Program-made: the position numbers and the translations under genes
NCBI GenBank assembly: GCA_947488305.1
Contig: CANKZM010000001.1
Coordinates: 62,001 to 126,000, forward strand
From: an uncultured Roseobacter sp.
GTDB lineage: Bacteria; Pseudomonadota; Alphaproteobacteria; Rhodobacterales; Rhodobacteraceae
Length of the DNA: 64,000 nucleotides
Direction: 5' to 3'
Notes under the pieces: model-generated
What the model was told of the DNA's origin: nothing
Seen by the model: the letters and a program-made list of their open reading frames with translations, nothing else
Databases searched by the model: none
Shown here: positions 1-64,000 of the stretch, piece after piece
How the letters are laid out: each line of letters starts with the position of its first letter
How positions within the stretch are numbered: position 1 is the first letter of the stretch

Positions 1-1
1 T

Positions 2-215
2 TTAGTCGTCAACAATGCACAGCAAGCGGAACCTCTGGCCGTCGGCAAAAGCATCCGACACGACGTCCAATGACCAACGCTGATTAGCTCGATCCGGTAC
101 TAGGATGGATCTGCGCGTGCCCAGCGCTCGCATGCGAGAACGCCGGCGCCGCACGGCCAGCCCTTCCTCGCGGTAGACGCGCCGGAAACCTACTTTAAGA
201 AGTCGCGGGATTTAA
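2..215 (-). pseudogene. IS3-family transposase OrfB remnant
   Basis: Read on the minus strand this stretch gives an OrfB-like segment containing FRRVYREEGLAVRRRRR, then NQRWSLDVVSDAF and RLLCIVDD, the start of the DDE integrase core of IS3-family transposases. The match begins abruptly near 215, and the frame hits TAA at 4-2 directly after the first conserved Asp-Asp, where a Tyr codon is usual. No OrfA and no terminal repeat are visible, and the window edge cuts the rest. I read it as a decayed insertion sequence; the stop could also be an artefact of the window edge. Confidence 0.7.
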
Positions 216-620
216 GGCAGCGTTGTGGTTCCTCAGGAAATCAATAAATCGGCACGGCCCGCTACGACTCATCATAACGGATAAGCTGCGTTCATATTGT
301 GCTGCGATGAAAGTCATTCGCAATGCTCCGAGACCGGAAACGGGCCTCTGGCCAGACAATTGGACGGGGAATTCTCACCTCCCTTTTCGACGACGATAAC
401 GGGCTGTGTTCCGCTAGAGGCAAATGTGATGTCTACAGACGTTCGCCGCCGTCCACTCCTTGGTCCACAACCAATTCAACCAGGAACGCCACTCTTACTC
501 ACGAGGCAATTTCAAGCTCAACCGAACCGCTGCTATTGCCGAGTGCCGCAAGCTTTGCTCCGCATAATTTCACCCATCAGCGGCAAATAGAGACTGGTTC
601 GAACTGGTCTGACAGCACCA
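216..620. other. gene-free stretch
   Basis: About 400 bases between the IS3 remnant and the GntR gene. Overlapping plus-strand open frames at 297-640 have no recognisable domain and no convincing ribosome binding site. The stretch ends with one copy (590-613) of a 24-base sequence that recurs at 19595-19618. Confidence 0.5.
590..613 (+). repeat. dispersed 24-bp repeat, copy 1
   Basis: The 24 bases starting GAGACTGGTTCGAA and ending GTCTGAC match 19595-19618 at 22 of 24 positions. Both copies lie at the edge of debris from broken genes. The function is unknown; it may be a short dispersed repeat or the end of a lost mobile element. Confidence 0.5.
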
Positions 621-1340
621 TCAATCCGATCCAAGAATAGCTGCCAAGTCATCCTGGGGCTGCTGGCGCGCTTCCATATCGAGACCGCTTTGAATGTGGT
701 TGAGATGAGATATGAGTAACTGCTCGGCAAGTTCCGGGTCATGGGATTGGATCGCCTTCAGGATGTTGCCATGTTCGTCATCCGGGCAACTGGCATTTTC
801 TGATGACCCGAAGAGGCCGACTATGAGTGACGTCCGCGTGACCAGTTCACGCATCATACGGAAGATGAATTTGTTGCCGGACGCCTGGGCGAGTTTTGTG
901 TGAAACTCACCTGACAGACGAATGATTTCAGTACGCTCTTTTTTCTTGCGGGCCGCATCCTCGAGAGCGATGTGGTTGGTGAGGAGTGCCAGATTAACAT
1001 CACCCGGGTTCTGAGCCAGTTGCCGTACGAGTGGCGGCTCAATCAACATCCGGGCAGCGAATACATCGTTCGCCTCGGACTTATCGGGGCAGGCGACATA
1101 AGCACCTCGATTTGACTGAAGCTCTATGATGCCCTGACTTGAAAGCAGAAGAAGTGCGCGCCGAATCCGCATGCGACCGACACCGAATGTCTCACACAGG
1201 CGCGCCTCGCTCAGTTTGGTATTTGGTGCCAAACGTTGTTCCATAACTGCCTTGTAGATACGCTCAACGATAAAACTTTCATCTGATCCCGAATGCGGGT
1301 CCGAGGAAGCTATGCTGCTTTGCTGCGGTTCAAGGGACAC
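621..1340 (-). CDS. GntR-family transcriptional regulator (FCD/FadR type)
   Basis: A 239-aa protein with an N-terminal winged helix (about residues 22-90, including LSEARLCETFGVGRMRIRRA) and an all-helical FCD ligand-binding domain (about 95-220). The FCD metal/ligand positions are recognisable in GEFHTKLAQASGN and in the late His of LISHLNHIQ. Such proteins are usually repressors of adjacent catabolic or transport genes and are released by a carboxylated metabolite. The gene is divergent from the LivK-type operon at 1572, so it is the obvious candidate regulator of that operon. The ligand is unknown. Confidence 0.9.
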   Translation of the reverse strand: MSLEPQQSSIASSDPHSGSDESFIVERIYKAVMEQRLAPNTKLSEARLCETFGVGRMRIRRALLLLSSQGIIELQSNRGAYVACPDKSEANDVFAARMLIEPPLVRQLAQNPGDVNLALLTNHIALEDAARKKKERTEIIRLSGEFHTKLAQASGNKFIFRMMRELVTRTSLIVGLFGSSENASCPDDEHGNILKAIQSHDPELAEQLLISHLNHIQSGLDMEARQQPQDDLAAILGSD

Positions 1341-1453
1341 AAGATCACTTTCAAGGTTTATGGGTATTACGGCTTAGGCTCGCTGCAGTCGCTTAAACTT
1401 CAATCAATGTAAGCTCAAGATCAAGAATTTGTCGACCAAAATAACAAAATGTG

Positions 1454-1474
1454 TTGACAATAATTGTTAACAAT
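1454..1474 (+). promoter_or_regulatory. promoter element and GntR operator candidate
   Basis: In the 231-base divergent gap a consensus -35 box TTGACA (1454-1459) is followed by the perfect 12-bp palindrome ATTGTTAACAAT (1463-1474). The palindrome falls where a repressor would block RNA polymerase for the transport operon. FCD-type GntR operators are short palindromes of similar shape. The assignment is inferred from position and symmetry only. Confidence 0.5.
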
Positions 1475-1571
1475 CGTGAACTGATGGGGCGGCATGCATG
1501 GGGACTCCATCTGACTGCCGACCAAGAATGACGCGAAGCGCGTCGAAATCAGATTCAACGGGAGTTAAGGA

Positions 1572-2759
1572 ATGCAACGAAGACCACTTATGAAGGCGGC
1601 TTTGATGGCCGCAACACTGACAGCGTTTGGCGCGACTGCTGCCTTCGCAGAGAACCCAGTTCTGAAAATTGGTTTTGTCGGCGTGACCAGCGGCCCTGCT
1701 GCGGCATGGGGTATTTCCAACCAGCGGTCGATGGAAGCCCGTGCGGACTGGATCAATGAGACCGGCGGCTACACAATTGGCGACACAACCTATGACATTG
1801 AAATCGTGTCATTTGATGACCAGAAAGACCCCAAGCGCGCGATTGCGGGCATGGAAAAGATGGCCCAGGAGGGTATCCACTATGTCGTCGGTCCGAATGT
1901 TGATGACGGTGCGGCAGCGGTGCGCCCGGTGGCTGAATCCAGCGGGATCATGTATTTCCCTTACGCTTTCCCCAAGTCGCTTTATCAGGCGCCAGCCTCT
2001 AACGCGGTTCTGGGCATGGTTGCCAATTACCAGTCCGGCCCCGCGATCTACGAATACCTGATGCAAGAGAAGGGCGTTAAAACGGTCGCCTTCATCGCAG
2101 CTAACGAATCTGACCCGCTTAGCCAACGTGATGGTGGCGTCGAGGCTGCGAAAGCACTGGGCTTGGAGGTTGTTTCAGACAATGTGACCTATCAGGTCGA
2201 CACGACCGACTTCACGCCTGTTCTGACGCCGGTGATGCGCTCACGTCCCGATCTTCTGGTGCTGTCCGGTGTTTCCCCGGCGAATGCGCCCCAGCTGATC
2301 CGCTCTGCTCGCGAGTTGGGTTTTCAAGGCATCATTTCGACTGAAACCGCACAGGATGCGGGTGTTCTGGCCGAAGGAGCCGGTGATCTGGCGAATGGGT
2401 TTATCTCGGTTGGTGGTGCATCCACACCAGAGCTGGCGTCGCCCATGATGAACGAGTTTGTTGATCGTTACACAAAGATGTTTGGCGAGTACAACGACGA
2501 GTCCAACACCAAGGTCTATGCGTTGGAGTATATCCTGGAGACGCTGAAAGCCGACCCATCCGCGATCGACAATGTGGACGCGTTCAAGGCAAAGATGGAT
2601 ACGTTCGAAGCGCCAAACCCCTACATGAACGGTGACGCAAAGCTGCGTTATGTCGGCATGACATCCTTCGGCCAAAAGCGTCAGGTTGCAGTGCCTCTGG
2701 TGGTGAACGTCTATCAGGACGGCGTGTTCGAAACGCTCTTCGTTGCTGAGGTTGACTAA
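1572..2759 (+). CDS. ABC transporter periplasmic substrate-binding protein (LivK/Peripla_BP_6 type)
   Basis: A 395-aa protein with a cleavable signal peptide (residues 1-26, ending ATAAFA) and a type I periplasmic binding fold of the branched-chain amino acid/amide family (LKIGFVGVTSGPAAAWG near the N-terminus). It is the first gene of a five-gene importer. GGGAG lies 7 bases before the first ATG; an ATG at 1590 would also give a plausible signal peptide. The substrate cannot be read from the sequence. The downstream racemase suggests a hydantoin, an N-carbamoyl amino acid or a related ureide rather than a plain branched-chain amino acid. Confidence 0.92.
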   Translation: MQRRPLMKAALMAATLTAFGATAAFAENPVLKIGFVGVTSGPAAAWGISNQRSMEARADWINETGGYTIGDTTYDIEIVSFDDQKDPKRAIAGMEKMAQEGIHYVVGPNVDDGAAAVRPVAESSGIMYFPYAFPKSLYQAPASNAVLGMVANYQSGPAIYEYLMQEKGVKTVAFIAANESDPLSQRDGGVEAAKALGLEVVSDNVTYQVDTTDFTPVLTPVMRSRPDLLVLSGVSPANAPQLIRSARELGFQGIISTETAQDAGVLAEGAGDLANGFISVGGASTPELASPMMNEFVDRYTKMFGEYNDESNTKVYALEYILETLKADPSAIDNVDAFKAKMDTFEAPNPYMNGDAKLRYVGMTSFGQKRQVAVPLVVNVYQDGVFETLFVAEVD

Positions 2760-2799
2760 ACGTCCCTTTCTGCTTTTGGACCTTTCCTGAGCAGAATTT

Positions 2800-2822
2800 C
2801 CCTGGGCCGCATTGGCCCAGGG
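2800..2822 (+). terminator. intercistronic hairpin after the binding-protein gene
   Basis: CCCTGGGCC and GGCCCAGGG form a perfect 9-bp stem with a 5-base loop between the binding-protein gene and the first permease gene. There is no following T-run, so it is more likely an mRNA-stabilising or attenuating hairpin than a full terminator. It would allow more binding protein than membrane components to be made. Confidence 0.7.
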
Positions 2823-2845
2823 TCTTCCCAAGAAAGAAAATCGAC

Positions 2846-3715
2846 ATGGAACAGATACTGGCCAACGGCATCTATCTGGGGTCCCAATACGCGATGATCG
2901 CGCTTGGTCTGACCCTGATTTTTGCCCTCATGAACGTCCTCAACTTTGCCCACGGTCAGATGTATGTAATTGGCGGCTTCGTCACTTATACATTCTACGG
3001 TCAGTGGGGCGTGCCGTTTGTTTTGGCCTTGGTGATGTCTTGCGTCACGCTTGCCATTCTTGGGGCCCTGATTGAAAAATTTCTCTTCGCGCCCGTGATC
3101 AAAGGATCGGCCCGCGAAGAAAGTACGATGCTTCTGGCTGCCGGCATCGCCTTCTTTCTCGATGCCGTAATCCTGCTGGTATTCGGTGAGAAGCAACGCG
3201 GCGTTCCAAAAATTGTGGACGGCGTATTCAACTGGGATTTCAGGATCATCATGCCTTATGACCGCATCCTGATCTGTGTGCTTGCGATCCTGTCAATCGT
3301 CGCATTCATCGGCCTGATGCAATACACAAAAACGGGCCGTGCCCTGCGTGCCTTGGCCCAAGATCGTACCGCGGCCCAGTTGATGGGCGTGAACGTCGAC
3401 CGTTACTCTATGATCGGTTTCGCGCTTGGTGCGATGCTTGCTGGTCTGGTAGGTGGTCTGCTGGTCACGATTACAGGTGTAAACCTTGGTATGGGTGGCC
3501 CGACATCAATCAAAGCCTTCATGATGGTCATGATCGGTGGCGCTGGTGTGATTTCCGGAGCGATCTGGGGTGGTATCATCCTCGGGTTCATGGAGGCCAT
3601 CGGCCTCGCACTGCTCTATCAGTACGGTGACATCACCTATTTGCTGATCTTCGTCTCCTTGATGATCTTCCTGGCCATCAGACCGCAAGGCCTGATGGGC
3701 AAGCCGTGGGGTTGA
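2846..3715 (+). CDS. branched-chain-type ABC permease (LivH family)
   Basis: A 289-aa inner-membrane permease with about eight hydrophobic segments and the typical LivH opening (LGSQYAMIALGLTLIFALMN, then NFAHGQ). The segment GRALRALAQDRTAAQLMGVN is the family's cytoplasmic coupling region. It should pair with the LivM-type permease that starts 5 bases after its stop codon. Length is normal for LivH. Confidence 0.93.
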   Translation: MEQILANGIYLGSQYAMIALGLTLIFALMNVLNFAHGQMYVIGGFVTYTFYGQWGVPFVLALVMSCVTLAILGALIEKFLFAPVIKGSAREESTMLLAAGIAFFLDAVILLVFGEKQRGVPKIVDGVFNWDFRIIMPYDRILICVLAILSIVAFIGLMQYTKTGRALRALAQDRTAAQLMGVNVDRYSMIGFALGAMLAGLVGGLLVTITGVNLGMGGPTSIKAFMMVMIGGAGVISGAIWGGIILGFMEAIGLALLYQYGDITYLLIFVSLMIFLAIRPQGLMGKPWG

Positions 3716-3719
3716 TGTA

Positions 3720-4700
3720 ATGCTTGGATTTACGTCAAAACAGCTTGTCGGCGTCGGGATATTCCTGTTCGTGATCTTCATCGGCGTTCCACTCATCATC
3801 AATGCAACTGGGCGGTGGGACTTTTACTTTACTCTCACATCTGTAGCCCTGTTGGCGATTGCCAGCGCCGGGGTCTGGCTGACCTTTTACATCGGGCGGA
3901 TCAATATTGGCCAAGGTGCTTTTGCGCTGATTGGCGCTTATGTCTCGGCTATTCTGGTCGTAAAAGCGGGCTGGTCATTCTGGATATCGCTGCCCGTGGC
4001 CGGCCTATTCGCAGCAGTGGTGGCGATCTTGATCGGCCTGCCGATCTTGCGTCTACGCGGCGTATATTTTGCAATGATCACGCTGGTTTTGACCCAAGTT
4101 GTCACGCTGACAGCTCTGGCGCTGCCCATCACCAACGGGGCAAAAGGCATCTCCAACATCCCGCTGCCGTCGGGCATCTCATTGCTCGGCATACCAATCC
4201 TGCCTGACTTCGCCGGGATGGAGAACACCAAGCTGGCCTTCTATTTCACTGCCTGCATCATCATGGTCTTGACCTATGCAGCGCTGTACCGGCTGGTGAA
4301 TTCCCGCCTTGGGCATCTGTGCCGCTCTATGCAACAGAACGAAGAACTCGCCAGTTCCATCGGGGTGAACATCGCCTACATCCGCATCGTCATCTTTGCG
4401 ATTTCTAGCTTTTTCGGTGGATTGGGCGGGGCCATGTTTGGATCCATCGCGCAGTCGGTTTATCCGTCCAGCTTTCAAGTCGCAGACTCAGTCAACTTCA
4501 TGCTGAACTGCTTCCTTGGCGGCCTTGGCTATGTCTTTGGTCCGATGCTTGGCACGCTGGTGCTCTACTTTGGTTGGGACTTGCTGTTTGAATTCGGCAA
4601 ATACCAGATGCTTATTTATTCAACGATCCTGATCATCATCATCCGCTTCCTTCCCAACGGCTTGCTGAGCATCCGTTTTGACAAAGGAGGTGACAAATGA
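3720..4700 (+). CDS. branched-chain-type ABC permease (LivM family)
   Basis: A 326-aa multi-spanning permease. The motif FYIGRINIGQGAFALIGAYV and the central RLRGVYFAMITLVLTQ are typical of LivM. It forms the second half of the transmembrane channel with the upstream LivH-type protein. Its stop overlaps the start of the next ATPase gene (ATGA), indicating translational coupling. Confidence 0.93.
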   Translation: MLGFTSKQLVGVGIFLFVIFIGVPLIINATGRWDFYFTLTSVALLAIASAGVWLTFYIGRINIGQGAFALIGAYVSAILVVKAGWSFWISLPVAGLFAAVVAILIGLPILRLRGVYFAMITLVLTQVVTLTALALPITNGAKGISNIPLPSGISLLGIPILPDFAGMENTKLAFYFTACIIMVLTYAALYRLVNSRLGHLCRSMQQNEELASSIGVNIAYIRIVIFAISSFFGGLGGAMFGSIAQSVYPSSFQVADSVNFMLNCFLGGLGYVFGPMLGTLVLYFGWDLLFEFGKYQMLIYSTILIIIIRFLPNGLLSIRFDKGGDK

Positions 4701-5479
4701 GCCCGCTCCTTCAGGTCAAGAACGTTACCAAGAAATATGGTGGTTTGACCGCAAACAATGCAATCAGCTTCGATGTGGCCGAGAATGAAATCCTGTCGGT
4801 GATCGGACCGAACGGCGCAGGCAAATCCACCCTGTTCAAAATGATCGCGTCCTTTACGCCGACGACCTCTGGCGAAGTGATCTATCAGGGCGAGCGTATC
4901 TCAAACCTCAAGCCACATATCGTGGCGCGCAAAGGCGTCGTTCGCACGTTTCAGGAAACCACGATTTTCAAAAGCATGACGGTGCGTGAAAGCGTCGTCG
5001 TGGCGCAACACCTGCGGGCCAAGGCCTCGCTTGCGGGATATTTCTGGGGGTCGAAGACAGCCAAGGACGATGTGACCGCCTTTGAAAAATATGCGGACGA
5101 GCTGCTGGAATTCCTGGGTATGTCCGAAATCAGCAACGAACAGGCCAGCAATCTGCCGCAGGGCAGTTTGCGGGCGCTTGGCATTGCAATCGGCCTCGCG
5201 ACCGACCCGAAGGTCCTGCTGCTGGACGAGCCCTTTGCGGGTATGAACCATGACGAAACCATGAACATGGTTAAACTGGTTCGTTCTGTGCGCGACGAGC
5301 GCGGCGTGACGGTGATGCTGGTGGAACACGATATGCCAGCAGTCATGAATATCTCGGACCGGATTGTGGTGCTGAACTTTGGCGAAAAGATCGCCGAAGG
5401 CACACCTTCTGAAATCCAGAGCAATGAAAAAGTCATCGAGGCCTACCTTGGCAGCGTCGACGATGAGATCGGGATGTAA
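4697..5479 (+). CDS. ABC transporter ATP-binding protein (LivG family)
   Basis: A 260-aa ATPase with Walker A GPNGAGKST (about residue 36) and Walker B LLLDEPFAGM. The C-terminal BCA_ABC_TP_C-type tail is normal. The signature segment reads LPQGSLRALGIAIGLA, a divergent form usual in LivG proteins, which often lack a canonical LSGGQ. It overlaps the permease gene by 4 bases and is followed 3 bases later by the second ATPase gene. Confidence 0.93.
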   Translation: MSPLLQVKNVTKKYGGLTANNAISFDVAENEILSVIGPNGAGKSTLFKMIASFTPTTSGEVIYQGERISNLKPHIVARKGVVRTFQETTIFKSMTVRESVVVAQHLRAKASLAGYFWGSKTAKDDVTAFEKYADELLEFLGMSEISNEQASNLPQGSLRALGIAIGLATDPKVLLLDEPFAGMNHDETMNMVKLVRSVRDERGVTVMLVEHDMPAVMNISDRIVVLNFGEKIAEGTPSEIQSNEKVIEAYLGSVDDEIGM

Positions 5480-5482
5480 ATC

Positions 5483-6205
5483 ATGACAGCCATGTTGGAC
5501 TTCAAAGACGTCGAACTTTACTACGATCATGTCTACGCGCTGAAAGGTGTGTCCCTCAACGTGAACCAAGGCGAAACCGTTGCCCTTATCGGCGCCAATG
5601 GTGCGGGCAAGTCTTCTATTCTGCGTGCGATTACCGGGTTGGCAAAGCCTGTGAAAGGTTCTGTGACGTTCGAAGGCGAGCGCGTGGACAGCGCCGATCC
5701 CTCAGACATCGTCAAACGCGGTATCGCTATGGTGCCCGAAGGCCGCCGCGTGTTCCCGTTCATGTCGGTGAAAGACAACCTGATGATGGGGGCTTTCACC
5801 CGTAGTGACAAAGCCGACATCCAGAACACCCTGGACAGTATTCTGACACGCTTCCCTCGCCTGAAAGAACGTTACGGTCAGGCCGCCGGAACGCTATCGG
5901 GCGGTGAACAGCAGATGATGGTGATTGGTCGTGCATTGATGGCCAAACCGAAGCTCTTGTTGCTGGACGAGCCGAGCCTTGGGATCGCACCAAAGCTGGT
6001 GCAGGACATTGCCCGTTCGATCGTAGCGATAAATCGCGACGAAGGCGTGTCGGTGCTGCTGGTGGAACAAAACTCTCGGATGGCGCTGAGTATTTCACAC
6101 CGTGCCTACGCCATGGCGACTGGGAATGTTGTCATCGAAGGCAACTCCAAGGAACTGCTGCACGATGACCGGATCAAGGCTGCCTACCTTGGCGGCGAGG
6201 TGTAA
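5483..6205 (+). CDS. ABC transporter ATP-binding protein (LivF family)
   Basis: A 240-aa ATPase with Walker A GANGAGKSS, signature LSGGEQQM and Walker B LLLDEPSLGIAP. It is the usual partner of LivG and the last core component of the importer. A second in-frame ATG lies three codons in (MTAM), so the exact start is uncertain by nine bases. The next gene begins only 6 bases after the stop, so the racemase is cotranscribed. Confidence 0.93.
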   Translation: MTAMLDFKDVELYYDHVYALKGVSLNVNQGETVALIGANGAGKSSILRAITGLAKPVKGSVTFEGERVDSADPSDIVKRGIAMVPEGRRVFPFMSVKDNLMMGAFTRSDKADIQNTLDSILTRFPRLKERYGQAAGTLSGGEQQMMVIGRALMAKPKLLLLDEPSLGIAPKLVQDIARSIVAINRDEGVSVLLVEQNSRMALSISHRAYAMATGNVVIEGNSKELLHDDRIKAAYLGGEV

Positions 6206-6211
6206 GCAGGT

Positions 6212-6895
6212 ATGAGAATCCTGGTGATTAACCCGAACACGACCAGTTCAATGACGGAAAAAATTGCGATTGCAGCAAGGGCGGTTGCCCGCCCAGATAC
6301 AGAGATTGTGGCAACAAACTCGCAAGATGGACCGGCAAGCATTCAGGGCTTTCTGGATGTCGCTACCTGCGTCCCCGGTCTGCTGGCCGAGGTTGCCCGG
6401 CATCCGGATGTTGATGCTATCGTGATTGCCTGCTTCGATGACACCGGAGTCGATGCAGTGCGGACGCTGGTCAAAGTGCCAGTTTTGGGCATCGGCGAGG
6501 CCGCCTACCACGCAGCCAGTATGATAGCCAACAAGTTCAGCGTCATAACAACTCTCTCACGCTCTGTACCAGGTCTGGAGAACAACCTGATGCGTTACGG
6601 GCTGGCCCAAAAATGCGCTGGCGTCCGAGCAACAGATATTCCCGTTTTGAAACTGGAAGAGGGCGATCCGGCGACGTTGTTCAAAATCAAGTCTGAAATT
6701 CGCGAGTCCATCGCGCGCGACAATGCAGAGGCAATCGTATTGGGGTGTGCGGGCATGGCGGACTTAATGGCGCAGCTCAGTGAGGAATTCAGGCTTCCGG
6801 TCATCGACGGTGTTGCAGCAGGCGTTACCTTCGCGGAAGCGCTCGTGAACAACCAGCTAAGCACATCAAAAATTGGAGCCTATGCGCGCAATTGA
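6212..6895 (+). CDS. Asp/Glu/hydantoin racemase-family protein
   Basis: A 227-aa cytoplasmic protein of the aspartate/glutamate/hydantoin racemase superfamily, opening with RILVINPNTTSSMT. The two catalytic cysteines of a cofactor-independent racemase are present, Cys74 in VIACFDD and Cys179 in VLGCAGM, at the spacing expected for hydantoin racemases. Such enzymes interconvert D and L 5-substituted hydantoins, or act on allantoin- or maleate-like substrates. No hydantoinase or carbamoylase lies in the window. Being last in the importer operon, it probably acts on the imported compound. The precise substrate is unknown. Confidence 0.85.
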   Translation: MRILVINPNTTSSMTEKIAIAARAVARPDTEIVATNSQDGPASIQGFLDVATCVPGLLAEVARHPDVDAIVIACFDDTGVDAVRTLVKVPVLGIGEAAYHAASMIANKFSVITTLSRSVPGLENNLMRYGLAQKCAGVRATDIPVLKLEEGDPATLFKIKSEIRESIARDNAEAIVLGCAGMADLMAQLSEEFRLPVIDGVAAGVTFAEALVNNQLSTSKIGAYARN

Positions 6896-7201
6896 TTGCA
6901 AGAACGGCCGCATCCGAATTCTCCAAATCGCTGATAGACTTGGTAAATGAATGGCCGTTTGTGCGCCACTGCAGACCTGTGCGCGATTGCAGCTAAAGCT
7001 CAATTTGTCTCGCCGATCCGTCATCGATTGGTCAATTCCACCGACAGCTTAGAGCTGGCTCCAGACATTGGGTCGGGACGCAGATAAGGTCGGCTTTTAG
7101 CCCAAATGTGCATGATACTGCTCGGTGACTGTATGGCCGCCTTTCAGTGAGTTTTGCGTGACGGTTGCCGGGGTCGAAGAGTGCGACCCCAGCGGTTGCT
7201 G
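6896..7201. other. intergenic stretch with a short repeat
   Basis: About 300 bases between convergent genes. No credible gene is seen. GGTCGGCTTTTAGCCCA (7088-7104), preceded by CGCAGATAA, closely matches 15881-15897 (GGTCGGCTTTGAGTCCA, preceded by CGCATCTGA). This is probably a degenerate non-coding repeat of the genome. Confidence 0.4.
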
Positions 7202-7729
7202 TTAATTAGCGGTGCGGTTGGACCAGGTCTGAGTCGCGGTCAAGTCGCTGGAACAGGCTTCCAGAGTGAGCGCAATCATCTGGTTCTCGGCGCTTCGGCC
7301 TGTACGGGTTTCACCGGCCAGCGTCACGCACATTTCGGGGGCGGAAGTCGGTGTAATCGTACCTTCGCCATCAAAAGCCCAGTTTTGCGCGTCGGAACCA
7401 TCACAGGAGGCAAGTTCAATCGAGGCCCCGGCGTCCGTCGCGGGTGCCTGAACGCATACGTCGAATTCAGGCATGTAAAGAACACCGTGCTCGAATTGGT
7501 CGGGATCAAACGCCTGATCGACCAGCACCTCGCCTGATGGGCTGTAACATGTGTGCGCTTGCAGCCCGTCTTCGGGGTCGGCATCGGCCCCGCGCCCCTT
7601 TGCAATATCTATGCAATATCCATTTTGGATATTGTCCAGCATGTCCACGACATAGACTTCGACGTTCTCGGCATGTGCCATGCCTGCGGCCATCATGGAG
7701 GCAATAAACGCAGAAATTGGATTGAACAT
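7202..7729 (-). CDS. secreted beta-trefoil (ricin-B-lectin-like) protein
   Basis: A 175-aa protein with a signal peptide (residues 1-20, cut after GMAHA). The mature part has the spaced cysteines and two QxW-type motifs (AQNWAF about residue 128, TQTWSN near the C-terminus) of a ricin-type beta-trefoil. It probably binds carbohydrate or another ligand in the periplasm or outside the cell. It follows another small secreted protein on the same strand, downstream of the ECF sigma/anti-sigma pair, so it could belong to that regulon. Only about one trefoil's worth of sequence is present, with no enzyme domain. Confidence 0.65.
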   Translation of the reverse strand: MFNPISAFIASMMAAGMAHAENVEVYVVDMLDNIQNGYCIDIAKGRGADADPEDGLQAHTCYSPSGEVLVDQAFDPDQFEHGVLYMPEFDVCVQAPATDAGASIELASCDGSDAQNWAFDGEGTITPTSAPEMCVTLAGETRTGRSAENQMIALTLEACSSDLTATQTWSNRTAN

Positions 7730-7759
7730 AGAGACGGTCCTTATGTTTAGTCTGTTAAT

Positions 7760-8401
7760 TTATTCGACTGTAACGCGGCAGAGAACGGTGTTGTCTCGTT
7801 CCAGGTCTGGCCCCCAGATCAACCGGGCATCACCGTGCCACTTGACTTCGTCATATCCAAATTTTGGATCAACTTCTTCGGCTGTGTAAACGCTTGCTTG
7901 CGCCCACTCCGAGGCATCAAAGCTGGGCATGTCCCATCCGCCGGGTTCATCGGCGGCTTCAAATCCGCATGGGCCTTTGCCCGCAACAGGATCGCTTTCG
8001 TATTCACATGAATTTTCCAACGGAGCGGTATGAATGACCTGGCATTGCCAGCGGTCGCTGCTTACCAAGACCGTCTCACCGACGGCATTTCTTATCTGTA
8101 GAATGACGCCGCCATCCCCCATTTGTTGGCGGCGAGTTCCAATGTACTCCAGCCCCGTGTCGTTCTCTTTGAAGTCTTTAGCAACCAGACCAATGACGAA
8201 AGGCCTTTCCGCCTCAAAGGAGAAACTTTCGGCATTAAATGAACGTTCTGTGGTAATTGGAACGCTGTCTTCAGCAACGCGTTCACCGTTCACGCGCATT
8301 TCAAACCAGTTGTCTGCCCAGACATCCGCTTCGTAGGATTCCGCCCACAAATCCCTATTTGTAACCAAAACCAATGCTAAGGCAGTGGTCATTACGCGCA
8401 T
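7760..8401 (-). CDS. secreted protein of unknown function, galactose-binding-like
   Basis: About 213 aa when started at the second ATG, which gives a better signal peptide (MRVMTTALALVLV). The frame remains open to 8422. The mature protein is rich in acidic and aromatic residues, with WADNWFEMRVNG near the N-terminus. A central FDASEWAQASVY resembles the turn seen in jelly-roll carbohydrate-binding domains. Several cysteines suggest periplasmic disulfides. I cannot name a family with confidence. It lies 30 bases upstream of the trefoil gene and is probably cotranscribed with it. Confidence 0.6.
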   Translation of the reverse strand: MRVMTTALALVLVTNRDLWAESYEADVWADNWFEMRVNGERVAEDSVPITTERSFNAESFSFEAERPFVIGLVAKDFKENDTGLEYIGTRRQQMGDGGVILQIRNAVGETVLVSSDRWQCQVIHTAPLENSCEYESDPVAGKGPCGFEAADEPGGWDMPSFDASEWAQASVYTAEEVDPKFGYDEVKWHGDARLIWGPDLERDNTVLCRVTVE

Positions 8402-8422
8402 TTCAATCTCCACAATTCCCAT

Positions 8423-8650
8423 TTGTCTAACATACTACGGATCAGTCGCTTGTTTCCGTCGAGTTTCTTTTGCTCCGGTTGAAAGCGGACACTCAATTTG
8501 AGCCACCTTAGGTCCGCTTTGTCCCGCAAACTGTGAATTTGCTGACTCCGCGATTGCAGTACTGCGGTGAATGTCGACTATGCGGGCTGCACGCGCAGAA
8601 TTCGGAGGCTGCGTCTAATGTTAACTTCGGGCCGTCCCCAGTCATTGTAG
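8423..8650. other. gap between secreted-protein genes and anti-sigma gene
   Basis: About 230 bases with no recognisable gene. It would contain the promoter for the two secreted-protein genes on the minus strand. I could not identify a clear ECF-type -35/-10 pair by eye. Confidence 0.4.
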
Positions 8651-9178
8651 CTAGAGCGGTCCTTGGATAAAAAACACGGCGTCGGAAACCGCCGTTATGG
8701 GTGCATGCTTCGTATTCCGCGCCGCGAAATGATATGCCCCGGCACTAAATGTCCTTCCACCAATCTTGAGCTTACCGCTCACCACGACGCAGTGCTCATC
8801 TCCGTCATGCGCATGGGATGGGAGGACAGCCCCCTTTGCCATCCGCACCATGAAGGCCTGCGTATGCGCCGCGCGGTCAACATGCATGACCTTACGATCA
8901 ATTCCGTCTCCGATGCGCTCCCAGATGCCTTCTTCAAGGGGGATGGTGCGGGTGCCTGGAACCGTATCGAGTTCGTCCAGACGCTCCTCAATTTCGCCCC
9001 ACAGTGCCTCGTCCGCTGAAGGGACGGGTTCAAGCCATGACGTCTCTTCGAACAATGCAAATGTTTTTTCCCAGAAGGACACTTCAGATTGAAATTCGGG
9101 ATCAACAAGGTCTGCCTTGCCTGCCTCATAAAGACCAAGAACAAATTCCGCAGCCCGGATTTTGATATCGTCCGTCAT
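8651..9178 (-). CDS. anti-sigma factor with RskA-like N-terminus and cupin C-terminus
   Basis: A 175-aa protein starting at the ATG that overlaps the sigma-factor stop (ATGA). Residues 1-70 have the RskA/ZAS-less pattern (AAEFVLGLYEAGKADL, then SFWEKTFALF and ALWGEIEERL) rather than the zinc motif of ChrR. Residues 85-175 are a ChrR-like cupin. Cupin motif 1 is intact (G-x5-H-x-H-x3-E-x6-G in GAVLPSHAHDGDEHCVVVSG). It should hold the cognate ECF sigma factor and release it on a signal sensed by the metal-bound cupin, possibly singlet oxygen or organic peroxide. Confidence 0.8.
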   Translation of the reverse strand: MTDDIKIRAAEFVLGLYEAGKADLVDPEFQSEVSFWEKTFALFEETSWLEPVPSADEALWGEIEERLDELDTVPGTRTIPLEEGIWERIGDGIDRKVMHVDRAAHTQAFMVRMAKGAVLPSHAHDGDEHCVVVSGKLKIGGRTFSAGAYHFAARNTKHAPITAVSDAVFFIQGPL

Positions 9179-9693
9179 GGGTCCAAACACCTTCTGAGCT
9201 GCATAAGCGCACGTCTTATCCGGCTCTTTATCGTCCCAAGCGGCGCTTTGGTCGCAAGACTGATTTCATGATGCGTCATGCCATAAAGATAGCAAAGCCG
9301 GATGGCGAGATGGCTCTGCGCTTCAAGACGTGACAGGCACTCTGCCAGAGCCAGTCTGTCAGCGTTGCCCTCTGAGGATTTTTCGCCAGGTTCAAGTGTG
9401 ATTTCGCGACTTAGCCAAGGGCTTGCTCTGAGCCGATCCACGGCGCGACGTCGCGCGATGGTCGAAAGCCAGGCCTTCGCGGATCCGGAAGATGCATCAA
9501 AATTCTTGGCCGATTTCCAGATGGCGACGAATGCGTCCTGCAGCGCCTCCTCTGCCAGATCACGGCGCCCAAGCCGTCTGAGGCACACCGCCAATAGATA
9601 TCCGCTCATCCGGTCAAAGAGCGCACGAAGCGACGCGCGACTGCCTCCTGCGACTTCACCTATCAGTCGTGACAGCTCTTCGTCTTCGACCAT
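9175..9693 (-). CDS. ECF-family RNA polymerase sigma factor
   Basis: A 172-aa sigma-70 family factor with region 2 (about residues 20-85, RDLAEEALQDAFVAIWK) and region 4 (about 115-168, YGMTHHEISLATKAPLGTIKSRI, given here only as the helix-turn-helix). The frame is open to 9753, but the ATG at 9693 gives the usual N-terminus. It overlaps the anti-sigma gene by 4 bases, the normal arrangement for a coupled pair. The resemblance is to RpoE/EcfG-outgroup ECFs linked to ChrR-like or RskA-like anti-sigmas. Confidence 0.88.
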   Translation of the reverse strand: MVEDEELSRLIGEVAGGSRASLRALFDRMSGYLLAVCLRRLGRRDLAEEALQDAFVAIWKSAKNFDASSGSAKAWLSTIARRRAVDRLRASPWLSREITLEPGEKSSEGNADRLALAECLSRLEAQSHLAIRLCYLYGMTHHEISLATKAPLGTIKSRIRRALMQLRRCLDP

Positions 9694-9819
9694 GCCAGAC
9701 CCCCTCGACTTCCATTCTAACACCAGTCGGCAGCACGCCCAACCCTCCAGCAAGAACGGCAGCCGGACCCCTGCGAGGGTGCCCGACCGCCACTGCCATT
9801 CGATGACTTGAAAGCCGTC

Positions 9820-11271
9820 TCAACCCGGAGGGTTCTTCGTCTTTCGCACAGCGATCACAGCTGTGAGCTCATACCGCCCCTGCGCGCCCAGCGGCACCTC
9901 CCGGACTTGGACGTTCGGGATCGTCTTGATGGTTTCCGGCGCGGAACTTGCGGCCGGTCGTTCCAAAAGCACTGTTTTGGGAAACGAAGCCGACCTGGCA
10001 TCGAGCGAGCCAACCGAAGCCGTCAACGTCGCCTGAACTTTCTGGTCACCCAGGCCGCGCGAAATCGTGCCCGACAGAGTGAAGGGAGTGAAGGCATCAT
10101 TGTTCAATCCGGGAAGAGTACTCAGAAAGTCAGACAGAACCGAGAAAAACGTCGCCGAGATGCGCTCACGGATTTCCAGGCTCTCGAGGAACCGACGGAA
10201 CAGTGCCACAGCAACCGCGACACCAGGATTGACACCGGCTAGGGCTCTCTCCAGGGCGGCATCAATGATCGCATCAAGAACTGGCTCGATCTCGCTGAGC
10301 ACTTTCCGGATCTTGGCCACGGTGTCGTCAACCTCGTCGTCGGTCAGTTTGTCTTCTTCATAGGGAAACCCGATCACAAGGTACGGCGAAACGCCCAAGG
10401 GGATCGGTGGCATCGCGTATTCGAAGCGATTTGGCTTGTCGGCTTTGCGGTTAAAGTCGTTGTCACCAGCCTTGGCAAATTTTTTCTCCTTATCGTTCAT
10501 GTTGTAAAGCACTGGCCCGATGGTCCGCCCGGCCACAAAGCTGCGGACGGAAATTCGGAATTCATCGGCGAACTTGTCCGGAAACGTCTGTTCGATGCAG
10601 CTGACAAGGTTGGTGCCCACCGCAAAGAACAGCGGTTTGACGTCATTTTGGGTAATACCGTCCAAGGGATCAAATGGCGCGCCCAAGGGCAGTTTTGCAT
10701 TTAGGGGCGTGTCCCCGCCTTGCAGTCCGAAATTAAAAAGATCCGCCTGCGTCTGCTCCAGCAGGGGAGTGTTGAAAGTGTCAGGCAATAGTGCCACGTC
10801 TGGTGTCGAGATGCTTGCAATCTCGCCAACAGCGCGCATGATCAGGCTGTCCAACCGTTGCTCGGTCTTTGGTCTGGTGGAGCTTGCCAAGACGCGTGAC
10901 GTTGACACATCCAGGGCGCGCTGAAACTCCGCAGCCGTCAACGCCCCCTGCGACTTGCGACGGGACCTGACGCGGTAAATGTCGACGAGTTCGCTTACGG
11001 CGCTGTCAAACGGCGTTGACCCGCCGGTCTCAAGCGACGTCGCCATGCGGCTGACCAATGCGGTGGCCAGAGCCAGCTGAAGTTCGTCAACAATTGTCGG
11101 ATCTGGCGTTGCGTCCGAGGCAGGCACTGACCCCGGAGCCGATTGCTTGGGTGGCACCGTTGCAGCGGGTTTTGGCAGCGTCACATCTGTTTTAACCAAT
11201 CCATCCAATGGGCTGCCCACTGGGGTGATCGTGGCGAGTCGAATGTCAGACTTCTTAAGGTCGATAACCAT
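9820..11271 (-). CDS. 483-aa hypothetical protein
   Basis: A long protein I do not recognise. The ATG at 11271 has GGAG 6 bases upstream and is preferred over the TTG at 11283. Residues 1-60 are low-complexity and Pro/Ala-rich. The middle is alpha-helical with a stretch rich in Ala and Val (about 345-365) too polar around it to be a clear membrane anchor. The C-terminal 90 residues look beta-rich, ending with repeated VREVPLGAQGRYELTAV-like strands. No signal peptide is seen. It lies upstream of the ECF sigma gene on the same strand with a 126-base gap. Confidence 0.7.
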   Translation of the reverse strand: MVIDLKKSDIRLATITPVGSPLDGLVKTDVTLPKPAATVPPKQSAPGSVPASDATPDPTIVDELQLALATALVSRMATSLETGGSTPFDSAVSELVDIYRVRSRRKSQGALTAAEFQRALDVSTSRVLASSTRPKTEQRLDSLIMRAVGEIASISTPDVALLPDTFNTPLLEQTQADLFNFGLQGGDTPLNAKLPLGAPFDPLDGITQNDVKPLFFAVGTNLVSCIEQTFPDKFADEFRISVRSFVAGRTIGPVLYNMNDKEKKFAKAGDNDFNRKADKPNRFEYAMPPIPLGVSPYLVIGFPYEEDKLTDDEVDDTVAKIRKVLSEIEPVLDAIIDAALERALAGVNPGVAVAVALFRRFLESLEIRERISATFFSVLSDFLSTLPGLNNDAFTPFTLSGTISRGLGDQKVQATLTASVGSLDARSASFPKTVLLERPAASSAPETIKTIPNVQVREVPLGAQGRYELTAVIAVRKTKNPPG

Positions 11272-11581
11272 TATTTTCTCCAATACTCTTGATTAAATTT
11301 GCGGTCAGCTTGATGCGCCTTTTTTCCAGTCCGCGTGAGCGCGCCGCGGCTCAATTGTCGTGTCGCGCCAGGTCTCCGGTACAAAATCGTACACGTGCGG
11401 CGCTTACTGTGATGCTTACATGGCCTCCTTCGTTCCTGCCTCATTCAAATATGAAATCGGGGACTCGCGCGGATTTGGATGCGTATACTGAAAATAAATG
11501 TGCCCAAGTGGATGCACGAGTGGTGCCACGCGGCAATTTCTTACATCTGGTCTCGCTGGCGTTTCGTTAGCGGTGCACCTG
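11272..11581. other. gene-free stretch next to IS66 debris
   Basis: About 300 bases. A 93-codon plus-strand open frame at 11289-11570 shows neither a domain nor a ribosome binding site and is probably fortuitous. The stretch holds the promoter region of the 483-aa gene. Confidence 0.4.
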
Positions 11582-11905
11582 TCACACGGTTTCGCCGTAA
11601 TTCCATGGCAGCAGCTCTTTGATGTCGGCTTGTTTATGCTCTTTGGCGATGGCGGTCAGAGTTTGTGACAAATGACCGCGTGGCTCGATCCAGCTGAGTT
11701 TGCAGGTCTCGATCAGAGGCGCGATGACGGCCCAGTTCTGTCCGCACGTGTCATGTCCGGCGAAAAGCGCATTTTGTGGGCCAGGGCGACGGGGCGGATG
11801 GGTTGCTCGACCGGGTTGCTGTCGAGCTCGATGCGGCCAGCGCTGAGGCACAGGCCAATGGCTAGTATCGTCAGTCGAATGATCTGGATGCTTCGACGTG
11901 GCGTT
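11582..11905 (-). pseudogene. IS66-family transposase (TnpC) C-terminal remnant
   Basis: On the minus strand the end reads NALFAGHDTCGQNWAVIAPL, then IETCKL, and closes with IKELLPWNY, the hallmark C-terminus of IS66 TnpC. The preceding conserved part (RLTILAIGLCLSAGRIELD, then NPVEQPIRPVALAHK) is in another frame. One A appears to be missing near 11773, so the protein is frameshifted. Everything upstream is gone. This is a dead fragment. Confidence 0.85.
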
Positions 11906-12096
11906 CAGATCTGGCGGACACAGAGAGTACGAAGGACCCGTGCAAGAGCACGCGTGTCCAAGCTGTGGAAAACCTTCCCACCATTTCTTTTTACAGGTCA
12001 CCGTTGCCACCCAATCGAACCAACATAAGGTGGCAATGTTAGGCGCAAGAAAACGGGTTCCTTCCGCCTGACTGCTAAGATGTTGCCTGTCCAAAG

Positions 12097-12570
12097 TCAG
12101 CGCGATGCAAGGATGCTTTCTATCGCTGACAATCCGGCCTCAATGTCGTCGACCACAACACCTTCCATGCCGGGGTCATCAGAGGAGAAGTTTGCAATCC
12201 ACTCGATGAGTAGGTTTCCCCCGGGCTGTATTGACAGTGTTGCCGTGAAATTCTCAACCGGCAATGAGGAACTAACGGTCTTGTACGTGTAAGATAACCC
12301 TTCCTCTCGGGCGATCCGTTTTTGGGTCATTTCTTCGCCGGTATCTGTTGTCAACACACGGACCAGAGACCCATCGATGACCTTCAGCGCACAGGAAGAT
12401 ACCTGGGGGTGCCAATCGTCGATGTCGCAGAAGTCGCCGATCAGATGCCAAACCTGCGGCGTTGACGACTGGAGTTCAATCGACCGCTTCACCTGGAAGT
12501 CCGCCGGCCACGCTGCTGTTGCGCACAGCAGGCTTGCAGCGATGGTTGAGAACTTAGCGATGGATGTCAT
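12097..12570 (-). CDS. secreted SRPBCC-family (polyketide cyclase/START-like) protein
   Basis: A 157-aa protein with a signal peptide (residues 1-23, ending AAWPA) and one SRPBCC helix-grip domain. VWHLIGDFCDIDDWHPQVSS is the typical first helix-strand region, and the C-terminal helix is present. Such proteins bind hydrophobic ligands. An exported version would act in the periplasm. It is divergent from a CadC-like regulator with a 93-base gap, so the regulator may control it. The ligand is unknown. Confidence 0.8.
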   Translation of the reverse strand: MTSIAKFSTIAASLLCATAAWPADFQVKRSIELQSSTPQVWHLIGDFCDIDDWHPQVSSCALKVIDGSLVRVLTTDTGEEMTQKRIAREEGLSYTYKTVSSSLPVENFTATLSIQPGGNLLIEWIANFSSDDPGMEGVVVDDIEAGLSAIESILASR

Positions 12571-12663
12571 AGTGTTTCCTTTCGAAAAATGAAGAAGCAG
12601 ACGAATTTTCTTGCGTCATGTTGCGAGTCTTCGCAGGCTCAGTGGGGCATGGAGGTGGTCGAA

Positions 12664-14352
12664 ATGTCCGGAGAAAGCTCTGAAAAAAATCTGAATTCTT
12701 CCAGCGAAGTTCCCTTGGGCGACTTTGTGTTTTCGGTAGAGACAGACGAGTTGCGCGATGGGGCCGGGCACCCGGTTCATCTGCGTCGTCAAAGCTCCGA
12801 AGTCCTTTCCTATCTCGTGAACCGACTTGGCGAGATCGTTTCAAAGGACGATCTGTTTGAAAACGTCTGGGCCAAGACAGCCGTTACCGACGACAGCCTT
12901 TCCCAGTGCATTGCCGACATTCGCAGGACGTTGAACGATGACGATCACAGGATTGTCCAAACCCTTCCCAAGAAGGGCTACCGATTGGTCCCGACTTCTC
13001 TTCCTTCAGGTGAGGCAGAAGCGGCGCCCGCTTCCGCCAATGTCGCGCGTGTCAGTCGTTTGAAGCTTACTGCTTTTAGCCTGATCGCAGTCGTCGTTTT
13101 GGCCCTTGGTGCATTCTGGGGGGTGGGGCGCGACAGGTACGCCTCTTCGGAAGAACTGCCTTTGCCCTCCAAACCATCGATTGCGGTTCTCGCATTTGAA
13201 GACCTTAGCGTCGGTCCTGATGCAAACTATCTAAGCGACGCAATCGCTGAGGGAATCATCGTGGATTTGTCCCGGTACTCCGAACTCTTTGTCATCGCAC
13301 GAAATTCGAGCTTCAGCTTTCGCGGCAGCACCACTGAAGTCAGCAAAATTTCCCGCGCGCTTGGCGTTCGTTACTTGCTGGAGGGGAGTCAACAAAAGAG
13401 CGATGATCAGCTGCGCGTAACCGTTCAGTTGATTGATGCCGTCGAAGGTCGGAGCCTTTGGTCACATGTCTACAACAGCGACCTTGGCGATGTCTTCGCG
13501 ATGCAGGATGAGATCGTCCAAAGAACCGTGGCGACCGTCGCCCAGAGAGTGATCAATTTCGAAGGACAGAAAGCGATCAAGTCCGACGAGGCGAAGTTGA
13601 CGGCCCTGCTGCTGAACTGGAAAGCCCGTCAACACCTCTTTTCCTTCACCCCTGAGGGCACCGAAAAGGCCCGTCTGGCCAACCTGGCGGCTGTTGAGGC
13701 CGATCCTACGCAGCCTTACGGATATGTCGGGCTGACGTTTGTTCATATCAACCGGTACCGCTGGGGATGGACAGATGAAGACCCGATCGTCGAGTTGGAT
13801 GCCGCACGGAACTATGCGCGCAAAGCCGTTCAGGTCGCGCCGGAATACTATGATGCGCATACAGCCATGGCGTACATGCACATTCAGGAAGGCGAGCTTG
13901 AGAAATCGGTGGCGCGCTTTCGAAAATCGCTCGAACTCAATCCCAACGATACGAGCGCGATGGCCGCGCTGGCTGAAGCCTTGACCTATGGCGGGCGGGC
14001 GGAAGAAGCCGAAGAACTGATGCTGCGTGTCGTCCGGCTGGATCCGCTGCACCAGGATTGGATCAAATGGAACCTTGCGTGGGTGCAATGGCACACGCGA
14101 AATTGTGACGATGCGCTGGAGACCATGAACGCCATGTCCGAGATACCTCCGATGGCGTATCGCGTGCTGGCGATCATCCAGATGTGTCGGGGCGACAAAA
14201 GTGAGGCGAGCAAGGCCGTTGGGCAACTGATTAATTTCGATCCTGATTATTCACTCCAGGACGTTCTCCACAATTATGAAGGAAAGTACGTCGTCGAGTC
14301 AGATCTGAAACGCGTCCTGAACGATCTGCGCGAAGCCGGTTTGCCAGAGTAG
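12664..14352 (+). CDS. CadC/ToxR-like membrane regulator with TPR periplasmic domain
   Basis: A 562-aa protein started at the ATG preceded by GGAGGT (12651-12656). The frame is open to 12589. Residues 15-110 form an OmpR-type winged helix (LRRQSSEVLSYLVNRLGEIV, then TLPKKGYRLVP). One transmembrane helix follows (about 130-150). Next comes a TolB-N/adenylate-cyclase-associated segment (PSIAVLAFEDLSVGPDANYL), then TPR repeats to the C-terminus. Such proteins sense a periplasmic signal and bind DNA directly from the membrane. The likely target is the divergent SRPBCC gene. Confidence 0.85.
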   Translation: MSGESSEKNLNSSSEVPLGDFVFSVETDELRDGAGHPVHLRRQSSEVLSYLVNRLGEIVSKDDLFENVWAKTAVTDDSLSQCIADIRRTLNDDDHRIVQTLPKKGYRLVPTSLPSGEAEAAPASANVARVSRLKLTAFSLIAVVVLALGAFWGVGRDRYASSEELPLPSKPSIAVLAFEDLSVGPDANYLSDAIAEGIIVDLSRYSELFVIARNSSFSFRGSTTEVSKISRALGVRYLLEGSQQKSDDQLRVTVQLIDAVEGRSLWSHVYNSDLGDVFAMQDEIVQRTVATVAQRVINFEGQKAIKSDEAKLTALLLNWKARQHLFSFTPEGTEKARLANLAAVEADPTQPYGYVGLTFVHINRYRWGWTDEDPIVELDAARNYARKAVQVAPEYYDAHTAMAYMHIQEGELEKSVARFRKSLELNPNDTSAMAALAEALTYGGRAEEAEELMLRVVRLDPLHQDWIKWNLAWVQWHTRNCDDALETMNAMSEIPPMAYRVLAIIQMCRGDKSEASKAVGQLINFDPDYSLQDVLHNYEGKYVVESDLKRVLNDLREAGLPE

Positions 14353-14837
14353 GACGTGCTGGGGGCTGGAACCGCGCAATAGTGATTGGGCGCGACATGG
14401 ACTAAGTTGATAGATATCTGGCCAATCTGGAGCGAGAATAGAGCGATCAGTTTGGTTGGACCAATCGTTGTCGAAAAGTCATACGGCAGTTCGATCCAAG
14501 ACAGACTAGTTCTAATCTAGTGCTATGGCACATATTGCGGTTCGTGGCGCTGGCAAATTTCATTCTCCAGAGTTTCGCGCTTTTTTCCCAAACCGCTGGC
14601 TTGGTTTCTAGTCTTTCAAAGCCTTTTCTACAGCGATGAGTGACTGATGTGCGGAATGCAATTTCAGCATTCGACGCTGCTGCTCAAGATTGGCTATGGC
14701 CGATAAGGCCATTTCCGCGGATCGGTTTCCAAAGTGCCTCGAGCAAGAACCGTGTGCGATCTCTTGCGTCGAATGAAGCAGCTATCACTGTCTGAAGACG
14801 TTCGATAAGCTATCCCAGCCAAGAAGGAGGTCCGACC
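14353..14837. other. intergenic stretch with one weak small ORF
   Basis: About 485 bases. A 34-codon minus-strand frame at 14712-14608 reads like a single helix (it begins MALSAIANLEQQRRMLKLHS), but nothing else supports it. The imperfect symmetric ACTAG...CTAGT lies near 14508-14524. AAGGAGGT just before 14838 is the ribosome binding site of the pseudogene. Confidence 0.4.
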
Positions 14838-15637
14838 ATGGACATTGTCGCAAAGGTTACCGCATTAGTGGGTGGCGGGGTCGCTTTAATGCGGCGGTTT
14901 GGGTCGCCTGCGCAGCAGGCCTTCGGTGCGGATCCCACGATTCCCGAAGCGCGCAAGCAGGGGATCATGACCCTGAAGATGCCCGTTGCGGAAGGTTGGA
15001 AGGATGGCCGCCTGCCCACGTGCGCATCCGGTTTGAAGGTCAACCCCTTTGCCACCGGTCTGGATCACCCCCGGTGGATCGAGGTTCTGCCCAATGGCGA
15101 TGTTCTGGTGGCAGAATCCAAGGAGCAGGCAGGACCACCGAAAACCTTGATGGACCATGCGGCGCAAGCAACCATGCGCCGGGTCAAGGCGATCGGCAAA
15201 AGCGCGAACAGGGTCACCTTATGGCGGGATGCCGACGGCGACGGCGAGGCAGAAATCCGCGAGGTTTTCGTCGAAAACCAGAACCAGCCTTTTGGCATGG
15301 CCTTGGTGGGAGATCAGTTCTTCCTCGGCAATACCGACGGAATCAGAGTATTCGACTACGCATCGGGCGACACCGCGCTGTCAGGCAGCGGAAGGACGTT
15401 GGTAGAATTCAAGCCGCATGGCCACTGGACACGAAGCCTGATCGTCTCGCCCGACGGCACCAGGATCTACGCCGGCGTCGGCTCGCTTTCGAACAATGGC
15501 AACCAGGGGAAGGAGGTAGAGGAGGGCCACGCGGCTACGGGCGTCCCGTCGGTGTGGCCGTGGGAGCTGATGGAAAATCCCTTTTGATGGCGGATGACGT
15601 CGGCGATATAATCTGGCGCGTTTCAGGCGAAACCTAA
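14838..15637 (+). pseudogene. PQQ-dependent sugar (sorbosone-type) dehydrogenase, internally deleted
   Basis: The N-terminal part (14838-about 15527) is intact: a signal/anchor, then the beta-propeller opening with GLDHPRWIEVLPNGDVLVAE and RSLIVSPDGTRIYAGVGS. At EVEEGHAA it jumps to the last blade, which continues in another frame as GRPVGVAVGADGKSLLMADD and IIWRVSGET up to 15637. Compared with intact homologues the middle blades are missing and the join is out of frame. The intact strong ribosome binding site suggests a recent deletion. A truncated 249-aa product could still be translated. Confidence 0.85.
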
Positions 15638-16184
15638 GCGCTGCCGGATGCGCGAGACGTTGGCGCCGGCGTCAATGTCCGGCGAGATAGCTGGTGGTTC
15701 GCAAAGGGGCATTGTTTTGGTGAAACCGGCCCCTAGCTGAAGCTTGATCTTACGATGGCTACAGACGGCCACTCTAACGGACTGTGTCGCAGCTTTAGCT
15801 GGTCGTCTTGAACGGCGGGACCGTGCCGTTCGTAAGGTCCGTGTAATTTGGGGTTTGGGACGATGCTGCGCCGCATCTGAGGTCGGCTTTGAGTCCATTA
15901 CGACAAATGCCGCGCGTCGCAGGAACGTCTGGTATTGATACTTAGCAAAAATACCTGAAGCCAATTGGTGTATTCTCAATGGTATGCGCCACAAGATTTT
16001 TCATTTAATTGCATCAGCTTATTGGTGATGGCAGAAATGTATGCAGTGCATGCGGCGCGATGGCGGGGAGTTACAGTCCGTAGGGCAGATCGGCCTGTCG
16101 CTTGACCTATGATAAGGTCTTTTTTGCCAAATCTCCCCAAAAAGTTGTAGCGTGATCTGAGAAAGATACAGATTGGGGGGCGGT
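15638..16184. other. intergenic stretch upstream of uspA
   Basis: About 550 bases without a supported gene. It contains the second copy (15881-15897) of the GGTCGGCTTT-type repeat also seen at 7088. The promoter of the UspA-AGCS pair must lie in the AT-rich part after about 15950. Confidence 0.4.
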
Positions 16185-16619
16185 ATGCTGAATAAATTTC
16201 TTGTGGCTGTCGAAGGAAGTGCGGGCAGTCGGCGTGCTGTGAACCATGCAATTGAACATGCAAAAGCGTCCAATGCAGAATTGGTATTGGCCCATGTCAT
16301 CGACTGGTCACCCTATAGTTTTCATACTCCAGAAGAGCTCTCTGCGCGGCACAAACGGCGCGAGGAAGAACTAACGAGGGCCAAGGATATAGTACTGGCG
16401 CCGATCATGAAGCTCGTTGAAGACGCCGGCGTGAAATCGTCCGCTGAGGTTCGGCACGGCAAAGGAGCCGAAACACTGGCAGAGATGGCCAAAGAGCACG
16501 AAGTTGCTCAGATCATTGCCGGGCGCAGCGGTGAAAGCGGTGTGTCGACGATGCTGTTTGGCACTACTTCGTCAAAACTTGTCCAGATCAGCTCCGTTCC
16601 GGTCTTGATCGTTCCCTAA
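16185..16619 (+). CDS. universal stress protein, UspA family
   Basis: A 144-aa single-domain Usp. The ATG at 16185 follows a G-rich ribosome binding site; an ATG 12 bases upstream is less likely. The ATP-binding pattern G-x2-G-x9-G-(S/T) is present in GRSGESGVSTMLFGTTSS, so it is probably the nucleotide-binding type. It precedes a sodium:alanine symporter gene by 39 bases, an arrangement in which a Usp may modulate the transporter. That role is inferred. Confidence 0.9.
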   Translation: MLNKFLVAVEGSAGSRRAVNHAIEHAKASNAELVLAHVIDWSPYSFHTPEELSARHKRREEELTRAKDIVLAPIMKLVEDAGVKSSAEVRHGKGAETLAEMAKEHEVAQIIAGRSGESGVSTMLFGTTSSKLVQISSVPVLIVP

Positions 16620-16658
16620 GACAAGGAAAACGAACCTTAAAAACACTGGAGGGACATC

Positions 16659-18161
16659 ATGACTTACAGACCATTCATTGCTTTTTCAATACTCTTTGCT
16701 GCCTTGGCTTCCCCAGCTTTCGCTGGGATCGACGACACAATCAACTCGATTACAGCTCCAATAGCGTCGTTGATCGGTCAAATCGTGTTTTTCAAAATTC
16801 CAGTCTTTGGAGCACAGCTTCCGCTTGTTGTACTTTGGCTTGTGGTTGGTGCCGTCTTCTTCACGTTCTACATGGGGTTTGTCAGTCTTCGTGGGTTCAA
16901 ACATGCAATTGAACTGGTTCGGGGCGATTATTCCAATCCGAATGACGCCGGTGAAGTGTCGCATTTTCAGGCTCTGGCAACAGCGGTTTCGGGCACCGTA
17001 GGCATCGGCAATATCGGTGGCGTCGCCGTGGCGGTCACCGTTGGCGGGCCGGGTGCAACGTTCTGGATGATTCTCGCGGGCTTCTTGGGCATGTCGACCA
17101 AGTTCGTGGAATGTACCCTCGGCGTAAAATACCGTCAGGAAAACCCGGACGGTTCGGTCTCTGGTGGGCCGATGTATTTCATGCGCGATGGGCTCGCGGC
17201 ACAGGGCCGAGCCGGTCTTAGTAAGTTCATGGGCACATTTTACGCCGTTGGCATATTCATTGGCGCCCTTGGAATTGGCAATATGTTCCAATCCAATCAG
17301 GCCTATGTACAGTTAAACACAGTAGCTGGCGGGGCGCTTGACGGTTTGGGCTGGCTTGTCGGTCTGATCCTCGCGGGCGTCGTGTTTTCCGTCATCATCG
17401 GCGGCATTAAATCCATTGCGGCGGTTACTGAGAAGGTTGTGCCATTCATGGCAGTCCTCTACTGCGTTTTCGCAATCATTGTGATCTTGATGAACGGGGC
17501 TTTCATTCCGGCCGCGATCGGCAACATCTTTAGCGGCGCGCTCACACCTGAAGGCGTCGCTGGCGGTGCCCTTGGCGCGCTTATCATCGGATTCCAGCGG
17601 GCTGTTTTCTCGAACGAGGCCGGGATCGGTTCGGCCTCTATCGCACACTCCGCCGTGCGGACGAATGAGCCCGTAACCGAGGGATACGTATCTCTGCTGG
17701 AGCCATTCATCGACACAATCGTGATCTGTACCATTACCGCTCTGGTTATCGGCACGACACAAGTGGCAGCACCAGGGTTTGCCGGGGATGCAACTGGCGT
17801 TGCCATGACGTCAGCAGCGTTTGAGCGTCAGATCAGCTGGTTCCCATACGTGCTGGCAATCGCAGCACTCTTGTTTGCCTTCTCGACCATGATCTCATGG
17901 TCCTACTACGGACTGAAAGGCTGGACCTATCTGTTTGGTGAAAGCACGCAAACGCTGTACAAGTTGATCTTTTGCGCCTTTGTGGCTTTGGGCTGCATGG
18001 TTCAACTTGGTCCGATCCTTGATATCTCAGACGCGCTGGTCTTCCTCATCTGTGTGCCAAATATCCTGGCGCTCTATTTTCTGGCGCCAGTCGTGAAGCG
18101 GGAGATGAACAGCTACATGGAACGCATCAAGAGTGGTGAGATCAAGAAGTACAAGGCCTAA
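16659..18161 (+). CDS. sodium:alanine/glycine symporter (AGCS family)
   Basis: A 500-aa inner-membrane carrier with about eleven transmembrane segments. It carries the AGCS signature region (GTVGIGNIGGVAVAVTVGGP, then GMSTKFVECTLGVKYR) and the conserved FSNEAGIGSASIAHSA. It should take up alanine, glycine or related small neutral amino acids with sodium. The first 22 residues resemble a signal peptide, as often in this family. GGAGG is found before the ATG. Length is normal. Confidence 0.93.
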   Translation: MTYRPFIAFSILFAALASPAFAGIDDTINSITAPIASLIGQIVFFKIPVFGAQLPLVVLWLVVGAVFFTFYMGFVSLRGFKHAIELVRGDYSNPNDAGEVSHFQALATAVSGTVGIGNIGGVAVAVTVGGPGATFWMILAGFLGMSTKFVECTLGVKYRQENPDGSVSGGPMYFMRDGLAAQGRAGLSKFMGTFYAVGIFIGALGIGNMFQSNQAYVQLNTVAGGALDGLGWLVGLILAGVVFSVIIGGIKSIAAVTEKVVPFMAVLYCVFAIIVILMNGAFIPAAIGNIFSGALTPEGVAGGALGALIIGFQRAVFSNEAGIGSASIAHSAVRTNEPVTEGYVSLLEPFIDTIVICTITALVIGTTQVAAPGFAGDATGVAMTSAAFERQISWFPYVLAIAALLFAFSTMISWSYYGLKGWTYLFGESTQTLYKLIFCAFVALGCMVQLGPILDISDALVFLICVPNILALYFLAPVVKREMNSYMERIKSGEIKKYKA

Positions 18162-18168
18162 GTGAACT

Positions 18169-18194
18169 CGGCAACGCTCACCAAGGCGTTGCCG
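18169..18194 (+). terminator. hairpin after the AGCS symporter gene
   Basis: CGGCAACGC and GCGTTGCCG form a perfect 9-bp stem with an 8-base loop, 8 bases after the stop codon. The following T-run is weak (GAAGCTTTGCC), so termination may be partial. Confidence 0.65.
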
Positions 18195-18543
18195 GAAGCT
18201 TTGCCTAATTCGTTGCTGGCAAGGCTTAATGCCGCATGGGTGAACGCGTGTGGTCTCAAGGCTTCTTCGTGGTGCAGAAAACAAATGGTCAGACGTTCTT
18301 TTCATTGGCGACGAGGACCGCCTTAGCTTCGCGCTCCGAAAGCTGTCATTGGCGCAGCCGCAGCGAATTGGTAATAGGTCCCGCATGTGTGTCCTTTGAG
18401 ACAAGCGCAGCGAACGTCCGATTTGGATTTCAGCCATTTCGGCAGTTTTGAATTGCGCCTTTCGATAAAACGCACTGACGTGAGCCGATCTGGAGGGCGT
18501 TCGGTGGCAAAAATTGCTTTAACAGCACCAAGCAAAACCTTTG

Positions 18544-19184
18544 CTGATCGACGAAAAGCCCGAGTTCTCCCAAAAACTGCATTTGTTGGAAGCGGGAATG
18601 ACACTTGGGTCTGCTTTCAAGTTTGCCAATCTCATCGAGCGATACCCTGATCTGAAGTTCGATTTGAAAACCGAGCATACCTAGAGCACGGGAAAATTGT
18701 TGAAGTCAGGCGAGATCGGCGTCTATCTGTGAATTCTCGGCGACGACGAAATTGATGCGTCAATTTATACCAAACATGTCGCTCTGGCCGAGCATGGCAT
18801 CGTAATTCGCGAAGACGAGCCCAATTGGCAAGCCGATGCGATAAACCCTGCCGACCTTGCGGGATACCGATGAGTGTGCTTCGCAATTGACCCGATAACA
18901 AAAAAAGAATTGAAGAATACACGCTGCCGAAACGGTCGAAAAGCCACGGATTGACATACGAACGGCGTCTCTGGCCACTGGCGTCCAATTGGTGAAGACA
19001 GGACGATTTATCATGTCTGCGTCATTGCAGCTTGCAGGTGTGCTGAGGAAGGAAGGGCTTGGTAATTTGACCGGTCCTGCACCGAGTACAGCCACGCAAT
19101 GCAGGCGTCCATGTGAGAACGCGTTCTCAAGAGTTTACACCAATCAAAATGTTGGTTTCACATTTTGACTGTGTCCAGGTCTAG
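18544..19184 (+). pseudogene. LysR-type regulator effector-domain remnant
   Basis: The plus strand reads as a LysR-like effector domain: LHLLEAGMTLGSAFKFANLI, then LKFDLKTEHT, STGKLLKSGEIGVYL and VALAEHGIVIREDEP. It is broken by in-frame TAG near 18679 and by two TGA codons in positions where homologues would have another residue. After about 18955 the match continues in other frames (LATGVQLVKTGRFIMSASLQ) and ends FTPIKMLVSHFDCVQV at 19184. The DNA-binding part before 18544 is not recognisable. This is a heavily decayed gene. Confidence 0.6.
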
Positions 19185-19262
19185 ACATCGACCGATGTGG
19201 ATCTGGGTGATTCTGTAGCCCCAGTGTAAGATCAGGACGACGAATTGGCTTCGGGCTTGCCT

Positions 19263-19600
19263 TAAAACATCTGGGATCTCTGGGCGTTGAACCCCTCGCA
19301 TGACGCATTGTTCATCGCCACACCCGAAAACAATGGCTCGATCCCTTCGCTGTTGGTAAACGTGTGCAGTTGCGTCTCGTGACCGGAAGGTGCCGAAGCC
19401 TCCTGCGCGGCTTCTTCATCAGAATTACGAGCTGTCCGAACATTTCTCCGCGCCCCAGACGCCATGTTTGGCCAGCGCTTTCGAGTTCCACTGTTCCGGG
19501 TGCGATAAAGTAGACCCTGTTTGCTGGCTTGTCCTTGCTCAGAACAATCTCGCCAGCGTTGTTCGGTCTAAGTTCCGGCACTTGGCGGCAGGCTGAGACT
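19263..19600 (-). pseudogene. cyclic-nucleotide-binding-domain fragment
   Basis: The minus strand reads AGEIVLSKDKPANRVYFIAP, then TVELESAGQTWRLGRGEMFG and QLVILMKKPRR, which is a cNMP-binding domain of the type fused to CPA1 sodium/proton antiporters. The frame then shifts near 19410 and no antiporter membrane part exists upstream. It is a fragment of a once larger gene. Confidence 0.6.
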
Positions 19601-19618
19601 GGTTCGAATTCGTCTGAC
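19595..19618 (+). repeat. dispersed 24-bp repeat, copy 2
   Basis: This copy matches 590-613 at 22 of 24 bases, with an internal TTCGAA and flanking AGAC/GTCT. It sits between the cNMP fragment and the LysR gene. Confidence 0.5.
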
Positions 19619-19678
19619 TAGACCCAACTTTGCGCGCTGTCGTCAGACACTTGGCGGGCCAAAGCCTGGACGATCTGG

Positions 19679-20527
19679 TCAGCAACCCAAGAAGGACTTA
19701 ATGATCCTAAGATCGCGCCGCTGCTTGAGGTACACCAAACTCTCCGACATCAGAAGGTTCTTTCCGCCTAAGGGAAACCGTACCAGCCGCGGATCGTGTC
19801 CAAATTCGGCTTCGGAAACAAAGCCAATACCAACGCCGGATGCAACAATCTCCAACATCGCTTCACGGCCTTCAGCGACCACGACGGGTACAAAAGTGAA
19901 ACCACCTGACGCGGCTTCCTCAACCAGTTTTTGCTGGGTTTTCGAGCCCTTTTCTCTGAATACCAGCGGATAGTTTTGAAGATCCGCAAATGAAAACTCA
20001 TCAATCCGATCCTCAAGCAAAGACTTAGACGCGACTGCCATGATCTGCGACTCGCCCAGACTTTGAACCTCCATGTCAGAGCCCGGGCTTTGTGATCCCA
20101 CCACACCGATTTCGACGTCGTAGCTTCTCAGGCTTGCCAGTACCTCTTCACTGTTTCCGGTTTGCACAGATATTGAAACGTTAGGGTATTTCCTGCGGAA
20201 CCGAACTAACCAGTCCGTAAGGTGAAAGGCGCTGTCGACCATAATGCGCAATTGACCTTGAAGTGCTGAGCGGTTTTCAGACAGCAGATCATCAATTCTC
20301 TCTTCAATTTCAAACATCTGCTTGGTTGCAAGCAACAGCTCCTCGGCAATAGGGGTCAGGGTGATTTGCTTGCGTTCTCTGTTGAACAACAGGACATCGT
20401 GATCGCTTTCCAGCCGACGCACCTGCTCTGATACGGCTGGTTGCGTGAGCGACATCGCCTCGGCGGCACGCGAAAACCCGCCCGTGAGAGCCACATAATG
20501 AAAGGCCCTAATCTGGCTATAGTTCAC
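19679..20527 (-). CDS. LysR-type regulator of the phosphonate genes
   Basis: A 282-aa LysR protein with an N-terminal winged helix (SRAAEAMSLTQPAVSEQVRR, residues 18-37) and a periplasmic-binding-like effector domain (about 90-280). It is divergent from phnW with a 146-base gap. In alphaproteobacteria phnWAY-type clusters are often controlled by such a LysR protein responding to aminoethylphosphonate rather than to phosphate starvation. The direct target is therefore inferred to be phnWAY, and it probably represses itself. Confidence 0.88.
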   Translation of the reverse strand: MNYSQIRAFHYVALTGGFSRAAEAMSLTQPAVSEQVRRLESDHDVLLFNRERKQITLTPIAEELLLATKQMFEIEERIDDLLSENRSALQGQLRIMVDSAFHLTDWLVRFRRKYPNVSISVQTGNSEEVLASLRSYDVEIGVVGSQSPGSDMEVQSLGESQIMAVASKSLLEDRIDEFSFADLQNYPLVFREKGSKTQQKLVEEAASGGFTFVPVVVAEGREAMLEIVASGVGIGFVSEAEFGHDPRLVRFPLGGKNLLMSESLVYLKQRRDLRIIKSFLGC

Positions 20528-20601
20528 AGGTGCACCTCTAGTTTCATGCTGGGCAGATTAATGGAGACCGTCCCATAAGCTGTACCTTTGGTATCATTGA
20601 A

Positions 20602-20619
20602 ATTTGCAATTTTGTAAAT
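20602..20619 (+). promoter_or_regulatory. LysR-box candidate upstream of phnW
   Basis: ATTTGCAA-TT-TTGTAAAT is an 18-bp inverted repeat with one mismatch per arm pair, centred 63 bases before the phnW ATG. Its AT-rich symmetric form and central position in the divergent gap fit a LysR recognition site. I saw no tandem PhoB-box repeat in this gap. Confidence 0.5.
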
Positions 20620-20673
20620 ATCACTTCGGTGTCTAAGAATTCCGTCATGACTTATTTGTGCTAGGAGGCCGGG

Positions 20674-21861
20674 ATGCCCAGCAACACATTGCCAATTGTA
20701 TCTCCGAGACTGGGCGAGCCCTATCTTTTGACACCTGGGCCGTTGACGACATCCTATGAGGTCAAAGAGGCTATGTTGCGCGATTGGGGCAGCTGGGATG
20801 ATGACTTTCGCGCCATGACGCGCGAGATGCGGAACCAACTTCTGGCATTGCTGGGTGACGGTCGGGCGGATTATGACTGTGTCCCCATTCAGGGCTCGGG
20901 ATCTTACTGCGTCGAGGCGATGCTTGGTTCATTTGTGGCCCGTGATGACAAGGTGCTGGTGCTGGCGAATGGGGCCTATGGGCTCCGCGCCGCAAAGACA
21001 ATGGAGTATCTCGGGCGGGATTTTCACTTGGTCAACAAGGGCGACTACATGCCGCCACGCGGTGACGAAGTGGCCGAGATTCTCGCACAGGATCCAGCGA
21101 TTACCCATGTGCTGATCATTCACTGCGAAACGAGTTCCGGTATTCTGAACCCGGTTGAGGAACTGGCCGATGCCGCCCACGCGGCTGGTCGCAAGGTTCT
21201 GATCGACAGCATGTCAGCCTTCGGCGCGTTGCCGCTGGATGTATCTCGTGTGAAATACGCGGCAATGGTCAGCTCTGCCAACAAATGCATTGAGGGTGTG
21301 CCGGGCTTTGGCTTCGTGATTGCGCGGCGGGATGAAATCGAGGCCGCCGAAGGGAACAGCCATTCGTTGTCGCTGGACGTCCATGCGCAGTGGGCAACCA
21401 TGGAAAAGACGGGCCAATGGCGTTTCACACCACCCACTCATGTCGTGGCCGCTTTTCTAAAAGCACTGGAAGGCCACGCCCGCGAGGGTGGCGTCGCGGG
21501 GCGAGGCGGTCGCTACACCCGCAATCGCGATGTCATGGTTGAGGGTATGCGCAAATTGGGGTTTGAGACGCTGCTCGCGGATCGCTGGCTAAGTCCGATT
21601 ATTGTGACTTTCTTCTGTCCCGCCGACCCGAATTTCGAATTCACGCGCTTCTACGAATTGATGAAATCCAAGGGGTTCATCATCTATCCCGGCAAATTGA
21701 CAGTTGTGGATAGCTTCCGGGTCGGCTGCATTGGTCAAATGGATGAGAACACCATGCGTCAGGTCGTAGAGGCCGCGCGCGAAACTCTGGACGAAATGGA
21801 CGTTGGTACGGCTGCACCGCCACAGGCGGCTCTGGACGAACGCAAGAAACTCGCTGCATAG
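20674..21861 (+). CDS. phnW: 2-aminoethylphosphonate:pyruvate aminotransferase
   Basis: A 395-aa class V PLP-dependent aminotransferase. It converts 2-aminoethylphosphonate and pyruvate to phosphonoacetaldehyde and alanine in the cytoplasm. The opening LLTPGPLTTSYEVKEAMLRD is diagnostic. Lys204 (in SSANKCIEGVPGFGF) is the likely Schiff-base lysine, and the Asp of LIDSMSAFG is in place. AGGAGG lies 5 bases before the ATG. The phosphonoacetate hydrolase gene follows after 19 bases, so this is the first step of a three-enzyme pathway. Confidence 0.95.
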   Translation: MPSNTLPIVSPRLGEPYLLTPGPLTTSYEVKEAMLRDWGSWDDDFRAMTREMRNQLLALLGDGRADYDCVPIQGSGSYCVEAMLGSFVARDDKVLVLANGAYGLRAAKTMEYLGRDFHLVNKGDYMPPRGDEVAEILAQDPAITHVLIIHCETSSGILNPVEELADAAHAAGRKVLIDSMSAFGALPLDVSRVKYAAMVSSANKCIEGVPGFGFVIARRDEIEAAEGNSHSLSLDVHAQWATMEKTGQWRFTPPTHVVAAFLKALEGHAREGGVAGRGGRYTRNRDVMVEGMRKLGFETLLADRWLSPIIVTFFCPADPNFEFTRFYELMKSKGFIIYPGKLTVVDSFRVGCIGQMDENTMRQVVEAARETLDEMDVGTAAPPQAALDERKKLAA

Positions 21862-21880
21862 CACTTACAAGGATCCTGAT

Positions 21881-23140
21881 ATGCCTATTTCTTCACCGGT
21901 CGTTGCGAACGACCGCACTTACTCAACGCCCGGGACGTGTGCGATTGCTATCTGCCTGGACGGGTGTGAACCCGAATATCTCGACCAGGCGATTGCCGAT
22001 GGGTTGATGCCGACGCTCAAGCGCATGAAGGAAACCGGGACCGATCGGCTCGCACATTCGGTTATTCCGTCGTTTACCAACCCCAATAACCTGTCCATCG
22101 CGACGGGCCGCCCGCCAAAAGTGCATGGGATTTGCGGCAACTACCTCTATGATCCGGAAACCGGCGAAGAGGTCATGATGAATGACGTGCGTTTCCTGCG
22201 GGCGCCGACGCTTTTCTCGAAATTCTACGAAGCAGGCGCACGTGTGGCGATCGTCACGGCCAAAGACAAGCTGCGGGCGCTTCTTGGTGCTGGCCTGAAA
22301 TTCGATGATGACCGGGCAAAGTGTTTCTCGGCAGAAAAGTCCGACACCTCCACACAGGCCGAACACGGCCAGGCCGAAGCCAGCAAATGGTTGGGTATGG
22401 CGCAACCCGAAGTTTATTCGGCCGAACTGTCAGAGTTTGTCTTTGCGGCAGGCGTCAAGCTGTTGCGGGAATGGAAGCCGGACGTGATGTATTTGACCAC
22501 GACGGATTACGTGCAGCACAAATACGCACCGGATCAGGCCGAGGCGAAAGCATTTTATGAAATGTTCGACAAATATCTGGCACAGCTGGATGAAATGGGT
22601 GCCGCAATCGTGGTCACCGCGGATCACGGGATGAAGCCCAAACATGACGCCAATGGCGATCCGCAAGTAATCTATGTTCAGGATCTGCTGGACGAGTGGC
22701 TAGGCGAGGCCGCTGCGCGGGTGATCTTGCCGATCACTGACCCTTATGTCGTGCATCACGGCGCGCTTGGCGCGTTTGCGACTGCCTATCTGCCGCCCGG
22801 TACCGACCGGGCGGATATCATTGCAAGACTTCAGGACAGGCCTGAAATGCTAGAAGTCGTCAGCAAGGAAGAAGCAGTTGAACGCTTTGAGCTGCCCGCC
22901 GACAGGATCGGTGACATCGTGATGATCTCGACCGAAAACATGACAATCGGCACATCCGAACACCGCCACGACCTGGCAGCATTGAACGAACCGCTGCGTA
23001 GTCACGGTGGCCTTACGGAACAGGAAGTGCCATTCATCTGCAACCGTGTCCTTGATCTGCCATCGGCTCCCGTATTGCGGAACTTTGACGCGTTCTTTTA
23101 CGCAACACAGGCTGCGGCACTTGAAGAGGTAAACGCATGA
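21881..23140 (+). CDS. phnA: phosphonoacetate hydrolase
   Basis: A 419-aa alkaline-phosphatase-superfamily enzyme that splits phosphonoacetate into acetate and phosphate using two zinc ions. The start at 21881 is preferred (AAGGA 8 bases before); the open frame extends further into phnW. The nucleophile Thr66 is in [17 protein letters not shown]. Metal ligands are visible in [34 protein letters not shown] and the late SHGGLTE. Its stop overlaps the start of phnY. The order W-A-Y is that of the known hydrolytic AEP pathway. Confidence 0.94.
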
Positions 23141-24594
23141 ACGACATGACGAAAACAGACATCCGCCACGAAGGTATGCGGATCGGGGGCGAGGTTGTCT
23201 TTACCGACGATGTGGTTGAAGTTCTTTATCCCTACACCGATGAGGTGGTGGGAACGGTGCCCGCCGGGACGGCTGAGCACGCACGCAAGGCCTTTGAAAT
23301 CGCGGCCAACTACAAGTCAAAACTCAGCCGTTACGAACGCAGCCAGATCCTGCAAAGGGCCGGCGAGTTGATTGGCGAAAAACGCGAATACCTGGCCAAA
23401 TGGCTGACCCTTGAGTTGGGTATCTGCCATCAGCATGCCATTTACGAGACAAAACGCGCTCAGGACGTCTACCAGTTCGCCGCTGCCGAGGCGATGAAAG
23501 ACGATGGCGAGATTTTCTCATGTGACCTGACCCACAATGGCAAGGCGCGCAAGATTTTCACAAAGCGCGAACCGGTGCGTGCGATTTCGGCGATCACGCC
23601 GTTCAACCACCCCTTGAACATGGTCAGCCACAAGATCGCGCCGTCGATTGCCACCAACAACTGCATGGTGTGCAAGCCGACGGAACTGACACCGCTGACT
23701 TGCCTCGCGCTGGCAGACATTCTCTACGAGGCTGGATTGCCGAAAGAGATGTTCCAGGTCGTGACCGGTATGCCTCAGGACATTGGCGACGAGATGATCA
23801 CCAATGACAACATCGACATCGTGACTTTCACCGGTGGTGTTCCGGTTGGCAAGATCATCGCCGCTAAGGCCGGGTACAAGCGTCAGGCGCTGGAATTGGG
23901 CGGTAATGATCCGCTGATCATCTGCAACGATCTCAATGACGCTGATCTCGAAAAGGCGGCCACAATTGCAGTGGCGGGTGCGACCGGGAATTCCGGCCAA
24001 CGCTGCACGGCAATCAAGCGTATTCTGGTTCAGGAAAGCGTGGCAGACCGGTTTGTGCCGCTGGTTTTGGAAAAAGCCAAAAAGATCAAATTCGGCGACC
24101 CTCAGGACCCGGAAACGGAACTGGGCTGCGTGATCCATTCGCAAGCAGCGGAGTTGTTCGAAAACCGTGTATTGCAGGCCGAAAAGGAAGGGGCGAAAAT
24201 CCTCTACCATCCCGAACGTCGTGGTGCGCTCTTGCCGCCAATTGTCGTCGACCACGTGCCGCATGACAGCGAATTGGTGATGGAAGAGACCTTTGGACCG
24301 ATCATTCCAATCGTGCGCGTGCCAGACAATGATGAAGAGGTGATGACGATTTCAAACTCGACTGATTTTGGCCTGAGTTCAGGGGTTTGCACAAACGATC
24401 TGAACCGAGCGATTGCCTATATCAATGGGTTGGACGTCGGCACCTGCAATATCTGGGAACAGCCGGGCTACCGCATCGAGATGTCACCTTTCGGTGGTAT
24501 CAAGGACAGCGGAAACGGAGTCAAAGAAGGCGTTATCGAAGCGATGAAGTTCTTTACCAACGTCAAAACCTATTCCCTTCCCTGGCCGGAATAA
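23137..24594 (+). CDS. phnY: phosphonoacetaldehyde dehydrogenase
   Basis: A 485-aa NAD-dependent aldehyde dehydrogenase that oxidises phosphonoacetaldehyde to phosphonoacetate, linking PhnW and PhnA. The catalytic Cys290 ([12 protein letters not shown]) and Glu253 ([11 protein letters not shown]) are both present, as is the cofactor loop FTGGVPVGK. It overlaps phnA by 4 bases and is followed by a strong terminator. The identity rests on the family plus the phnWA context, since the dehydrogenase family alone is broad. Confidence 0.93.
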
Positions 24595-24614
24595 GAAAAT
24601 CTTCTCCCTGAACT

Positions 24615-24641
24615 GCGGGGCCTTGGTGCCCCGCATTTTTT
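24615..24641 (+). terminator. rho-independent terminator after phnWAY
   Basis: GCGGGGC and GCCCCGC pair in a perfect 7-bp GC-rich stem with a 6-base loop, followed directly by ATTTTTT. It begins about 20 bases after the phnY stop and should end the phnWAY transcript, making the downstream transporter genes a separate unit. Confidence 0.9.
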
Positions 24642-24693
24642 CGTACCGCGGCCCTTCCTCGATCACGGTAACCCAAACAAAAGGAGCCATCGG

Positions 24694-25536
24694 ATGAGCG
24701 TTGGGACATTTCTCATCGTTCTTTTTGCGGCTCTTTTGCACGCACTTTGGAACGCCATCGTTAAAGGGGCAGGGGACCGGGCTTTGGTTCTGGGCCTTTT
24801 GGCTGTTGGGCATGTTGTGCCCGGTCTGGGACTTGCCCTTTACTATGGAGCGCCCGCGCCGGAGGCTTTCCCGTATGTCGTTGCGACGACGGTGATCCAC
24901 TGGGGATACTATGTCTTGTTGAACATCGCCTACCGCACTGGCGATCTAAGCGTTGTTTACCCCATCGCCCGCGGGCTGGCACCTGTCCTGATCGCGGTTG
25001 GGGCGCTGATCTGGGCGGATGAACACCTGCCAATCATGGCATGGGTTGGCATTTTTGTGGTTTCGGGTGGGATATTGATGCTGGCGGGGCAGGCCTTTTC
25101 CAGCCAGATCGCAAGAACTGGCCTGGTCGCGGCAGTCGGGGTCGCAGTCGTAATCGCGAGCTATTCTATCGTGGATGGCATTGGCATTCGCGTGTCCGGA
25201 AACCCGGGCGGGTATATCGGCTGGATTTTCACGGCAGAGATCTTTGTCGTCCTCTATGTGTTCAGCACAAGATGGGACCGCCTGCGTGCCATGTCTTCGC
25301 AGGCCATCGGCATTGGATTGTCCGGTGGGATTGTCTCTGCTGCGGCCTACGGTCTTGTCTTGTTGGCTAAGACAACAGCACCCTTGGGGATCGTCTCGGC
25401 CCTGCGTGAAACCTCAGTCATTTTTGCCGCACTGATAGGTGTCTTGTGGTTTTCCGAGGGCCCTCGCAGCACCCGTTTGATTGCCGCGATAGTTGTAGCG
25501 GTCGGTATCGGCACGATTGCCAGCGTGGGGGGCTGA
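24694..25536 (+). CDS. EamA/DMT-family transporter
   Basis: A 280-aa inner-membrane protein with ten transmembrane helices in two EamA repeats (residues 1-135 and 145-280). YRTGDLSVVYPIARGLAPVL in the first repeat is typical. Members export or import small metabolites such as amino acids. AGGAG lies upstream of the ATG. The next gene starts 2 bases after its stop, so it is coexpressed with the phosphate carrier. Export of alanine or another by-product of AEP breakdown is possible but unproven. Confidence 0.85.
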   Translation: MSVGTFLIVLFAALLHALWNAIVKGAGDRALVLGLLAVGHVVPGLGLALYYGAPAPEAFPYVVATTVIHWGYYVLLNIAYRTGDLSVVYPIARGLAPVLIAVGALIWADEHLPIMAWVGIFVVSGGILMLAGQAFSSQIARTGLVAAVGVAVVIASYSIVDGIGIRVSGNPGGYIGWIFTAEIFVVLYVFSTRWDRLRAMSSQAIGIGLSGGIVSAAAYGLVLLAKTTAPLGIVSALRETSVIFAALIGVLWFSEGPRSTRLIAAIVVAVGIGTIASVGG

Positions 25537-25538
25537 GC

Positions 25539-27221
25539 GTGCAGATCCTGATCTTCCTCGTCGAGCTTATGGGGGCCACGATGCTGCTGCTCTATGCCGT
25601 GCGTATGGTGCGCACAGGCATCGAGCGTGCATTCGGGCCGTCGTTCAAACATGCGGTCACCAAAAGTCGAAACCGTATCAGCGCGGCGGCAGTTGGTCTG
25701 GTGCTGGCGATTATCCTGCAAAGCTCTGCCGCTGTCGCGCTGTTGGTCTCGGGCTTCTCCGCCGCGCAGGCGATCTCGTTCGGGGCTGGGCTTGCGGTTG
25801 TGCTTGGTGCCGATCTTGGGTCCGCACTGCTCATTCAGGTATTTTCCTTTGATCTTAGCTGGTTGGTGCCTGTGCTTTTGGCAGTGGGAGGTGGATTATT
25901 CGTCAAGTCCGAGCGTCGACCGCTCCGACAGGCAGGGCGTATCATCCTAGGCATTGCGTTTATCCTGATCTCCCTGCGGTTCCTGCGCGAAACCATGGAC
26001 CCGATCCGAGATAGCGCATTTCTGCCTGCAATCGCCGAATACCTGGCGCGTGATTTCATAACCGCCTTTATTGTCGGCGGCACCTTGGCATTTGCGATGC
26101 ATTCCAGCGTTGCAGTCATCCTGATGTGCGTCACGATGGTGTCGATCGGGGCAATACCAGTGACCGCGGGCGTATCCTTGGTCCTTGGGGCCAACCTGGG
26201 CAGCGCACTCATACCCGTTTGGCTTACCCGGTCGATGGAGAACCGCGCCCGCCGCGTCCCCTTGGCTAATCTGCTGGTGCGGGGCAGCGGTGCTGTCGTG
26301 GTGCTCCTTGCCCTGAACAAGACGGACATTCTGCCCTACCTCGGATCACTTGAGTCCGCGCAGACGCTGATTAACGTCCATATCCTGTTTAACGCTCTGC
26401 TCGTCACGATGATCGCGTTCGCTTTCCAGCTGGAAGCGCCGTTCAAGACGATGCTGCCAGACGATCCGCCCAGCCTCGATGAGCAGTCTCCGCTTTATCG
26501 CAGTGTGTTGGATGACGCGGTGCTCGACAGGCCGCATCTGGCGCTTGCCAATTTGCGCCGCGAGGTTCTGCGGATGGTGCAACTTGTCGAGATGATGATG
26601 ATGCCTGTCATGGATCTGTACACAAAGTACAATGGCGAGGTTGCCCGCAACACAATGGCTCGCGACACTCATATCAATAATGCCTTCGATGAGGTGCGCC
26701 GCTACGCGGCCGCCCTGCAAGGCAATTCGCTGAGCAAGGCTGATACCAAAACCGTGCGCGAATTGACCGAATACGCCATCGCCGTTGAGGCCGCCGGCGA
26801 CATCGTGGTGAAGCGCCTGATCCCGTTGGCCAAGGAAAAATCCGAGAAAGGAGTCCGCTTTTCGGAAAACGGCGCCTCCGAAATCCGCAAGATGCACAGT
26901 CAAGTTATGGCTAATATCGAGTTGGTGTCCAATTTGCTGGTATCGGATGATCTGGAAAGTGCCCGGTTGTTGCTTGAAGAAAAGCAGGAAATGGCTCGGC
27001 TGGAACGCAAAAGCCGCAAACGCCACCTGAAGCGGCTGAGCGAAGGTGTGCAGATCAGTTTCGATTCAAGCGACATTCACCTGGAAACGGTTGGTGGCAT
27101 CCGGGATTTCAACAGTCATATGTCGTCCGCAGCCTACCCCTTGCTGCACCGTGAGGGTCAGCTTCTGGAAACGCGCCTGATCGAACAAAACTACGACGAT
27201 CTTGAAGTGAGGCAACGCTGA
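25539..27221 (+). CDS. Na/phosphate cotransporter-family protein (NptA-like) with PhoU-like tail
   Basis: A 560-aa protein starting at GTG. The membrane part (about residues 1-310) has the duplicated Na/Pi motif, seen as LQSSAAVALLVSGF in the first half and MHSSVAVILMCVT in the second. The region after about residue 340 is helical and PhoU-like. The family moves phosphate with sodium, and bacterial members can act as exporters. Here it is coexpressed with an exporter-type protein beside a pathway that liberates phosphate from AEP, so phosphate efflux is a reasonable inference. Confidence 0.88.
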   Translation: MQILIFLVELMGATMLLLYAVRMVRTGIERAFGPSFKHAVTKSRNRISAAAVGLVLAIILQSSAAVALLVSGFSAAQAISFGAGLAVVLGADLGSALLIQVFSFDLSWLVPVLLAVGGGLFVKSERRPLRQAGRIILGIAFILISLRFLRETMDPIRDSAFLPAIAEYLARDFITAFIVGGTLAFAMHSSVAVILMCVTMVSIGAIPVTAGVSLVLGANLGSALIPVWLTRSMENRARRVPLANLLVRGSGAVVVLLALNKTDILPYLGSLESAQTLINVHILFNALLVTMIAFAFQLEAPFKTMLPDDPPSLDEQSPLYRSVLDDAVLDRPHLALANLRREVLRMVQLVEMMMMPVMDLYTKYNGEVARNTMARDTHINNAFDEVRRYAAALQGNSLSKADTKTVRELTEYAIAVEAAGDIVVKRLIPLAKEKSEKGVRFSENGASEIRKMHSQVMANIELVSNLLVSDDLESARLLLEEKQEMARLERKSRKRHLKRLSEGVQISFDSSDIHLETVGGIRDFNSHMSSAAYPLLHREGQLLETRLIEQNYDDLEVRQR

Positions 27222-27246
27222 GAGTAGTGCAAAATCGGAACAATAC

Positions 27247-28029
27247 CTATCCCTCCGCCACTGCGTCCTTCATGAGCGCGCGAAGCTCTGCGTGCAGTTC
27301 CGGCGTTGCAGCCGCGACAACGCGGCCATCAGAAACATAGTCGAGCGATCTGCCGTCCCAGTCAGTGATCACGCCGCCGGCCGCCTCAACGACGCCAATG
27401 AGCGGCAGGAAATCGAAAGGTTTCAAGTCAAAATCGACAATCGCATCAATGTGGCCTGCGGCGAGCAGGGCATAGGGATAGCAATCATATCCAAACCGTC
27501 TGGTATGGCCTGCGCGAACCAGGCTTTTCAAAACCACGGGCGCGTGTTCCAGCAGTTTTTCCCCTTCGTTGATGGATAGGATTGCATCCGACAGCCGTGT
27601 CGTGCCTGACACGTGAATAGGTGTACCGTTCAGGGTAGCGCCCGTCTCGGGGGTACCCAGATAGACCTCATCTAATGCTGGCATTGAGATCAGCCCAAGC
27701 GTGGGCTCGCCTTGTGTCATATGTGCCAAAAGGAAGCCGAAAAGCGGATTGCCGCTGATAAAGGAACGGGTCCCGTCAATCGGATCAACGACCCAGACAT
27801 GATCTGCGGCAAGATCGCCGGTACCGAATTCCTCGCCCAAAATGGCATGTGTGGGAAACCATTCTGCAAGCAATGCGCGAACCTCACGCTCCACCTGCTT
27901 GTCGGCGACGGTGACAGGGCTCTCGTCGGTCTTTATTTCAATGTCGGGTTTTGCTCTGAAATGAATAAGTGCTGTCTTGGCAGCCCGTTCAGCTAGGGCC
28001 ACGGCTGACGGAACAAATGATGAAGGCAC
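27247..28029 (-). CDS. inositol-monophosphatase-family phosphatase (HisN-like)
   Basis: A 260-aa Mg-dependent phosphatase; GTG at 28029 is chosen because the length then fits the family and AAGGA precedes it (the frame is open to 28089). Motifs are ILGEEFG, VVDPIDGTRSFISG and the late DFDLKPFDFLPL. The DPIDGTRSF form and length match histidinol-phosphatase/inositol-phosphatase proteins of alphaproteobacteria. It is divergent from the DeoR gene. A role in phosphonate breakdown is possible if a phosphate ester intermediate exists, but nothing proves it. Confidence 0.85.
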   Translation of the reverse strand: MPSSFVPSAVALAERAAKTALIHFRAKPDIEIKTDESPVTVADKQVEREVRALLAEWFPTHAILGEEFGTGDLAADHVWVVDPIDGTRSFISGNPLFGFLLAHMTQGEPTLGLISMPALDEVYLGTPETGATLNGTPIHVSGTTRLSDAILSINEGEKLLEHAPVVLKSLVRAGHTRRFGYDCYPYALLAAGHIDAIVDFDLKPFDFLPLIGVVEAAGGVITDWDGRSLDYVSDGRVVAAATPELHAELRALMKDAVAEG

Positions 28030-28307
28030 CGCAATTGCTTCCTTTTCAAGAATTGGTTGTGGGGCAGTAGGGCGCGTCCGGACGCACATGTAAAATTCAT
28101 AATTGCTATGGACCAGTAGGCGCCGTTTATCGTCAGATAAGTCCGTGCTTGCATAGAATTACTTGGTAACCGAATATCCGCGCAGCGGGTGTCACAGGTA
28201 GGCCACGAAACCGAGACCTTTCCAATGATCCATCGCATCGGAAAATGACCCAACGCGATGTGCTGGTTGCCGCAATCAGCGCATCGCACGCAGACGTAGG
28301 ACGCAAC

Positions 28308-29069
28308 ATGCTCGCACCCCAACGGCACGCGCTGATCCTCGCGCAACTCGACAAAGAGACAACCGTTTCCATTCGTGCACTGACGCAGCGGCTGGGCGTT
28401 TCTCGCGAAACCATCCGCAAAGATATCGAACATCTGGCATCGACCGCCAAACTGGAACAAGTACGCGGTGGTGCGACGCGCATTCGAACGCAGGAAGTCC
28501 CGATGGCCAGTCGGTCCCGGATCAATGCGGATGGCAAGGCGCGGATTGCCGATACCCTCGCGGCCCGTATTCCTGACGGGGCCTCAATCTTTCTCGACAA
28601 TGGGTCGTCGACGCGCGTGTTGGCTCAGGCTCTTGCGGAGCACCGCGACCTGAGCGTCTATACAAACGATCTCGATGTTGCGCGCATCATCGCGCCAGCC
28701 TGTGCTGATCTTGTTGCGATTGGTGGGCGAATCGACATGGAGGAGATGGCGGCATTCGGTATCGAAGCGCTGGAACAAGCGGCCCGCTACCATGTCGATA
28801 TCTCGGTGATCAGCGCGGGGGGCCTCTCGGCGCGGGCTTTGCTTACCGATTTCAGCGACGAAGGGATGAGCCTTCGCGCCCAGATATCACGCTGTGGTCA
28901 AACGCGATATATCATTGCTGATCATGAAAAATTCGGGGTGGTGGGGCAGTTTTCGCTACCCATTTCGGCTAAAGACACTTGCCTCGTGTTTGATCAGGAA
29001 CCACCCGAAGATCTGCGCACGGCGCTGCACGCGCAAAAATTCCAGTATATCGTGGCGACCGGCGCCTAA
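28308..29069 (+). CDS. DeoR-family transcriptional regulator
   Basis: A 253-aa regulator started at the ATG after GTAGGA; the frame is open to 28245. The N-terminal helix-turn-helix is QRLGVSRETIRKDIEHL (about residues 27-43). The C-terminal DeoRC sugar-phosphate-type sensor domain includes FLDNGSSTRVLAQAL and VIADHEKFG-like signals (IADHEKFGVVG). DeoR proteins normally repress and are relieved by a phosphorylated metabolite, which would suit a phosphonate/phosphate pathway. It lies 66 bases upstream of the FAD oxidase gene it probably controls. Confidence 0.9.
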   Translation: MLAPQRHALILAQLDKETTVSIRALTQRLGVSRETIRKDIEHLASTAKLEQVRGGATRIRTQEVPMASRSRINADGKARIADTLAARIPDGASIFLDNGSSTRVLAQALAEHRDLSVYTNDLDVARIIAPACADLVAIGGRIDMEEMAAFGIEALEQAARYHVDISVISAGGLSARALLTDFSDEGMSLRAQISRCGQTRYIIADHEKFGVVGQFSLPISAKDTCLVFDQEPPEDLRTALHAQKFQYIVATGA

Positions 29070-29082
29070 ATTATTTGCCAAG

Positions 29083-29116
29083 TTTTGCAAAATAATGCAA
29101 AGTAATGCCAATATGG
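29083..29116 (+). promoter_or_regulatory. 10-bp-period operator candidate before the FAD oxidase gene
   Basis: GCAAAATAAT, GCAAAGTAAT and GCCAATATGG lie head to tail at 29087-29116, one helical turn apart. A perfect TTTTGCAAAA palindrome overlaps the first unit (29083-29092). Tandem direct repeats are typical DeoR targets. Position in the DeoR-oxidase gap supports autoregulation and control of the oxidase. Confidence 0.5.
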
Positions 29117-29135
29117 TATCTACTGGAGCAGTCTC

Positions 29136-31592
29136 ATGGCCGATCAAAATTTTCCGCAGCGCGCCCAATACGTCATTGTGGGAGGAGGGATCGTCGGGTG
29201 TTCCGTCGCCTATCACCTTGCACAAATGGGACACACGGATGTTGTCCTGCTGGAACAAGGCCAGTTGAGTTGCGGCACCACTTGGCACGCGGCGGGACTG
29301 GTCGGGCAATTGCGCAGCCAGCCGTCTATGACCAACCTGATCCGGTACTCCACACAGCTTTATGCCGACCTCGAAGCGGAAACTGGTCTGGCGACCGGAT
29401 GGATGAAATGTGGTTCCGTCACCGTGGCGCGAACCGAAGACCGCATGACGGTTCTGCTGCGCACCGCAGCGGCCGCCCGCGCGCAGGGGGTAGATGTTGA
29501 TGTGCTCACGCCGCAGGAAGCGAGGGACAGATGGCCCGTCATGCAAACGGATGATCTCAAGGGCGGGCTGTGGATGCCGGGTGACGGCAAGGCAAATCCG
29601 ACCGACCTGACCCAATCGCTGGCCAAGGGCGCGCGCAACAAGGGGGCGCGGATCATTGAAGGGATCAAGGTCACGGGCATCACTACCCAGGACGGGCGCG
29701 TCACCGGTGTTGACACCGACGAGGGCCATATCGAGGCCGAAATTGTGGTCAATTGTGCTGGACAGTGGGCGCGCGCCATTGGCCAGATGTGCGGTGTGAA
29801 CGTGCCCCTGCATTCTGCAGAACACATGTATATCGTGACCGAAACCATGCAGGGCGTGACGCCGGACTTGCCGGTCCTGCGCGATCCGGATGGTTATATC
29901 TATTTCAAGGAAGAGACCGGCGGGCTGGTGATGGGCGGGTTTGAACCAGAGGCCAAGCCTTGGGGGATGGATGGCATTCCGGACAAGTTCGAATTCTCGC
30001 TTCTACCCGATGATTGGGAACAGTTCGAAATTCTCTTGGAGAACGCCTTGATCCGCGTTCCTGAAATGGAACAGGTCGGGGTGCGCAAATTCTACAACGG
30101 GCCGGAGAGCTTCACGCCGGACAACAACTACCTGCTGGGCGAAGCGCCCGAGTTGAAGAATTTCTTTGTCGGTGCGGGCTTCAACTCAATGGGCATCGCC
30201 AGTGCCGGTGGGGCAGGGCGTGCATTGGCGGAGTGGATTGTAGAGGGCGAGGCCACGTCCGACTTGTTCGCTGTCGATATTCGCCGCTTTGCCGGTTTCA
30301 ACAACAATCCGACCTGGCTGCATGATCGGGTCAAGGAAACGCTGGGCCTGCACTATGCGATGCCCTGGCCGAACAGGGAATTGGATACGGCCCGACCGTT
30401 TCGCCGGTCTCCGCTTTACGACCGACTAAAGTCCAAAGGGGCCGTTTTCGGCTCGAAAATGGGGTGGGAGCGCGCCAATTGGTTCGCACCAGTGGGTGCT
30501 GAGGCCGAAACAAAATACAGCTTTGGCAGACAGAATTGGCACGATGCTGTCGCGGCAGAACACAAGGCCGTGCGCGAAGACGTGGCCCTGTTTGATCAGA
30601 CGTCTTTTGCCAAACTGCTGGTGCAGGGACGCGATGCCTGTGCCGAGTTGAACCGCATCTGTACCGCCAATGTCGATGTGCCAATGGGCCAAACGGTTTA
30701 CACCGGGCTGTTGAACAAGCGTGGCGGGTACGAAAGTGACCTGACGGTCATGCGTCTGAAAGACAATGAATTCCTGTTGATCACCGGATCGGCGCAGGCT
30801 GTCAGAGATGCCGACTGGATATCAAAGAACTTCGACGATGACGCGCACGTCTTTCTGACCGATGTGACCTCATCCTGGTCCGTGCTCGCGCTGATGGGGC
30901 CAAAGTCACGGGATGTTCTGAGTGCCGTGACCAAATCCGACCTGACCAACGAAGGGTTTCCGTTCGGCACCTGCCAAACGATCGATCTGGGCTATGCGAC
31001 CGTCATCGCAAACCGCTTGACCTACGTCGGCGAATTGGGATGGGAATTACTGGTGCCGACCGAGTTCACCGTTGGAGTCTATGATCTGTTGATGGAGGTC
31101 GGCGCCCCGCATGGCATCCGGGATGCTGGTTATTACGCGCTTGACGGCTTGCGCATCGAAAAGGGGTTTCGTGCCTGGGGCCGGGAACTCACACCGGACA
31201 TCACACCCATGCAGGCCAGTCTGAGTTTCGCCGTCGATTTTGACAAGCCCTGCGGGTTCGTCGGGAAAGAGGCCCTTGTTGCAGCCAAGGCGGACCCAGA
31301 CCATCTGAACCGGCGCATCATCCAACTGGTTCTCAATGATCCCGAGGACCAGTTGTGGGGCGGTGAGGCGGTCTTGCACAAAGGTATCGAGATCGGTGAG
31401 GTACGCTCGGCAGGGTATGGTCACACGCTTGGCGGCGCTGTTGCGCTCTGCGATGTGCATGCCGGTTTCAAAATCGACAAATCCGTGATTGAGGCTCAGG
31501 AGTTTGAAATCGACAACGCAGGCAAACGCACCCCGGCAACCGCCTACCTGAGGACACCCTACGACCCTTCAGCAGCCCGCGTACGCGCCTGA
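29136..31592 (+). CDS. FAD-dependent oxidoreductase with GcvT domain (dimethylglycine/sarcosine dehydrogenase-like)
   Basis: An 818-aa fusion: a DAO-type FAD domain (residues 1-370; dinucleotide motif VIVGGGIVGCSVAYHLAQMG, then CGTTWHAAGL), an FAO_M linker (about 375-430), then a GcvT folate-binding domain and GcvT C-terminal barrel (about 440-810). Such enzymes oxidise an N-methyl or other secondary/tertiary amine and may pass the one-carbon unit to tetrahydrofolate. Its place between the phnWAY and AepXVW-type genes suggests an N-alkylated aminoethylphosphonate, turned into AEP for PhnW. Glycine-betaine metabolism is the alternative. Confidence 0.85.
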   Translation: MADQNFPQRAQYVIVGGGIVGCSVAYHLAQMGHTDVVLLEQGQLSCGTTWHAAGLVGQLRSQPSMTNLIRYSTQLYADLEAETGLATGWMKCGSVTVARTEDRMTVLLRTAAAARAQGVDVDVLTPQEARDRWPVMQTDDLKGGLWMPGDGKANPTDLTQSLAKGARNKGARIIEGIKVTGITTQDGRVTGVDTDEGHIEAEIVVNCAGQWARAIGQMCGVNVPLHSAEHMYIVTETMQGVTPDLPVLRDPDGYIYFKEETGGLVMGGFEPEAKPWGMDGIPDKFEFSLLPDDWEQFEILLENALIRVPEMEQVGVRKFYNGPESFTPDNNYLLGEAPELKNFFVGAGFNSMGIASAGGAGRALAEWIVEGEATSDLFAVDIRRFAGFNNNPTWLHDRVKETLGLHYAMPWPNRELDTARPFRRSPLYDRLKSKGAVFGSKMGWERANWFAPVGAEAETKYSFGRQNWHDAVAAEHKAVREDVALFDQTSFAKLLVQGRDACAELNRICTANVDVPMGQTVYTGLLNKRGGYESDLTVMRLKDNEFLLITGSAQAVRDADWISKNFDDDAHVFLTDVTSSWSVLALMGPKSRDVLSAVTKSDLTNEGFPFGTCQTIDLGYATVIANRLTYVGELGWELLVPTEFTVGVYDLLMEVGAPHGIRDAGYYALDGLRIEKGFRAWGRELTPDITPMQASLSFAVDFDKPCGFVGKEALVAAKADPDHLNRRIIQLVLNDPEDQLWGGEAVLHKGIEIGEVRSAGYGHTLGGAVALCDVHAGFKIDKSVIEAQEFEIDNAGKRTPATAYLRTPYDPSAARVRA

Positions 31593-31625
31593 CGGACGTC
31601 GCAATAGGAAAGAGCAGACACGTCA

Positions 31626-31649
31626 CTTGCCGGCACCTCTTCCGGCAAG
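31626..31649 (+). terminator. hairpin after the FAD oxidase gene
   Basis: CTTGCCGG and CCGGCAAG form a perfect 8-bp stem with an 8-base loop, 33 bases after the stop. No T-run follows, so it may be a rho-assisted terminator or RNA-stability element. It separates the oxidase from the AepX-type operon. Confidence 0.6.
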
Positions 31650-31841
31650 CAATTCTGCTGTTCAATCCCCATCTTTCTTCGGGCTTTTGCTGCCAAAACG
31701 TACGATCTGAGGCTTTGGCACCAATCCATTACCAGTTCTTATCATATCACAAGAATTATCAATTTGGTTTGTTCAGATATTTTGCGAAACTGTTACGATC
31801 ACGGATCATATAGTGAAAAGAAAACAGCAAGGGAGATAGTG

Positions 31842-32864
31842 ATGACAACTTTTAAAAGGGCGGCATTTATTGGTGCAACACTGGCGGCGTTGATGTCGAG
31901 CGCGGCATTCGCCGAAACAGAACTTACCGTATATACGGCTGTTGAGGCCGAAGATCTGGCGCGGTATGCTGCGACGTTCAACGAAACCCATCCGGACATC
32001 ACGATCAACTGGGTGCGGGATTCCACAGGGGTCATTACAGCAAAACTTCTCGCCGAGCGGGACAACCCCCAGGCAGATGTCATATGGGGGCTTGCCGCGA
32101 CGTCGCTTCTGCTTTTGAAGTCAGAAGGTATGTTGGAGCCATATGCCCCTGCTGGCGTTGAGAAACTGGACAGTAAATTTGTGGATGGCGACAACCCACC
32201 GGCCTGGGTCGGTATGGACGCATGGGTTGCGTCCGTCTGCTTTAACACCGTTGAAGCCGAGAAATTGGGGCTGGAAGCACCAACATCATGGCAGGACCTG
32301 ACAGACGAGCAATACCGGGGCCATGTCATCATGCCAAACCCGGCATCTTCGGGCACGGGTTTTCTGGATGTCTCCAGTTGGTTGCAGATCTTTGGGGAAG
32401 ACGATGGCTGGAAATTCATGGACGCACTTCATGAGAATATTGCCCGTTATACGCACTCCGGGTCAGCGCCCTGCAAACTGGCTGCGTCCGGCGAAATTCC
32501 AATCGGCGTCTCCTTTGCTTTCCGCGGTGCGAAGTCAAAAGCGGACGGCGCCCCTCTGGAGATTATCGTGCCCTCCGAAGGGGTTGGCTGGGATATGGAA
32601 GCAACCGCAATCGTCGCGGGCACAGCCGAGATGGAAGCGGCCCAAAAACTGGTTGATTTCACGGTCACCAAAGAGGCCAACGAGATGTACAATACCGGCT
32701 ACGCTGTCGTTGCTTATCCGGGTGTTGCGAAACCGGTTGAGCACTTCCCCGAAAACCTGATTGATGCGATGATTGAAAACGACTTTGAATTCGCGGCCAA
32801 CAATCGCGCCGCAATTCTTTCGGAATGGTCCAGCCGCTATGACGGCAAGTCTGATCCGAAGTAA
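31842..32864 (+). CDS. aepX: 2-aminoethylphosphonate ABC transporter binding protein (AepX-like)
   Basis: A 340-aa periplasmic protein. The ATG at 31842 is preceded by AGGGAGA and gives a signal peptide (residues 1-24, ending SSAAFA). The mature fold is the iron/thiamine/AEP type II class of binding proteins (ELTVYTAVEAEDLARYAATF, then ADVIWGLAATSL). With the ATPase and fused permease downstream it matches the putative 2-aminoethylphosphonate transporter set known as AepXVW in marine bacteria. Iron-binding Tyr pairs of the ferric family are not evident. The phnWAY neighbourhood supports AEP or a derivative as substrate. Confidence 0.85.
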   Translation: MTTFKRAAFIGATLAALMSSAAFAETELTVYTAVEAEDLARYAATFNETHPDITINWVRDSTGVITAKLLAERDNPQADVIWGLAATSLLLLKSEGMLEPYAPAGVEKLDSKFVDGDNPPAWVGMDAWVASVCFNTVEAEKLGLEAPTSWQDLTDEQYRGHVIMPNPASSGTGFLDVSSWLQIFGEDDGWKFMDALHENIARYTHSGSAPCKLAASGEIPIGVSFAFRGAKSKADGAPLEIIVPSEGVGWDMEATAIVAGTAEMEAAQKLVDFTVTKEANEMYNTGYAVVAYPGVAKPVEHFPENLIDAMIENDFEFAANNRAAILSEWSSRYDGKSDPK

Positions 32865-32874
32865 ATTGACTGCT

Positions 32875-32905
32875 GGTCAGGGTGCCGAGCAATTGGCCCC
32901 TGACC
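32875..32905 (+). terminator. intercistronic hairpin after aepX
   Basis: GGTCAGGG (32875-32882) and CCCTGACC (32898-32905) form a perfect 8-bp stem with a 15-base loop between the binding-protein and ATPase genes. No T-run follows. It probably raises binding-protein expression relative to the rest of the operon. Confidence 0.65.
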
Positions 32906-32973
32906 GACCATGCCTCCAAGACAGACAACGCCAATCGGCAAACCCAGCCTACCCAAGGGCCGGGGAAGGGTGA

Positions 32974-34107
32974 ATGAACGTGACAACGAACGTCGATAGC
33001 TCGTATCTCAAGATCGAGAACCTTTGGAAGTATTTTGGCAAGTTTCTTGCGCTTGAAGATGTCTCGCTGGAGATCGCCGAGGGCGAGTTGGTTTGCTTCC
33101 TTGGCCCTTCCGGGTGCGGAAAAACCACCTTGCTCCGCGCGATTGCCGGGTTGGACCTGCAGTCAAATGGGTCCATCCTCCAGGGCGGTAAAGATGTCTC
33201 TAGCCTTCCCCCGTCTGAGCGAGATTTTGGGATCGTCTTTCAATCCTATGCTTTGTTCCCCAACCTGAGCATCGAGAAGAATGTGGCGTATGGGCTGGAG
33301 AATACAGGCCGATCCAAAAGTGAGATTTCAGAACGCGTGGCTGAACTGCTGGCGTTAGTAGGCCTGCCAGATCAAGGCAAGAAATACCCGGCACAATTGT
33401 CGGGCGGTCAGCAGCAACGTATTGCGCTGGCGCGTGCAATCGCGACAAGCCCCGGTCTGCTATTGTTGGATGAGCCTCTGTCAGCGCTTGACGCCAAAGT
33501 GCGTGTGCATCTGCGCCACGAGATTAAAGATCTCCAGCGAAAACTCGGCGTAACCACGGTTATGGTGACCCATGACCAAGAGGAAGCCTTGGCGATGGCC
33601 GACCGGATCGTGGTGATGAACCACGGCGTGATCGAGCAAGTCGGGTCGCCGACAGAGATTTACCGGGAGCCGTCGTCGTTGTTTGTCGCGGACTTTATCG
33701 GTGAGATGAACCAGATTCCGGCAGTTGCAGGCAACAGCGGTGAAGTACGCATCGGCGAGACTGTGATGAAATCTCTGGACCACAAATTCAGTGATGGGGA
33801 AAAGATTATTGCCGCCATTCGCCCGAACGACATCATTCCCCATGGGGACGGTGCGAGATCACCAGGCGCTGAAGATACGATCGAGACGGACAGCAATGCC
33901 ATCGAAGTGATTGTCGACGAGATGGAATTTCTTGGCGCGTTTTGGCGCTGCCGGCTTCAGCACGCCATGTTCGGTGAACGTGAATTGATTGCGGACTTTT
34001 CGATCAACGCCGTGCGCAGGCTTGAATTGAACGAGGGCTCCAAAATGCTGATCGAACTGCCAAAAGGCCGATTGATGGCGTTTACCCCTTCGGAGGCAGC
34101 CGCATGA
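32974..34107 (+). CDS. aepV: 2-aminoethylphosphonate ABC transporter ATP-binding protein (AepV-like)
   Basis: A 377-aa ATPase of the spermidine/iron/phosphonate MOI class. Walker A is GPSGCGKTT (about residue 48), the signature LSGGQQQRIALARA, Walker B LLLDEPLSALD, and the switch histidine is in VTHDQEEAL. A C-terminal TOBE-like domain (after about 245) is present. It overlaps the permease gene by 4 bases. Specificity is inferred from the neighbouring aepX- and phn-type genes. Confidence 0.88.
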   Translation: MNVTTNVDSSYLKIENLWKYFGKFLALEDVSLEIAEGELVCFLGPSGCGKTTLLRAIAGLDLQSNGSILQGGKDVSSLPPSERDFGIVFQSYALFPNLSIEKNVAYGLENTGRSKSEISERVAELLALVGLPDQGKKYPAQLSGGQQQRIALARAIATSPGLLLLDEPLSALDAKVRVHLRHEIKDLQRKLGVTTVMVTHDQEEALAMADRIVVMNHGVIEQVGSPTEIYREPSSLFVADFIGEMNQIPAVAGNSGEVRIGETVMKSLDHKFSDGEKIIAAIRPNDIIPHGDGARSPGAEDTIETDSNAIEVIVDEMEFLGAFWRCRLQHAMFGERELIADFSINAVRRLELNEGSKMLIELPKGRLMAFTPSEAAA

Positions 34108-36122
34108 GCGACGCAACCGTTGAAATGAAGGGGGCGGCTGGCAAACCTATTCGCGGCAAATTATCCCGTGACGATATTATCATGCGCGGCAGCATGCTCG
34201 TCATAGGACTATATCTGCTGATCACGATGGTATTTCCGCTATATGCGATGCTGTCAAAGTCCTTTTCCACCTACATGTTCGATCTGAGCGCTTACGAAGT
34301 TCAGGTGAGCGATGAGGGAGGTGCGACTTTTTCAGAACCCGTCACTTTTGCTGATCTCAACAGCACCCTGAATGTCGTGACCGAAGGTGATCTGAACGCC
34401 GGCTCCGATGGCCGTTTGGGCGTGACCCAGTTCTTTCCTGATTTCAGTTTCCGCAGCCCGGTCAACTACAGAATACGCAATACCTCAGACACCGGGCGTT
34501 TTCTTGTCGGATCGACTTTGAATGACACCACTAACTGGGTCGAATTGGACAGCAACACCTTCAGGCGCGTGCAACTACGCCCCGTCGAGTCCCGGGGGCT
34601 TGATAACTTTCGCGCTTACTTTGGAACCCCTGCCTTGTCGAATTCCATCAAGAATTCTGTGATGATCGCGACGATCAGTACGTTGATCACCGTCTTTCTT
34701 GCCTTCTGGTTTGCCTATGCGCTCAATCGCTCCTGCATGCGGTTCAAGGGGTTTTTCCGCCTTGTGGCGATGGCCCCCATCCTTGTGCCCTCATTGCTGC
34801 CCGGTATTGCGCTGGTCTACCTCTTTGGCAATCAGGGGATGCTCAAGGAGCTCCTTTTTGGCGCGTCAATCTATGGCCCGATTGGCATCATCATAGGGTC
34901 CGTGTTCTTTACCTTCCCGCACGCATTCCTGATCATTTCGACCGCGCTGTCGATCTCTGATGCGCGGCTTTATGAGGCGTCTGTCGTCCTGAGAGGCAGC
35001 CCCTGGCGGACCTTCTGGACCGTGACAATTCCGGGCGCTCGGTACGGATTGGTGTCAGCCGCCTTTGTCGTGTTCAATCTGGTCATCACCGATTTCGGCT
35101 TGCCGAAGGTTATCGGAGGGCAATTCAATGTTCTGGCGGTCGACATCTACAAGCAGGTGATTGGTCAGCAGAATTTCGAGATGGGGGCGGTGGTTTCTGT
35201 CGTCCTGATCCTTCCGGCCATCGTCGCCTTTACCATCGACCGGTTTGTTCAGAGCAAGCAGGTCGCGCTGTTGTCGGCACGCTCTGTCCCCTACGCTCCA
35301 TCTCCGAATACAAAACTCGATTGGACGCTGTTTGGCTTTTCCAGCCTTATCGCAGTTTTCATCGTTGGCATCCTTGGCGTCTGCCAATTCGCGGCGCTGG
35401 TGAAATTCTGGCCCTATGATCTGAGTTTTAGCCTGAACAACTACCAGTTTGACCGCATGGATGGCGGCGGCTGGGGATCCTACTACAATTCGATCAAGCT
35501 GGCGCTCCTCACAGCGGTGATCGGGACTGCCGTGATTTTCTTTGGGGCCTATCTGGTGGAGAAATCGAACGGCTTCAGAACAGGGCGCACCATCTTTCAG
35601 ATGTTCGCGATGTTGCCGATGGCAATTCCCGGCATGGTGCTCGGGCTGTCCTACATCTTCTTTTTCAACAACCCGAGCAATCCGTTCTACTTCATCTACG
35701 GAACAATGGCCATTTTGGTGGTTTCAACGGTGACGCATTTTTACACCGTCTCACACCTGACTGCGACGACAGCGTTGCAACAAATGGACCGCGAGTTTGA
35801 ATCCGTGTCTGCATCCCTCAAGCAGCCGACCCTGAAACTTTTCAGCCGCGTAACCGTGCCCGTCAGCATGCCCGCAATCCTCGACATCTCGATTTATCTC
35901 TTCGTCAACGCGATGACGACGGTTTCGGCGGTTGTGTTCCTCTACTCGCCCAAGACATCCTTGGCGTCGATTGCGGTGCTCAACATGGATGATGCAGGCG
36001 ATATCGCTCCGGCGGCTGCGATGGGGATGATGATTTTCTACACAAATACAGCAGCCCGCATTTTCCATTTGATCGCGTCACGTGGCATTTTGCAGCGGAC
36101 CCAGGCGTGGCGCAGCAGATAA
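34104..36122 (+). CDS. aepW: 2-aminoethylphosphonate ABC transporter permease (AepW-like, fused dimer)
   Basis: A 672-aa permease with two BPD_transp_1 halves in one chain. Coupling loops are seen as EASVVLRGSPWRTFWTVTIP in the first half and ESVSASLKQPTLKLFSRVTV in the second. An extra periplasmic region (about residues 60-185) follows the first helix, typical of putative AEP permeases. The fused architecture means a single polypeptide supplies the whole channel. It is the last transporter gene and ends 27 bases before the hydrolase start. Confidence 0.88.
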   Translation: MSDATVEMKGAAGKPIRGKLSRDDIIMRGSMLVIGLYLLITMVFPLYAMLSKSFSTYMFDLSAYEVQVSDEGGATFSEPVTFADLNSTLNVVTEGDLNAGSDGRLGVTQFFPDFSFRSPVNYRIRNTSDTGRFLVGSTLNDTTNWVELDSNTFRRVQLRPVESRGLDNFRAYFGTPALSNSIKNSVMIATISTLITVFLAFWFAYALNRSCMRFKGFFRLVAMAPILVPSLLPGIALVYLFGNQGMLKELLFGASIYGPIGIIIGSVFFTFPHAFLIISTALSISDARLYEASVVLRGSPWRTFWTVTIPGARYGLVSAAFVVFNLVITDFGLPKVIGGQFNVLAVDIYKQVIGQQNFEMGAVVSVVLILPAIVAFTIDRFVQSKQVALLSARSVPYAPSPNTKLDWTLFGFSSLIAVFIVGILGVCQFAALVKFWPYDLSFSLNNYQFDRMDGGGWGSYYNSIKLALLTAVIGTAVIFFGAYLVEKSNGFRTGRTIFQMFAMLPMAIPGMVLGLSYIFFFNNPSNPFYFIYGTMAILVVSTVTHFYTVSHLTATTALQQMDREFESVSASLKQPTLKLFSRVTVPVSMPAILDISIYLFVNAMTTVSAVVFLYSPKTSLASIAVLNMDDAGDIAPAAAMGMMIFYTNTAARIFHLIASRGILQRTQAWRSR

Positions 36123-36149
36123 GTGGCCATTCAGGGAGACGAGCCAAGA

Positions 36150-37496
36150 ATGGGAAAAGACTGGAGGGAACGCACAGAGATCAATCTGCTTTTCATCATC
36201 GCAGACCAATTTCGGGCGGACCTGCTTTCAGGAGAGTTTGCCAAATGTGTGGCTACGCCAAACCTTGATTCACTTGCCGCGTCCTCCCTTCGGTTGACCA
36301 ATCACCATACTGTCGCGGTTCCCTGCGGGCCCGCGCGTGCCAGCCTTCTAACGGGTCTTTACCCCTCCGAGCACGGAGCTCTGCGCAATGGTGCACCGCT
36401 CAAGAACGGGCTCAGCAATTTTGCCCATCAATTGCGCCGGATCGGGCGCGAACCTCTCCTTTTTGGCTACACGGATACGCAACCTAACCCGTCCTGCCAG
36501 TTTGCACGGGACCCGGCGCGAAATTCGTACACAGCCCCGATGGAGGGGTTCACGGAAGTGGTCGAAATGCGCGAAGAAGCCTGGCGCTGGCTCGCATATC
36601 TGCGGGCAGAGGGCTATGATGTGCCACATGCGCAATCGTCAGATTTTCAGCGCTTGTATCAACCTGTCGGTCAGAAATTTGGGGGTCCTGCGCTTTATGA
36701 TGCGCGCCACAGTGACACAGCCTTTTTGACAGATGCGACCATTCAGGCACTTGATGTGCGCAGGTCTCAGGCCTGGACGGCCTTTGTGACCTACATCAGA
36801 CCGCACCCGCCCTACGTTGCGCCAGCGCCGTATCACAAAATGATTGACCCAGATTCAGTACCCGCACCCCTAAAAACGAATTCGGGCCATGCATTCCTCG
36901 CGGCTCAACGAGATTACCCGTCCAATGCTGGAATTTTCTGGGGCTATGATGGAAACGCAAAGGATTTGGATGCGGCAACGATTGCTCGGGTGCGCGCAAC
37001 ATACCTGGGCCTGGTCGCCGAATTGGATGACAATATAGGCCGCCTTTTTAACTGGCTGGACGCGACAGGACAGCGAAACAATACTGCTATCGTCTTTACC
37101 TCTGATCACGGAGACATGCTTGGCGATTTCGGGCTGTGGGGGAAATTGGCTCCCTTCCCGCAGGCGTCCCATATTCCATTTATGGTTCAAGGCCCCGATA
37201 TCGCCCCAGAAGCGCAGCATGATGTGACACAGTCGACAGAAGTGATGTCTGCGATTTTGCAATACCTAGAGGGCGGAATGGTCTCCTTCGAAGGGCTTGC
37301 GCAGAACGAAACAGCAAAGATAGAGTTTTCGCTCACGCACCCTACAAAACCAACACCATTTCAGCGCGCCGGATTGGCGACTGGAGAAACCGCAGGCTGT
37401 ACGGTCTTTCATGATGCACGAAGTAGAATCGCCACATTCGACTGCGACATGCCAGATCTCCAGATGAGTACGCTTGACGGATCCCCTGTCGAATAG
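36150..37496 (+). CDS. phosphonate monoester hydrolase/sulfatase-family enzyme
   Basis: A 448-aa alkaline-phosphatase-superfamily protein; the ATG at 36150 is preferred over a GTG at 36123. It closely follows the phosphonate monoester hydrolase pattern: IADQFRADLL metal site, then VPCGPARASLLTGLYPSEHG with Cys59 as the formylglycine position (C-x-P-x-R), YIRPHPPYVAPAPYH and FTSDHGDMLGD. It is shorter at the C-terminus than characterised members (about 510 aa). It could free phosphonates from monoesters or lipids, feeding AepX. Sulfatase or phosphodiesterase activity is the alternative. Confidence 0.8.
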   Translation: MGKDWRERTEINLLFIIADQFRADLLSGEFAKCVATPNLDSLAASSLRLTNHHTVAVPCGPARASLLTGLYPSEHGALRNGAPLKNGLSNFAHQLRRIGREPLLFGYTDTQPNPSCQFARDPARNSYTAPMEGFTEVVEMREEAWRWLAYLRAEGYDVPHAQSSDFQRLYQPVGQKFGGPALYDARHSDTAFLTDATIQALDVRRSQAWTAFVTYIRPHPPYVAPAPYHKMIDPDSVPAPLKTNSGHAFLAAQRDYPSNAGIFWGYDGNAKDLDAATIARVRATYLGLVAELDDNIGRLFNWLDATGQRNNTAIVFTSDHGDMLGDFGLWGKLAPFPQASHIPFMVQGPDIAPEAQHDVTQSTEVMSAILQYLEGGMVSFEGLAQNETAKIEFSLTHPTKPTPFQRAGLATGETAGCTVFHDARSRIATFDCDMPDLQMSTLDGSPVE

Positions 37497-37573
37497 CTTC
37501 CCAGCCTAACGAGTTGCACCATCAGACAGAACCGGCATGGGCCAAATAGGTTGGTGACGTAGCCTCGCTAGTT

Positions 37574-37860
37574 TGTAACGGGCTCTACCTGGTGGTCGAT
37601 CCGCCCAAGGGACGGCGCTGGATCGTGCCCGTCCTCGTCAAAGGACGGAAACGTCACAAGGGCGTGCCGTTGTGGACTGACTTCTGTTTTGGGGGTGCTG
37701 ACATTGTCACGGTCACCCAGCCGCGGGAGCAGGCGTCGGAGTAACGCCGCAGAGCGAAGCAGGGTCTCAACCCGCGTTTCAATGCCTGCCAGTAAAACCC
37801 GACGTAAGGCGTTCTCAACGCAGATATACATCGACCGGATGCCTGCCGACGCGGTGGATC
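37574..37860 (+). pseudogene. tyrosine-recombinase (integrase) N-terminal remnant
   Basis: 56 codons from 37574 read CNGLYLVVDPPKGRRWIVPV, then LVKGRK and TDFCFGGADIVTVTQPRE, the arm-binding N-terminus of P4-type integrases, ending in TAA at 37742-37744. The match continues in another frame for about 40 bases (QGLNPRFNA), then fades. No catalytic domain is present. It marks a former island or prophage insertion beside the phosphonate block. Confidence 0.7.
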
Positions 37861-38002
37861 AGTAAGCTTGGCACCCACCTGAAACCGCAACCAGCCTCCG
37901 AAATGCGACAAAAATGCGTGCCGCCTCCTTTTTCTTTGAGGTTCTGCTGCATTGCGGCATAATGAAGACTCGCCAGCAAAATTGTCTCACGGAGCTTTGA
38001 TC

Positions 38003-39070
38003 GTGCCCAAGAAACGAATTGATGTCGCGCTTCAGGGCGGCGGATCGCATGGCGCCTTCACTTGGGGCGTACTTGACCGGTTGCTGCAGCTTGAAGACGT
38101 TGAAATCGTGGGTATTTCTGGTACCAGCGCCGGCGCGATGAATGCTGTCGCTCTGGCACAGGGCCTGACCCAGGCAGGGGCTGAGGGTGCACGTGACTTG
38201 CTCAGGCACTATTGGACGCGAGTGAGTAGGGCCAGCAGGGCCAGTCCCTACAAACGTACGCTATGGGACAGGCTGCGTGGCGATTGGAGCTTGGAGTATT
38301 CCCCCGGCTTCGTCATTTCACAGTTCACGCGGCAGATGGCGTCTCCTTATCAGTTCAATCCGCTCAATATTAATCCCTTGCGGGACCTCGTGAAGGATTG
38401 TTTTGATTTTGACGTCATCAATTCACCGGAAGGACCACGCATATTTCTGTCCGCGACAAATGTGCGGACCGGGCGTCCCAAGGTATTTCGCCAACCGGAT
38501 CTGAGCGCAGATGCGGTCATGGCTTCGGCTTGCCTTCCGCATGTGTTCAAGGCCGTGGAAATCGACGGAGAAGCCTATTGGGACGGCGGATACATGGGAA
38601 ATCCACCGCTCTTCCCCTTGGTCGATGAATCCGACGCCCGAGACATTGTCATCGTACAGATCAACCCTTTTGAACGTTCAGATATTCCGACGACACCTTA
38701 TGAGATCGAAAACCGCCTCAACGAAATAACGTTCAATGCGAGCCTTATGAAAGAACTCCGCGCCATCGGGTTTCTTTGGGAAATCATAGAGCACGACCAA
38801 CTCGATCGAGCGGCCTATCGTGACGGAAGGTTGCACCGGATCCATGCTTCTGAGGCCATGTGCCGTCTCAGTGTATCCAGCAAGATGAATGCTGAAATGC
38901 CTTTTCTGGAACATCTATTCGAAATTGGTCGCAATACCGCTGACGAGTGGGTGAACTCAGCGTGGCCAGATGTTGGAAAAACGTCGACCTGGAGGCCGAA
39001 AGAGTTTTTCGAAGAAAGTCTACAGCCGGCTCATCTGGCTAAAGGCACCCAAAGGGGGCCACAGAAATGA
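38003..39070 (+). CDS. patatin-like phospholipase family protein
   Basis: A 355-aa serine lipase-fold protein, started at GTG (GGAG 8 bases upstream); an in-frame TTG at 37952 is the alternative. The oxyanion loop is LQGGGSHGAF, the nucleophile Ser42 lies in GISGTSAG, and the Asp of the dyad in YWDGGYMGNP. The C-terminal part (after about 210) is of the DUF3734 type. It overlaps a GntP-family permease gene. In rhodobacteria this pair often accompanies 3-hydroxybutyrate dehydrogenase, pointing to polyhydroxybutyrate or short-chain acid metabolism. No such dehydrogenase is present here. Confidence 0.85.
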   Translation: MPKKRIDVALQGGGSHGAFTWGVLDRLLQLEDVEIVGISGTSAGAMNAVALAQGLTQAGAEGARDLLRHYWTRVSRASRASPYKRTLWDRLRGDWSLEYSPGFVISQFTRQMASPYQFNPLNINPLRDLVKDCFDFDVINSPEGPRIFLSATNVRTGRPKVFRQPDLSADAVMASACLPHVFKAVEIDGEAYWDGGYMGNPPLFPLVDESDARDIVIVQINPFERSDIPTTPYEIENRLNEITFNASLMKELRAIGFLWEIIEHDQLDRAAYRDGRLHRIHASEAMCRLSVSSKMNAEMPFLEHLFEIGRNTADEWVNSAWPDVGKTSTWRPKEFFEESLQPAHLAKGTQRGPQK

Positions 39071-40521
39071 TGGATATCGCCTCAGTTTTACTGTCGTTGC
39101 TGTTGCTTATGTATTTCGCGTTCCGCGGTGTCACTCTGCTGATCCTGGCGCCGCTCCTGGCTTTGCTGGCTGCCGCTTTGACGGGTGCGCTGCCACTTCT
39201 TGCCAGCTTCACGCAGATCTTCATGACGAATACAGGTGAATTCATCATTTCGTTTTTCCCGCTTTTCTTCCTAGGCGCAATCTTTGGCAAACTGATGGAT
39301 GACAGTGGATCGGCACGTTCGATTGCACACTGGGTGATCGCAAGACTTGGTGCCAAAAAAGCCATTCTGGCGGTCGTCTTGTGCTGCGGGATGCTCACCT
39401 ACGGCGGCGTTTCCCTGTTTGTCGTGGCATTTGCGATCTACCCGATTGCAGCGGCGCTGTTTCGTGACGCGGATATTCCCAAGCGGCTGATCCCTGGAGC
39501 GCTTGCGCTCGGCGCGTTCACCTTCACGATGTCGGCCTTGCCGGGAACCCCCGCGATCCAGAATGCCATCCCCATGCCGTTCTTCGGAACATCTGCTTTC
39601 GCGGCACCCGGCCTTGGCATCGTTGCGGCAGCCATCATGGCGGGACTAGGTATGGGGTGGCTAAATCGCCGGGCGTCCCGGGCAGCAGCAGCTGGCGAAG
39701 GATATGGTAAGCACGATGAAGCGCTTCCCGAGCTGAACAGCGAGATGCGAGCGAGGTCCCAAGGTGAGGGTTTTGACCTCAATGAGATTGAACCAGGCAC
39801 TGCAACGCAGACAGGTGAACCAAGCTTCGTGCTTGCCATCGCGCCGGTTGTGCTTGTCGTAATGGTGAACTTTCTTTTCATCCAACTGGCCGTTCCGCGC
39901 TTGGATACCAGCTACTTAGACGAGCCATTGTTCGGGCAGACGACCATTGAGGCGGTACGTGGCGTGTGGTCCATTATCGTCGCACTGACCACATCGATCT
40001 TGTTCTTGCTTGCAATCAATTGGACACGCCTCAAAAGCGTCAAAACAAGCCTCAACAAGGGCGCTGATGCAGCCGTATTGCCGATCTTCAATACAGCCAG
40101 CCTCGTGGGATTTGGCGCTGTTATCGCGGCACTACCAGTTTTTCAGGCCATCACCGATGCAATGCTCGGGTTGAGTGAGGGCAATTCGCTTGTTGCCGTG
40201 GCGGTTTCAGTCACGACGCTCTCAGCGATCACGGGTTCAGCTTCTGGGGGGATGAGTATCGCGCTTGATGCATTAGGCTCGCAATTTGTCGAGCTTGCTG
40301 CCGCAACCGGCACCTCTTTGGAAGCCATGCACCGTGTGACATCCGTCGCTTCAGGTGCCCTCGACGCCTTGCCCCACAACGGAGCAGTGATCACTGTACT
40401 TGGTATTTGTGGCCTGACCCACCGTGAAGCCTATAGTGATATCTTCGTTGTTGCTGTTCTGGTCCCGATGATTGCGCTGGTTGCCATCATCCTGCTTGCG
40501 ACACTGCTGGGTGGGTTTTGA
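39067..40521 (+). CDS. GntP-family permease
   Basis: A 484-aa membrane protein with about twelve hydrophobic segments, of the gluconate:H+ symporter/hydroxy-acid transporter type. LFFLGAIFGKLMDDSGSARS and the substrate-site-like TSALPGTPAIQNAIP region (FTMSALPGTPAIQN) are typical. It overlaps the patatin gene by 4 bases. Substrate is probably a short hydroxy- or keto-acid such as 3-hydroxybutyrate, inferred from that pairing. Confidence 0.85.
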   Translation: MMDIASVLLSLLLLMYFAFRGVTLLILAPLLALLAAALTGALPLLASFTQIFMTNTGEFIISFFPLFFLGAIFGKLMDDSGSARSIAHWVIARLGAKKAILAVVLCCGMLTYGGVSLFVVAFAIYPIAAALFRDADIPKRLIPGALALGAFTFTMSALPGTPAIQNAIPMPFFGTSAFAAPGLGIVAAAIMAGLGMGWLNRRASRAAAAGEGYGKHDEALPELNSEMRARSQGEGFDLNEIEPGTATQTGEPSFVLAIAPVVLVVMVNFLFIQLAVPRLDTSYLDEPLFGQTTIEAVRGVWSIIVALTTSILFLLAINWTRLKSVKTSLNKGADAAVLPIFNTASLVGFGAVIAALPVFQAITDAMLGLSEGNSLVAVAVSVTTLSAITGSASGGMSIALDALGSQFVELAAATGTSLEAMHRVTSVASGALDALPHNGAVITVLGICGLTHREAYSDIFVVAVLVPMIALVAIILLATLLGGF

Positions 40522-41227
40522 GGGCTCATAAGGTATCGTCGCAGGTAATATCCATGATCTGGAAAACTGCAGAGCCCATCGCTGACGTTATCGTTGTCTC
40601 TGCCGGTTGGCGAGATGTACTTTCGAGTATTCAAAGAAAGGATGACGGCGGTCGGTAATCTGCCCCTCTTCGGTCCCATTGATGCGGTGTTCCCAAAGCC
40701 GAAGCGCGGGATGATCGACAGCCGTTTCAGATGCTCTCAGTCGGCCCGCGCCCCTTACAGAAAGGGGCAAAAATCCATTCAGTAGTCAAGAATGCTCTCT
40801 CGGGCGTCGGGGGAGCATTGGTACAACGTTCATTCCTCACCTAAGAGTCTTGCGGTCTCAGGTGACGGCCTTTGCAGCGGCCTCACCGGGCGGGCAAGCG
40901 CCAGTCGAAAGGCGCGCGTTCCGGGCACACTCATCGCCGCGAAAATTCCTGGCGAAAAACCTCGGGCTTGGAGATGTGACGGGCGTTGGTGACCTTCCTG
41001 AAGCGAATGACGGCTTCCAACTCAAAATCCCGGATTTCTGTCCGCACCGAATGGTGGCGTTAGAGGTTCATCCGGGTCTCAACAGCCAACGCGCCGCGCA
41101 GATTGGGCGGTCTCCAAATGCTCTGAGGCAAGCTTCGGTTAACCAACTTGAGCCAAACCAAAACGCGTTAGTCATTTTTTTTACTTCTTTGCATCAAACA
41201 GTCTCCGATTTGTTGAAGGAGAAAGCC
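40522..41227. other. 700-base gap upstream of fecR-domain gene
   Basis: No supported gene. The frame of the FecR-domain gene is open back to 40850, but codon content there lacks any domain and a good ribosome binding site lies only at 41228. A 7-bp perfect hairpin (GCCCCTT/AAGGGGC, 40750-40768) is followed by A residues rather than T residues, so it is not a plus-strand terminator. Confidence 0.4.
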
Positions 41228-42085
41228 ATGATCTCTCGTATTTTCTTTGCCGCGGTCTTCCTGATCGGCTGGAGCCTCACTGCGGCCGCTGACAGCTGGG
41301 TACTGCAACGTGTTGACGGGAACGTTCGCATATCCGTCGACGGGAAGAACTGGAGCCGCGCCCGCAATGGTGTGGATCTATCCAGTGGCACGTGGATCAG
41401 GACCGGATTACGCAGTCGCGCAATTCTGGGTCGGGGAACTGAGCGAATTGTTTACAGGGCCAACACCCTTGCTGCTGTTTCTGTATCGCAGCCGACAGGT
41501 CAGACCACCCAAGTGACCCATCAAAGAGGATCAGTCTTTCTTTCCGTCACGACCGCGAAAAGAAAACGGACCAGTGTCGTGACGCCGCACCTCGCCGCTG
41601 TCATCAAGGGCACCGTGCTGGAGGTGACCACCGATCGAAACGGCGCGTCGGTGAGAGTGGACAAAGGGGTCGTTGAAGTGCGCAGCGAAGGGCGGAGCGT
41701 CGACGTCGGCTCCGGAAGGCAAGCAGCCGCAAGCGGCGGCCAGCTGAGCGTGTCTGCAGCGGAGGTAACCAGCCAGGTTCCAGGCTCGCCAAATACGTTC
41801 AGTGTGCGGTTGCGCGAGGCACCAAAGACTTCTGGGAATTCAGCCCGCAACGCAAGTGTGGCGGGGCTCGCGAACGGCAACGCGTTTGGAGCGTCAGGCG
41901 CGAAGAATGGCAATGGCAACGGCAACGGTGGAGGCAACGGGAACGGCGGCGGCAATGGAAACGGCGGCGGCAATGGAAACGGCGGCGGCAACGGAAACGG
42001 TGGCGGCAACGGCGGCGGTAATGGTGGCGGCAACGGCGGCGGTAATGGTGGCGGCAACGGTGGCGGCAATGGAGGTGGAAACTGA
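41228..42085 (+). CDS. secreted FecR-domain protein with Gly/Asn-rich repeat tail
   Basis: A 285-aa protein; GGAG lies 6 bases before the ATG. It has a signal peptide (residues 1-21, ending TAAA), a FecR domain (about 30-140, with WIRTGLRSRAILGRG and TPHLAAVIKGT) and a tail of about 60 residues made only of Gly and Asn in GGN/GGGN units. The FecR domain is of the kind found next to CHASE2 cyclases, where it may bind or scaffold the membrane sensor. The repetitive tail would be disordered or cell-surface attached. The CHASE2 gene follows at once. Confidence 0.85.
   Translation: MISRIFFAAVFLIGWSLTAAADSWVLQRVDGNVRISVDGKNWSRARNGVDLSSGTWIRTGLRSRAILGRGTERIVYRANTLAAVSVSQPTGQTTQVTHQRGSVFLSVTTAKRKRTSVVTPHLAAVIKGTVLEVTTDRNGASVRVDKGVVEVRSEGRSVDVGSGRQAAASGGQLSVSAAEVTSQVPGSPNTFSVRLREAPKTSGNSARNASVAGLANGNAFGASGAKNGNGNGNGGGNGNGGGNGNGGGNGNGGGNGNGGGNGGGNGGGNGGGNGGGNGGGNGGGN
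41908..42082 (+). repeat. tandem GGN/AAC codon repeat in the FecR-domain gene
   Basis: About 175 bases of near-perfect short repeats (units such as GGCAACGGCGGC) encode the Gly/Asn tail. Repetition of this length can change by slippage in multiples of three, changing tail length. The antisense strand gives a long Pro-rich open frame that is only a shadow. Confidence 0.85.
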
Positions 42086-42102
42086 TCTCTTATGCCGCCA
42101 CT

Positions 42103-44832
42103 TTGCGCTATGTCGTCGTTGCGCACCTCATCGTTGCTGCCACCTTTTTTGCTGATCGAAGCGGTCTTCTGCACGCCCTGAACGACCGTCTGGAAGACTT
42201 CCGATCAGCAAGCGCGGCACGTGAGGCTTCTGCGAATTTCGTCTTCGTGGCGATCGATGCAGCGTCCATCCGCAACGTCGGAGCCTGGCCTTGGTCACGC
42301 CAGGTGCACGCGGACATTCTCGACAATCTGACTGCCGCAGGCGCTCTCGATGTCTTTTTCGATGTTGATTTCGCATTTCCGGCTGACCCGGATGGTGATG
42401 CTGCATTCGCCGCCGCGCTCGACCGGTCAGGGAATGCCTATCTGCCCGTGTTCCAACAGGCTGGACTCACCGAAGATACCGAGCAGACAACAAATGTGCC
42501 ACAAAAGCTGTTTGCAGAACGGAGCTGGCCCGCGCTGGTCAATGTATTTAGTGACCGGCAAGGCGCGGTTCGCTTCTATCCTTACGGCACGTTTCTTGAC
42601 GGTGCATACATCCCGTCTGCGGCCGCCTTACTTACCGGGACGTTCGCGGAAAGGATCGATAGCTTTCCGATTAACTTCGCGTTTCGACCGGATAGCATCC
42701 CCATGATATCCGCGATCAATGTCGCCGAAGGGCAGTTCGACCCGAGTGTCATCGAGGGTCGTTCCGTCATTGTCGGCGCATCCGCGATAGAGTTGGGTGA
42801 TCTCTTTGCTGTACCCGTGCATGGAATTATCCCCGGCCCTCTTGTGCATGTTCTGGCGGCCGAGACCTTGGCCGCGAATGTGGTACCAGTGACGCTTGCG
42901 GTCGAGTGGGTGATGCTTGCACTTCTGGCATTGCTCTTGCTGCTTCAGACTCGCTTTTTTCGGAAGCCGATCGTTTTGATCTCTGCTGCGATGCTGACGC
43001 TTGTGGCCAGCGAAGCGGCGGCATTTGCACTGTTTGCGCAACAGGCGGTGGTCGTGCCAACCGCAGCCCTCTATCCGAGCCTGCTCGTTTTTTGCAGCTG
43101 GTCACTCTTGTGGCGGCTGAAGCTAAGCGGGTGGGTAATTCAGCGTCAGCAGCATGAGGTTGCGAACACGTCTGCATTGCTGCGCCAGGTCTTCGACGAC
43201 AGCTTCGATGCCATCGCGATGATTGATGAAACCGGGATGGTTCAGATGCACAGCAATACCGCTGCAAGCCTCTTTGGTCTCGACGAGATGCGACAACTGC
43301 GGCTACCCCGCCGATTGAAAGAGGATGCCCTGAAAGCAATGAGGACAGGTGGCGACCGAGTGGTCCGCAAATACGAAGCTTTCAACGCAGGCGTATCTAC
43401 CTATTTGGAATACACTGTCACGCCATCTCAGGCGACGTCGTTCGACAGGGGCAAAAAGAGCACGGTACAGATCGCGACGCTTTCCATACGCGATGTCACG
43501 AAACTCAAAGAGCAAGAACGAGAAATCGCTTACCTGTCCAGCTTTGATGCGTTGACCGGAGCCCTCAGGAGGAGCGTGTTCCTGGAATTCATGGACCTGC
43601 GCGCTGCCGCAGAAGAGCCTTTTGCGGTCATGGTCTTCAATCTCAGCCGGTTCAAGACGATCAACGTCGTTCTGGGCCGCGAAGTTGGCGATGCGCTTTT
43701 GCAGCGCATGGTCAGGCGCCTTGAGGAATCTGACCTGAACATATCGGCCATCGCGCGACTGGGCGGTGATACGTTCGCCTGCTTTACCGAATTCAGAACG
43801 GACGACGTACAAGCTGCGGCCCTTGCGCAACGCTTATGCCAGATCATTGCCGAGCCCTATGAGCTTGAAGATGCCAACGCCCGAGTAGGGGTCAACCTCG
43901 GCTATACGATTGTTTCTCCCGAAGCGTGGAATGCCGCAGCGAATGCGCTGTCTCATGCGGAGGAGGCGCTGGACGCCGCGAGGCTTTCTGGCAGTGGTGC
44001 GCCTCAACCCTATACCCCCGTGCTGTCACAAAAGCAGTTCCGCTCCAGACAGATCGAACGTGCTCTGGGTCGGGCCCTTGATCGCGACGAGTTCGAAGTC
44101 TGGTATCAACCTCAGCATCGTCTAAGCGACCTTGCACTGATCGGCTCCGAAGCTCTTGTGCGCTGGCAATCCCAAACACTCGGTCAGATTTACCCTGACG
44201 AATTTATCGAGATCGCCGAGTCGACCGGGTTTATCAAGGAACTTGGAGCCTGGGTCTTGGAGAAGGCGGTGCATGACACGCTCATCCTGCCCGGAACCTT
44301 GGGCGTCGCCGTGAATGTATCCGGTGTTCAAATGACAGGGGACAGCATCACCAACGACGTCAATCGGGTCCTGCGTGATACTGGGTTTGCTCCATCGCGC
44401 CTGTGTCTGGAGCTCACCGAAACGGTTCTGTTTGACGGGACGAATGATCTTGTCGAAGAGATGCGCGATATACAGTTTCGTGGTGTCAGTTGGGCCTTGG
44501 ACGACTTCGGCACCGGGTATTCTTCCTTGGGATACTTGTCGCAGCTGCCAATCGACAAGCTCAAGGTGGACAGGTCCTTCACACTTGGCCTCGGCACTGA
44601 CCCATCGGCAGAACTCATTCTAGCGACGGTTGCTGATCTGTGCAGGGGCTTGGGCATGAAACTGCTGTGCGAAGGTGTCGAGACCCAAGAGCACCTCGCC
44701 TTCCTGAAGGACCATGACTACACTGAGGCACAAGGTTACCTCTTTGCAAAGCCGATGCCATTTCCTGAGTTTTTGGTCTATGCGGATCAGGAAGGCAGTC
44801 GCCAATCGGCGATCGCAGACAAGCAAGATTGA
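42103..44832 (+). CDS. CHASE2-PAS-GGDEF-EAL cyclic-di-GMP protein
   Basis: A 909-aa membrane protein. CHASE2 sensor (about residues 25-265), three transmembrane helices (268-340), a PAS-like domain (350-460), GGDEF (475-640) and EAL (655-895). The GGDEF motif is degenerate (LGGDTF), so cyclase activity is doubtful. The EAL domain keeps SEALVRW, NVSGVQM, ELTETVLF and DDFGTGYSSL, so it is probably an active phosphodiesterase. No ATG lies near the N-terminus: TTG at 42103 is the listed start, but GGAGGT at 42071-42076 would better serve a start near 42082-42085. Confidence 0.9.
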   Translation: MRYVVVAHLIVAATFFADRSGLLHALNDRLEDFRSASAAREASANFVFVAIDAASIRNVGAWPWSRQVHADILDNLTAAGALDVFFDVDFAFPADPDGDAAFAAALDRSGNAYLPVFQQAGLTEDTEQTTNVPQKLFAERSWPALVNVFSDRQGAVRFYPYGTFLDGAYIPSAAALLTGTFAERIDSFPINFAFRPDSIPMISAINVAEGQFDPSVIEGRSVIVGASAIELGDLFAVPVHGIIPGPLVHVLAAETLAANVVPVTLAVEWVMLALLALLLLLQTRFFRKPIVLISAAMLTLVASEAAAFALFAQQAVVVPTAALYPSLLVFCSWSLLWRLKLSGWVIQRQQHEVANTSALLRQVFDDSFDAIAMIDETGMVQMHSNTAASLFGLDEMRQLRLPRRLKEDALKAMRTGGDRVVRKYEAFNAGVSTYLEYTVTPSQATSFDRGKKSTVQIATLSIRDVTKLKEQEREIAYLSSFDALTGALRRSVFLEFMDLRAAAEEPFAVMVFNLSRFKTINVVLGREVGDALLQRMVRRLEESDLNISAIARLGGDTFACFTEFRTDDVQAAALAQRLCQIIAEPYELEDANARVGVNLGYTIVSPEAWNAAANALSHAEEALDAARLSGSGAPQPYTPVLSQKQFRSRQIERALGRALDRDEFEVWYQPQHRLSDLALIGSEALVRWQSQTLGQIYPDEFIEIAESTGFIKELGAWVLEKAVHDTLILPGTLGVAVNVSGVQMTGDSITNDVNRVLRDTGFAPSRLCLELTETVLFDGTNDLVEEMRDIQFRGVSWALDDFGTGYSSLGYLSQLPIDKLKVDRSFTLGLGTDPSAELILATVADLCRGLGMKLLCEGVETQEHLAFLKDHDYTEAQGYLFAKPMPFPEFLVYADQEGSRQSAIADKQD

Positions 44833-44932
44833 GGTTCGAATTTACCAGTTTGGTTTGCGACACTCTCTAATCTGGCTGAGCAACTTCGCAATGCGTTTGG
44901 AGAATACACTTTTTTGTTCAGCTCCGAAAACA

Positions 44933-45195
44933 TCATTGGCCGTCATTGCTCACCAACTGAGCAACAATCCCTTCTAAATTCACCGGATCGCCCGGAAATG
45001 GGAAAAACAAACTTTGCCAGATGAATACTAGATGCTGCTCTGGCCGCAGGCGCTCCCATAGCCAACCAAAACGAAGGTCCGCATAGGACAGCCCCGTTAA
45101 CCGATCAAAACCGTCAGGTGGCAGGTCTGAGCCCCAAAAGGCCGGACGCAGCGGGATCTTCAACCAAAGCCGATGCGCGCAGAACCTACTTTCAT
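44933..45195 (-). pseudogene. small Trp-rich ORF, probably frameshifted
   Basis: A 76-codon frame ending at 44933 has a protein-like, aromatic-rich composition (FGWLWERLRPEQHLVFIWQS) but no family I recognise. An ATG at 45195 with AAGGAG 2 bases upstream opens in a different frame and stops after 11 codons, so a frameshift may separate the start from the body. It could also be chance. Confidence 0.3.
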
Positions 45196-45414
45196 ATCTC
45201 CTTAGTTGGGCGAGCGCGGTTCAAATCGTATGGCAGACGTTAGACTTTGCCATCTGACTGCAGTGCACCAAATAACGCCATTTCCAAAACACACTAAGCG
45301 TTTCTTTTTTTTGCCACTTGCTACGTCGTTGGCCACATCTTGATTTCATAGGCTTGATGTAATGCGGAACCAATTGCGAGCGATGTTCGATAGCGCATTT
45401 GATGCGCCGCGAAG

Positions 45415-45925
45415 ATGAACCAGAAATCGGGAACTTCGAAAGACGCCGCTGACAAGCTGGCCAGCGGCATCAAAAAGAAGAATCGTAAGCGGTATTCAGT
45501 GGAAGAAAAGATCAGGATTGTCCTTGCCGGCCTGCGCGGTGAGGAGAGCATTGCTACGCTGTGCCGCCGTGTGGGCTGAGGAGGATCAGGAAATAGCGAA
45601 GGCCGCTATTTCCCTGACGAACGCTGAGATCCTTTACTCCTCCTGGTCGAGGGGGGCCTCGAAGCTGGGAAGAATCGACTGGCAAGCGCCAACGCCCATC
45701 AGGCCCGCGCCACAGATACCACGAGAGCCTGCGCAATCTGACTCCCGCCGACGTCTACCGCTGTCGAGGTGCGAAGATCCTGAAGAGGGGGGCGAAGGTC
45801 AAAATACAGACATTCTAGCAACGTCGTTTGCAGTCCCAAGCCGCTGCCGCCCGAACCCAAACAGAAACCGAACCAGAGCCTCCGTTACGAAACAACCTCA
45901 GCGTTCCGAGAAACTCTGCGACGGA
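45415..45925 (+). pseudogene. IS3-family element with internal deletion (OrfA fused to OrfB end)
   Basis: OrfA begins at 45415 (MNQKSGTSKDAADKLASGIK, then KRYSVEEKIRIVLAGL) and stops at 45577. OrfA similarity continues in shifted frames to about 45693 (EAGKNRLAS). It then joins the last part of OrfB (RYHESLRNLTPADVY, about 45705-45850). The conserved downstream end lies near 45925. The catalytic core is missing. It is a dead element. Confidence 0.8.
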
Positions 45926-45929
45926 CAGT

Positions 45930-46125
45930 CCGGGCCAAGCGCGAGATAGGTCTGGCAGGAAAGCCGGACCACATCTTCTTCGGCCTCGTTTATCCTCAAA
46001 CTTCGGCTTCCCGATGCTGGCTCATTGTACCCCAACGACAGACCACCGCCCATCCACACGCCATTCTTCTTTTGGGTCGCGGCGATCATGTCGCGGATCT
46101 GCTCGCCCCACTATAACCCGTGCGT
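45930..46125 (-). pseudogene. serine site-specific recombinase fragment
   Basis: The minus strand reads EQIRDMIAATQKKNGVWMGG, then LSLGYNEPASGSRSLRINEA and VVRLSCQTYLALG, matching the Recombinase domain of large serine recombinases. Neither the catalytic serine domain nor the C-terminus is present. It abuts the IS3 remnant, which may have disrupted it. Confidence 0.65.
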
Positions 46126-46185
46126 GCTCTTGATACGCGGTGCCTTCTCAGAGGGGCGGTCGTAGGAGCCGACCGAGCGAAGAGG

Positions 46186-47811
46186 TCATTCGCCGTCACC
46201 GCCGTCACCCGCCGGGGGTGGAACGTATGCTCCGGGCGCTTGAGGCACAGGCGCGTTCAGGGCGGTTGCGATCTGGTGGTACTGGCGCGCAAGGTCGGCC
46301 CAGCTATCCGGCGGTTGCAACTTGCTGGCGTCACCTCCTCTCGCACGAATGGCGGCCATAAGCCCAGCCACGCCTGCGCCAACCGCGGCCCGATCATCGC
46401 CGCCGATGGGTTTGACCCTGCGGTTTTCGATCACCACGGCGGGCGTTTGCCGCCCGGTTTGGCCGACCTTGTCGACCAGTTCCGCGCTCCACGGGTTCAC
46501 GGCATTGTCATAGACGTAATCCGACTTGCCCTTCAGCACGGCATCAATATAGCCGCCGACCGTCGGGCCGCGGGCGGCTCCTCTCTTGCTTGAATAGGCT
46601 TGGATGAGGAGGTCATCTGCATTGGTACCGGTCCTGGTCAGCAGTTCGCCTTTCATAAAGGCGCGATGGCCCGCATTGCGGACAGCGGTTCGCGAATACC
46701 CCCGCAGCTTGTTGCGCACGGTGGCCAGCGAGGTCTTGAAGAAGACCTGTCCGATCAGGTTCTTGAGCAACCTGTTGGCTTGTGTCCGGCCGGGCGTGTT
46801 GTGCTTGCCGGCGAGGATGTAGTTGGCAATCAGCGCGAGCAGGCCCATGACTTCGCGGGTCTCGTAGTCGATCCGTTCGTGCCGTGTGGGTTTGTCGGCG
46901 CTGATGTCACCAGTGTCCTTGTGCTCGTAGCGCCGCGCGCGTGTCTCCGGGTCGCGGGTCTTGCGGTAGCCGCTGGGCAGGGAGCGGGAGGTCCCGTCGG
47001 CTTCGGCGGCTTTCAGGCGTGCGCGCAGGCCGTCGAAAACATCGCCCGACAGAGTGGCCGATTGCGTGAAGCGTTCTTCATCGGCACGTGAGTTGCTCAT
47101 CTCGGCTGTGGCAAGATGTTGCATATATTGCGGGACGGCACCAAGTTTGATGCCCATCGTTTCCTGCACGTAGCCATTGGCGGACTGGCCCGGGACACCG
47201 GGCGCTCCCGCGAAAAGGTTAAAGCCCGACTTGGCAGCGGTCGAATTCACGTTGGCAACACTGCTGAGCAGCTTGGGGGTGTCTGCGCCTGCGCCCAAGG
47301 CGGTTGCGGTATCGGCCATCCGCTGCATCTTTGCGGCAACCTCGTCTTCCGATTCTTGAGATTCATCGAAGGGCGGATCGGTGACCAACTCGATGATCGG
47401 GCCACCGCTTACATAGCTCTTGAAGGGCCCCACGTGGTCAAGATGCAGCGCGAAGCCCGCGCCTTTCCCGAGGATGGGCATTTTCTTGATCCGGGGGTCG
47501 GGTGCGTCGTAGGGCGGATTCGGAACGCGGGCGGTCGGTTGTTTTGCAGCCGTGGCCATCACGCGGGTCTCGATTTCGAAGCCAAATTTACCTTGAATGG
47601 GCGCGTCGCCACCTGTCGGGGGCGGCATCGGCAAGGCGTCCGCGCGGGTGTTGGCCATCTGTTGCAGGGCGTTGAGGCCCTGGCTGACGGCCCCTTGGTC
47701 CGCCGCGCTCTTGAGATCGTCCAGGTTCCCGGGTGCACGCTGTCCCAAGCCACTTCGCGGCGTCCGGGGCGCAGGTGTCGGGCGTGCGGGTGTGGGCGGT
47801 TTGCGAATCAT
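46186..47811 (-). CDS. 541-aa protein resembling eCIS/polymorphic-toxin cargo
   Basis: A Pro-rich N-terminus (residues 1-30) precedes an ALQQMANTRAD motif and QGKFGFEIETRV (about 73-84), then HLDHVG...IIELVTDPPFDE (about 124-150). Such short ALQ-MAN runs followed by GKFGFEIE-type domains are, to my recollection, found in proteins linked with extracellular contractile injection systems or DUF4157 proteins. The FEIE...ELV-P pattern also recalls amidoligase/GCS-fold enzymes. The remaining part is helical, ending in a Pro-rich tail. No signal peptide is seen. No injection-system gene lies nearby. Function is unknown. Confidence 0.6.
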   Translation of the reverse strand: MIRKPPTPARPTPAPRTPRSGLGQRAPGNLDDLKSAADQGAVSQGLNALQQMANTRADALPMPPPTGGDAPIQGKFGFEIETRVMATAAKQPTARVPNPPYDAPDPRIKKMPILGKGAGFALHLDHVGPFKSYVSGGPIIELVTDPPFDESQESEDEVAAKMQRMADTATALGAGADTPKLLSSVANVNSTAAKSGFNLFAGAPGVPGQSANGYVQETMGIKLGAVPQYMQHLATAEMSNSRADEERFTQSATLSGDVFDGLRARLKAAEADGTSRSLPSGYRKTRDPETRARRYEHKDTGDISADKPTRHERIDYETREVMGLLALIANYILAGKHNTPGRTQANRLLKNLIGQVFFKTSLATVRNKLRGYSRTAVRNAGHRAFMKGELLTRTGTNADDLLIQAYSSKRGAARGPTVGGYIDAVLKGKSDYVYDNAVNPWSAELVDKVGQTGRQTPAVVIENRRVKPIGGDDRAAVGAGVAGLMAAIRARGGDASKLQPPDSWADLARQYHQIATALNAPVPQAPGAYVPPPAGDGGDGE

Positions 47812-47831
47812 GGCACCTCTACCGGTGATTG

Positions 47832-48077
47832 AACTCTACGGCAGCTGTTCGATCAAGAACTCACCGTCCAGGCTGGTGCGCTTGGGCGCTCGTCCGATTT
47901 CCGATACAGCAGTGCATTTTGTGAATCGGCGCTGAAGCAGCCTCGATTTCTTAATGGTAAGAATATCACCCATTGGCATAAAACTTGTTCACTGAATTTA
48001 GTCACATTTAACCAATTCTGCTCTTTGGGCACTGCCTGCTAAGCTGACAGCGCAGGTAAGCAACAACAGGGTAGACT
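47832..48077. other. gap upstream of the 541-aa gene
   Basis: About 245 bases containing the presumable promoter of the 541-aa gene. AT-rich around 47940-48010. No gene or repeat recognised. Confidence 0.4.
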
Positions 48078-48254
48078 GTGTCTGACGCAGAGAGAATTAG
48101 ACGGCTGGAAAAGCTGCTCGCCGACTACGTGATGCGCTACGGAGCAACGTCCGAGGCAAACGCGTATTTTGCCGATATGGCGCGCTTGAGTGAGACGAGT
48201 AGGTCTGAAGCACCAGATGGTAAGTCGAGCCGGTCTCAGAGTGGACCATCTTGA
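48078..48254 (+). CDS. possible 58-aa small protein
   Basis: A GTG-initiated frame with AGGG 6 bases upstream. The product begins MSDAERIRRLEKLLADYVMR and has a helical, charged N-terminal half and a Ser-rich tail, with protein-like composition. No known family. After the TGA the same frame continues for 32 codons, so it may be part of a longer broken gene. Confidence 0.4.
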   Translation: MSDAERIRRLEKLLADYVMRYGATSEANAYFADMARLSETSRSEAPDGKSSRSQSGPS

Positions 48255-48456
48255 CGGATCGTTAGCGAAGCCGAGCTTGTCCCGGAATGTGTTGTACTGC
48301 ACGAGGGCCATTCGAAACCAGTTCCCATAATTCCCAACATTGACGCAGATTGAGGTCTACGTTTTTGCAGAAGCCTGCTCCCCGCCGTGCCTCAGTTTCG
48401 CAATCGAGGGCGGTGGCCTTTATTCCTTTTGGAGAACAAACAGAAAGTAAGAAGCG

Positions 48457-48579
48457 ATGACGGGAGCAGAGTTTCAAGAGGGCATGACCAAGCAAGTCGA
48501 CTTTTTGGCCAATGAGGGTGCACTCTTTGTTGCTGGCGACGCCAACGCTTGTGAGCTGTATAACCTGATGTTTCCGTAA
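48457..48579 (+). CDS. possible 40-aa small ORF
   Basis: ATG to TAA, product beginning MTGAEFQEGMTKQVDFLANE and ending NACELYNLMFP. No family known and only a weak upstream ribosome binding site. It may be a remnant. Listed because the surrounding 400 bases have no other candidate. Confidence 0.25.
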   Translation: MTGAEFQEGMTKQVDFLANEGALFVAGDANACELYNLMFP

Positions 48580-48674
48580 ATTAGCGCGGAAGAATTGGCA
48601 GTTTCACTGTCCTACGGAAGACGGGTGCGAATTAGTCCGCAAGCACCGTCTAACCGGTGTTGCAATAGCACGGC

Positions 48675-49715
48675 CTATTCTGCAGCCTGCGACTCTGCTG
48701 TTTCGCTTTTGATCGCACGCTCAAGCATCAGGCGAAACGTCTTGGCACCGGCATCCAGCCCCATGTCAATGTGCGGGGTTGTGGCATGCTTCATGCCCAG
48801 ATGCACCTTTTCAAGGATATCCTTGTCTTCCATGAAGGCCATTCGCGCGCCATCGTTCATGAACTTTGACACTTCGGTGTCATTGGGCCGCCCATTACGG
48901 TGCTGTACCCAGAAGTACCGCGAGCGATCCTCGTCTATCGGCGTCATGAAGTTGTAGCTGATGTTGATAAATGTCTTTTCCACCGGTGGGCGATCATAGC
49001 CCCCCGTGCCAACGGGCGTGTAGATTGATTTGTTCAGTCCAATGGCGGGCAGACACATCTCGTAATGCTGAAGTCGGTCACAATTGCCTTCGAACTCAAC
49101 GACATTGGCGTAATAGGGCGAGGGCGGTCGGTCAGCGATCCAGCGAGACACGATGACCCCCCGGTCGGTTTTGGTCAGATCCAGAGGTTCATCATCGGTA
49201 CCGGCCCCCGCAAAGGAACTGACGTGCACCCAGGCCACGTGCGACGGGTCCAATAGATTGTCGCAGATCCAAAGATAGTGACAGTCGATGTCCATCACGC
49301 CGCCATCGGTAAGACCCCATGACGGGTTGTCAAAATTTTCAATCGGGAAGATATCGTCAGGATTGGCAAGATCAGGGTCGCCCATCCATATCCAGGTAAA
49401 CCGATAGCGGTCTACGACGGGGTAGGATTTCACAACCGCCCGCCGCGGAATTGAATCCGCTTGGGTCGGGGCTGCGACACAGGTGCCCGAACAGTCAAAC
49501 GTCAGCCCGTGATAGCCACACTCAACGGTGTCTCCCTTGAGAGCACCATCACTCAGAGGCAACTTGCGGTGCGGGCAGGCGTTTTCCAGCGCCACGGGCC
49601 TGCCGTCTTGCTGACGGTACATCACGATGTTTTCGCCCAAGAATGTCTCAGCCCGCAGCTCTCGCCCGATATCTTTGCTCCAAGCTGCAACATACCAACA
49701 GTTTTTCAAGAACAT
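48675..49715 (-). CDS. Rieske non-heme iron oxygenase, alpha subunit
   Basis: About 346 aa when started at 49715 (MFLKNCWYVAAWSKDIG, the usual N-terminus of the VanA-like group); the frame is open to 49784. The Rieske cluster is C-x-H-x17-C-x2-H (ACPHRKLPL ... ECGYHG, about residues 46-70). The mononuclear-iron facial triad lies around NLLDPSHVAWVH (His, His) and a later Asp. Such enzymes hydroxylate or demethylate aromatic or N-methyl substrates. A separate ferredoxin is encoded at 53039. It shares an operator motif with the LysR/M29 promoter. Confidence 0.9.
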   Translation of the reverse strand: MFLKNCWYVAAWSKDIGRELRAETFLGENIVMYRQQDGRPVALENACPHRKLPLSDGALKGDTVECGYHGLTFDCSGTCVAAPTQADSIPRRAVVKSYPVVDRYRFTWIWMGDPDLANPDDIFPIENFDNPSWGLTDGGVMDIDCHYLWICDNLLDPSHVAWVHVSSFAGAGTDDEPLDLTKTDRGVIVSRWIADRPPSPYYANVVEFEGNCDRLQHYEMCLPAIGLNKSIYTPVGTGGYDRPPVEKTFINISYNFMTPIDEDRSRYFWVQHRNGRPNDTEVSKFMNDGARMAFMEDKDILEKVHLGMKHATTPHIDMGLDAGAKTFRLMLERAIKSETAESQAAE

Positions 49716-49801
49716 GGGGCCCGCTCTCATTCCAGATTGAAAGTTACCTTCAGTATGTTCAAAAAACCGGCCTGCTGCCATCATAGATTGTTAATTTGAG
49801 G

Positions 49802-49818
49802 TATTAGAATCTCTAATT
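49802..49818 (-). promoter_or_regulatory. LysR operator copy upstream of the Rieske gene
   Basis: TATTAG-AATCT-CTAATT. The inner ATTAG-N5-CTAAT is identical to that at 50740-50754. It overlaps the LysR stop codon, about 87-103 bases upstream of the Rieske start. T-N11-A geometry fits LysR. Confidence 0.6.
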
Positions 49819-50739
49819 CTCGTGATGGCGGGGTGGCGGTATGTCTGCCTGTTGCGCGGCTTGTTCCAATATCCAATCCCGAAACACTGAAATGCGCTCC
49901 GATGTGGGTGCGTCTTCGCGTTGGACCAGCCAATAGCTGAGGGGTGATCGGGTGATCTGCGGGAAGGGGCGCACCAATTGACCGGACATCAGCGCATCAA
50001 TGACCAGAGGTTCCCGCCCCAGAGCGACACCAAGCCCTGCGATGGCTGCCTGTACAATCATGTTTGACTGGCCCAATTGCCGTGTCTTGCGGGGCGCAGG
50101 CGCCGTAAGGCCACAGGCGCGTGCCCAGAAATCCCAAGTGGGGCTGGCGGTTCCGTGGTGAAGGTTTTCATCCATCAGCAAAGTCTGTTGCCACATATCC
50201 TCGATTTTGGTGATCCGGGGAAGCAAGGCAGGAGCGCAGACCGGGAACAGCCGTTCGTGCATAAGGCGTTCGGCCTGCGCACCGGGGAAATCCCCGACAC
50301 CGTATCTGATGCCGACATCGGCGCCTCCGCCAAAGGGCGCTTCACCTGTGTCTGTGGCGATGGAGACTGATAGTTCAGGATGCGCCAGATCAAAGTGAAG
50401 CAGCCGCGGAAACAGCCAGTTGAAGGCAAAGCCAGGCAGGCACGAAACGACGATCGTCCGGTCTGTTTTAGCTTTGTCACGCAGATGCGTACAAACGTCT
50501 GAGACGCGGCCCAACCCGTCGCGGATTGCACGCGCCAGATGTTCGCCCTCCTGCGTCGGGCGAGAGTAGCGCGCGCCCCGCACTAACAAGGCCTGACCCA
50601 GCCATTCCTCCAGGGCTTTGACGTGTTGGCTGACGGCGCTTTGGCTGACACCCAATTCATCCGCTGCGGCGGAGAATCCTGACAGTCGAACAACCGCCTC
50701 AAAGGCGCGCAGGGCCGAATACGGGAGGTTCACAATCAT
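49813..50739 (-). CDS. LysR-type regulator (GcvA-like)
   Basis: A 308-aa regulator if started at 50739 (MIVNLPYSALRAFEAVVRLS, a typical GcvA-like start); an ATG at 50763 is possible. Helix-turn-helix SAAADELGVSQSAVSQHVKA (about residues 22-41) and a type II effector domain to the C-terminus. It lies between the Rieske gene and the divergent M29-type gene. Identical palindromic sequences at both its ends suggest that it regulates both. Confidence 0.88.
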   Translation of the reverse strand: MIVNLPYSALRAFEAVVRLSGFSAAADELGVSQSAVSQHVKALEEWLGQALLVRGARYSRPTQEGEHLARAIRDGLGRVSDVCTHLRDKAKTDRTIVVSCLPGFAFNWLFPRLLHFDLAHPELSVSIATDTGEAPFGGGADVGIRYGVGDFPGAQAERLMHERLFPVCAPALLPRITKIEDMWQQTLLMDENLHHGTASPTWDFWARACGLTAPAPRKTRQLGQSNMIVQAAIAGLGVALGREPLVIDALMSGQLVRPFPQITRSPLSYWLVQREDAPTSERISVFRDWILEQAAQQADIPPPRHHEN

Positions 50740-50755
50740 ATTAGCCAACCTAATA
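50739..50755 (+). promoter_or_regulatory. LysR operator copy between LysR and M29-type gene
   Basis: TATTAG-CCAAC-CTAATA is a perfect 6-5-6 inverted repeat. Its core is the same ATTAG-N5-CTAAT as upstream of the Rieske gene. It overlaps or closely precedes the LysR start and lies about 81 bases upstream of the M29-type start. Confidence 0.65.
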
Positions 50756-50835
50756 CGGCTCATAAATACTTTCAAATGTTATGCGCCTGTCTGCGGCCCT
50801 ATCATCAAACACGCGTTGTGCGTGAGGGGAGTTAC

Positions 50836-51948
50836 ATGTCAGATTTCACACCCGAACAAGGTGCGAGAAACCTTCTGACCAATTGTGCCAGGGCCGTGGC
50901 CGGCGATCGGCTGCTGATCGCCTATGAGCCGCCGGAGTTTGGATATTTCGACGCTGACGCGGTCAAGATCGTCGCGGATGCCGCCAAGTCACTGGGATTG
51001 CACGTAGATTCAGTTGACGTCGGGTTTGATCCTGACACCCCGCACTTGCGCCCAGAACTGCTCCAACACTTCGAGGCAGCTGACATTATTCTTTTCCTTG
51101 CGCGCCTTGGTGATCAACTGCGGTTTTCCGAAATGCCAAAAGGCAAGAAGATCATCGTCAGCTTTGCGCTGAACCGTGCGTTGTTTGGATCGGGATTCTC
51201 CAATGGGCACCACGATGCGTTTGTGAAAATCAAGGACGGTATCAACTCTGTACTGGCACAGGCTGATGATGTCCGGATCAGCTGCCGATTGGGAACTGAG
51301 GTGCGCGGGCGGCCTGTTATGAACCCGAGTGAGGCGGGGGATACCTCAATATTACGGTTCCCCATGTCGATCTTCACCCCTGTTCCAGGCTACACCTTTT
51401 CGGGACGCGTGGCAGTGACCTTTCTGACCGGCACCGGGTCCCGTTACTATGACAACTACAATATTGAGTTCGACAGCCCGATTTTTGCGATCATGCAGAA
51501 TGGCAGGCTAACGCATTTTGAAGGCCCCGCATCAGAGGTTGCCAAAGCCGAAGCGCAGTATGACCGGGTTGCAGGGATGTATGGGATTGACCGGAATTTT
51601 GTGCATTCGTGGCATGCCGGCATTCATCCGGGGTGCAGTTACCCATGGGATATGCGGGAAAACTTTGAACAATGGGGTGGTTCGGCCTTTGGCAATCCAC
51701 GGATCTTGCATTTTCATACCTGCGGAGCCTATGCGCCGGGCGAGATTAGTTGGAACGTCATTGATCCGACGATTCATATTGATGGCATCCCCTTTTGGGA
51801 GTCCGGGGTTTTCCGGGCAGATAGATTGCCGCAAGGGCCGGAAATCCTGTCAGATTATCCGTGCGCTGCCGCATTGTTTGCGAACCCTGGATTGGAGATC
51901 GGGCTGGACGCAGTAGGCCGAAGCGATAGAGAAATGGTATGCCTCTAG
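50836..51948 (+). CDS. M29-family metallopeptidase-like protein, possible NicX-type dioxygenase
   Basis: A 370-aa cytoplasmic protein; GGGGAG before the ATG. The overall pattern is that of the thermophilic aminopeptidase (M29) superfamily, which also holds the Fe(II) ring-opening 2,5-dihydroxypyridine dioxygenase NicX. Candidate metal ligands lie in NYNIEFDSP, WHAGIHPG and HFHTCG. In a Rieske/ferredoxin/demethylase cluster, a ring-cleaving oxygenase is more plausible than a peptidase. That is an inference, and peptidase or hydrolase activity cannot be excluded. Confidence 0.7.
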   Translation: MSDFTPEQGARNLLTNCARAVAGDRLLIAYEPPEFGYFDADAVKIVADAAKSLGLHVDSVDVGFDPDTPHLRPELLQHFEAADIILFLARLGDQLRFSEMPKGKKIIVSFALNRALFGSGFSNGHHDAFVKIKDGINSVLAQADDVRISCRLGTEVRGRPVMNPSEAGDTSILRFPMSIFTPVPGYTFSGRVAVTFLTGTGSRYYDNYNIEFDSPIFAIMQNGRLTHFEGPASEVAKAEAQYDRVAGMYGIDRNFVHSWHAGIHPGCSYPWDMRENFEQWGGSAFGNPRILHFHTCGAYAPGEISWNVIDPTIHIDGIPFWESGVFRADRLPQGPEILSDYPCAAALFANPGLEIGLDAVGRSDREMVCL

Positions 51949-52099
51949 GGTCAGCGCCTCTTGATTTCGCTGTGCTATATTGCTTAGAATTAACCTCAAT
52001 GAAGCCAGGGGTGAGCCTGCTTTCATGGTACGGAGCACTCCGGTCTCCGGCGTCGATTGAGCAACATAAAACCAATCGGCATGATCTACGGAAAATCAC

Positions 52100-53035
52100 A
52101 TGACACAACCGATTGTTACGCCGCTGACTCAGGCTTTAGCAGAAGGCAAGCTGACGCGCGAAGAACTCAAATCCTTTATGCAGCGCTCTGACGCGCCTGC
52201 CTTGCGCCGACTGGTGCTTTGGGTGCTGGTGCTGATTGCCACGACCTCGTTGGTGACCCTGGCTTGGGACTCCTGGTTGATTTGGCCAGCAATGTTCATT
52301 CATGGGGTGGTGTTGGTGCATCATTTCTCTTTGCAGCATGAATGTGTGCATTACACCGTGTTTCGGACGCGCTGGCTGAACGATCTGGTCGGGCAAATCT
52401 GCGGGCTGATTCTGATCCTGCCGCATCGATTCTTTCGATATGAACATTGCGATCACCACACCTATACGCAGATTGAGGGGAACGATCCGGAACTGGTGCC
52501 CCTGCCCAAATCACTGGGCGCCTACCTGCTTTATCTCTCGGCGCTGCCCTATTGGCGTAGCAAGTTTACTGAAGTGGCGAGGCACGCGATGGGCAATCTG
52601 AATGCGGTTGAGCGGCGGTTCATTCCAAAGGAGGCGCAAAGGCACGTTTTTTGGGACGCGCGGATGATGCTGGGGGTTTATGCGATTTTTTTCCTTGGAA
52701 TGGCTGTCACCGGTTGGTGGGGGTTGATCTGGTATTGGCTTATCCCGCTTTTTCTTGGTGAACCCGTGATGCGCTTCATCCGCATGACCGAGCATGTCGG
52801 TCGCCCAACCGTGGCGCAGATGTCTGAGAACACGCGGACCAATATCGTGTCGAAACCCTGGCAGTTTTTATGCTGGAACATGAACTATCACGCCGAGCAT
52901 CATTATGTGGCCTCTGTTCCCTATCACGCATTACCGCGCCTGCATGAAAAGTTGAAAGACCACATTCATGTTGAAAAAGGTGGCTATCTGGCAGCACATC
53001 GGGAAATTCTGCGGCAAGTCATGGCGCAGGCCTGA
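52100..53035 (+). CDS. fatty-acid-desaturase-fold membrane di-iron enzyme
   Basis: A 311-aa inner-membrane protein with four or more hydrophobic segments and the three histidine boxes of the desaturase/hydroxylase superfamily: HHFSLQHECVH, EHCDHHTYTQ and NYHAEHHY. It needs an electron donor, and a Rieske ferredoxin gene follows after 3 bases. True fatty-acid desaturation is possible, but the cluster context suggests oxidation of the imported small molecule. The 150-base gap before it has no clear copy of the ATTAG-N5-CTAAT motif. Confidence 0.85.
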   Translation: MTQPIVTPLTQALAEGKLTREELKSFMQRSDAPALRRLVLWVLVLIATTSLVTLAWDSWLIWPAMFIHGVVLVHHFSLQHECVHYTVFRTRWLNDLVGQICGLILILPHRFFRYEHCDHHTYTQIEGNDPELVPLPKSLGAYLLYLSALPYWRSKFTEVARHAMGNLNAVERRFIPKEAQRHVFWDARMMLGVYAIFFLGMAVTGWWGLIWYWLIPLFLGEPVMRFIRMTEHVGRPTVAQMSENTRTNIVSKPWQFLCWNMNYHAEHHYVASVPYHALPRLHEKLKDHIHVEKGGYLAAHREILRQVMAQA

Positions 53036-53038
53036 GCG

Positions 53039-53356
53039 ATGCCGGGTGAGAAAAAGTGGCGCGACGTGATTGACGTTTCCGCATTGGAAGAGAAATGGGT
53101 GACGAGGGTAGATCTGGGCACGCGCAAATTGGCGATCTATGACACGCCGACGGGCTATTACGCGTCATTGGCGTTATGCAATCACGGCGGTGCGGACCTG
53201 TGTGATGGCTATTTCGACGGTCACATCATTGAGTGCCCCTTGCATCAGGGCGCCTTTGACGTGCGCGATGGCCATCCTGTCTGTGCGCCTGCGACCCGCC
53301 GCATGCGGGTTTTTGAAACGCGGGTTGAGAATGGAATGCTTCAGATCAAGGCCTGA
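53039..53356 (+). CDS. Rieske-type ferredoxin
   Basis: A 105-aa soluble [2Fe-2S] protein with both ligand pairs, CNHGGADL (about residue 47) and CPLHQGAF (about 66), and the Rieske loop between them. It should pass electrons to the desaturase-fold enzyme just upstream and/or to the Rieske oxygenase at 48675, since no dedicated reductase is present in the cluster. Its end faces the soxG end 3 bases away. Confidence 0.88.
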   Translation: MPGEKKWRDVIDVSALEEKWVTRVDLGTRKLAIYDTPTGYYASLALCNHGGADLCDGYFDGHIIECPLHQGAFDVRDGHPVCAPATRRMRVFETRVENGMLQIKA

Positions 53357-53359
53357 CCC

Positions 53360-53854
53360 TCAAGCCATGGCACGGGTCAGAAAGTCTTCGATCATGTTGC
53401 CAAAGCTCTGCTCGACCGCGCATTCAAAGCCACCCTCGCAACGCAGGACCAGCGCCTTGATGCCAAAGAATTCAGTATAGCTGACAGCATCCGGGCCAAA
53501 GACAGTGGCGTGCAAATCAAGTGTGCAACCGATTGACATCACCTCCAGGGCATCGGGGCCAGTGATCCGAAAGAACGTTTGGGTATCCGACACCCGCACG
53601 ATGGAGATTTCGGCAGGGGCATCTTGCGGCCTTAAGGTTTCGCTCAGCGCGGCCTCATTTTGCAAATCATCCCGCAAAAGCCAGCGATTTGGGCCGATAT
53701 GGCACAAGGCGGCGCTGCCCCGACGTTTCAACCTGCTGGGACCATTGGGGAATTCCAATGTGTCCTTGCTCCAGGCGGCCAGCGCCTCTTTTGGGCCCTT
53801 GAGGTCGAACAAGGCATAGATCGGCAAGCGATCAATCCGGGCATCATACGGCAT
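53360..53854 (-). CDS. soxG: sarcosine oxidase gamma subunit
   Basis: A 164-aa protein started at the ATG one base after the soxA stop; longer in-frame starts at 53887 and 53908 overlap soxA. SoxG family features: LFDLKGPKEALAAW near the N-terminus and RVSDTQTFFRITGPDALEVM in the core. It is the smallest accessory/folding and complex subunit of heterotetrameric sarcosine oxidase. Last gene of the soxBDAG operon, as usual. Confidence 0.88.
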   Translation of the reverse strand: MPYDARIDRLPIYALFDLKGPKEALAAWSKDTLEFPNGPSRLKRRGSAALCHIGPNRWLLRDDLQNEAALSETLRPQDAPAEISIVRVSDTQTFFRITGPDALEVMSIGCTLDLHATVFGPDAVSYTEFFGIKALVLRCEGGFECAVEQSFGNMIEDFLTRAMA

Positions 53855-53855
53855 A

Positions 53856-56762
53856 TCAGGATCTGAGCCTTTCACCACCGGCGTCATAGTGGATGGGCGG
53901 TGTGACACGCGCGGGGATAACGCCGTCGTTCAGGCGCACATGCACGGTTTCACCGTGGCGGGAATGTCCGTTTTCCAACAGGGCCAGCCCGACCCAGCGG
54001 TCATGCACCGTGCTGTAGACGCAGGCGGTGACGAACCCTTCGGTCGGCTTTTTCTCACCTCCCGGTGTAAGCGGGCCGCCTTCGGGGATCATGCGGTCCG
54101 GTTCGGGGATCACGCCGACAAGTTCGCGCCGATTGGAGGTACCGGCACGGCGCAGTGCCACGGAACGTTTGCCCAAGTAATCAGCTTTCTTCTTGGACAT
54201 CGCCCATCCAAGGCCGAGATCGAAAGGATCGATGGGCCCGTCGACCTCATGGCCCAGCGACAGGAACCCTTTTTCGACCCGCAGCACATGATTTGCCTCT
54301 GACCCGATGGGTGCGATGCCAAAGGGTACGCCGACCTCCAGAATTCTTTGCCACAAACGCAGCAGATCACGCGGGGCGACGTTGACCTCAAACGACAACT
54401 CGCCGGTAAAGCTGACGCGCACCACGCGCGCCGGGATGTCCGCAACATGGCCCTCCGCAAAGGCCATGAACGGCAGCGCTTCGGTCGAGATGTCGATATC
54501 CGTGCCAAGCGCCTGCATGACCTCGCGGGCTTTCGGGCCGCAGATGGTGGCGTTGTTCCATTGGCTGGTGACCGTAGTGATGAAAACGTTCCAGTCTGGG
54601 AACTCGGTTTGCAGGATTTCTTCCATATGCCCGTTTATCGCATCCGCATGCCCGGTTGAGGTCGAGATGATCCAGCGGTCTTGCGACAGTCGGAGCGCAA
54701 CACCGTCATCCATCACCAGCCCGTCGTCACTTAGCATCAGGCCGTACCGCGCACGCCCGACTTTCAGGTTGGACATGACGTTGGTGTAGAGATGATCGAG
54801 AAAACGACCCACATCGCGGCCCTTCAGCTCAAATGTCCCAAGGGGAGAGCCGTCATAGACGCCCACATCGTTGCGTACTGTGCGGCATTCGCGGTTGACC
54901 GTATCCTGGAACGCCTCGCCAGCGCGCGGGAAATACCCGGGGCGGCGCCAGCGCGCGCCGGATTCATACATGAAGGCCCCGTTGGCAAGGTTCCATGCCG
55001 TGACGGGTGTATGACGATAGGGCAGGGCAACCGAGCCCTCTCGGATACCACCAATCGCACCAAAGGACACAGGCGTGTAGGGCGCTCGGAATGTGGTGGT
55101 GCCGACCTCATCCAGTGGCAGGCCCTTTTGCATCGCGACCGTGCCGATGATGTTGATGTTACCCACCTTGCCCTGGTCGATGCCCATGCCACCGGTCGTG
55201 TAGCGTTTGACATGTTCGACGTTGTCATAACCTTCGCGCAGCGCCAGGTGGACGTCATCCACCGAAACGTCGTTTTGCATATCGAGAAAGGCTTTGCCGC
55301 TGGCCTGTTCGACCTGCCAGAGCGGATCGACAGCATAGTCCAGATCATCTGAGGCTGGGATATCAGGGAGCGCGCCGCCATTTGCGCCCGCCTCTGCACC
55401 GCTGCGCAGCGCTTCCGCCAGAACAAGATGGCCATCAGCAGCCCCTGCTGAAGCAGCGCTTTGCGCAGCCTTGTCAGGCCGGAAGGTAGACAGCGCTTGA
55501 TCGTAGGCAAGGGTACCGCGCGATTGAGACCACAAGTGCACAGCAGGGTTCCAACCGCCAGACACGGTAACTAGATCGCAGGTGATCTTGCGGCCAGTGC
55601 CCCCTTTGGCGGGCGCAACAGTAACGGCTCTGACACGGCGTCTGCCATGCGTCGTGGTGATCACCTGGCCTGATAAAACCTCCACCCCGGGCACGCTGGC
55701 GCGGGCGACTTCCGGCGGGTTTTCGCGGCTGTCCACAATGGCTGCAATCTCAATCCCGGAGGCTTGCATGTCCGCGGCGACAGCATAGGCGGAGTTGTTG
55801 TTTGTAAAGATCACGGCGCGCTTGCCGGGACGCACAGCATAGCGATTGACGTAGGTTTGCACGGCCGAGGCGAGCATCACGCCAGGGCGGTCATTGTTGC
55901 CAAAGACCAGCGTGCGTTCAATCGCGCCTGTGGCACACAGGACCTGACCCGCCCGCACGCGCCAGTTACGCTCAAGGATCGAAGGTTGTTCCGGTTCGCG
56001 TTCATTCACCATTACGAAGTTGTGCTCGCGATAACCCCAGACAGTTGCGTTCTGAAGGTGTCTGACGTTGGATAATCCAGCCAACTCGGCAGAGACTGAT
56101 CGCACCCACTCCATCGCGGGCTTGCCATCAATCATCAGGTTCCGGCTGAGCAAACTACCACCGGGCTCAGAGCCTTCATCGACCAGCATCACCCGCTGCC
56201 CGGCACGACCTGCCACCAATGCCGCCATCAAACCGGCCGGACCCGCACCCGCAATCAGCAGATCACAATGTGCATACCGATTTTCAAAATGCCCCTCTTT
56301 GGGGGGCTCGGCAGGTGCGGCGGCAAGGCCAGCCGCCTTGCGGATGAACGGTTCATAAAGATGCCAGTTGGGCCACTTGAAAGTCTTGTAATAGAAACCC
56401 GCGGGGAGAAAGCGCGCAAACATCTGGTTGATCGCCCCGACATCCAGCTCTGGCGAGGGCCAGCAGTTCACCGACTTGGCCGCCAGCCCCTCGCGCAGGG
56501 CTACAGTGGTGACAGGCCGGTTGCCGGACGCATCATCGCCCAGCAATTCCACCAGTGTCGAAGGTTCTTCAACACCTGAACCGACAATCCCGCGCGGGCG
56601 GTGGTATTTGAAACTGCGGGCTGTCAGACGTACACCGTTCGCCAGCAGGGCCGAGGCCAGCGTGTCGCCTTCAAAGCCCTGATAGGGGCGGCCATTGAAG
56701 GTGAAGTTCAATGTTTTGGTGCGGTCAATCCGCCCGCCATTATCAAGTCGATCAGTCTGCAT
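53856..56762 (-). CDS. soxA: sarcosine oxidase alpha subunit
   Basis: About 968 aa when started at 56762, where AAGGG precedes the ATG; the frame is open to 56786. It has an N-terminal ferredoxin-like fold region (FNGRPYQGFEGDTLASALLA), an NAD-binding site LLIAGAGPAGLMAALVAGRAG-type (given as GAGPAGLM near residue 175), and a GcvT folate-binding C-terminal domain. In the complex it helps transfer the oxidised methyl group to tetrahydrofolate. Length is typical. The substrate may be sarcosine or another N-methyl amino acid. Confidence 0.93.
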   Translation of the reverse strand: MQTDRLDNGGRIDRTKTLNFTFNGRPYQGFEGDTLASALLANGVRLTARSFKYHRPRGIVGSGVEEPSTLVELLGDDASGNRPVTTVALREGLAAKSVNCWPSPELDVGAINQMFARFLPAGFYYKTFKWPNWHLYEPFIRKAAGLAAAPAEPPKEGHFENRYAHCDLLIAGAGPAGLMAALVAGRAGQRVMLVDEGSEPGGSLLSRNLMIDGKPAMEWVRSVSAELAGLSNVRHLQNATVWGYREHNFVMVNEREPEQPSILERNWRVRAGQVLCATGAIERTLVFGNNDRPGVMLASAVQTYVNRYAVRPGKRAVIFTNNNSAYAVAADMQASGIEIAAIVDSRENPPEVARASVPGVEVLSGQVITTTHGRRRVRAVTVAPAKGGTGRKITCDLVTVSGGWNPAVHLWSQSRGTLAYDQALSTFRPDKAAQSAASAGAADGHLVLAEALRSGAEAGANGGALPDIPASDDLDYAVDPLWQVEQASGKAFLDMQNDVSVDDVHLALREGYDNVEHVKRYTTGGMGIDQGKVGNINIIGTVAMQKGLPLDEVGTTTFRAPYTPVSFGAIGGIREGSVALPYRHTPVTAWNLANGAFMYESGARWRRPGYFPRAGEAFQDTVNRECRTVRNDVGVYDGSPLGTFELKGRDVGRFLDHLYTNVMSNLKVGRARYGLMLSDDGLVMDDGVALRLSQDRWIISTSTGHADAINGHMEEILQTEFPDWNVFITTVTSQWNNATICGPKAREVMQALGTDIDISTEALPFMAFAEGHVADIPARVVRVSFTGELSFEVNVAPRDLLRLWQRILEVGVPFGIAPIGSEANHVLRVEKGFLSLGHEVDGPIDPFDLGLGWAMSKKKADYLGKRSVALRRAGTSNRRELVGVIPEPDRMIPEGGPLTPGGEKKPTEGFVTACVYSTVHDRWVGLALLENGHSRHGETVHVRLNDGVIPARVTPPIHYDAGGERLRS

Positions 56763-57009
56763 TGCCTGGCCCTTCGACGATGTCATGGGTCCGGGTGTCG
56801 CGCCAGATCGATAGCCAGGTGCCGCATCCCTTCACATGCCACCAACGCTCTTCAACCGGGCCAAGCGGATTGGGCACCTGGGTTAGGTAATCGGCCCATT
56901 CATCGTCGCTGGTGGCATTCGGATCAGGCCGACGCGGCTTGACCGGACCACCAAAGGCGAACTCCGCCTCGTTCCGGGGGCCACAAAAGGGGCAGGGGAT
57001 ATTCATCAT
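56752..57009 (-). CDS. soxD: sarcosine oxidase delta subunit
   Basis: An 85-aa zinc-binding subunit. CPFCGPRNEAEF at the N-terminus and a later HVKGCGTW supply the metal ligands, and ATSDDEWADYL is family-typical. It overlaps the soxA start by about 11 bases and follows soxB by 12. It stabilises the heterotetramer. Confidence 0.9.
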   Translation of the reverse strand: MMNIPCPFCGPRNEAEFAFGGPVKPRRPDPNATSDDEWADYLTQVPNPLGPVEERWWHVKGCGTWLSIWRDTRTHDIVEGPGNAD

Positions 57010-57021
57010 TTCTGGCTGCTC

Positions 57022-58272
57022 CTATCTGGCCGTGGTTGTGCCGGTTTCCATCACGTAATCAAGGTGGCGGAAACGTTTCAGCGTAAAGTCTTTCATCAGC
57101 TCATGCGGTCTGCCGGTGGCCACCAGATGGGCCAGCGTCAGTCCCCCTGCGGGGATGGCCTTGTAGCCGCCCCACCATCCAGCAGTTACAAACAACCCCG
57201 GTACATCTGTTTCATCCATGATCGGCGAGGCATCTTGCGCGATGTCCAAGTGACCACCCCACTGACGCATCAGTTTGAGCTTTTTGAACGATGGGAAGAG
57301 AGAGAGCATCGCCGAGACCGTATCCTCAAACACATGCTGCTTGATGTCGCGGCGGAAAGACTGACCCATGTCTGGGGCGCCGCCTATCACCATTTCGCCC
57401 TTGTCGGACTGACTGAAATAGAACCCGGCGTCGGGGCAGTTCACGATCACATCCACCAGCGGTTTGACAGGTTCCGATACGAAGGCAGTCAAGTTCATTG
57501 TACGCAGGGGCAGTTTCAGCCCGGCAGTTTCAGTAAGCGTTGTGGTGTGACCGGAGACAGCCACAGCAACCTTTTTCGCGCGGATCAGTCCGCGGTTGGT
57601 TTGCAAGCCCTCAATCGCGCCATCGGCGCCGCGCACCAGGCTTTCGACCGCTGTCTGCTGATGAATCTCGCCCCCCAGCGCGTCTATCGCGCGCGCATAG
57701 CCCCAGGCGACCGCATCATGTCGGTTCACGCCGGCATCCGTATGGACCATGCCACCGATTACGGGCAGCCGGGATCCCGGCCCGCCGCCGGTCAGAGCGG
57801 GAATGCGCTTGCGTACTTCGGCCTCTGAAATGCGTTTATAGGTGGAGCCATAAATATCCATGATATGTTGGCGCCGCCGCCGGTCGCGCATCATTGGATA
57901 ATTTTGGATCACATCAATCATGGTGCGTTTGGAGTGCATCATGTTGAAGTTCAACTCTTTCGTCATCTCTTCGTAGAGGGCAACGGATTTGACGTAGAAA
58001 GGGATCGACTGATCCCGCATGTAGTTCGAACGGATCGTAATGGTGTTGCGGGCAATGTTGCCGCCCCCCAGCCAGCCGCGTTCTACCACAGCGATATTTG
58101 TAACCCCATGTTCCTTGGCGAGATAATAGGCCGTCGCCAACCCGTGACCGCCCGCGCCGATGATAACAACATCATAGCTTTCCTTCAGCGGTGGGCTTCG
58201 CCAGGCTTTGGGCCAAGAGGTATGATTGTTGATGCCGTGACGCAGCAACGAGGCGATGGAGTATTTTTGCAT
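57022..58272 (-). CDS. soxB: sarcosine oxidase beta subunit
   Basis: A 416-aa flavoprotein started at MQKYSIASLLRHGINNH, the usual SoxB N-terminus; the frame is open to 58317. The FAD motif is VVIIGAGGHGLATAYYLAKE and the FMN-linked loop region follows with GNIARNTITIRSNY. It carries the oxidative demethylation site. First gene of soxBDAG and divergent from a LysR gene. Confidence 0.92.
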   Translation of the reverse strand: MQKYSIASLLRHGINNHTSWPKAWRSPPLKESYDVVIIGAGGHGLATAYYLAKEHGVTNIAVVERGWLGGGNIARNTITIRSNYMRDQSIPFYVKSVALYEEMTKELNFNMMHSKRTMIDVIQNYPMMRDRRRRQHIMDIYGSTYKRISEAEVRKRIPALTGGGPGSRLPVIGGMVHTDAGVNRHDAVAWGYARAIDALGGEIHQQTAVESLVRGADGAIEGLQTNRGLIRAKKVAVAVSGHTTTLTETAGLKLPLRTMNLTAFVSEPVKPLVDVIVNCPDAGFYFSQSDKGEMVIGGAPDMGQSFRRDIKQHVFEDTVSAMLSLFPSFKKLKLMRQWGGHLDIAQDASPIMDETDVPGLFVTAGWWGGYKAIPAGGLTLAHLVATGRPHELMKDFTLKRFRHLDYVMETGTTTAR

Positions 58273-58284
58273 CATAAGCACATA

Positions 58285-58301
58285 GTTTACTATTGGTAAA
58301 C
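58285..58301. promoter_or_regulatory. LysR operator candidate in the soxB-LysR gap
   Basis: GTTTAC-TATTG-GTAAAC is a perfect 6-5-6 inverted repeat with T-N11-A geometry, 13 bases upstream of the soxB ATG and 98 before the LysR ATG. It is different in sequence from the ATTAG-N5-CTAAT motif, so it should belong to the adjacent LysR. Confidence 0.6.
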
Positions 58302-58398
58302 ATTCGTCAAGCGGCATAGGGCCTTTCCCCGATGGAAAAAACAGTCGAGAATGGGCTCACAGGAACTCTCGCTCAATCAGCCCTTCAAGGAGCCGAAG

Positions 58399-59289
58399 AT
58401 GAAAATCACTTTCCGACAGGTGGACGCTTTTCGCGCGGTGGTTTCCTCTGGCAGCGTGAAAGGTGCATCAACCCTGTTGGGGGTGTCTCAACCCGCGATC
58501 AGTCGTTTGATTTCTGATCTGGAAAGCGAAGTCGGGTTCGCGCTGTTTGCCCGGCAGGGCAGGGCGCTGGTCCCGACGCCGGAAGGGCGGTTGTTGGTAG
58601 GAGAGATCAGGCAGGCGATCACCGGGATGGAGCACATCAAAGATGCCGCAAACGTGATTGCCAATTTCGGTCACACCGCCGTCCAGCTCGTCACGATCCC
58701 CAGCTTTGCCGGGGGGCTGGCGCCGGACCTGATCGCGCGATTTGGCGCCGCGCACCCCCAAGTCAAGATGTGCCTGGAGATTGAGGCCAACGATGACACG
58801 GTTGAGTGGCTGGTCTTGCAGAACCATGACTTTGGCCTGACAACGAGCGTGCCGACAAACCCCGCTTTGGCACATATGCCAATGGAAGAAGGCAGCGTTT
58901 ACTGTGTTTTGCCGCAAGAACACCGGCTGGCGTCGAAATCGCAAATTGCTCCAAAGGATCTTCATGGTGAGTGCTTTGTGAGCTATTTGGCCGGATCGCG
59001 GTTCAGGCATGACATCGACACCGTCTTTGAGGCGGCCGGTGTTACGCGTGAGTTGCGCTTTGAAACGCGCACGTCGGATGCAATCTGTCAGCTCGTTGCT
59101 CGGCGTTTGGGAGTGTCGGTCGTGGCCACATCACATGCAGCGGATGAAATACCGGGGTGCGTTGCGGTTCCGTTCAAGGCTCGGCTGGACATGCAGGCGG
59201 TCCTGATCTGGCCGACGAACCGACTTTTGTCCGCTCCGGCAAACAGTTTTTTGGAGATGGTACGAAAGAGCCGAAACGCCTGTGACTAA
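58399..59289 (+). CDS. LysR-type regulator next to soxBDAG
   Basis: A 296-aa regulator. AAGGAG 6 bases before the ATG at 58399 fixes this start rather than 58351. HTH region GASTLLGVSQPAISRLISDL (about residues 20-39), effector domain to the end. It is divergent from soxB and probably activates sox and perhaps the ABC importer. It overlaps the convergent permease gene by 4 bases. Confidence 0.9.
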   Translation: MKITFRQVDAFRAVVSSGSVKGASTLLGVSQPAISRLISDLESEVGFALFARQGRALVPTPEGRLLVGEIRQAITGMEHIKDAANVIANFGHTAVQLVTIPSFAGGLAPDLIARFGAAHPQVKMCLEIEANDDTVEWLVLQNHDFGLTTSVPTNPALAHMPMEEGSVYCVLPQEHRLASKSQIAPKDLHGECFVSYLAGSRFRHDIDTVFEAAGVTRELRFETRTSDAICQLVARRLGVSVVATSHAADEIPGCVAVPFKARLDMQAVLIWPTNRLLSAPANSFLEMVRKSRNACD

Positions 59290-60176
59290 CGCGTATCGGA
59301 TCGTTTCTCAAAACGCGCGAACAGTCGACTGAGGCCAAAGCAAATGATGAAGTAGAAGGCCGCGGTCGTAATCCATGCCTCAAAGATCATGCGCGATGAA
59401 GCGACAAGCTCTACCGTCTTATAGGTCAGTTCCTGCACCGAGATCAGCGAGATGATCGAACTGTCCTTGATCAGTGTGATGAACTGGTTTGCCATCGGAG
59501 GAACAACCTTTTTCATCGCTTGGGGCAACACGATGTAGCGCAATTCCTGCATCCGGCTCATGCCGATGGATCGGGCCGCCTCGCGTTGGCCTTTCGGGAC
59601 CGACTGGATGCCTGCTCGCACGATTTCACCAACAAAGGCGCTTTCGAACAGTGCAAGCACGATGACGCCAGAGATCAGCGAGGGAAACCGGCGCATATCG
59701 CCAAAGAAGAATTCCCAAAGCCAGATGTCCTCTTGCCGCGCAATCCCGCGCGACCAGCGCGCAAGGTTCAGGGCATCGATCAACTGTTGTGAGAGGAAGA
59801 AGAAAAAGATGAATACCACGACGACCGGTGGAATGTTGCGTAGGAATTCGAGGTAGGTGCGGGCGAGCATCCGGACAGTCAGGTTGGCGGAACAGCGGGC
59901 CACGCCAAGGATCGTGCCAAGGATTAGCGCCAGAATACTGGCGTAAATGCTGATGCGGATGGTCGCCATCAATCCCTGCAACAGCAGGTTGGCAAAATAC
60001 TCCTCGCGGCCTGAATGCCAGCCGACGATGTAGCTCGGGATCAACTCCCAACGCCATTTGTAGTTCAGGGTGCCCTCGATCGAGAACCAGATATATCCGA
60101 AAAAGGCAATCAGAACCGCCAGTATCAGATAGTCAGGCCATCTTAGTTTGGAAAAGAAGTTCGACACTTCGGGCAC
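59286..60176 (-). CDS. polar amino-acid-type ABC permease (second)
   Basis: A 296-aa HisM/GlnP-family permease. Family segment is PKGQREAARSIGMSRMQELR with the cytoplasmic EAA loop. Five to six transmembrane helices, plus a long periplasmic insertion before helix 2. It completes the importer with the ATPase, first permease and binding protein upstream. Last gene of that operon. Confidence 0.92.
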   Translation of the reverse strand: MPEVSNFFSKLRWPDYLILAVLIAFFGYIWFSIEGTLNYKWRWELIPSYIVGWHSGREEYFANLLLQGLMATIRISIYASILALILGTILGVARCSANLTVRMLARTYLEFLRNIPPVVVVFIFFFFLSQQLIDALNLARWSRGIARQEDIWLWEFFFGDMRRFPSLISGVIVLALFESAFVGEIVRAGIQSVPKGQREAARSIGMSRMQELRYIVLPQAMKKVVPPMANQFITLIKDSSIISLISVQELTYKTVELVASSRMIFEAWITTAAFYFIICFGLSRLFARFEKRSDTR

Positions 60177-60189
60177 CCATTTTAGGCCG

Positions 60190-60207
60190 GGGGCGACCGC
60201 TCGCCCC
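60190..60207 (-). terminator. intercistronic hairpin after the binding-protein gene
   Basis: GGGGCGA and TCGCCCC pair with a CCGC loop in the 45-base gap between binding-protein and permease genes. No T-run. Same arrangement as after livK-type and aepX-type genes in this window. Confidence 0.6.
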
Positions 60208-60221
60208 AGGATTTCTGAACG

Positions 60222-61034
60222 TTATTGAGCGACCTGGTCAGCCCATTCCTCCGTGGCGAACCAGTAGTTGTGACGCTCTTCCAGCCAACCGGTACGCCAC
60301 TGCTGTGCAATCCAGTTGTTGAAGTAGTTCAGCGCATCAGGGTCACCCTTGCGCATCACGAAGCCTTCGCCGCGTGGGTCAAACAGGTCACCTTCGACCA
60401 CTACCAGAACGTCTGGGTTCCGACCGGCTTCGCGGTTCGGAGTGGGCTGGGACGCCATGGTGGCATGCGCATTCCCGTTCAGAACTTCCTGGGTGGAAGC
60501 GCCATCCTCATCAAACAGCAAGAGGTTCGCCTCGGGGAAGTTTTCCGCGATGACCACTGCAGGTGTCGCGCCGCGCCGAGCCGCAAATGTTACATCAGGA
60601 GAGTTCATATCCTCCAGTGACATGCCCGCCGTCATTTCCTTGTTCGCCAGAATAGCCAAACCGGTAAATGCGTAAGGGTCCGAGAAGTTGACAGTCAGGG
60701 CCCGCTGCGGCGTGTAGGACATGCCTGAGATGATCACGTCAAAGTTGCCGGAGACAAGCGCGGGAATAATTCCATCCCATGCGGTTGGCACAAATTCGAC
60801 CTCAACGCCCATATCCTCGGCCAGCTTGCGACCGACATCCAGTTCATAGCCGATCAGATCGCCATTCTTATCACGCATTGACCATGGGACAAAAAGGGAA
60901 AGACCAATGCGGATGACCCCATCCTGTTTGATCGTTTCTATCACCGATTGCTCTTGCGCACTTGCCGGTACGGCAAGGCCAAGGGCAGCGGTGGCGGCCA
61001 GGGCAAGGCCAATAATTCTTCGTGGCAGTTTCAT
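60222..61034 (-). CDS. polar amino-acid-type ABC substrate-binding protein
   Basis: A 270-aa periplasmic protein with a signal peptide (residues 1-26, ending VPASA) and one SBP_bac_3 domain (GVIRIGLSLFVPWSMRDKNG; RALTVNFSDPYAFTGLAI). This family binds charged or zwitterionic amino acids and related compounds. The catabolic cluster next to it suggests a betaine, an N-methyl amino acid or a pyridinium carboxylate as ligand. Confidence 0.93.
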   Translation of the reverse strand: MKLPRRIIGLALAATAALGLAVPASAQEQSVIETIKQDGVIRIGLSLFVPWSMRDKNGDLIGYELDVGRKLAEDMGVEVEFVPTAWDGIIPALVSGNFDVIISGMSYTPQRALTVNFSDPYAFTGLAILANKEMTAGMSLEDMNSPDVTFAARRGATPAVVIAENFPEANLLLFDEDGASTQEVLNGNAHATMASQPTPNREAGRNPDVLVVVEGDLFDPRGEGFVMRKGDPDALNYFNNWIAQQWRTGWLEERHNYWFATEEWADQVAQ

Positions 61035-61067
61035 AAGTACCTCCTTGGTGATGGTTGAGCGGTTTCG

Positions 61068-61910
61068 TTATTGAGCAACGGCATATCTCCGCTCGAGATA
61101 ACTGACGCCGATAGACAGGATCAGGGTCACCACCATGTAGACGATTGCAACGGTGAACCAGATTTCAAAGCTCATGTAAGTGTCGGAAATGATGTTGCGG
61201 CCAAATGTTGTCAGCTCTGCAACCGCAATCACGCTGACAATGGCAGAGGATTTGATCAGGTGTACAACCTCACCCGTCATCGGTGGCAACATGAAGCGCA
61301 CCGATTGGGGCAGAATGATGTAGCGATAGGTCTGACCGGTGGTCATCCCGATGGATTTGGCAGCTTCCCACTGGCCCTGGGCTACGGCATTGATCCCCGC
61401 GCGCAGAATTTCCGAGATCAGTGCGGAGTGGAATACGGCCAGCGTCAGGATCGACGCGGTATAGCGGTCGAATTTAAAAATCGGCCCCAAGACGTAGTAA
61501 AACAAATAGAGGAGCACGAGCAGCGGAATATTGCGGATGAATTCCAGAAAGCAGACCGCAACGGCGGAACCGACAATCAGCCCCGACAGGCGCAATAGTG
61601 CGACCAGCAAGCCAAGTGCGGTAGCAAGCACAAAGGCGGTCAAAGACAGCCGTATAGTTGCGCCCAGGCCAATCAGTAACTCGCCAGGCTGAAACCCATC
61701 ATCCGTAAAGCTGTAGAGGTACTGGGGAACGCGATACCATTGCCAACTGTAGCCCATGTTCTGGGCGCCGGTATAAGATCCCCAACAAATCACCCCGATG
61801 ACCAGCAGGTAGATGACAACAGAAATGAAAGTGGAACCAAAGAACTTTTGTACCGGGGACTGCTGCGGCAGTGGCGCGCCTTTGATCATTGGCAAATCAG
61901 TCGCGCTCAT
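61068..61910 (-). CDS. polar amino-acid-type ABC permease (first)
   Basis: A 280-aa HisM/GlnP-family permease. Coupling loop AQGQWEAAKSIGMTTGQTYR and the MLPPMTGEVVHLIKSSAIVS segment are characteristic. One base separates it from the ATPase stop. It pairs with the permease at 59286. Confidence 0.92.
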   Translation of the reverse strand: MSATDLPMIKGAPLPQQSPVQKFFGSTFISVVIYLLVIGVICWGSYTGAQNMGYSWQWYRVPQYLYSFTDDGFQPGELLIGLGATIRLSLTAFVLATALGLLVALLRLSGLIVGSAVAVCFLEFIRNIPLLVLLYLFYYVLGPIFKFDRYTASILTLAVFHSALISEILRAGINAVAQGQWEAAKSIGMTTGQTYRYIILPQSVRFMLPPMTGEVVHLIKSSAIVSVIAVAELTTFGRNIISDTYMSFEIWFTVAIVYMVVTLILSIGVSYLERRYAVAQ

Positions 61911-61911
61911 C

Positions 61912-62694
61912 TCAATGTTCCAGAATCTGATCTAGGAACATGCGGCAGCGTTCGCTGGATGGGTTGGTAAAGAACTGCTCGGGGGGCGAGATTTCGACGA
62001 TCTGGCCCTCTTCCATAAAGACCATCGTGTCAGCTACTTTGCGGGCGAACCCCATCTCGTGGGTGACCACGACCATCGTCATGCCGGTGTCTGCAAGCCC
62101 CACCATCACGTCAAGCACCTCATTGATCATCTCGGGATCGAGGGCCGAGGTTGGCTCGTCAAACAACATGATTCGGGTTTCCATGCAAAGCGATCGGGCG
62201 ATGGCGACCCGCTGCTGTTGGCCCCCGGACAATTGCGCGGGGTATTTTTCTGCCTGTTCGGGGATGTGCACGCGTTCGAGGTATTTGCGCGCGGTCTTTT
62301 CGGCCTCAGATTGGCTGATCTTGCGAACTTTCATTGGCCCGATGGTCAGGTTTTCCAGCACGGTCAGGTGTGGAAACAGGTTGAACTGCTGAAATACCAT
62401 CCCCACTTCCTGTCGCAGATCCCGGATCTGTTTGGAGTTCTGGTGCACTTCGATACCGTCGATGATCAGCGTACCGGAATTGTGCCACTCCAGCCCGTTA
62501 AAGCAGCGGATCAGCGTCGATTTGCCGGACCCGGACGGTCCGCAAATCACCATTTTCTCGCCCTGCTGCACCTCCAGGTTCACATCTTTCAATGCGTGAA
62601 AAGACCCGTAGAACTTGTCTAGATTCGTGACGCGGATCATGGGGTCTGACGTGGTCACGGCGGGCCTCTCATCGAATTGCGTGAAACGGGGCAA
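61912..62694 (-). CDS. polar amino-acid-type ABC ATP-binding protein
   Basis: A 260-aa GlnQ/HisP-type ATPase with Walker A GPSGSGKST, signature LSGGQQQRVAIARSL, Walker B IMLFDEPTSALDPE and switch VVTHEMGF. A later in-frame start (MIRVTNLDKFYG at about 62640) is also reasonable. First gene of the importer operon, divergent from the CMD-family gene. Confidence 0.93.
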   Translation of the reverse strand: MPRFTQFDERPAVTTSDPMIRVTNLDKFYGSFHALKDVNLEVQQGEKMVICGPSGSGKSTLIRCFNGLEWHNSGTLIIDGIEVHQNSKQIRDLRQEVGMVFQQFNLFPHLTVLENLTIGPMKVRKISQSEAEKTARKYLERVHIPEQAEKYPAQLSGGQQQRVAIARSLCMETRIMLFDEPTSALDPEMINEVLDVMVGLADTGMTMVVVTHEMGFARKVADTMVFMEEGQIVEISPPEQFFTNPSSERCRMFLDQILEH

Positions 62695-62785
62695 AGCCCT
62701 GCGTTTGCTCTTCGAAGCGACCTCGGGACCGCCACCATTGCATCGGTGGTACGATCAGACAGCTTCTCGGTGCACGGCATCAAAG

Positions 62786-62820
62786 TTGCATATTAATTAA
62801 CATGGTTGCTTAATGTGCAA
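62786..62820. promoter_or_regulatory. large inverted repeat in the ABC importer/CMD divergent gap
   Basis: TTGCATATTAA (62786-62796) and TTAATGTGCAA (62810-62820) are inverted copies with one mismatch, 13 bases apart, with TTAATTAA at 62793. It lies between divergent starts at 62694 and 62894, so one regulator, perhaps the XRE-cupin protein at 63479, could control both sides. Confidence 0.5.
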
Positions 62821-62893
62821 TACTCGTCAATATAAAATTAACCATGCGGGATTTGGCTCGCGTAGTTCTGCCGCCAGCATGAAAGGGTTCAAG

Positions 62894-63472
62894 ATGTCTG
62901 CATGGATCAAAATGATCTCTGATGAGGACGCTGACGCGCCGTTGCAGGCCGCTTTGGATCTGGCAAGAACGCCACATGGGACTGTCGACAATGTGATGCG
63001 GGTGCACTCGCTGCGACCCAGCACGATGAATGGCCATGTAATCCTTTATCGCGCCTGTCTGCACGATCAGACCAACACGGTGCCAATGTGGTTTCAGGAA
63101 GTCATCAGTTCCTATGTGTCCGTCCTGAATGAATGTCCCTACTCATACGCCAACCATTGGAGCAACGCGCGGCATCTGATCGGTGATGAGCGACGCGCCG
63201 ATGACGTCGAGGCAGCACTGCAAGACCGTGCGCCGGAAAAAGCATTTGAAGGTAAGCAGTTGGAGGCACTACGCTACGCTGAAAAGCTGACCTGCGCGCC
63301 CGGAAAAATGGCAGAAACTGACATTACGCCGATGCGCGGTGCCGGCTGGGATGACGGCGAAATCCTCGAGATCAACCAGATCATCTGTTACTTCAACTAT
63401 GCCAACCGCCTGCTGAACGGGCTTGGGGTGACAACTGCGGGCGATGTTGTCGGGTATTACAAGAAAGACTGA
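62894..63472 (+). CDS. carboxymuconolactone decarboxylase/AhpD-like (peroxidase-related) protein
   Basis: About 192 aa, started at MSAWIKMISDEDAD, which has AGGG 5 bases upstream; longer starts exist at 62879 and 62813. CMD/AhpD-family fold. The active-site region NECPYSYANHW has one Cys followed by Ser where AhpD has CxxC, with the His retained. So a thiol-disulfide cycle of the AhpD type is not expected. Such proteins are often beside oxidative pathways. Exact reaction unknown. Confidence 0.8.
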   Translation: MSAWIKMISDEDADAPLQAALDLARTPHGTVDNVMRVHSLRPSTMNGHVILYRACLHDQTNTVPMWFQEVISSYVSVLNECPYSYANHWSNARHLIGDERRADDVEAALQDRAPEKAFEGKQLEALRYAEKLTCAPGKMAETDITPMRGAGWDDGEILEINQIICYFNYANRLLNGLGVTTAGDVVGYYKKD

Positions 63473-63478
63473 CAGATC

Positions 63479-64000
63479 ATGCTGAACGACGCTCCGGGAA
63501 AGAGAATCGACGAGGCGATCGGAGCATCACTAAAGGAATTGCGGCAGCAGCGTTCCCACTCTGCCCGATGGTTGGCGGATCAGTCGGGGATATCGGCAGC
63601 CATGGTCAGTCGCATCGAAAATGGGTTGGTCTCTCCATCCATCGGGACTCTGGCCGCCCTTGCTGAGGCCTTGGAAGTGCCCATCGCTTCCTTGTTCCGC
63701 ACAGCCCGCACCGAACACACGGATTTCACATTGGTGCGCAACGGTGAAGGTCTCCGCTCAACGCGGATCGCAGATGAGCACAAACACGAATACGTCAACC
63801 TCGCGACCCACTCGCGCAGGGACCTCCATTTTATCGCTCGAAAGGTGACTTTGCTTCGGGATGACGGAAAACCGCCGACCTATGTGGGACATGGCGTTGT
63901 TTTCATTCAGGTCATCGAAGGCGAGGCCGTCTATCTTTATGGGCGCACGCGCCACACCCTGCGGACCGGCGACTCGATCAGCGTGGATGCGGAATTGAAT
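63479..64000 (+). CDS. XRE-family regulator with cupin domain (partial)
   Basis: 174 codons are inside the window; the end is beyond 64000. N-terminal helix-turn-helix (about residues 12-66) with SARWLADQSGISAAMVSRIE, followed by a cupin domain (about 105 on). Family members sense small molecules and repress nearby catabolic genes. It starts 6 bases after the CMD-family stop and is probably cotranscribed. It is a candidate for the large inverted repeat at 62786-62820. Confidence 0.88.
   Translation, partial: MLNDAPGKRIDEAIGASLKELRQQRSHSARWLADQSGISAAMVSRIENGLVSPSIGTLAALAEALEVPIASLFRTARTEHTDFTLVRNGEGLRSTRIADEHKHEYVNLATHSRRDLHFIARKVTLLRDDGKPPTYVGHGVVFIQVIEGEAVYLYGRTRHTLRTGDSISVDAELN

Follow-up and report, generated by a model that had tools for sequence, protein, structure and literature searches.

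The window, by which we mean the whole 64,000-nucleotide stretch analysed (contig CANKZM010000001.1 of an uncultured Roseobacter sp., positions 62,001 to 126,000), carries the block of genes listed in Table 1. Every part of it named in the original prediction was recovered in place by open reading frame (ORF) calls and scans of Pfam and NCBIfam. These parts are an ABC importer of the polar amino-acid type (59286-62694, minus strand), a Rieske oxygenase (RoVanA) and a desaturase-fold enzyme paired with a Rieske ferredoxin, all recognizable by Pfam domains, a protein likened to both M29 peptidases and NicX (M29a), contiguous SoxG, SoxA, SoxD and SoxB genes (53360-58317, minus strand), two LysR regulators and an XRE-cupin regulator, the last labelled by reading of the sequence and by orthology. 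An AhpD-like protein belongs to the block too. The interpretation first placed on these genes – import, ring oxidation and opening, then N-demethylation – is partly supported by the analyses that follow.

Table 1. Genes of the block in window coordinates; counts of loci refer to the best 80 of 396 related loci.
Feature	Position	Strand	Evidence
Rieske non-heme iron oxygenase, VanA_C type (RoVanA)	48675..49784	-	Pfam VanA_C 8.8e-39, Rieske 1.8e-21; 62/80 loci
LysR regulator, divergent from NicX-like gene	49813..50775	-	Pfam HTH_1, LysR_substrate; 54/80 loci
NicX-fold protein M29a, candidate ring-cleaving dioxygenase	50836..51948	+	Predicted fold; ORF opens at 50776 (50776-51948 +), likely start 50836
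FA_desaturase-fold di-iron hydroxylase	52100..53035	+	Pfam FA_desaturase 3.8e-43; labelled in 51/80 loci
Rieske ferredoxin	53039..53356	+	Pfam Rieske 3.9e-14; labelled in 37/80 loci
SoxG-like subunit	53360..53908	-	Pfam SoxG 21.1 bits (cut-off 21); TIGR01375 2.4e-14
SoxA-like subunit with GCV_T folate-binding domain	53856..56786	-	TIGR01372 1170.5 bits (cut-off 1164); GCV_T 4.3e-60
SoxD-like subunit	56752..57009	-	Pfam SoxD 5e-28
SoxB-like subunit, cluster-specific clade	57022..58317	-	TIGR01373 477.6 bits (cut-off 529.45)
Second LysR regulator	58351..59289	+	Pfam HTH_1, LysR_substrate; labelled in 5/80 loci
ABC permease 2	59286..60176	-	ORF, operon position; orthologue in 39/80 loci
Periplasmic binding protein, polar amino-acid type	60222..61034	-	Best solved relative 9e2b, 4.4e-79
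ABC permease 1	61068..61910	-	ORF, operon position; orthologue in 33/80 loci
ABC ATPase	61912..62694	-	ORF; orthologue in 44/80 loci
AhpD-like (peroxidase-related) protein	62813..63472	+	TIGR01926 83.8 bits (cut-off 81.8); 44/80 loci
XRE-cupin regulator	63479..64000	+	Cut by window end; whole in L003:3480-4067 (to about window position 64066); orthologue in 23/80 loci

RoVanA, which shares its Rieske and VanA_C domains with the VanA- and dicamba-type oxygenases and with NdmA, is a candidate for ring hydroxylation or demethylation. Its nearest solved relatives are dicamba demethylase (3gb4, 1.1e-37; 7qwt, 1.8e-37) and then SxtDIOX/SxtT; the match to the N-demethylase NdmA is weak (1.2e-11). The desaturase-fold enzyme has both the FA_desaturase domain and the histidine boxes of that family: histidines 74, 80, 84, 116, 119, 120, 232, 264, 267 and 268 are invariant among 24 sequences. 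Its likeness in NCBIfam to the arginine hydroxylase GntB is weak (1.2e-11, far under the cut-off). The Rieske ferredoxin is presumed to be its electron donor, and at two other places (L075 and G261) the two genes occur without the rest of the cluster, in G261 side by side.

Comparison of predicted structures gives NicX, the 2,5-dihydroxypyridine dioxygenase of the nicotinate pathway, as the top fold match of M29a, well above the M29 aminopeptidases and at 13% identity. The likeness is one of fold and not of sequence family: by sequence, M29a matches no family or solved structure in Pfam, NCBIfam or PDB. The NicX part of the earlier M29/NicX-like label thus holds for the predicted fold, and finds nothing in those sequence collections. 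A peptidase reading was dropped because NicX is nearer in fold and a family scan found an M29 match in none of 27 M29a members. The iron site of NicX is of the 2-His-1-Asp kind, with ligands in a His, His-x-Asp arrangement; alignment of M29a homologues shows H260, H292 and H294 to be conserved, a sequence pattern that appears unlike that of the NicX ligands. M29a is rare: 10 of the 385 genomes searched in the class carry a homologue at E 1e-20, and 44 of 394 in the family. In the desaturase set, G605, G472, G518 and G759 hold cluster genes and show no match to M29a at E 1e-60, so a cluster can do without the NicX-type step or substitute another for it.

The SoxBDAG module resembles sarcosine oxidase and MgdABCD in its four subunits, in the folate-binding domain of SoxA and in the motif residues of SoxB: alignments to chains of 1vrq, 3ada and 2gag show that His, Arg and Lys, which we take to be the covalent FMN and substrate carboxylate residues, are kept. 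It differs in that SoxB, SoxD (91.6 bits, cut-off 116.5) and SoxG (53.5, cut-off 143.95) score under the curated NCBIfam cut-offs, with SoxA just over, and in the separate clade formed by its SoxB. The folate-binding domain found by Pfam supports the proposed removal of N-methyl groups to folate.

The cluster SoxB clade (31 rows, support 100) was obtained in two trees, both of which carry long-branch warnings and the second of which omitted L101, L182 and L197. The label "cluster" was given at more than 600 bits to the window's SoxB, and the clade's 30 relatives were all drawn from loci retrieved because of M29a or the desaturase, or from DNA flanking such loci. Two SoxB sequences from fetched loci, L182 and L197, fall outside the clade in the first tree; that of L182 shares its locus with M29a and a Rieske gene, and counts against the scheme proposed below. 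The window's own genome has three further SoxB genes, with neighbours that we take, by reading and recall, to be methylamine-type genes, metF and glutamate dehydrogenase; one of them (L191), named from its neighbours, is presumably a dmm (methylamine)-linked SoxB of the Mgd type. The cluster SoxB stands apart from all three and does not group with the dmm-linked clade, the grouping expected of an Mgd. Sarcosine or plain glycine betaine was rejected as the main reading of the substrate, given this distinct clade and the three further SoxB genes of the genome.

Residues of the binding protein give some indication of what the importer carries. Among window-type binding proteins the carboxylate-binding Arg111 is kept in 42 of 42, and the aspartate position, which we take to be the contact for a substrate's free alpha-ammonium, holds Ser in 29, Ala in 12 and Gln in one. 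Both transporter types retain the arginine (42/42 and 15/15) and lack the aspartate (0/42 and 0/15). The earlier proposal of import is supported in this form: the importer probably takes a carboxylate that has no free alpha-ammonium group.

In other genera, too, these genes are found as a group, though in differing order. M29a and the desaturase, carried by 44 and 27 of 394 genomes, respectively, are found together in 20 (Fisher p 4.9e-16). Gene order in relatives, which might have shown the genes to be unrelated, is shuffled across the best 80 of 396 loci, and membership is largely kept; these loci were picked by M29a, and truncated loci were scored as absences. Genes in related loci were labelled from their longest ORFs and top phmmer matches, with author-set score limits for the 80 loci, and in places one contig, to judge by its length, bears two labels (for instance L134 and G422, L133 and G651, and L176 and G609). 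Recurrence in varied orders, combined with co-occurrence, points to more than a chance grouping and supports the view of the block as a single catabolic unit. Across these 80 loci the place of the second LysR gene is often taken by one of XRE type.

Genes outside the core also recur. A search of 126 loci (query included, some genomes twice) located RidA beside the cluster at 19 places and a small CMD protein gene at 11; a creatininase is present in 11 of the best 80 of 396 loci. A GST-type gene adjoins the cluster in L206, and PurU in P. seriniphilus. All of these neighbours suit cleavage products and so count for the scheme, as do the trigonelline-type genes beside the cluster in some relatives. 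A desulfinase lead was rejected: the protein beside M29a in L210 is NMT1/THI5-like (0.00039), and the other loci searched held no homologue.

We give an even chance to the block being an aerobic breakdown route for an N-methylated heteroaromatic carboxylate, that is, a betaine-like zwitterion. Computation shows which gene families are present and that they occur jointly, that the SoxB forms a clade of its own, that M29a has a predicted NicX fold, that the binding-protein site is altered and that the cluster is linked to histidine utilization (hut) genes; every reaction and the order of the reactions we infer. The ABC importer would bring in the compound, and RoVanA, together with the desaturase-fold enzyme and its Rieske ferredoxin, would hydroxylate the ring or a side chain. 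The NicX-fold protein, with O2, would then cleave the hydroxylated ring to an N-formyl-type product, from which an accessory amidohydrolase, which differs between genomes (AstE, creatininase or Hut type), would release a free N-methyl amino acid. Tetrahydrofolate would then receive the N-methyl group through the SoxBDAG of the cluster, and the freed amino acid would enter a histidine or glutamate route. Counting against the scheme are the genomes whose cluster genes come without an M29a match, the eight M29a carriers that have neither hutH nor a HutG over the cut-off, and the desaturase/ferredoxin pair found alone. Homarine, trigonelline, proline betaine and similar compounds had been put forward as substrates; none is established, and a homarine-like pyridinium carboxylate and a compound of the N-methylated histidine kind are about equally likely.

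The strongest additional clue, unforeseen in the original prediction, is the hut linkage, which puts an N-methylated compound of the histidine type in serious contention with homarine. The gene hutH is present in 36 of 44 M29a carriers versus 165 of 350 other genomes (p 1.0e-5), and is no more than 9 kb away in five of the 36 (0.18 expected, P 1.0e-6); these values take genera as independent and a single mean genome size of 4.2 Mb, and larger genomes may more often hold both gene sets. In G566 (L194 with L056), G605 (L077 with L196) and G422 (L208 with L212) the hut genes lie within the cluster; in G749, G508, G424, L123, L140, L142 and L157 they flank it. Eight genomes of other families have an M29a homologue, three of them with hut beside it (L020, L021 and L022), and in one genome (L066, L133) a HutC-like regulator sits within the cluster with other hut genes absent. 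Together with the separation of the cluster SoxB from the methylamine-linked clade, these observations favour a betaine such as hercynine, ergothioneine, ovothiol or methylhistidine, which the oxygenases and SoxBDAG would demethylate to histidine or a Hut intermediate; we hold this as a tentative possibility. It is opposed by the eight of 44 carriers that lack hutH (six of them at least 96% complete), among them G442, whose cluster is compact and whose genome matches HutG not at all and HutF only weakly. Moreover, a NicX-type ring cleaver is superfluous if Hut opens the ring, and the complete hut set of the window's own genome is on another contig (C2, L199), not next to the block. The fuller proposal is rather unlikely, taken as one: a previously unreported aerobic pathway in which hercynine, ovothiols or related N-methylated histidine betaines from marine animals and algae pass through histidine to Hut, with Rieske enzyme, di-iron enzyme and SoxBDAG demethylating in turn and the NicX-fold iron enzyme in a new oxidative role. 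N-formylglutamate (HutG) as cause of the linkage found no support in HutG counts among genomes without hutH: none of eight carriers and one of 18 non-carriers exceed the cut-off, and matches of any strength occur in seven of eight and 18 of 18. HutF was likewise rejected, being over the cut-off in four of the eight genomes tried, including G565, which lacks hutH.

Homarine, the operon for which is reportedly named homABCDER, or a near pyridinium carboxylate, would instead undergo ring hydroxylation, NicX-type cleavage and deformylation to N-methylglutamate and then glutamate. The NicX fold of M29a fits this course, as do the trigonelline-type genes adjoining some copies and the binding-protein carboxylate site without aspartate; a sarcosine-oxidase-like enzyme is also common to both, Mgd taking part in homarine catabolism according to a 2026 paper (Nat Microbiol 11:1531-1546) as cited in PMC13390433. 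We regard homarine or such a near relative as a somewhat doubtful substrate. The genome already has its methylamine-linked Mgd-type SoxB, the cluster SoxB being of another clade, and M29a is rare whereas the published homarine pathway is termed conserved. R. pomeroyi, reported to draw homarine down fast (PMC12817926) and, in an earlier paper, to grow more poorly on it than on trigonelline (PMC8269262), is not among the best 80 of 396 M29a loci, although it may have a more distant copy. The homarine reading also leaves the hut linkage unexplained. Trigonelline degradation, of the TgnAB type, follows a comparable plan, in which an oxygenase opens the ring of an N-methylpyridinium carboxylate. 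LLM monooxygenase, flavin reductase and AA_synth genes adjoin some copies of the cluster, and trigonelline-type genes lie beside it in Leisingera and four Marivita loci; none of those three kinds of protein is among the scanned window proteins. It is unlikely that the locus is instead a catabolic island in which separate modules (betaine demethylation, desaturase/ferredoxin, hut and trigonelline genes) have gathered. Such an island would accord with the desaturase/ferredoxin pair standing alone, with the two arrangements (desaturase in 38 of 43 loci with a window-type binding protein versus 2 of 14 with type 17) and with hydroxyproline-type, trigonelline-type and hut genes each occurring as neighbours; but RoVanA, M29a, AhpD, SoxBDA and desaturase/ferredoxin are united even in the compact 2.6 Mb genome of G442, and membership largely survives the shuffling of order described above.

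Much of the nitrogen and carbon in the sea passes rapidly through a large pool of methylated zwitterions, and to our knowledge few pathways for their breakdown are known. Among the matches listed by literature searches, with most subscription journals outside their coverage, no publication was seen to describe such a cluster. A breakdown route of the kind proposed has a testable marker in the SoxB clade together with a NicX-fold protein without a Pfam match, and the hut linkage narrows the candidate substrates to a few compounds.

Carriers among the best 80 of 396 loci are mainly Rhodobacterales; cultured ones include Ruegeria conchae and Ruegeria sp. SCSIO 43209. Recorded sources of plasmid-borne copies include coral (Galaxea) and bryozoan washings (Bugula), and a distant homologue, also plasmid-borne, has a clam (Anadara) source. 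Several carrier species names among the best 80 of 396 loci, as we read them, point to sea squirts and microalgae.

All genes that the original prediction had placed in this block, as parts of a route for catabolism of an N-methylated heterocycle or betaine, are borne out by ORF listing and family scans; both permeases, the ABC ATPase and the XRE-cupin gene were instead identified from their sequences by reading and from orthologues. The last of these extends beyond the right edge of the window and is complete in the fetched locus L003.

Coordinates of block features and of related loci
Feature	Coordinates	Remark
Window	G000:C1:62001-126000	source genome 4.8 Mb, 31 contigs
M29a (NicX-fold protein)	window 50776-51948 (+)	likely start 50836
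Importer binding protein	window 60222-61034	
AhpD-like gene	window 62813-63472	also a block member
Other arrangement	L197:5079-13838	G582:C4
Second island, downstream	L003:5450-18843 and L004:1848-8972	G000; window coordinates ~65449 onward
Stand-alone desaturase-fold gene	G261:C1:2786375	L215

Among 394 genomes of the family, the NicX-fold protein M29a occurs in 44 (E at most 1e-60) and the desaturase orthologue in 27 (E below 1e-120); 20 genomes contain both (Fisher p 4.9e-16). Scanning the genomes of named species with an M29a alignment yielded 396 relatives, the best 80 of which were retained and their surroundings labelled over up to 10 kb per side (some contigs being shorter). Around these best 80 of 396 were found RoVanA, the VanA_C-type Rieske oxygenase (62/80), LysR1 (54), the desaturase (51), AhpD and the ABC ATPase (44 each), the binding protein (43), the Rieske ferredoxin (37), SoxA (28), SoxB (24), XRE1 (23), MATE (22), PhyH (18), P450 (15), a type-17 binding protein (14), AstE (13) and creatininase (11). 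Across these 80 loci block membership is mostly kept, while gene order and strand vary; in one 2.6 Mb genome (G442) SoxADB, AhpD, M29a, desaturase, ferredoxin and Rieske genes are adjacent to one another. Within the class M29a is infrequent: at E 1e-20 it is present in 10 of 385 genomes, counting the window's own. Nor is it universal to the cluster, the genes of which occur without it in G605, G472, G518 and G759.

The NicX fold, the Rieske enzyme, the importer and SoxBDAG are consistent with a pathway of oxidative ring-opening and N-demethylation that acts on an N-methylated heteroaromatic carboxylate. The window's genome encodes four SoxB: that of the block and three above the curated cut-off, whose neighbours we take, from sequence reading, to be methylamine (dmm-like) genes, glutamate dehydrogenase and metF. 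By two tree methods, both of which give a long-branch warning, 31 SoxB rows taken from cluster loci form a single clade (support 100) apart from the three other SoxB groups, and the desaturase is also present in 22 of the 24 named loci carrying this clade's SoxB. Outside the clade fall the SoxB of L182, though that locus has M29a and a Rieske gene, and that of L197, which adjoins a distant M29a homologue. Such a dedicated SoxBDAG enzyme suggests that the N-methyl substrate is a dedicated one too. L197 itself shows another arrangement, in which PhyH, AhpD-like, distant NicX-like, diverged SoxBDAG and Rieske oxygenase genes are adjoined by an MttB-like gene; it is perhaps a sister pathway.

In the importer, the carboxylate-holding arginine is kept in 42 of 42 binding proteins (the window's and 41 relatives), and the aspartate position of the ancestral amino-acid binder AncCDT-1 is occupied in these 42 by Ser (29), Ala (12) or Gln (1), and in 15 proteins of the second transporter type by Ser (14) or Thr (1). 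In amino-acid binders that aspartate contacts the alpha-ammonium group. With the arginine kept and the aspartate replaced, the importer probably binds a carboxylate that lacks an alpha-ammonium group, such as a betaine or ring carboxylate. The closest solved relative, 9e2b, likewise is without the aspartate.

The desaturase occurs in 38 of 43 loci having the window-type binding protein versus 2 of 14 having type 17 (SBP17), which ties the desaturase and its ferredoxin to one transporter and perhaps to one substrate. Many SBP17-type loci contain a creatininase gene, and a GST-type gene is found in one locus of this type, L206 (by Pfam), and in L210 and L213 (by sequence reading). A desaturase-fold gene also stands as a separate module, with the rest of the block absent within ~10 kb, in L075, L070 and G261; in L075 and G261 it has its own Rieske ferredoxin, and G261 additionally carries a distant M29a homologue ~36 kb from it.

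Two classes of substrate are candidates. Homarine-like pyridinium acids would match the NicX fold and the neighbouring genes of trigonelline type. In Leisingera M527 a flavin reductase, an LLM monooxygenase, AA_synth and an aldehyde dehydrogenase adjoin the block; AA_synth occurs in four Marivita loci, two of which also have LLM, at the locus edge. These genes resemble those for trigonelline. In Paracoccus seriniphilus the further neighbours are RidA, AstE, a 2Fe-2S ferredoxin and PurU, and there are RidA matches at 19 places in the 126 loci searched, query included; such neighbours would suit imine, formamide and C1 products. PMC13390433 cites a homarine pathway as already published, with which the block may overlap; we file the block as a variant of betaine and N-heterocycle catabolism rather than as that pathway.

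Histidine-type betaines would suit the separate SoxB clade and a link to histidine utilization (hut). The gene hutH, present in 201 of the 394 family genomes, is found in 36 of 44 M29a carriers and, among the genomes without M29a, in 165 of 350 (odds ratio 5.0, p 1.0e-5). It lies within 9 kb of M29a in 5 of the 36 (expected 0.18) and within 30 kb in 7 (expected 0.54). In G566 hut separates a Sox-ABC-AhpD-XRE-MATE-AstE half from a PhyH-P450-Rieske-LysR-M29a-desaturase-ferredoxin half; in G422 (one contig with L134) M29a is on one side of hut and a Rieske gene on the other, and in G605, without M29a, AhpD is on the far side. Hut flanks the block in G749, G508, G424, L123, L140, L142 and L157, L133 has a HutC-like gene only, and in other families an M29a homologue is beside hut in 3 of 8 homologue-bearing genomes. 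Against a strict need for hut, 8 of the 44 carriers are without hutH, none of these 8 having HutG over the cut-off, and the window's own genome has a complete hut set on a different contig from the block.

Downstream of the window lies a second catabolic island (some names by reading) with an amidase, an AllG-like protein, another Rieske oxygenase, an aldehyde dehydrogenase, AstE, a HisC-type aminotransferase, a two-part TPP decarboxylase (ComDE-like), an MttB family methyltransferase, an XRE-cupin, an oligopeptide-type ABC importer and a second NicX-like paralogue (36% identical). A similar M29-AhpD-ABC-LysR-ComDE-HisC-AstE set adjoins hut in G213 (L022). Finally, the 2.7 Mb genome G086, of the same class and a different family, gives 50 histidine ammonia-lyase family matches, most of them weak and of half length; ammonia-lyase-like proteins are thus unusually expanded in it.
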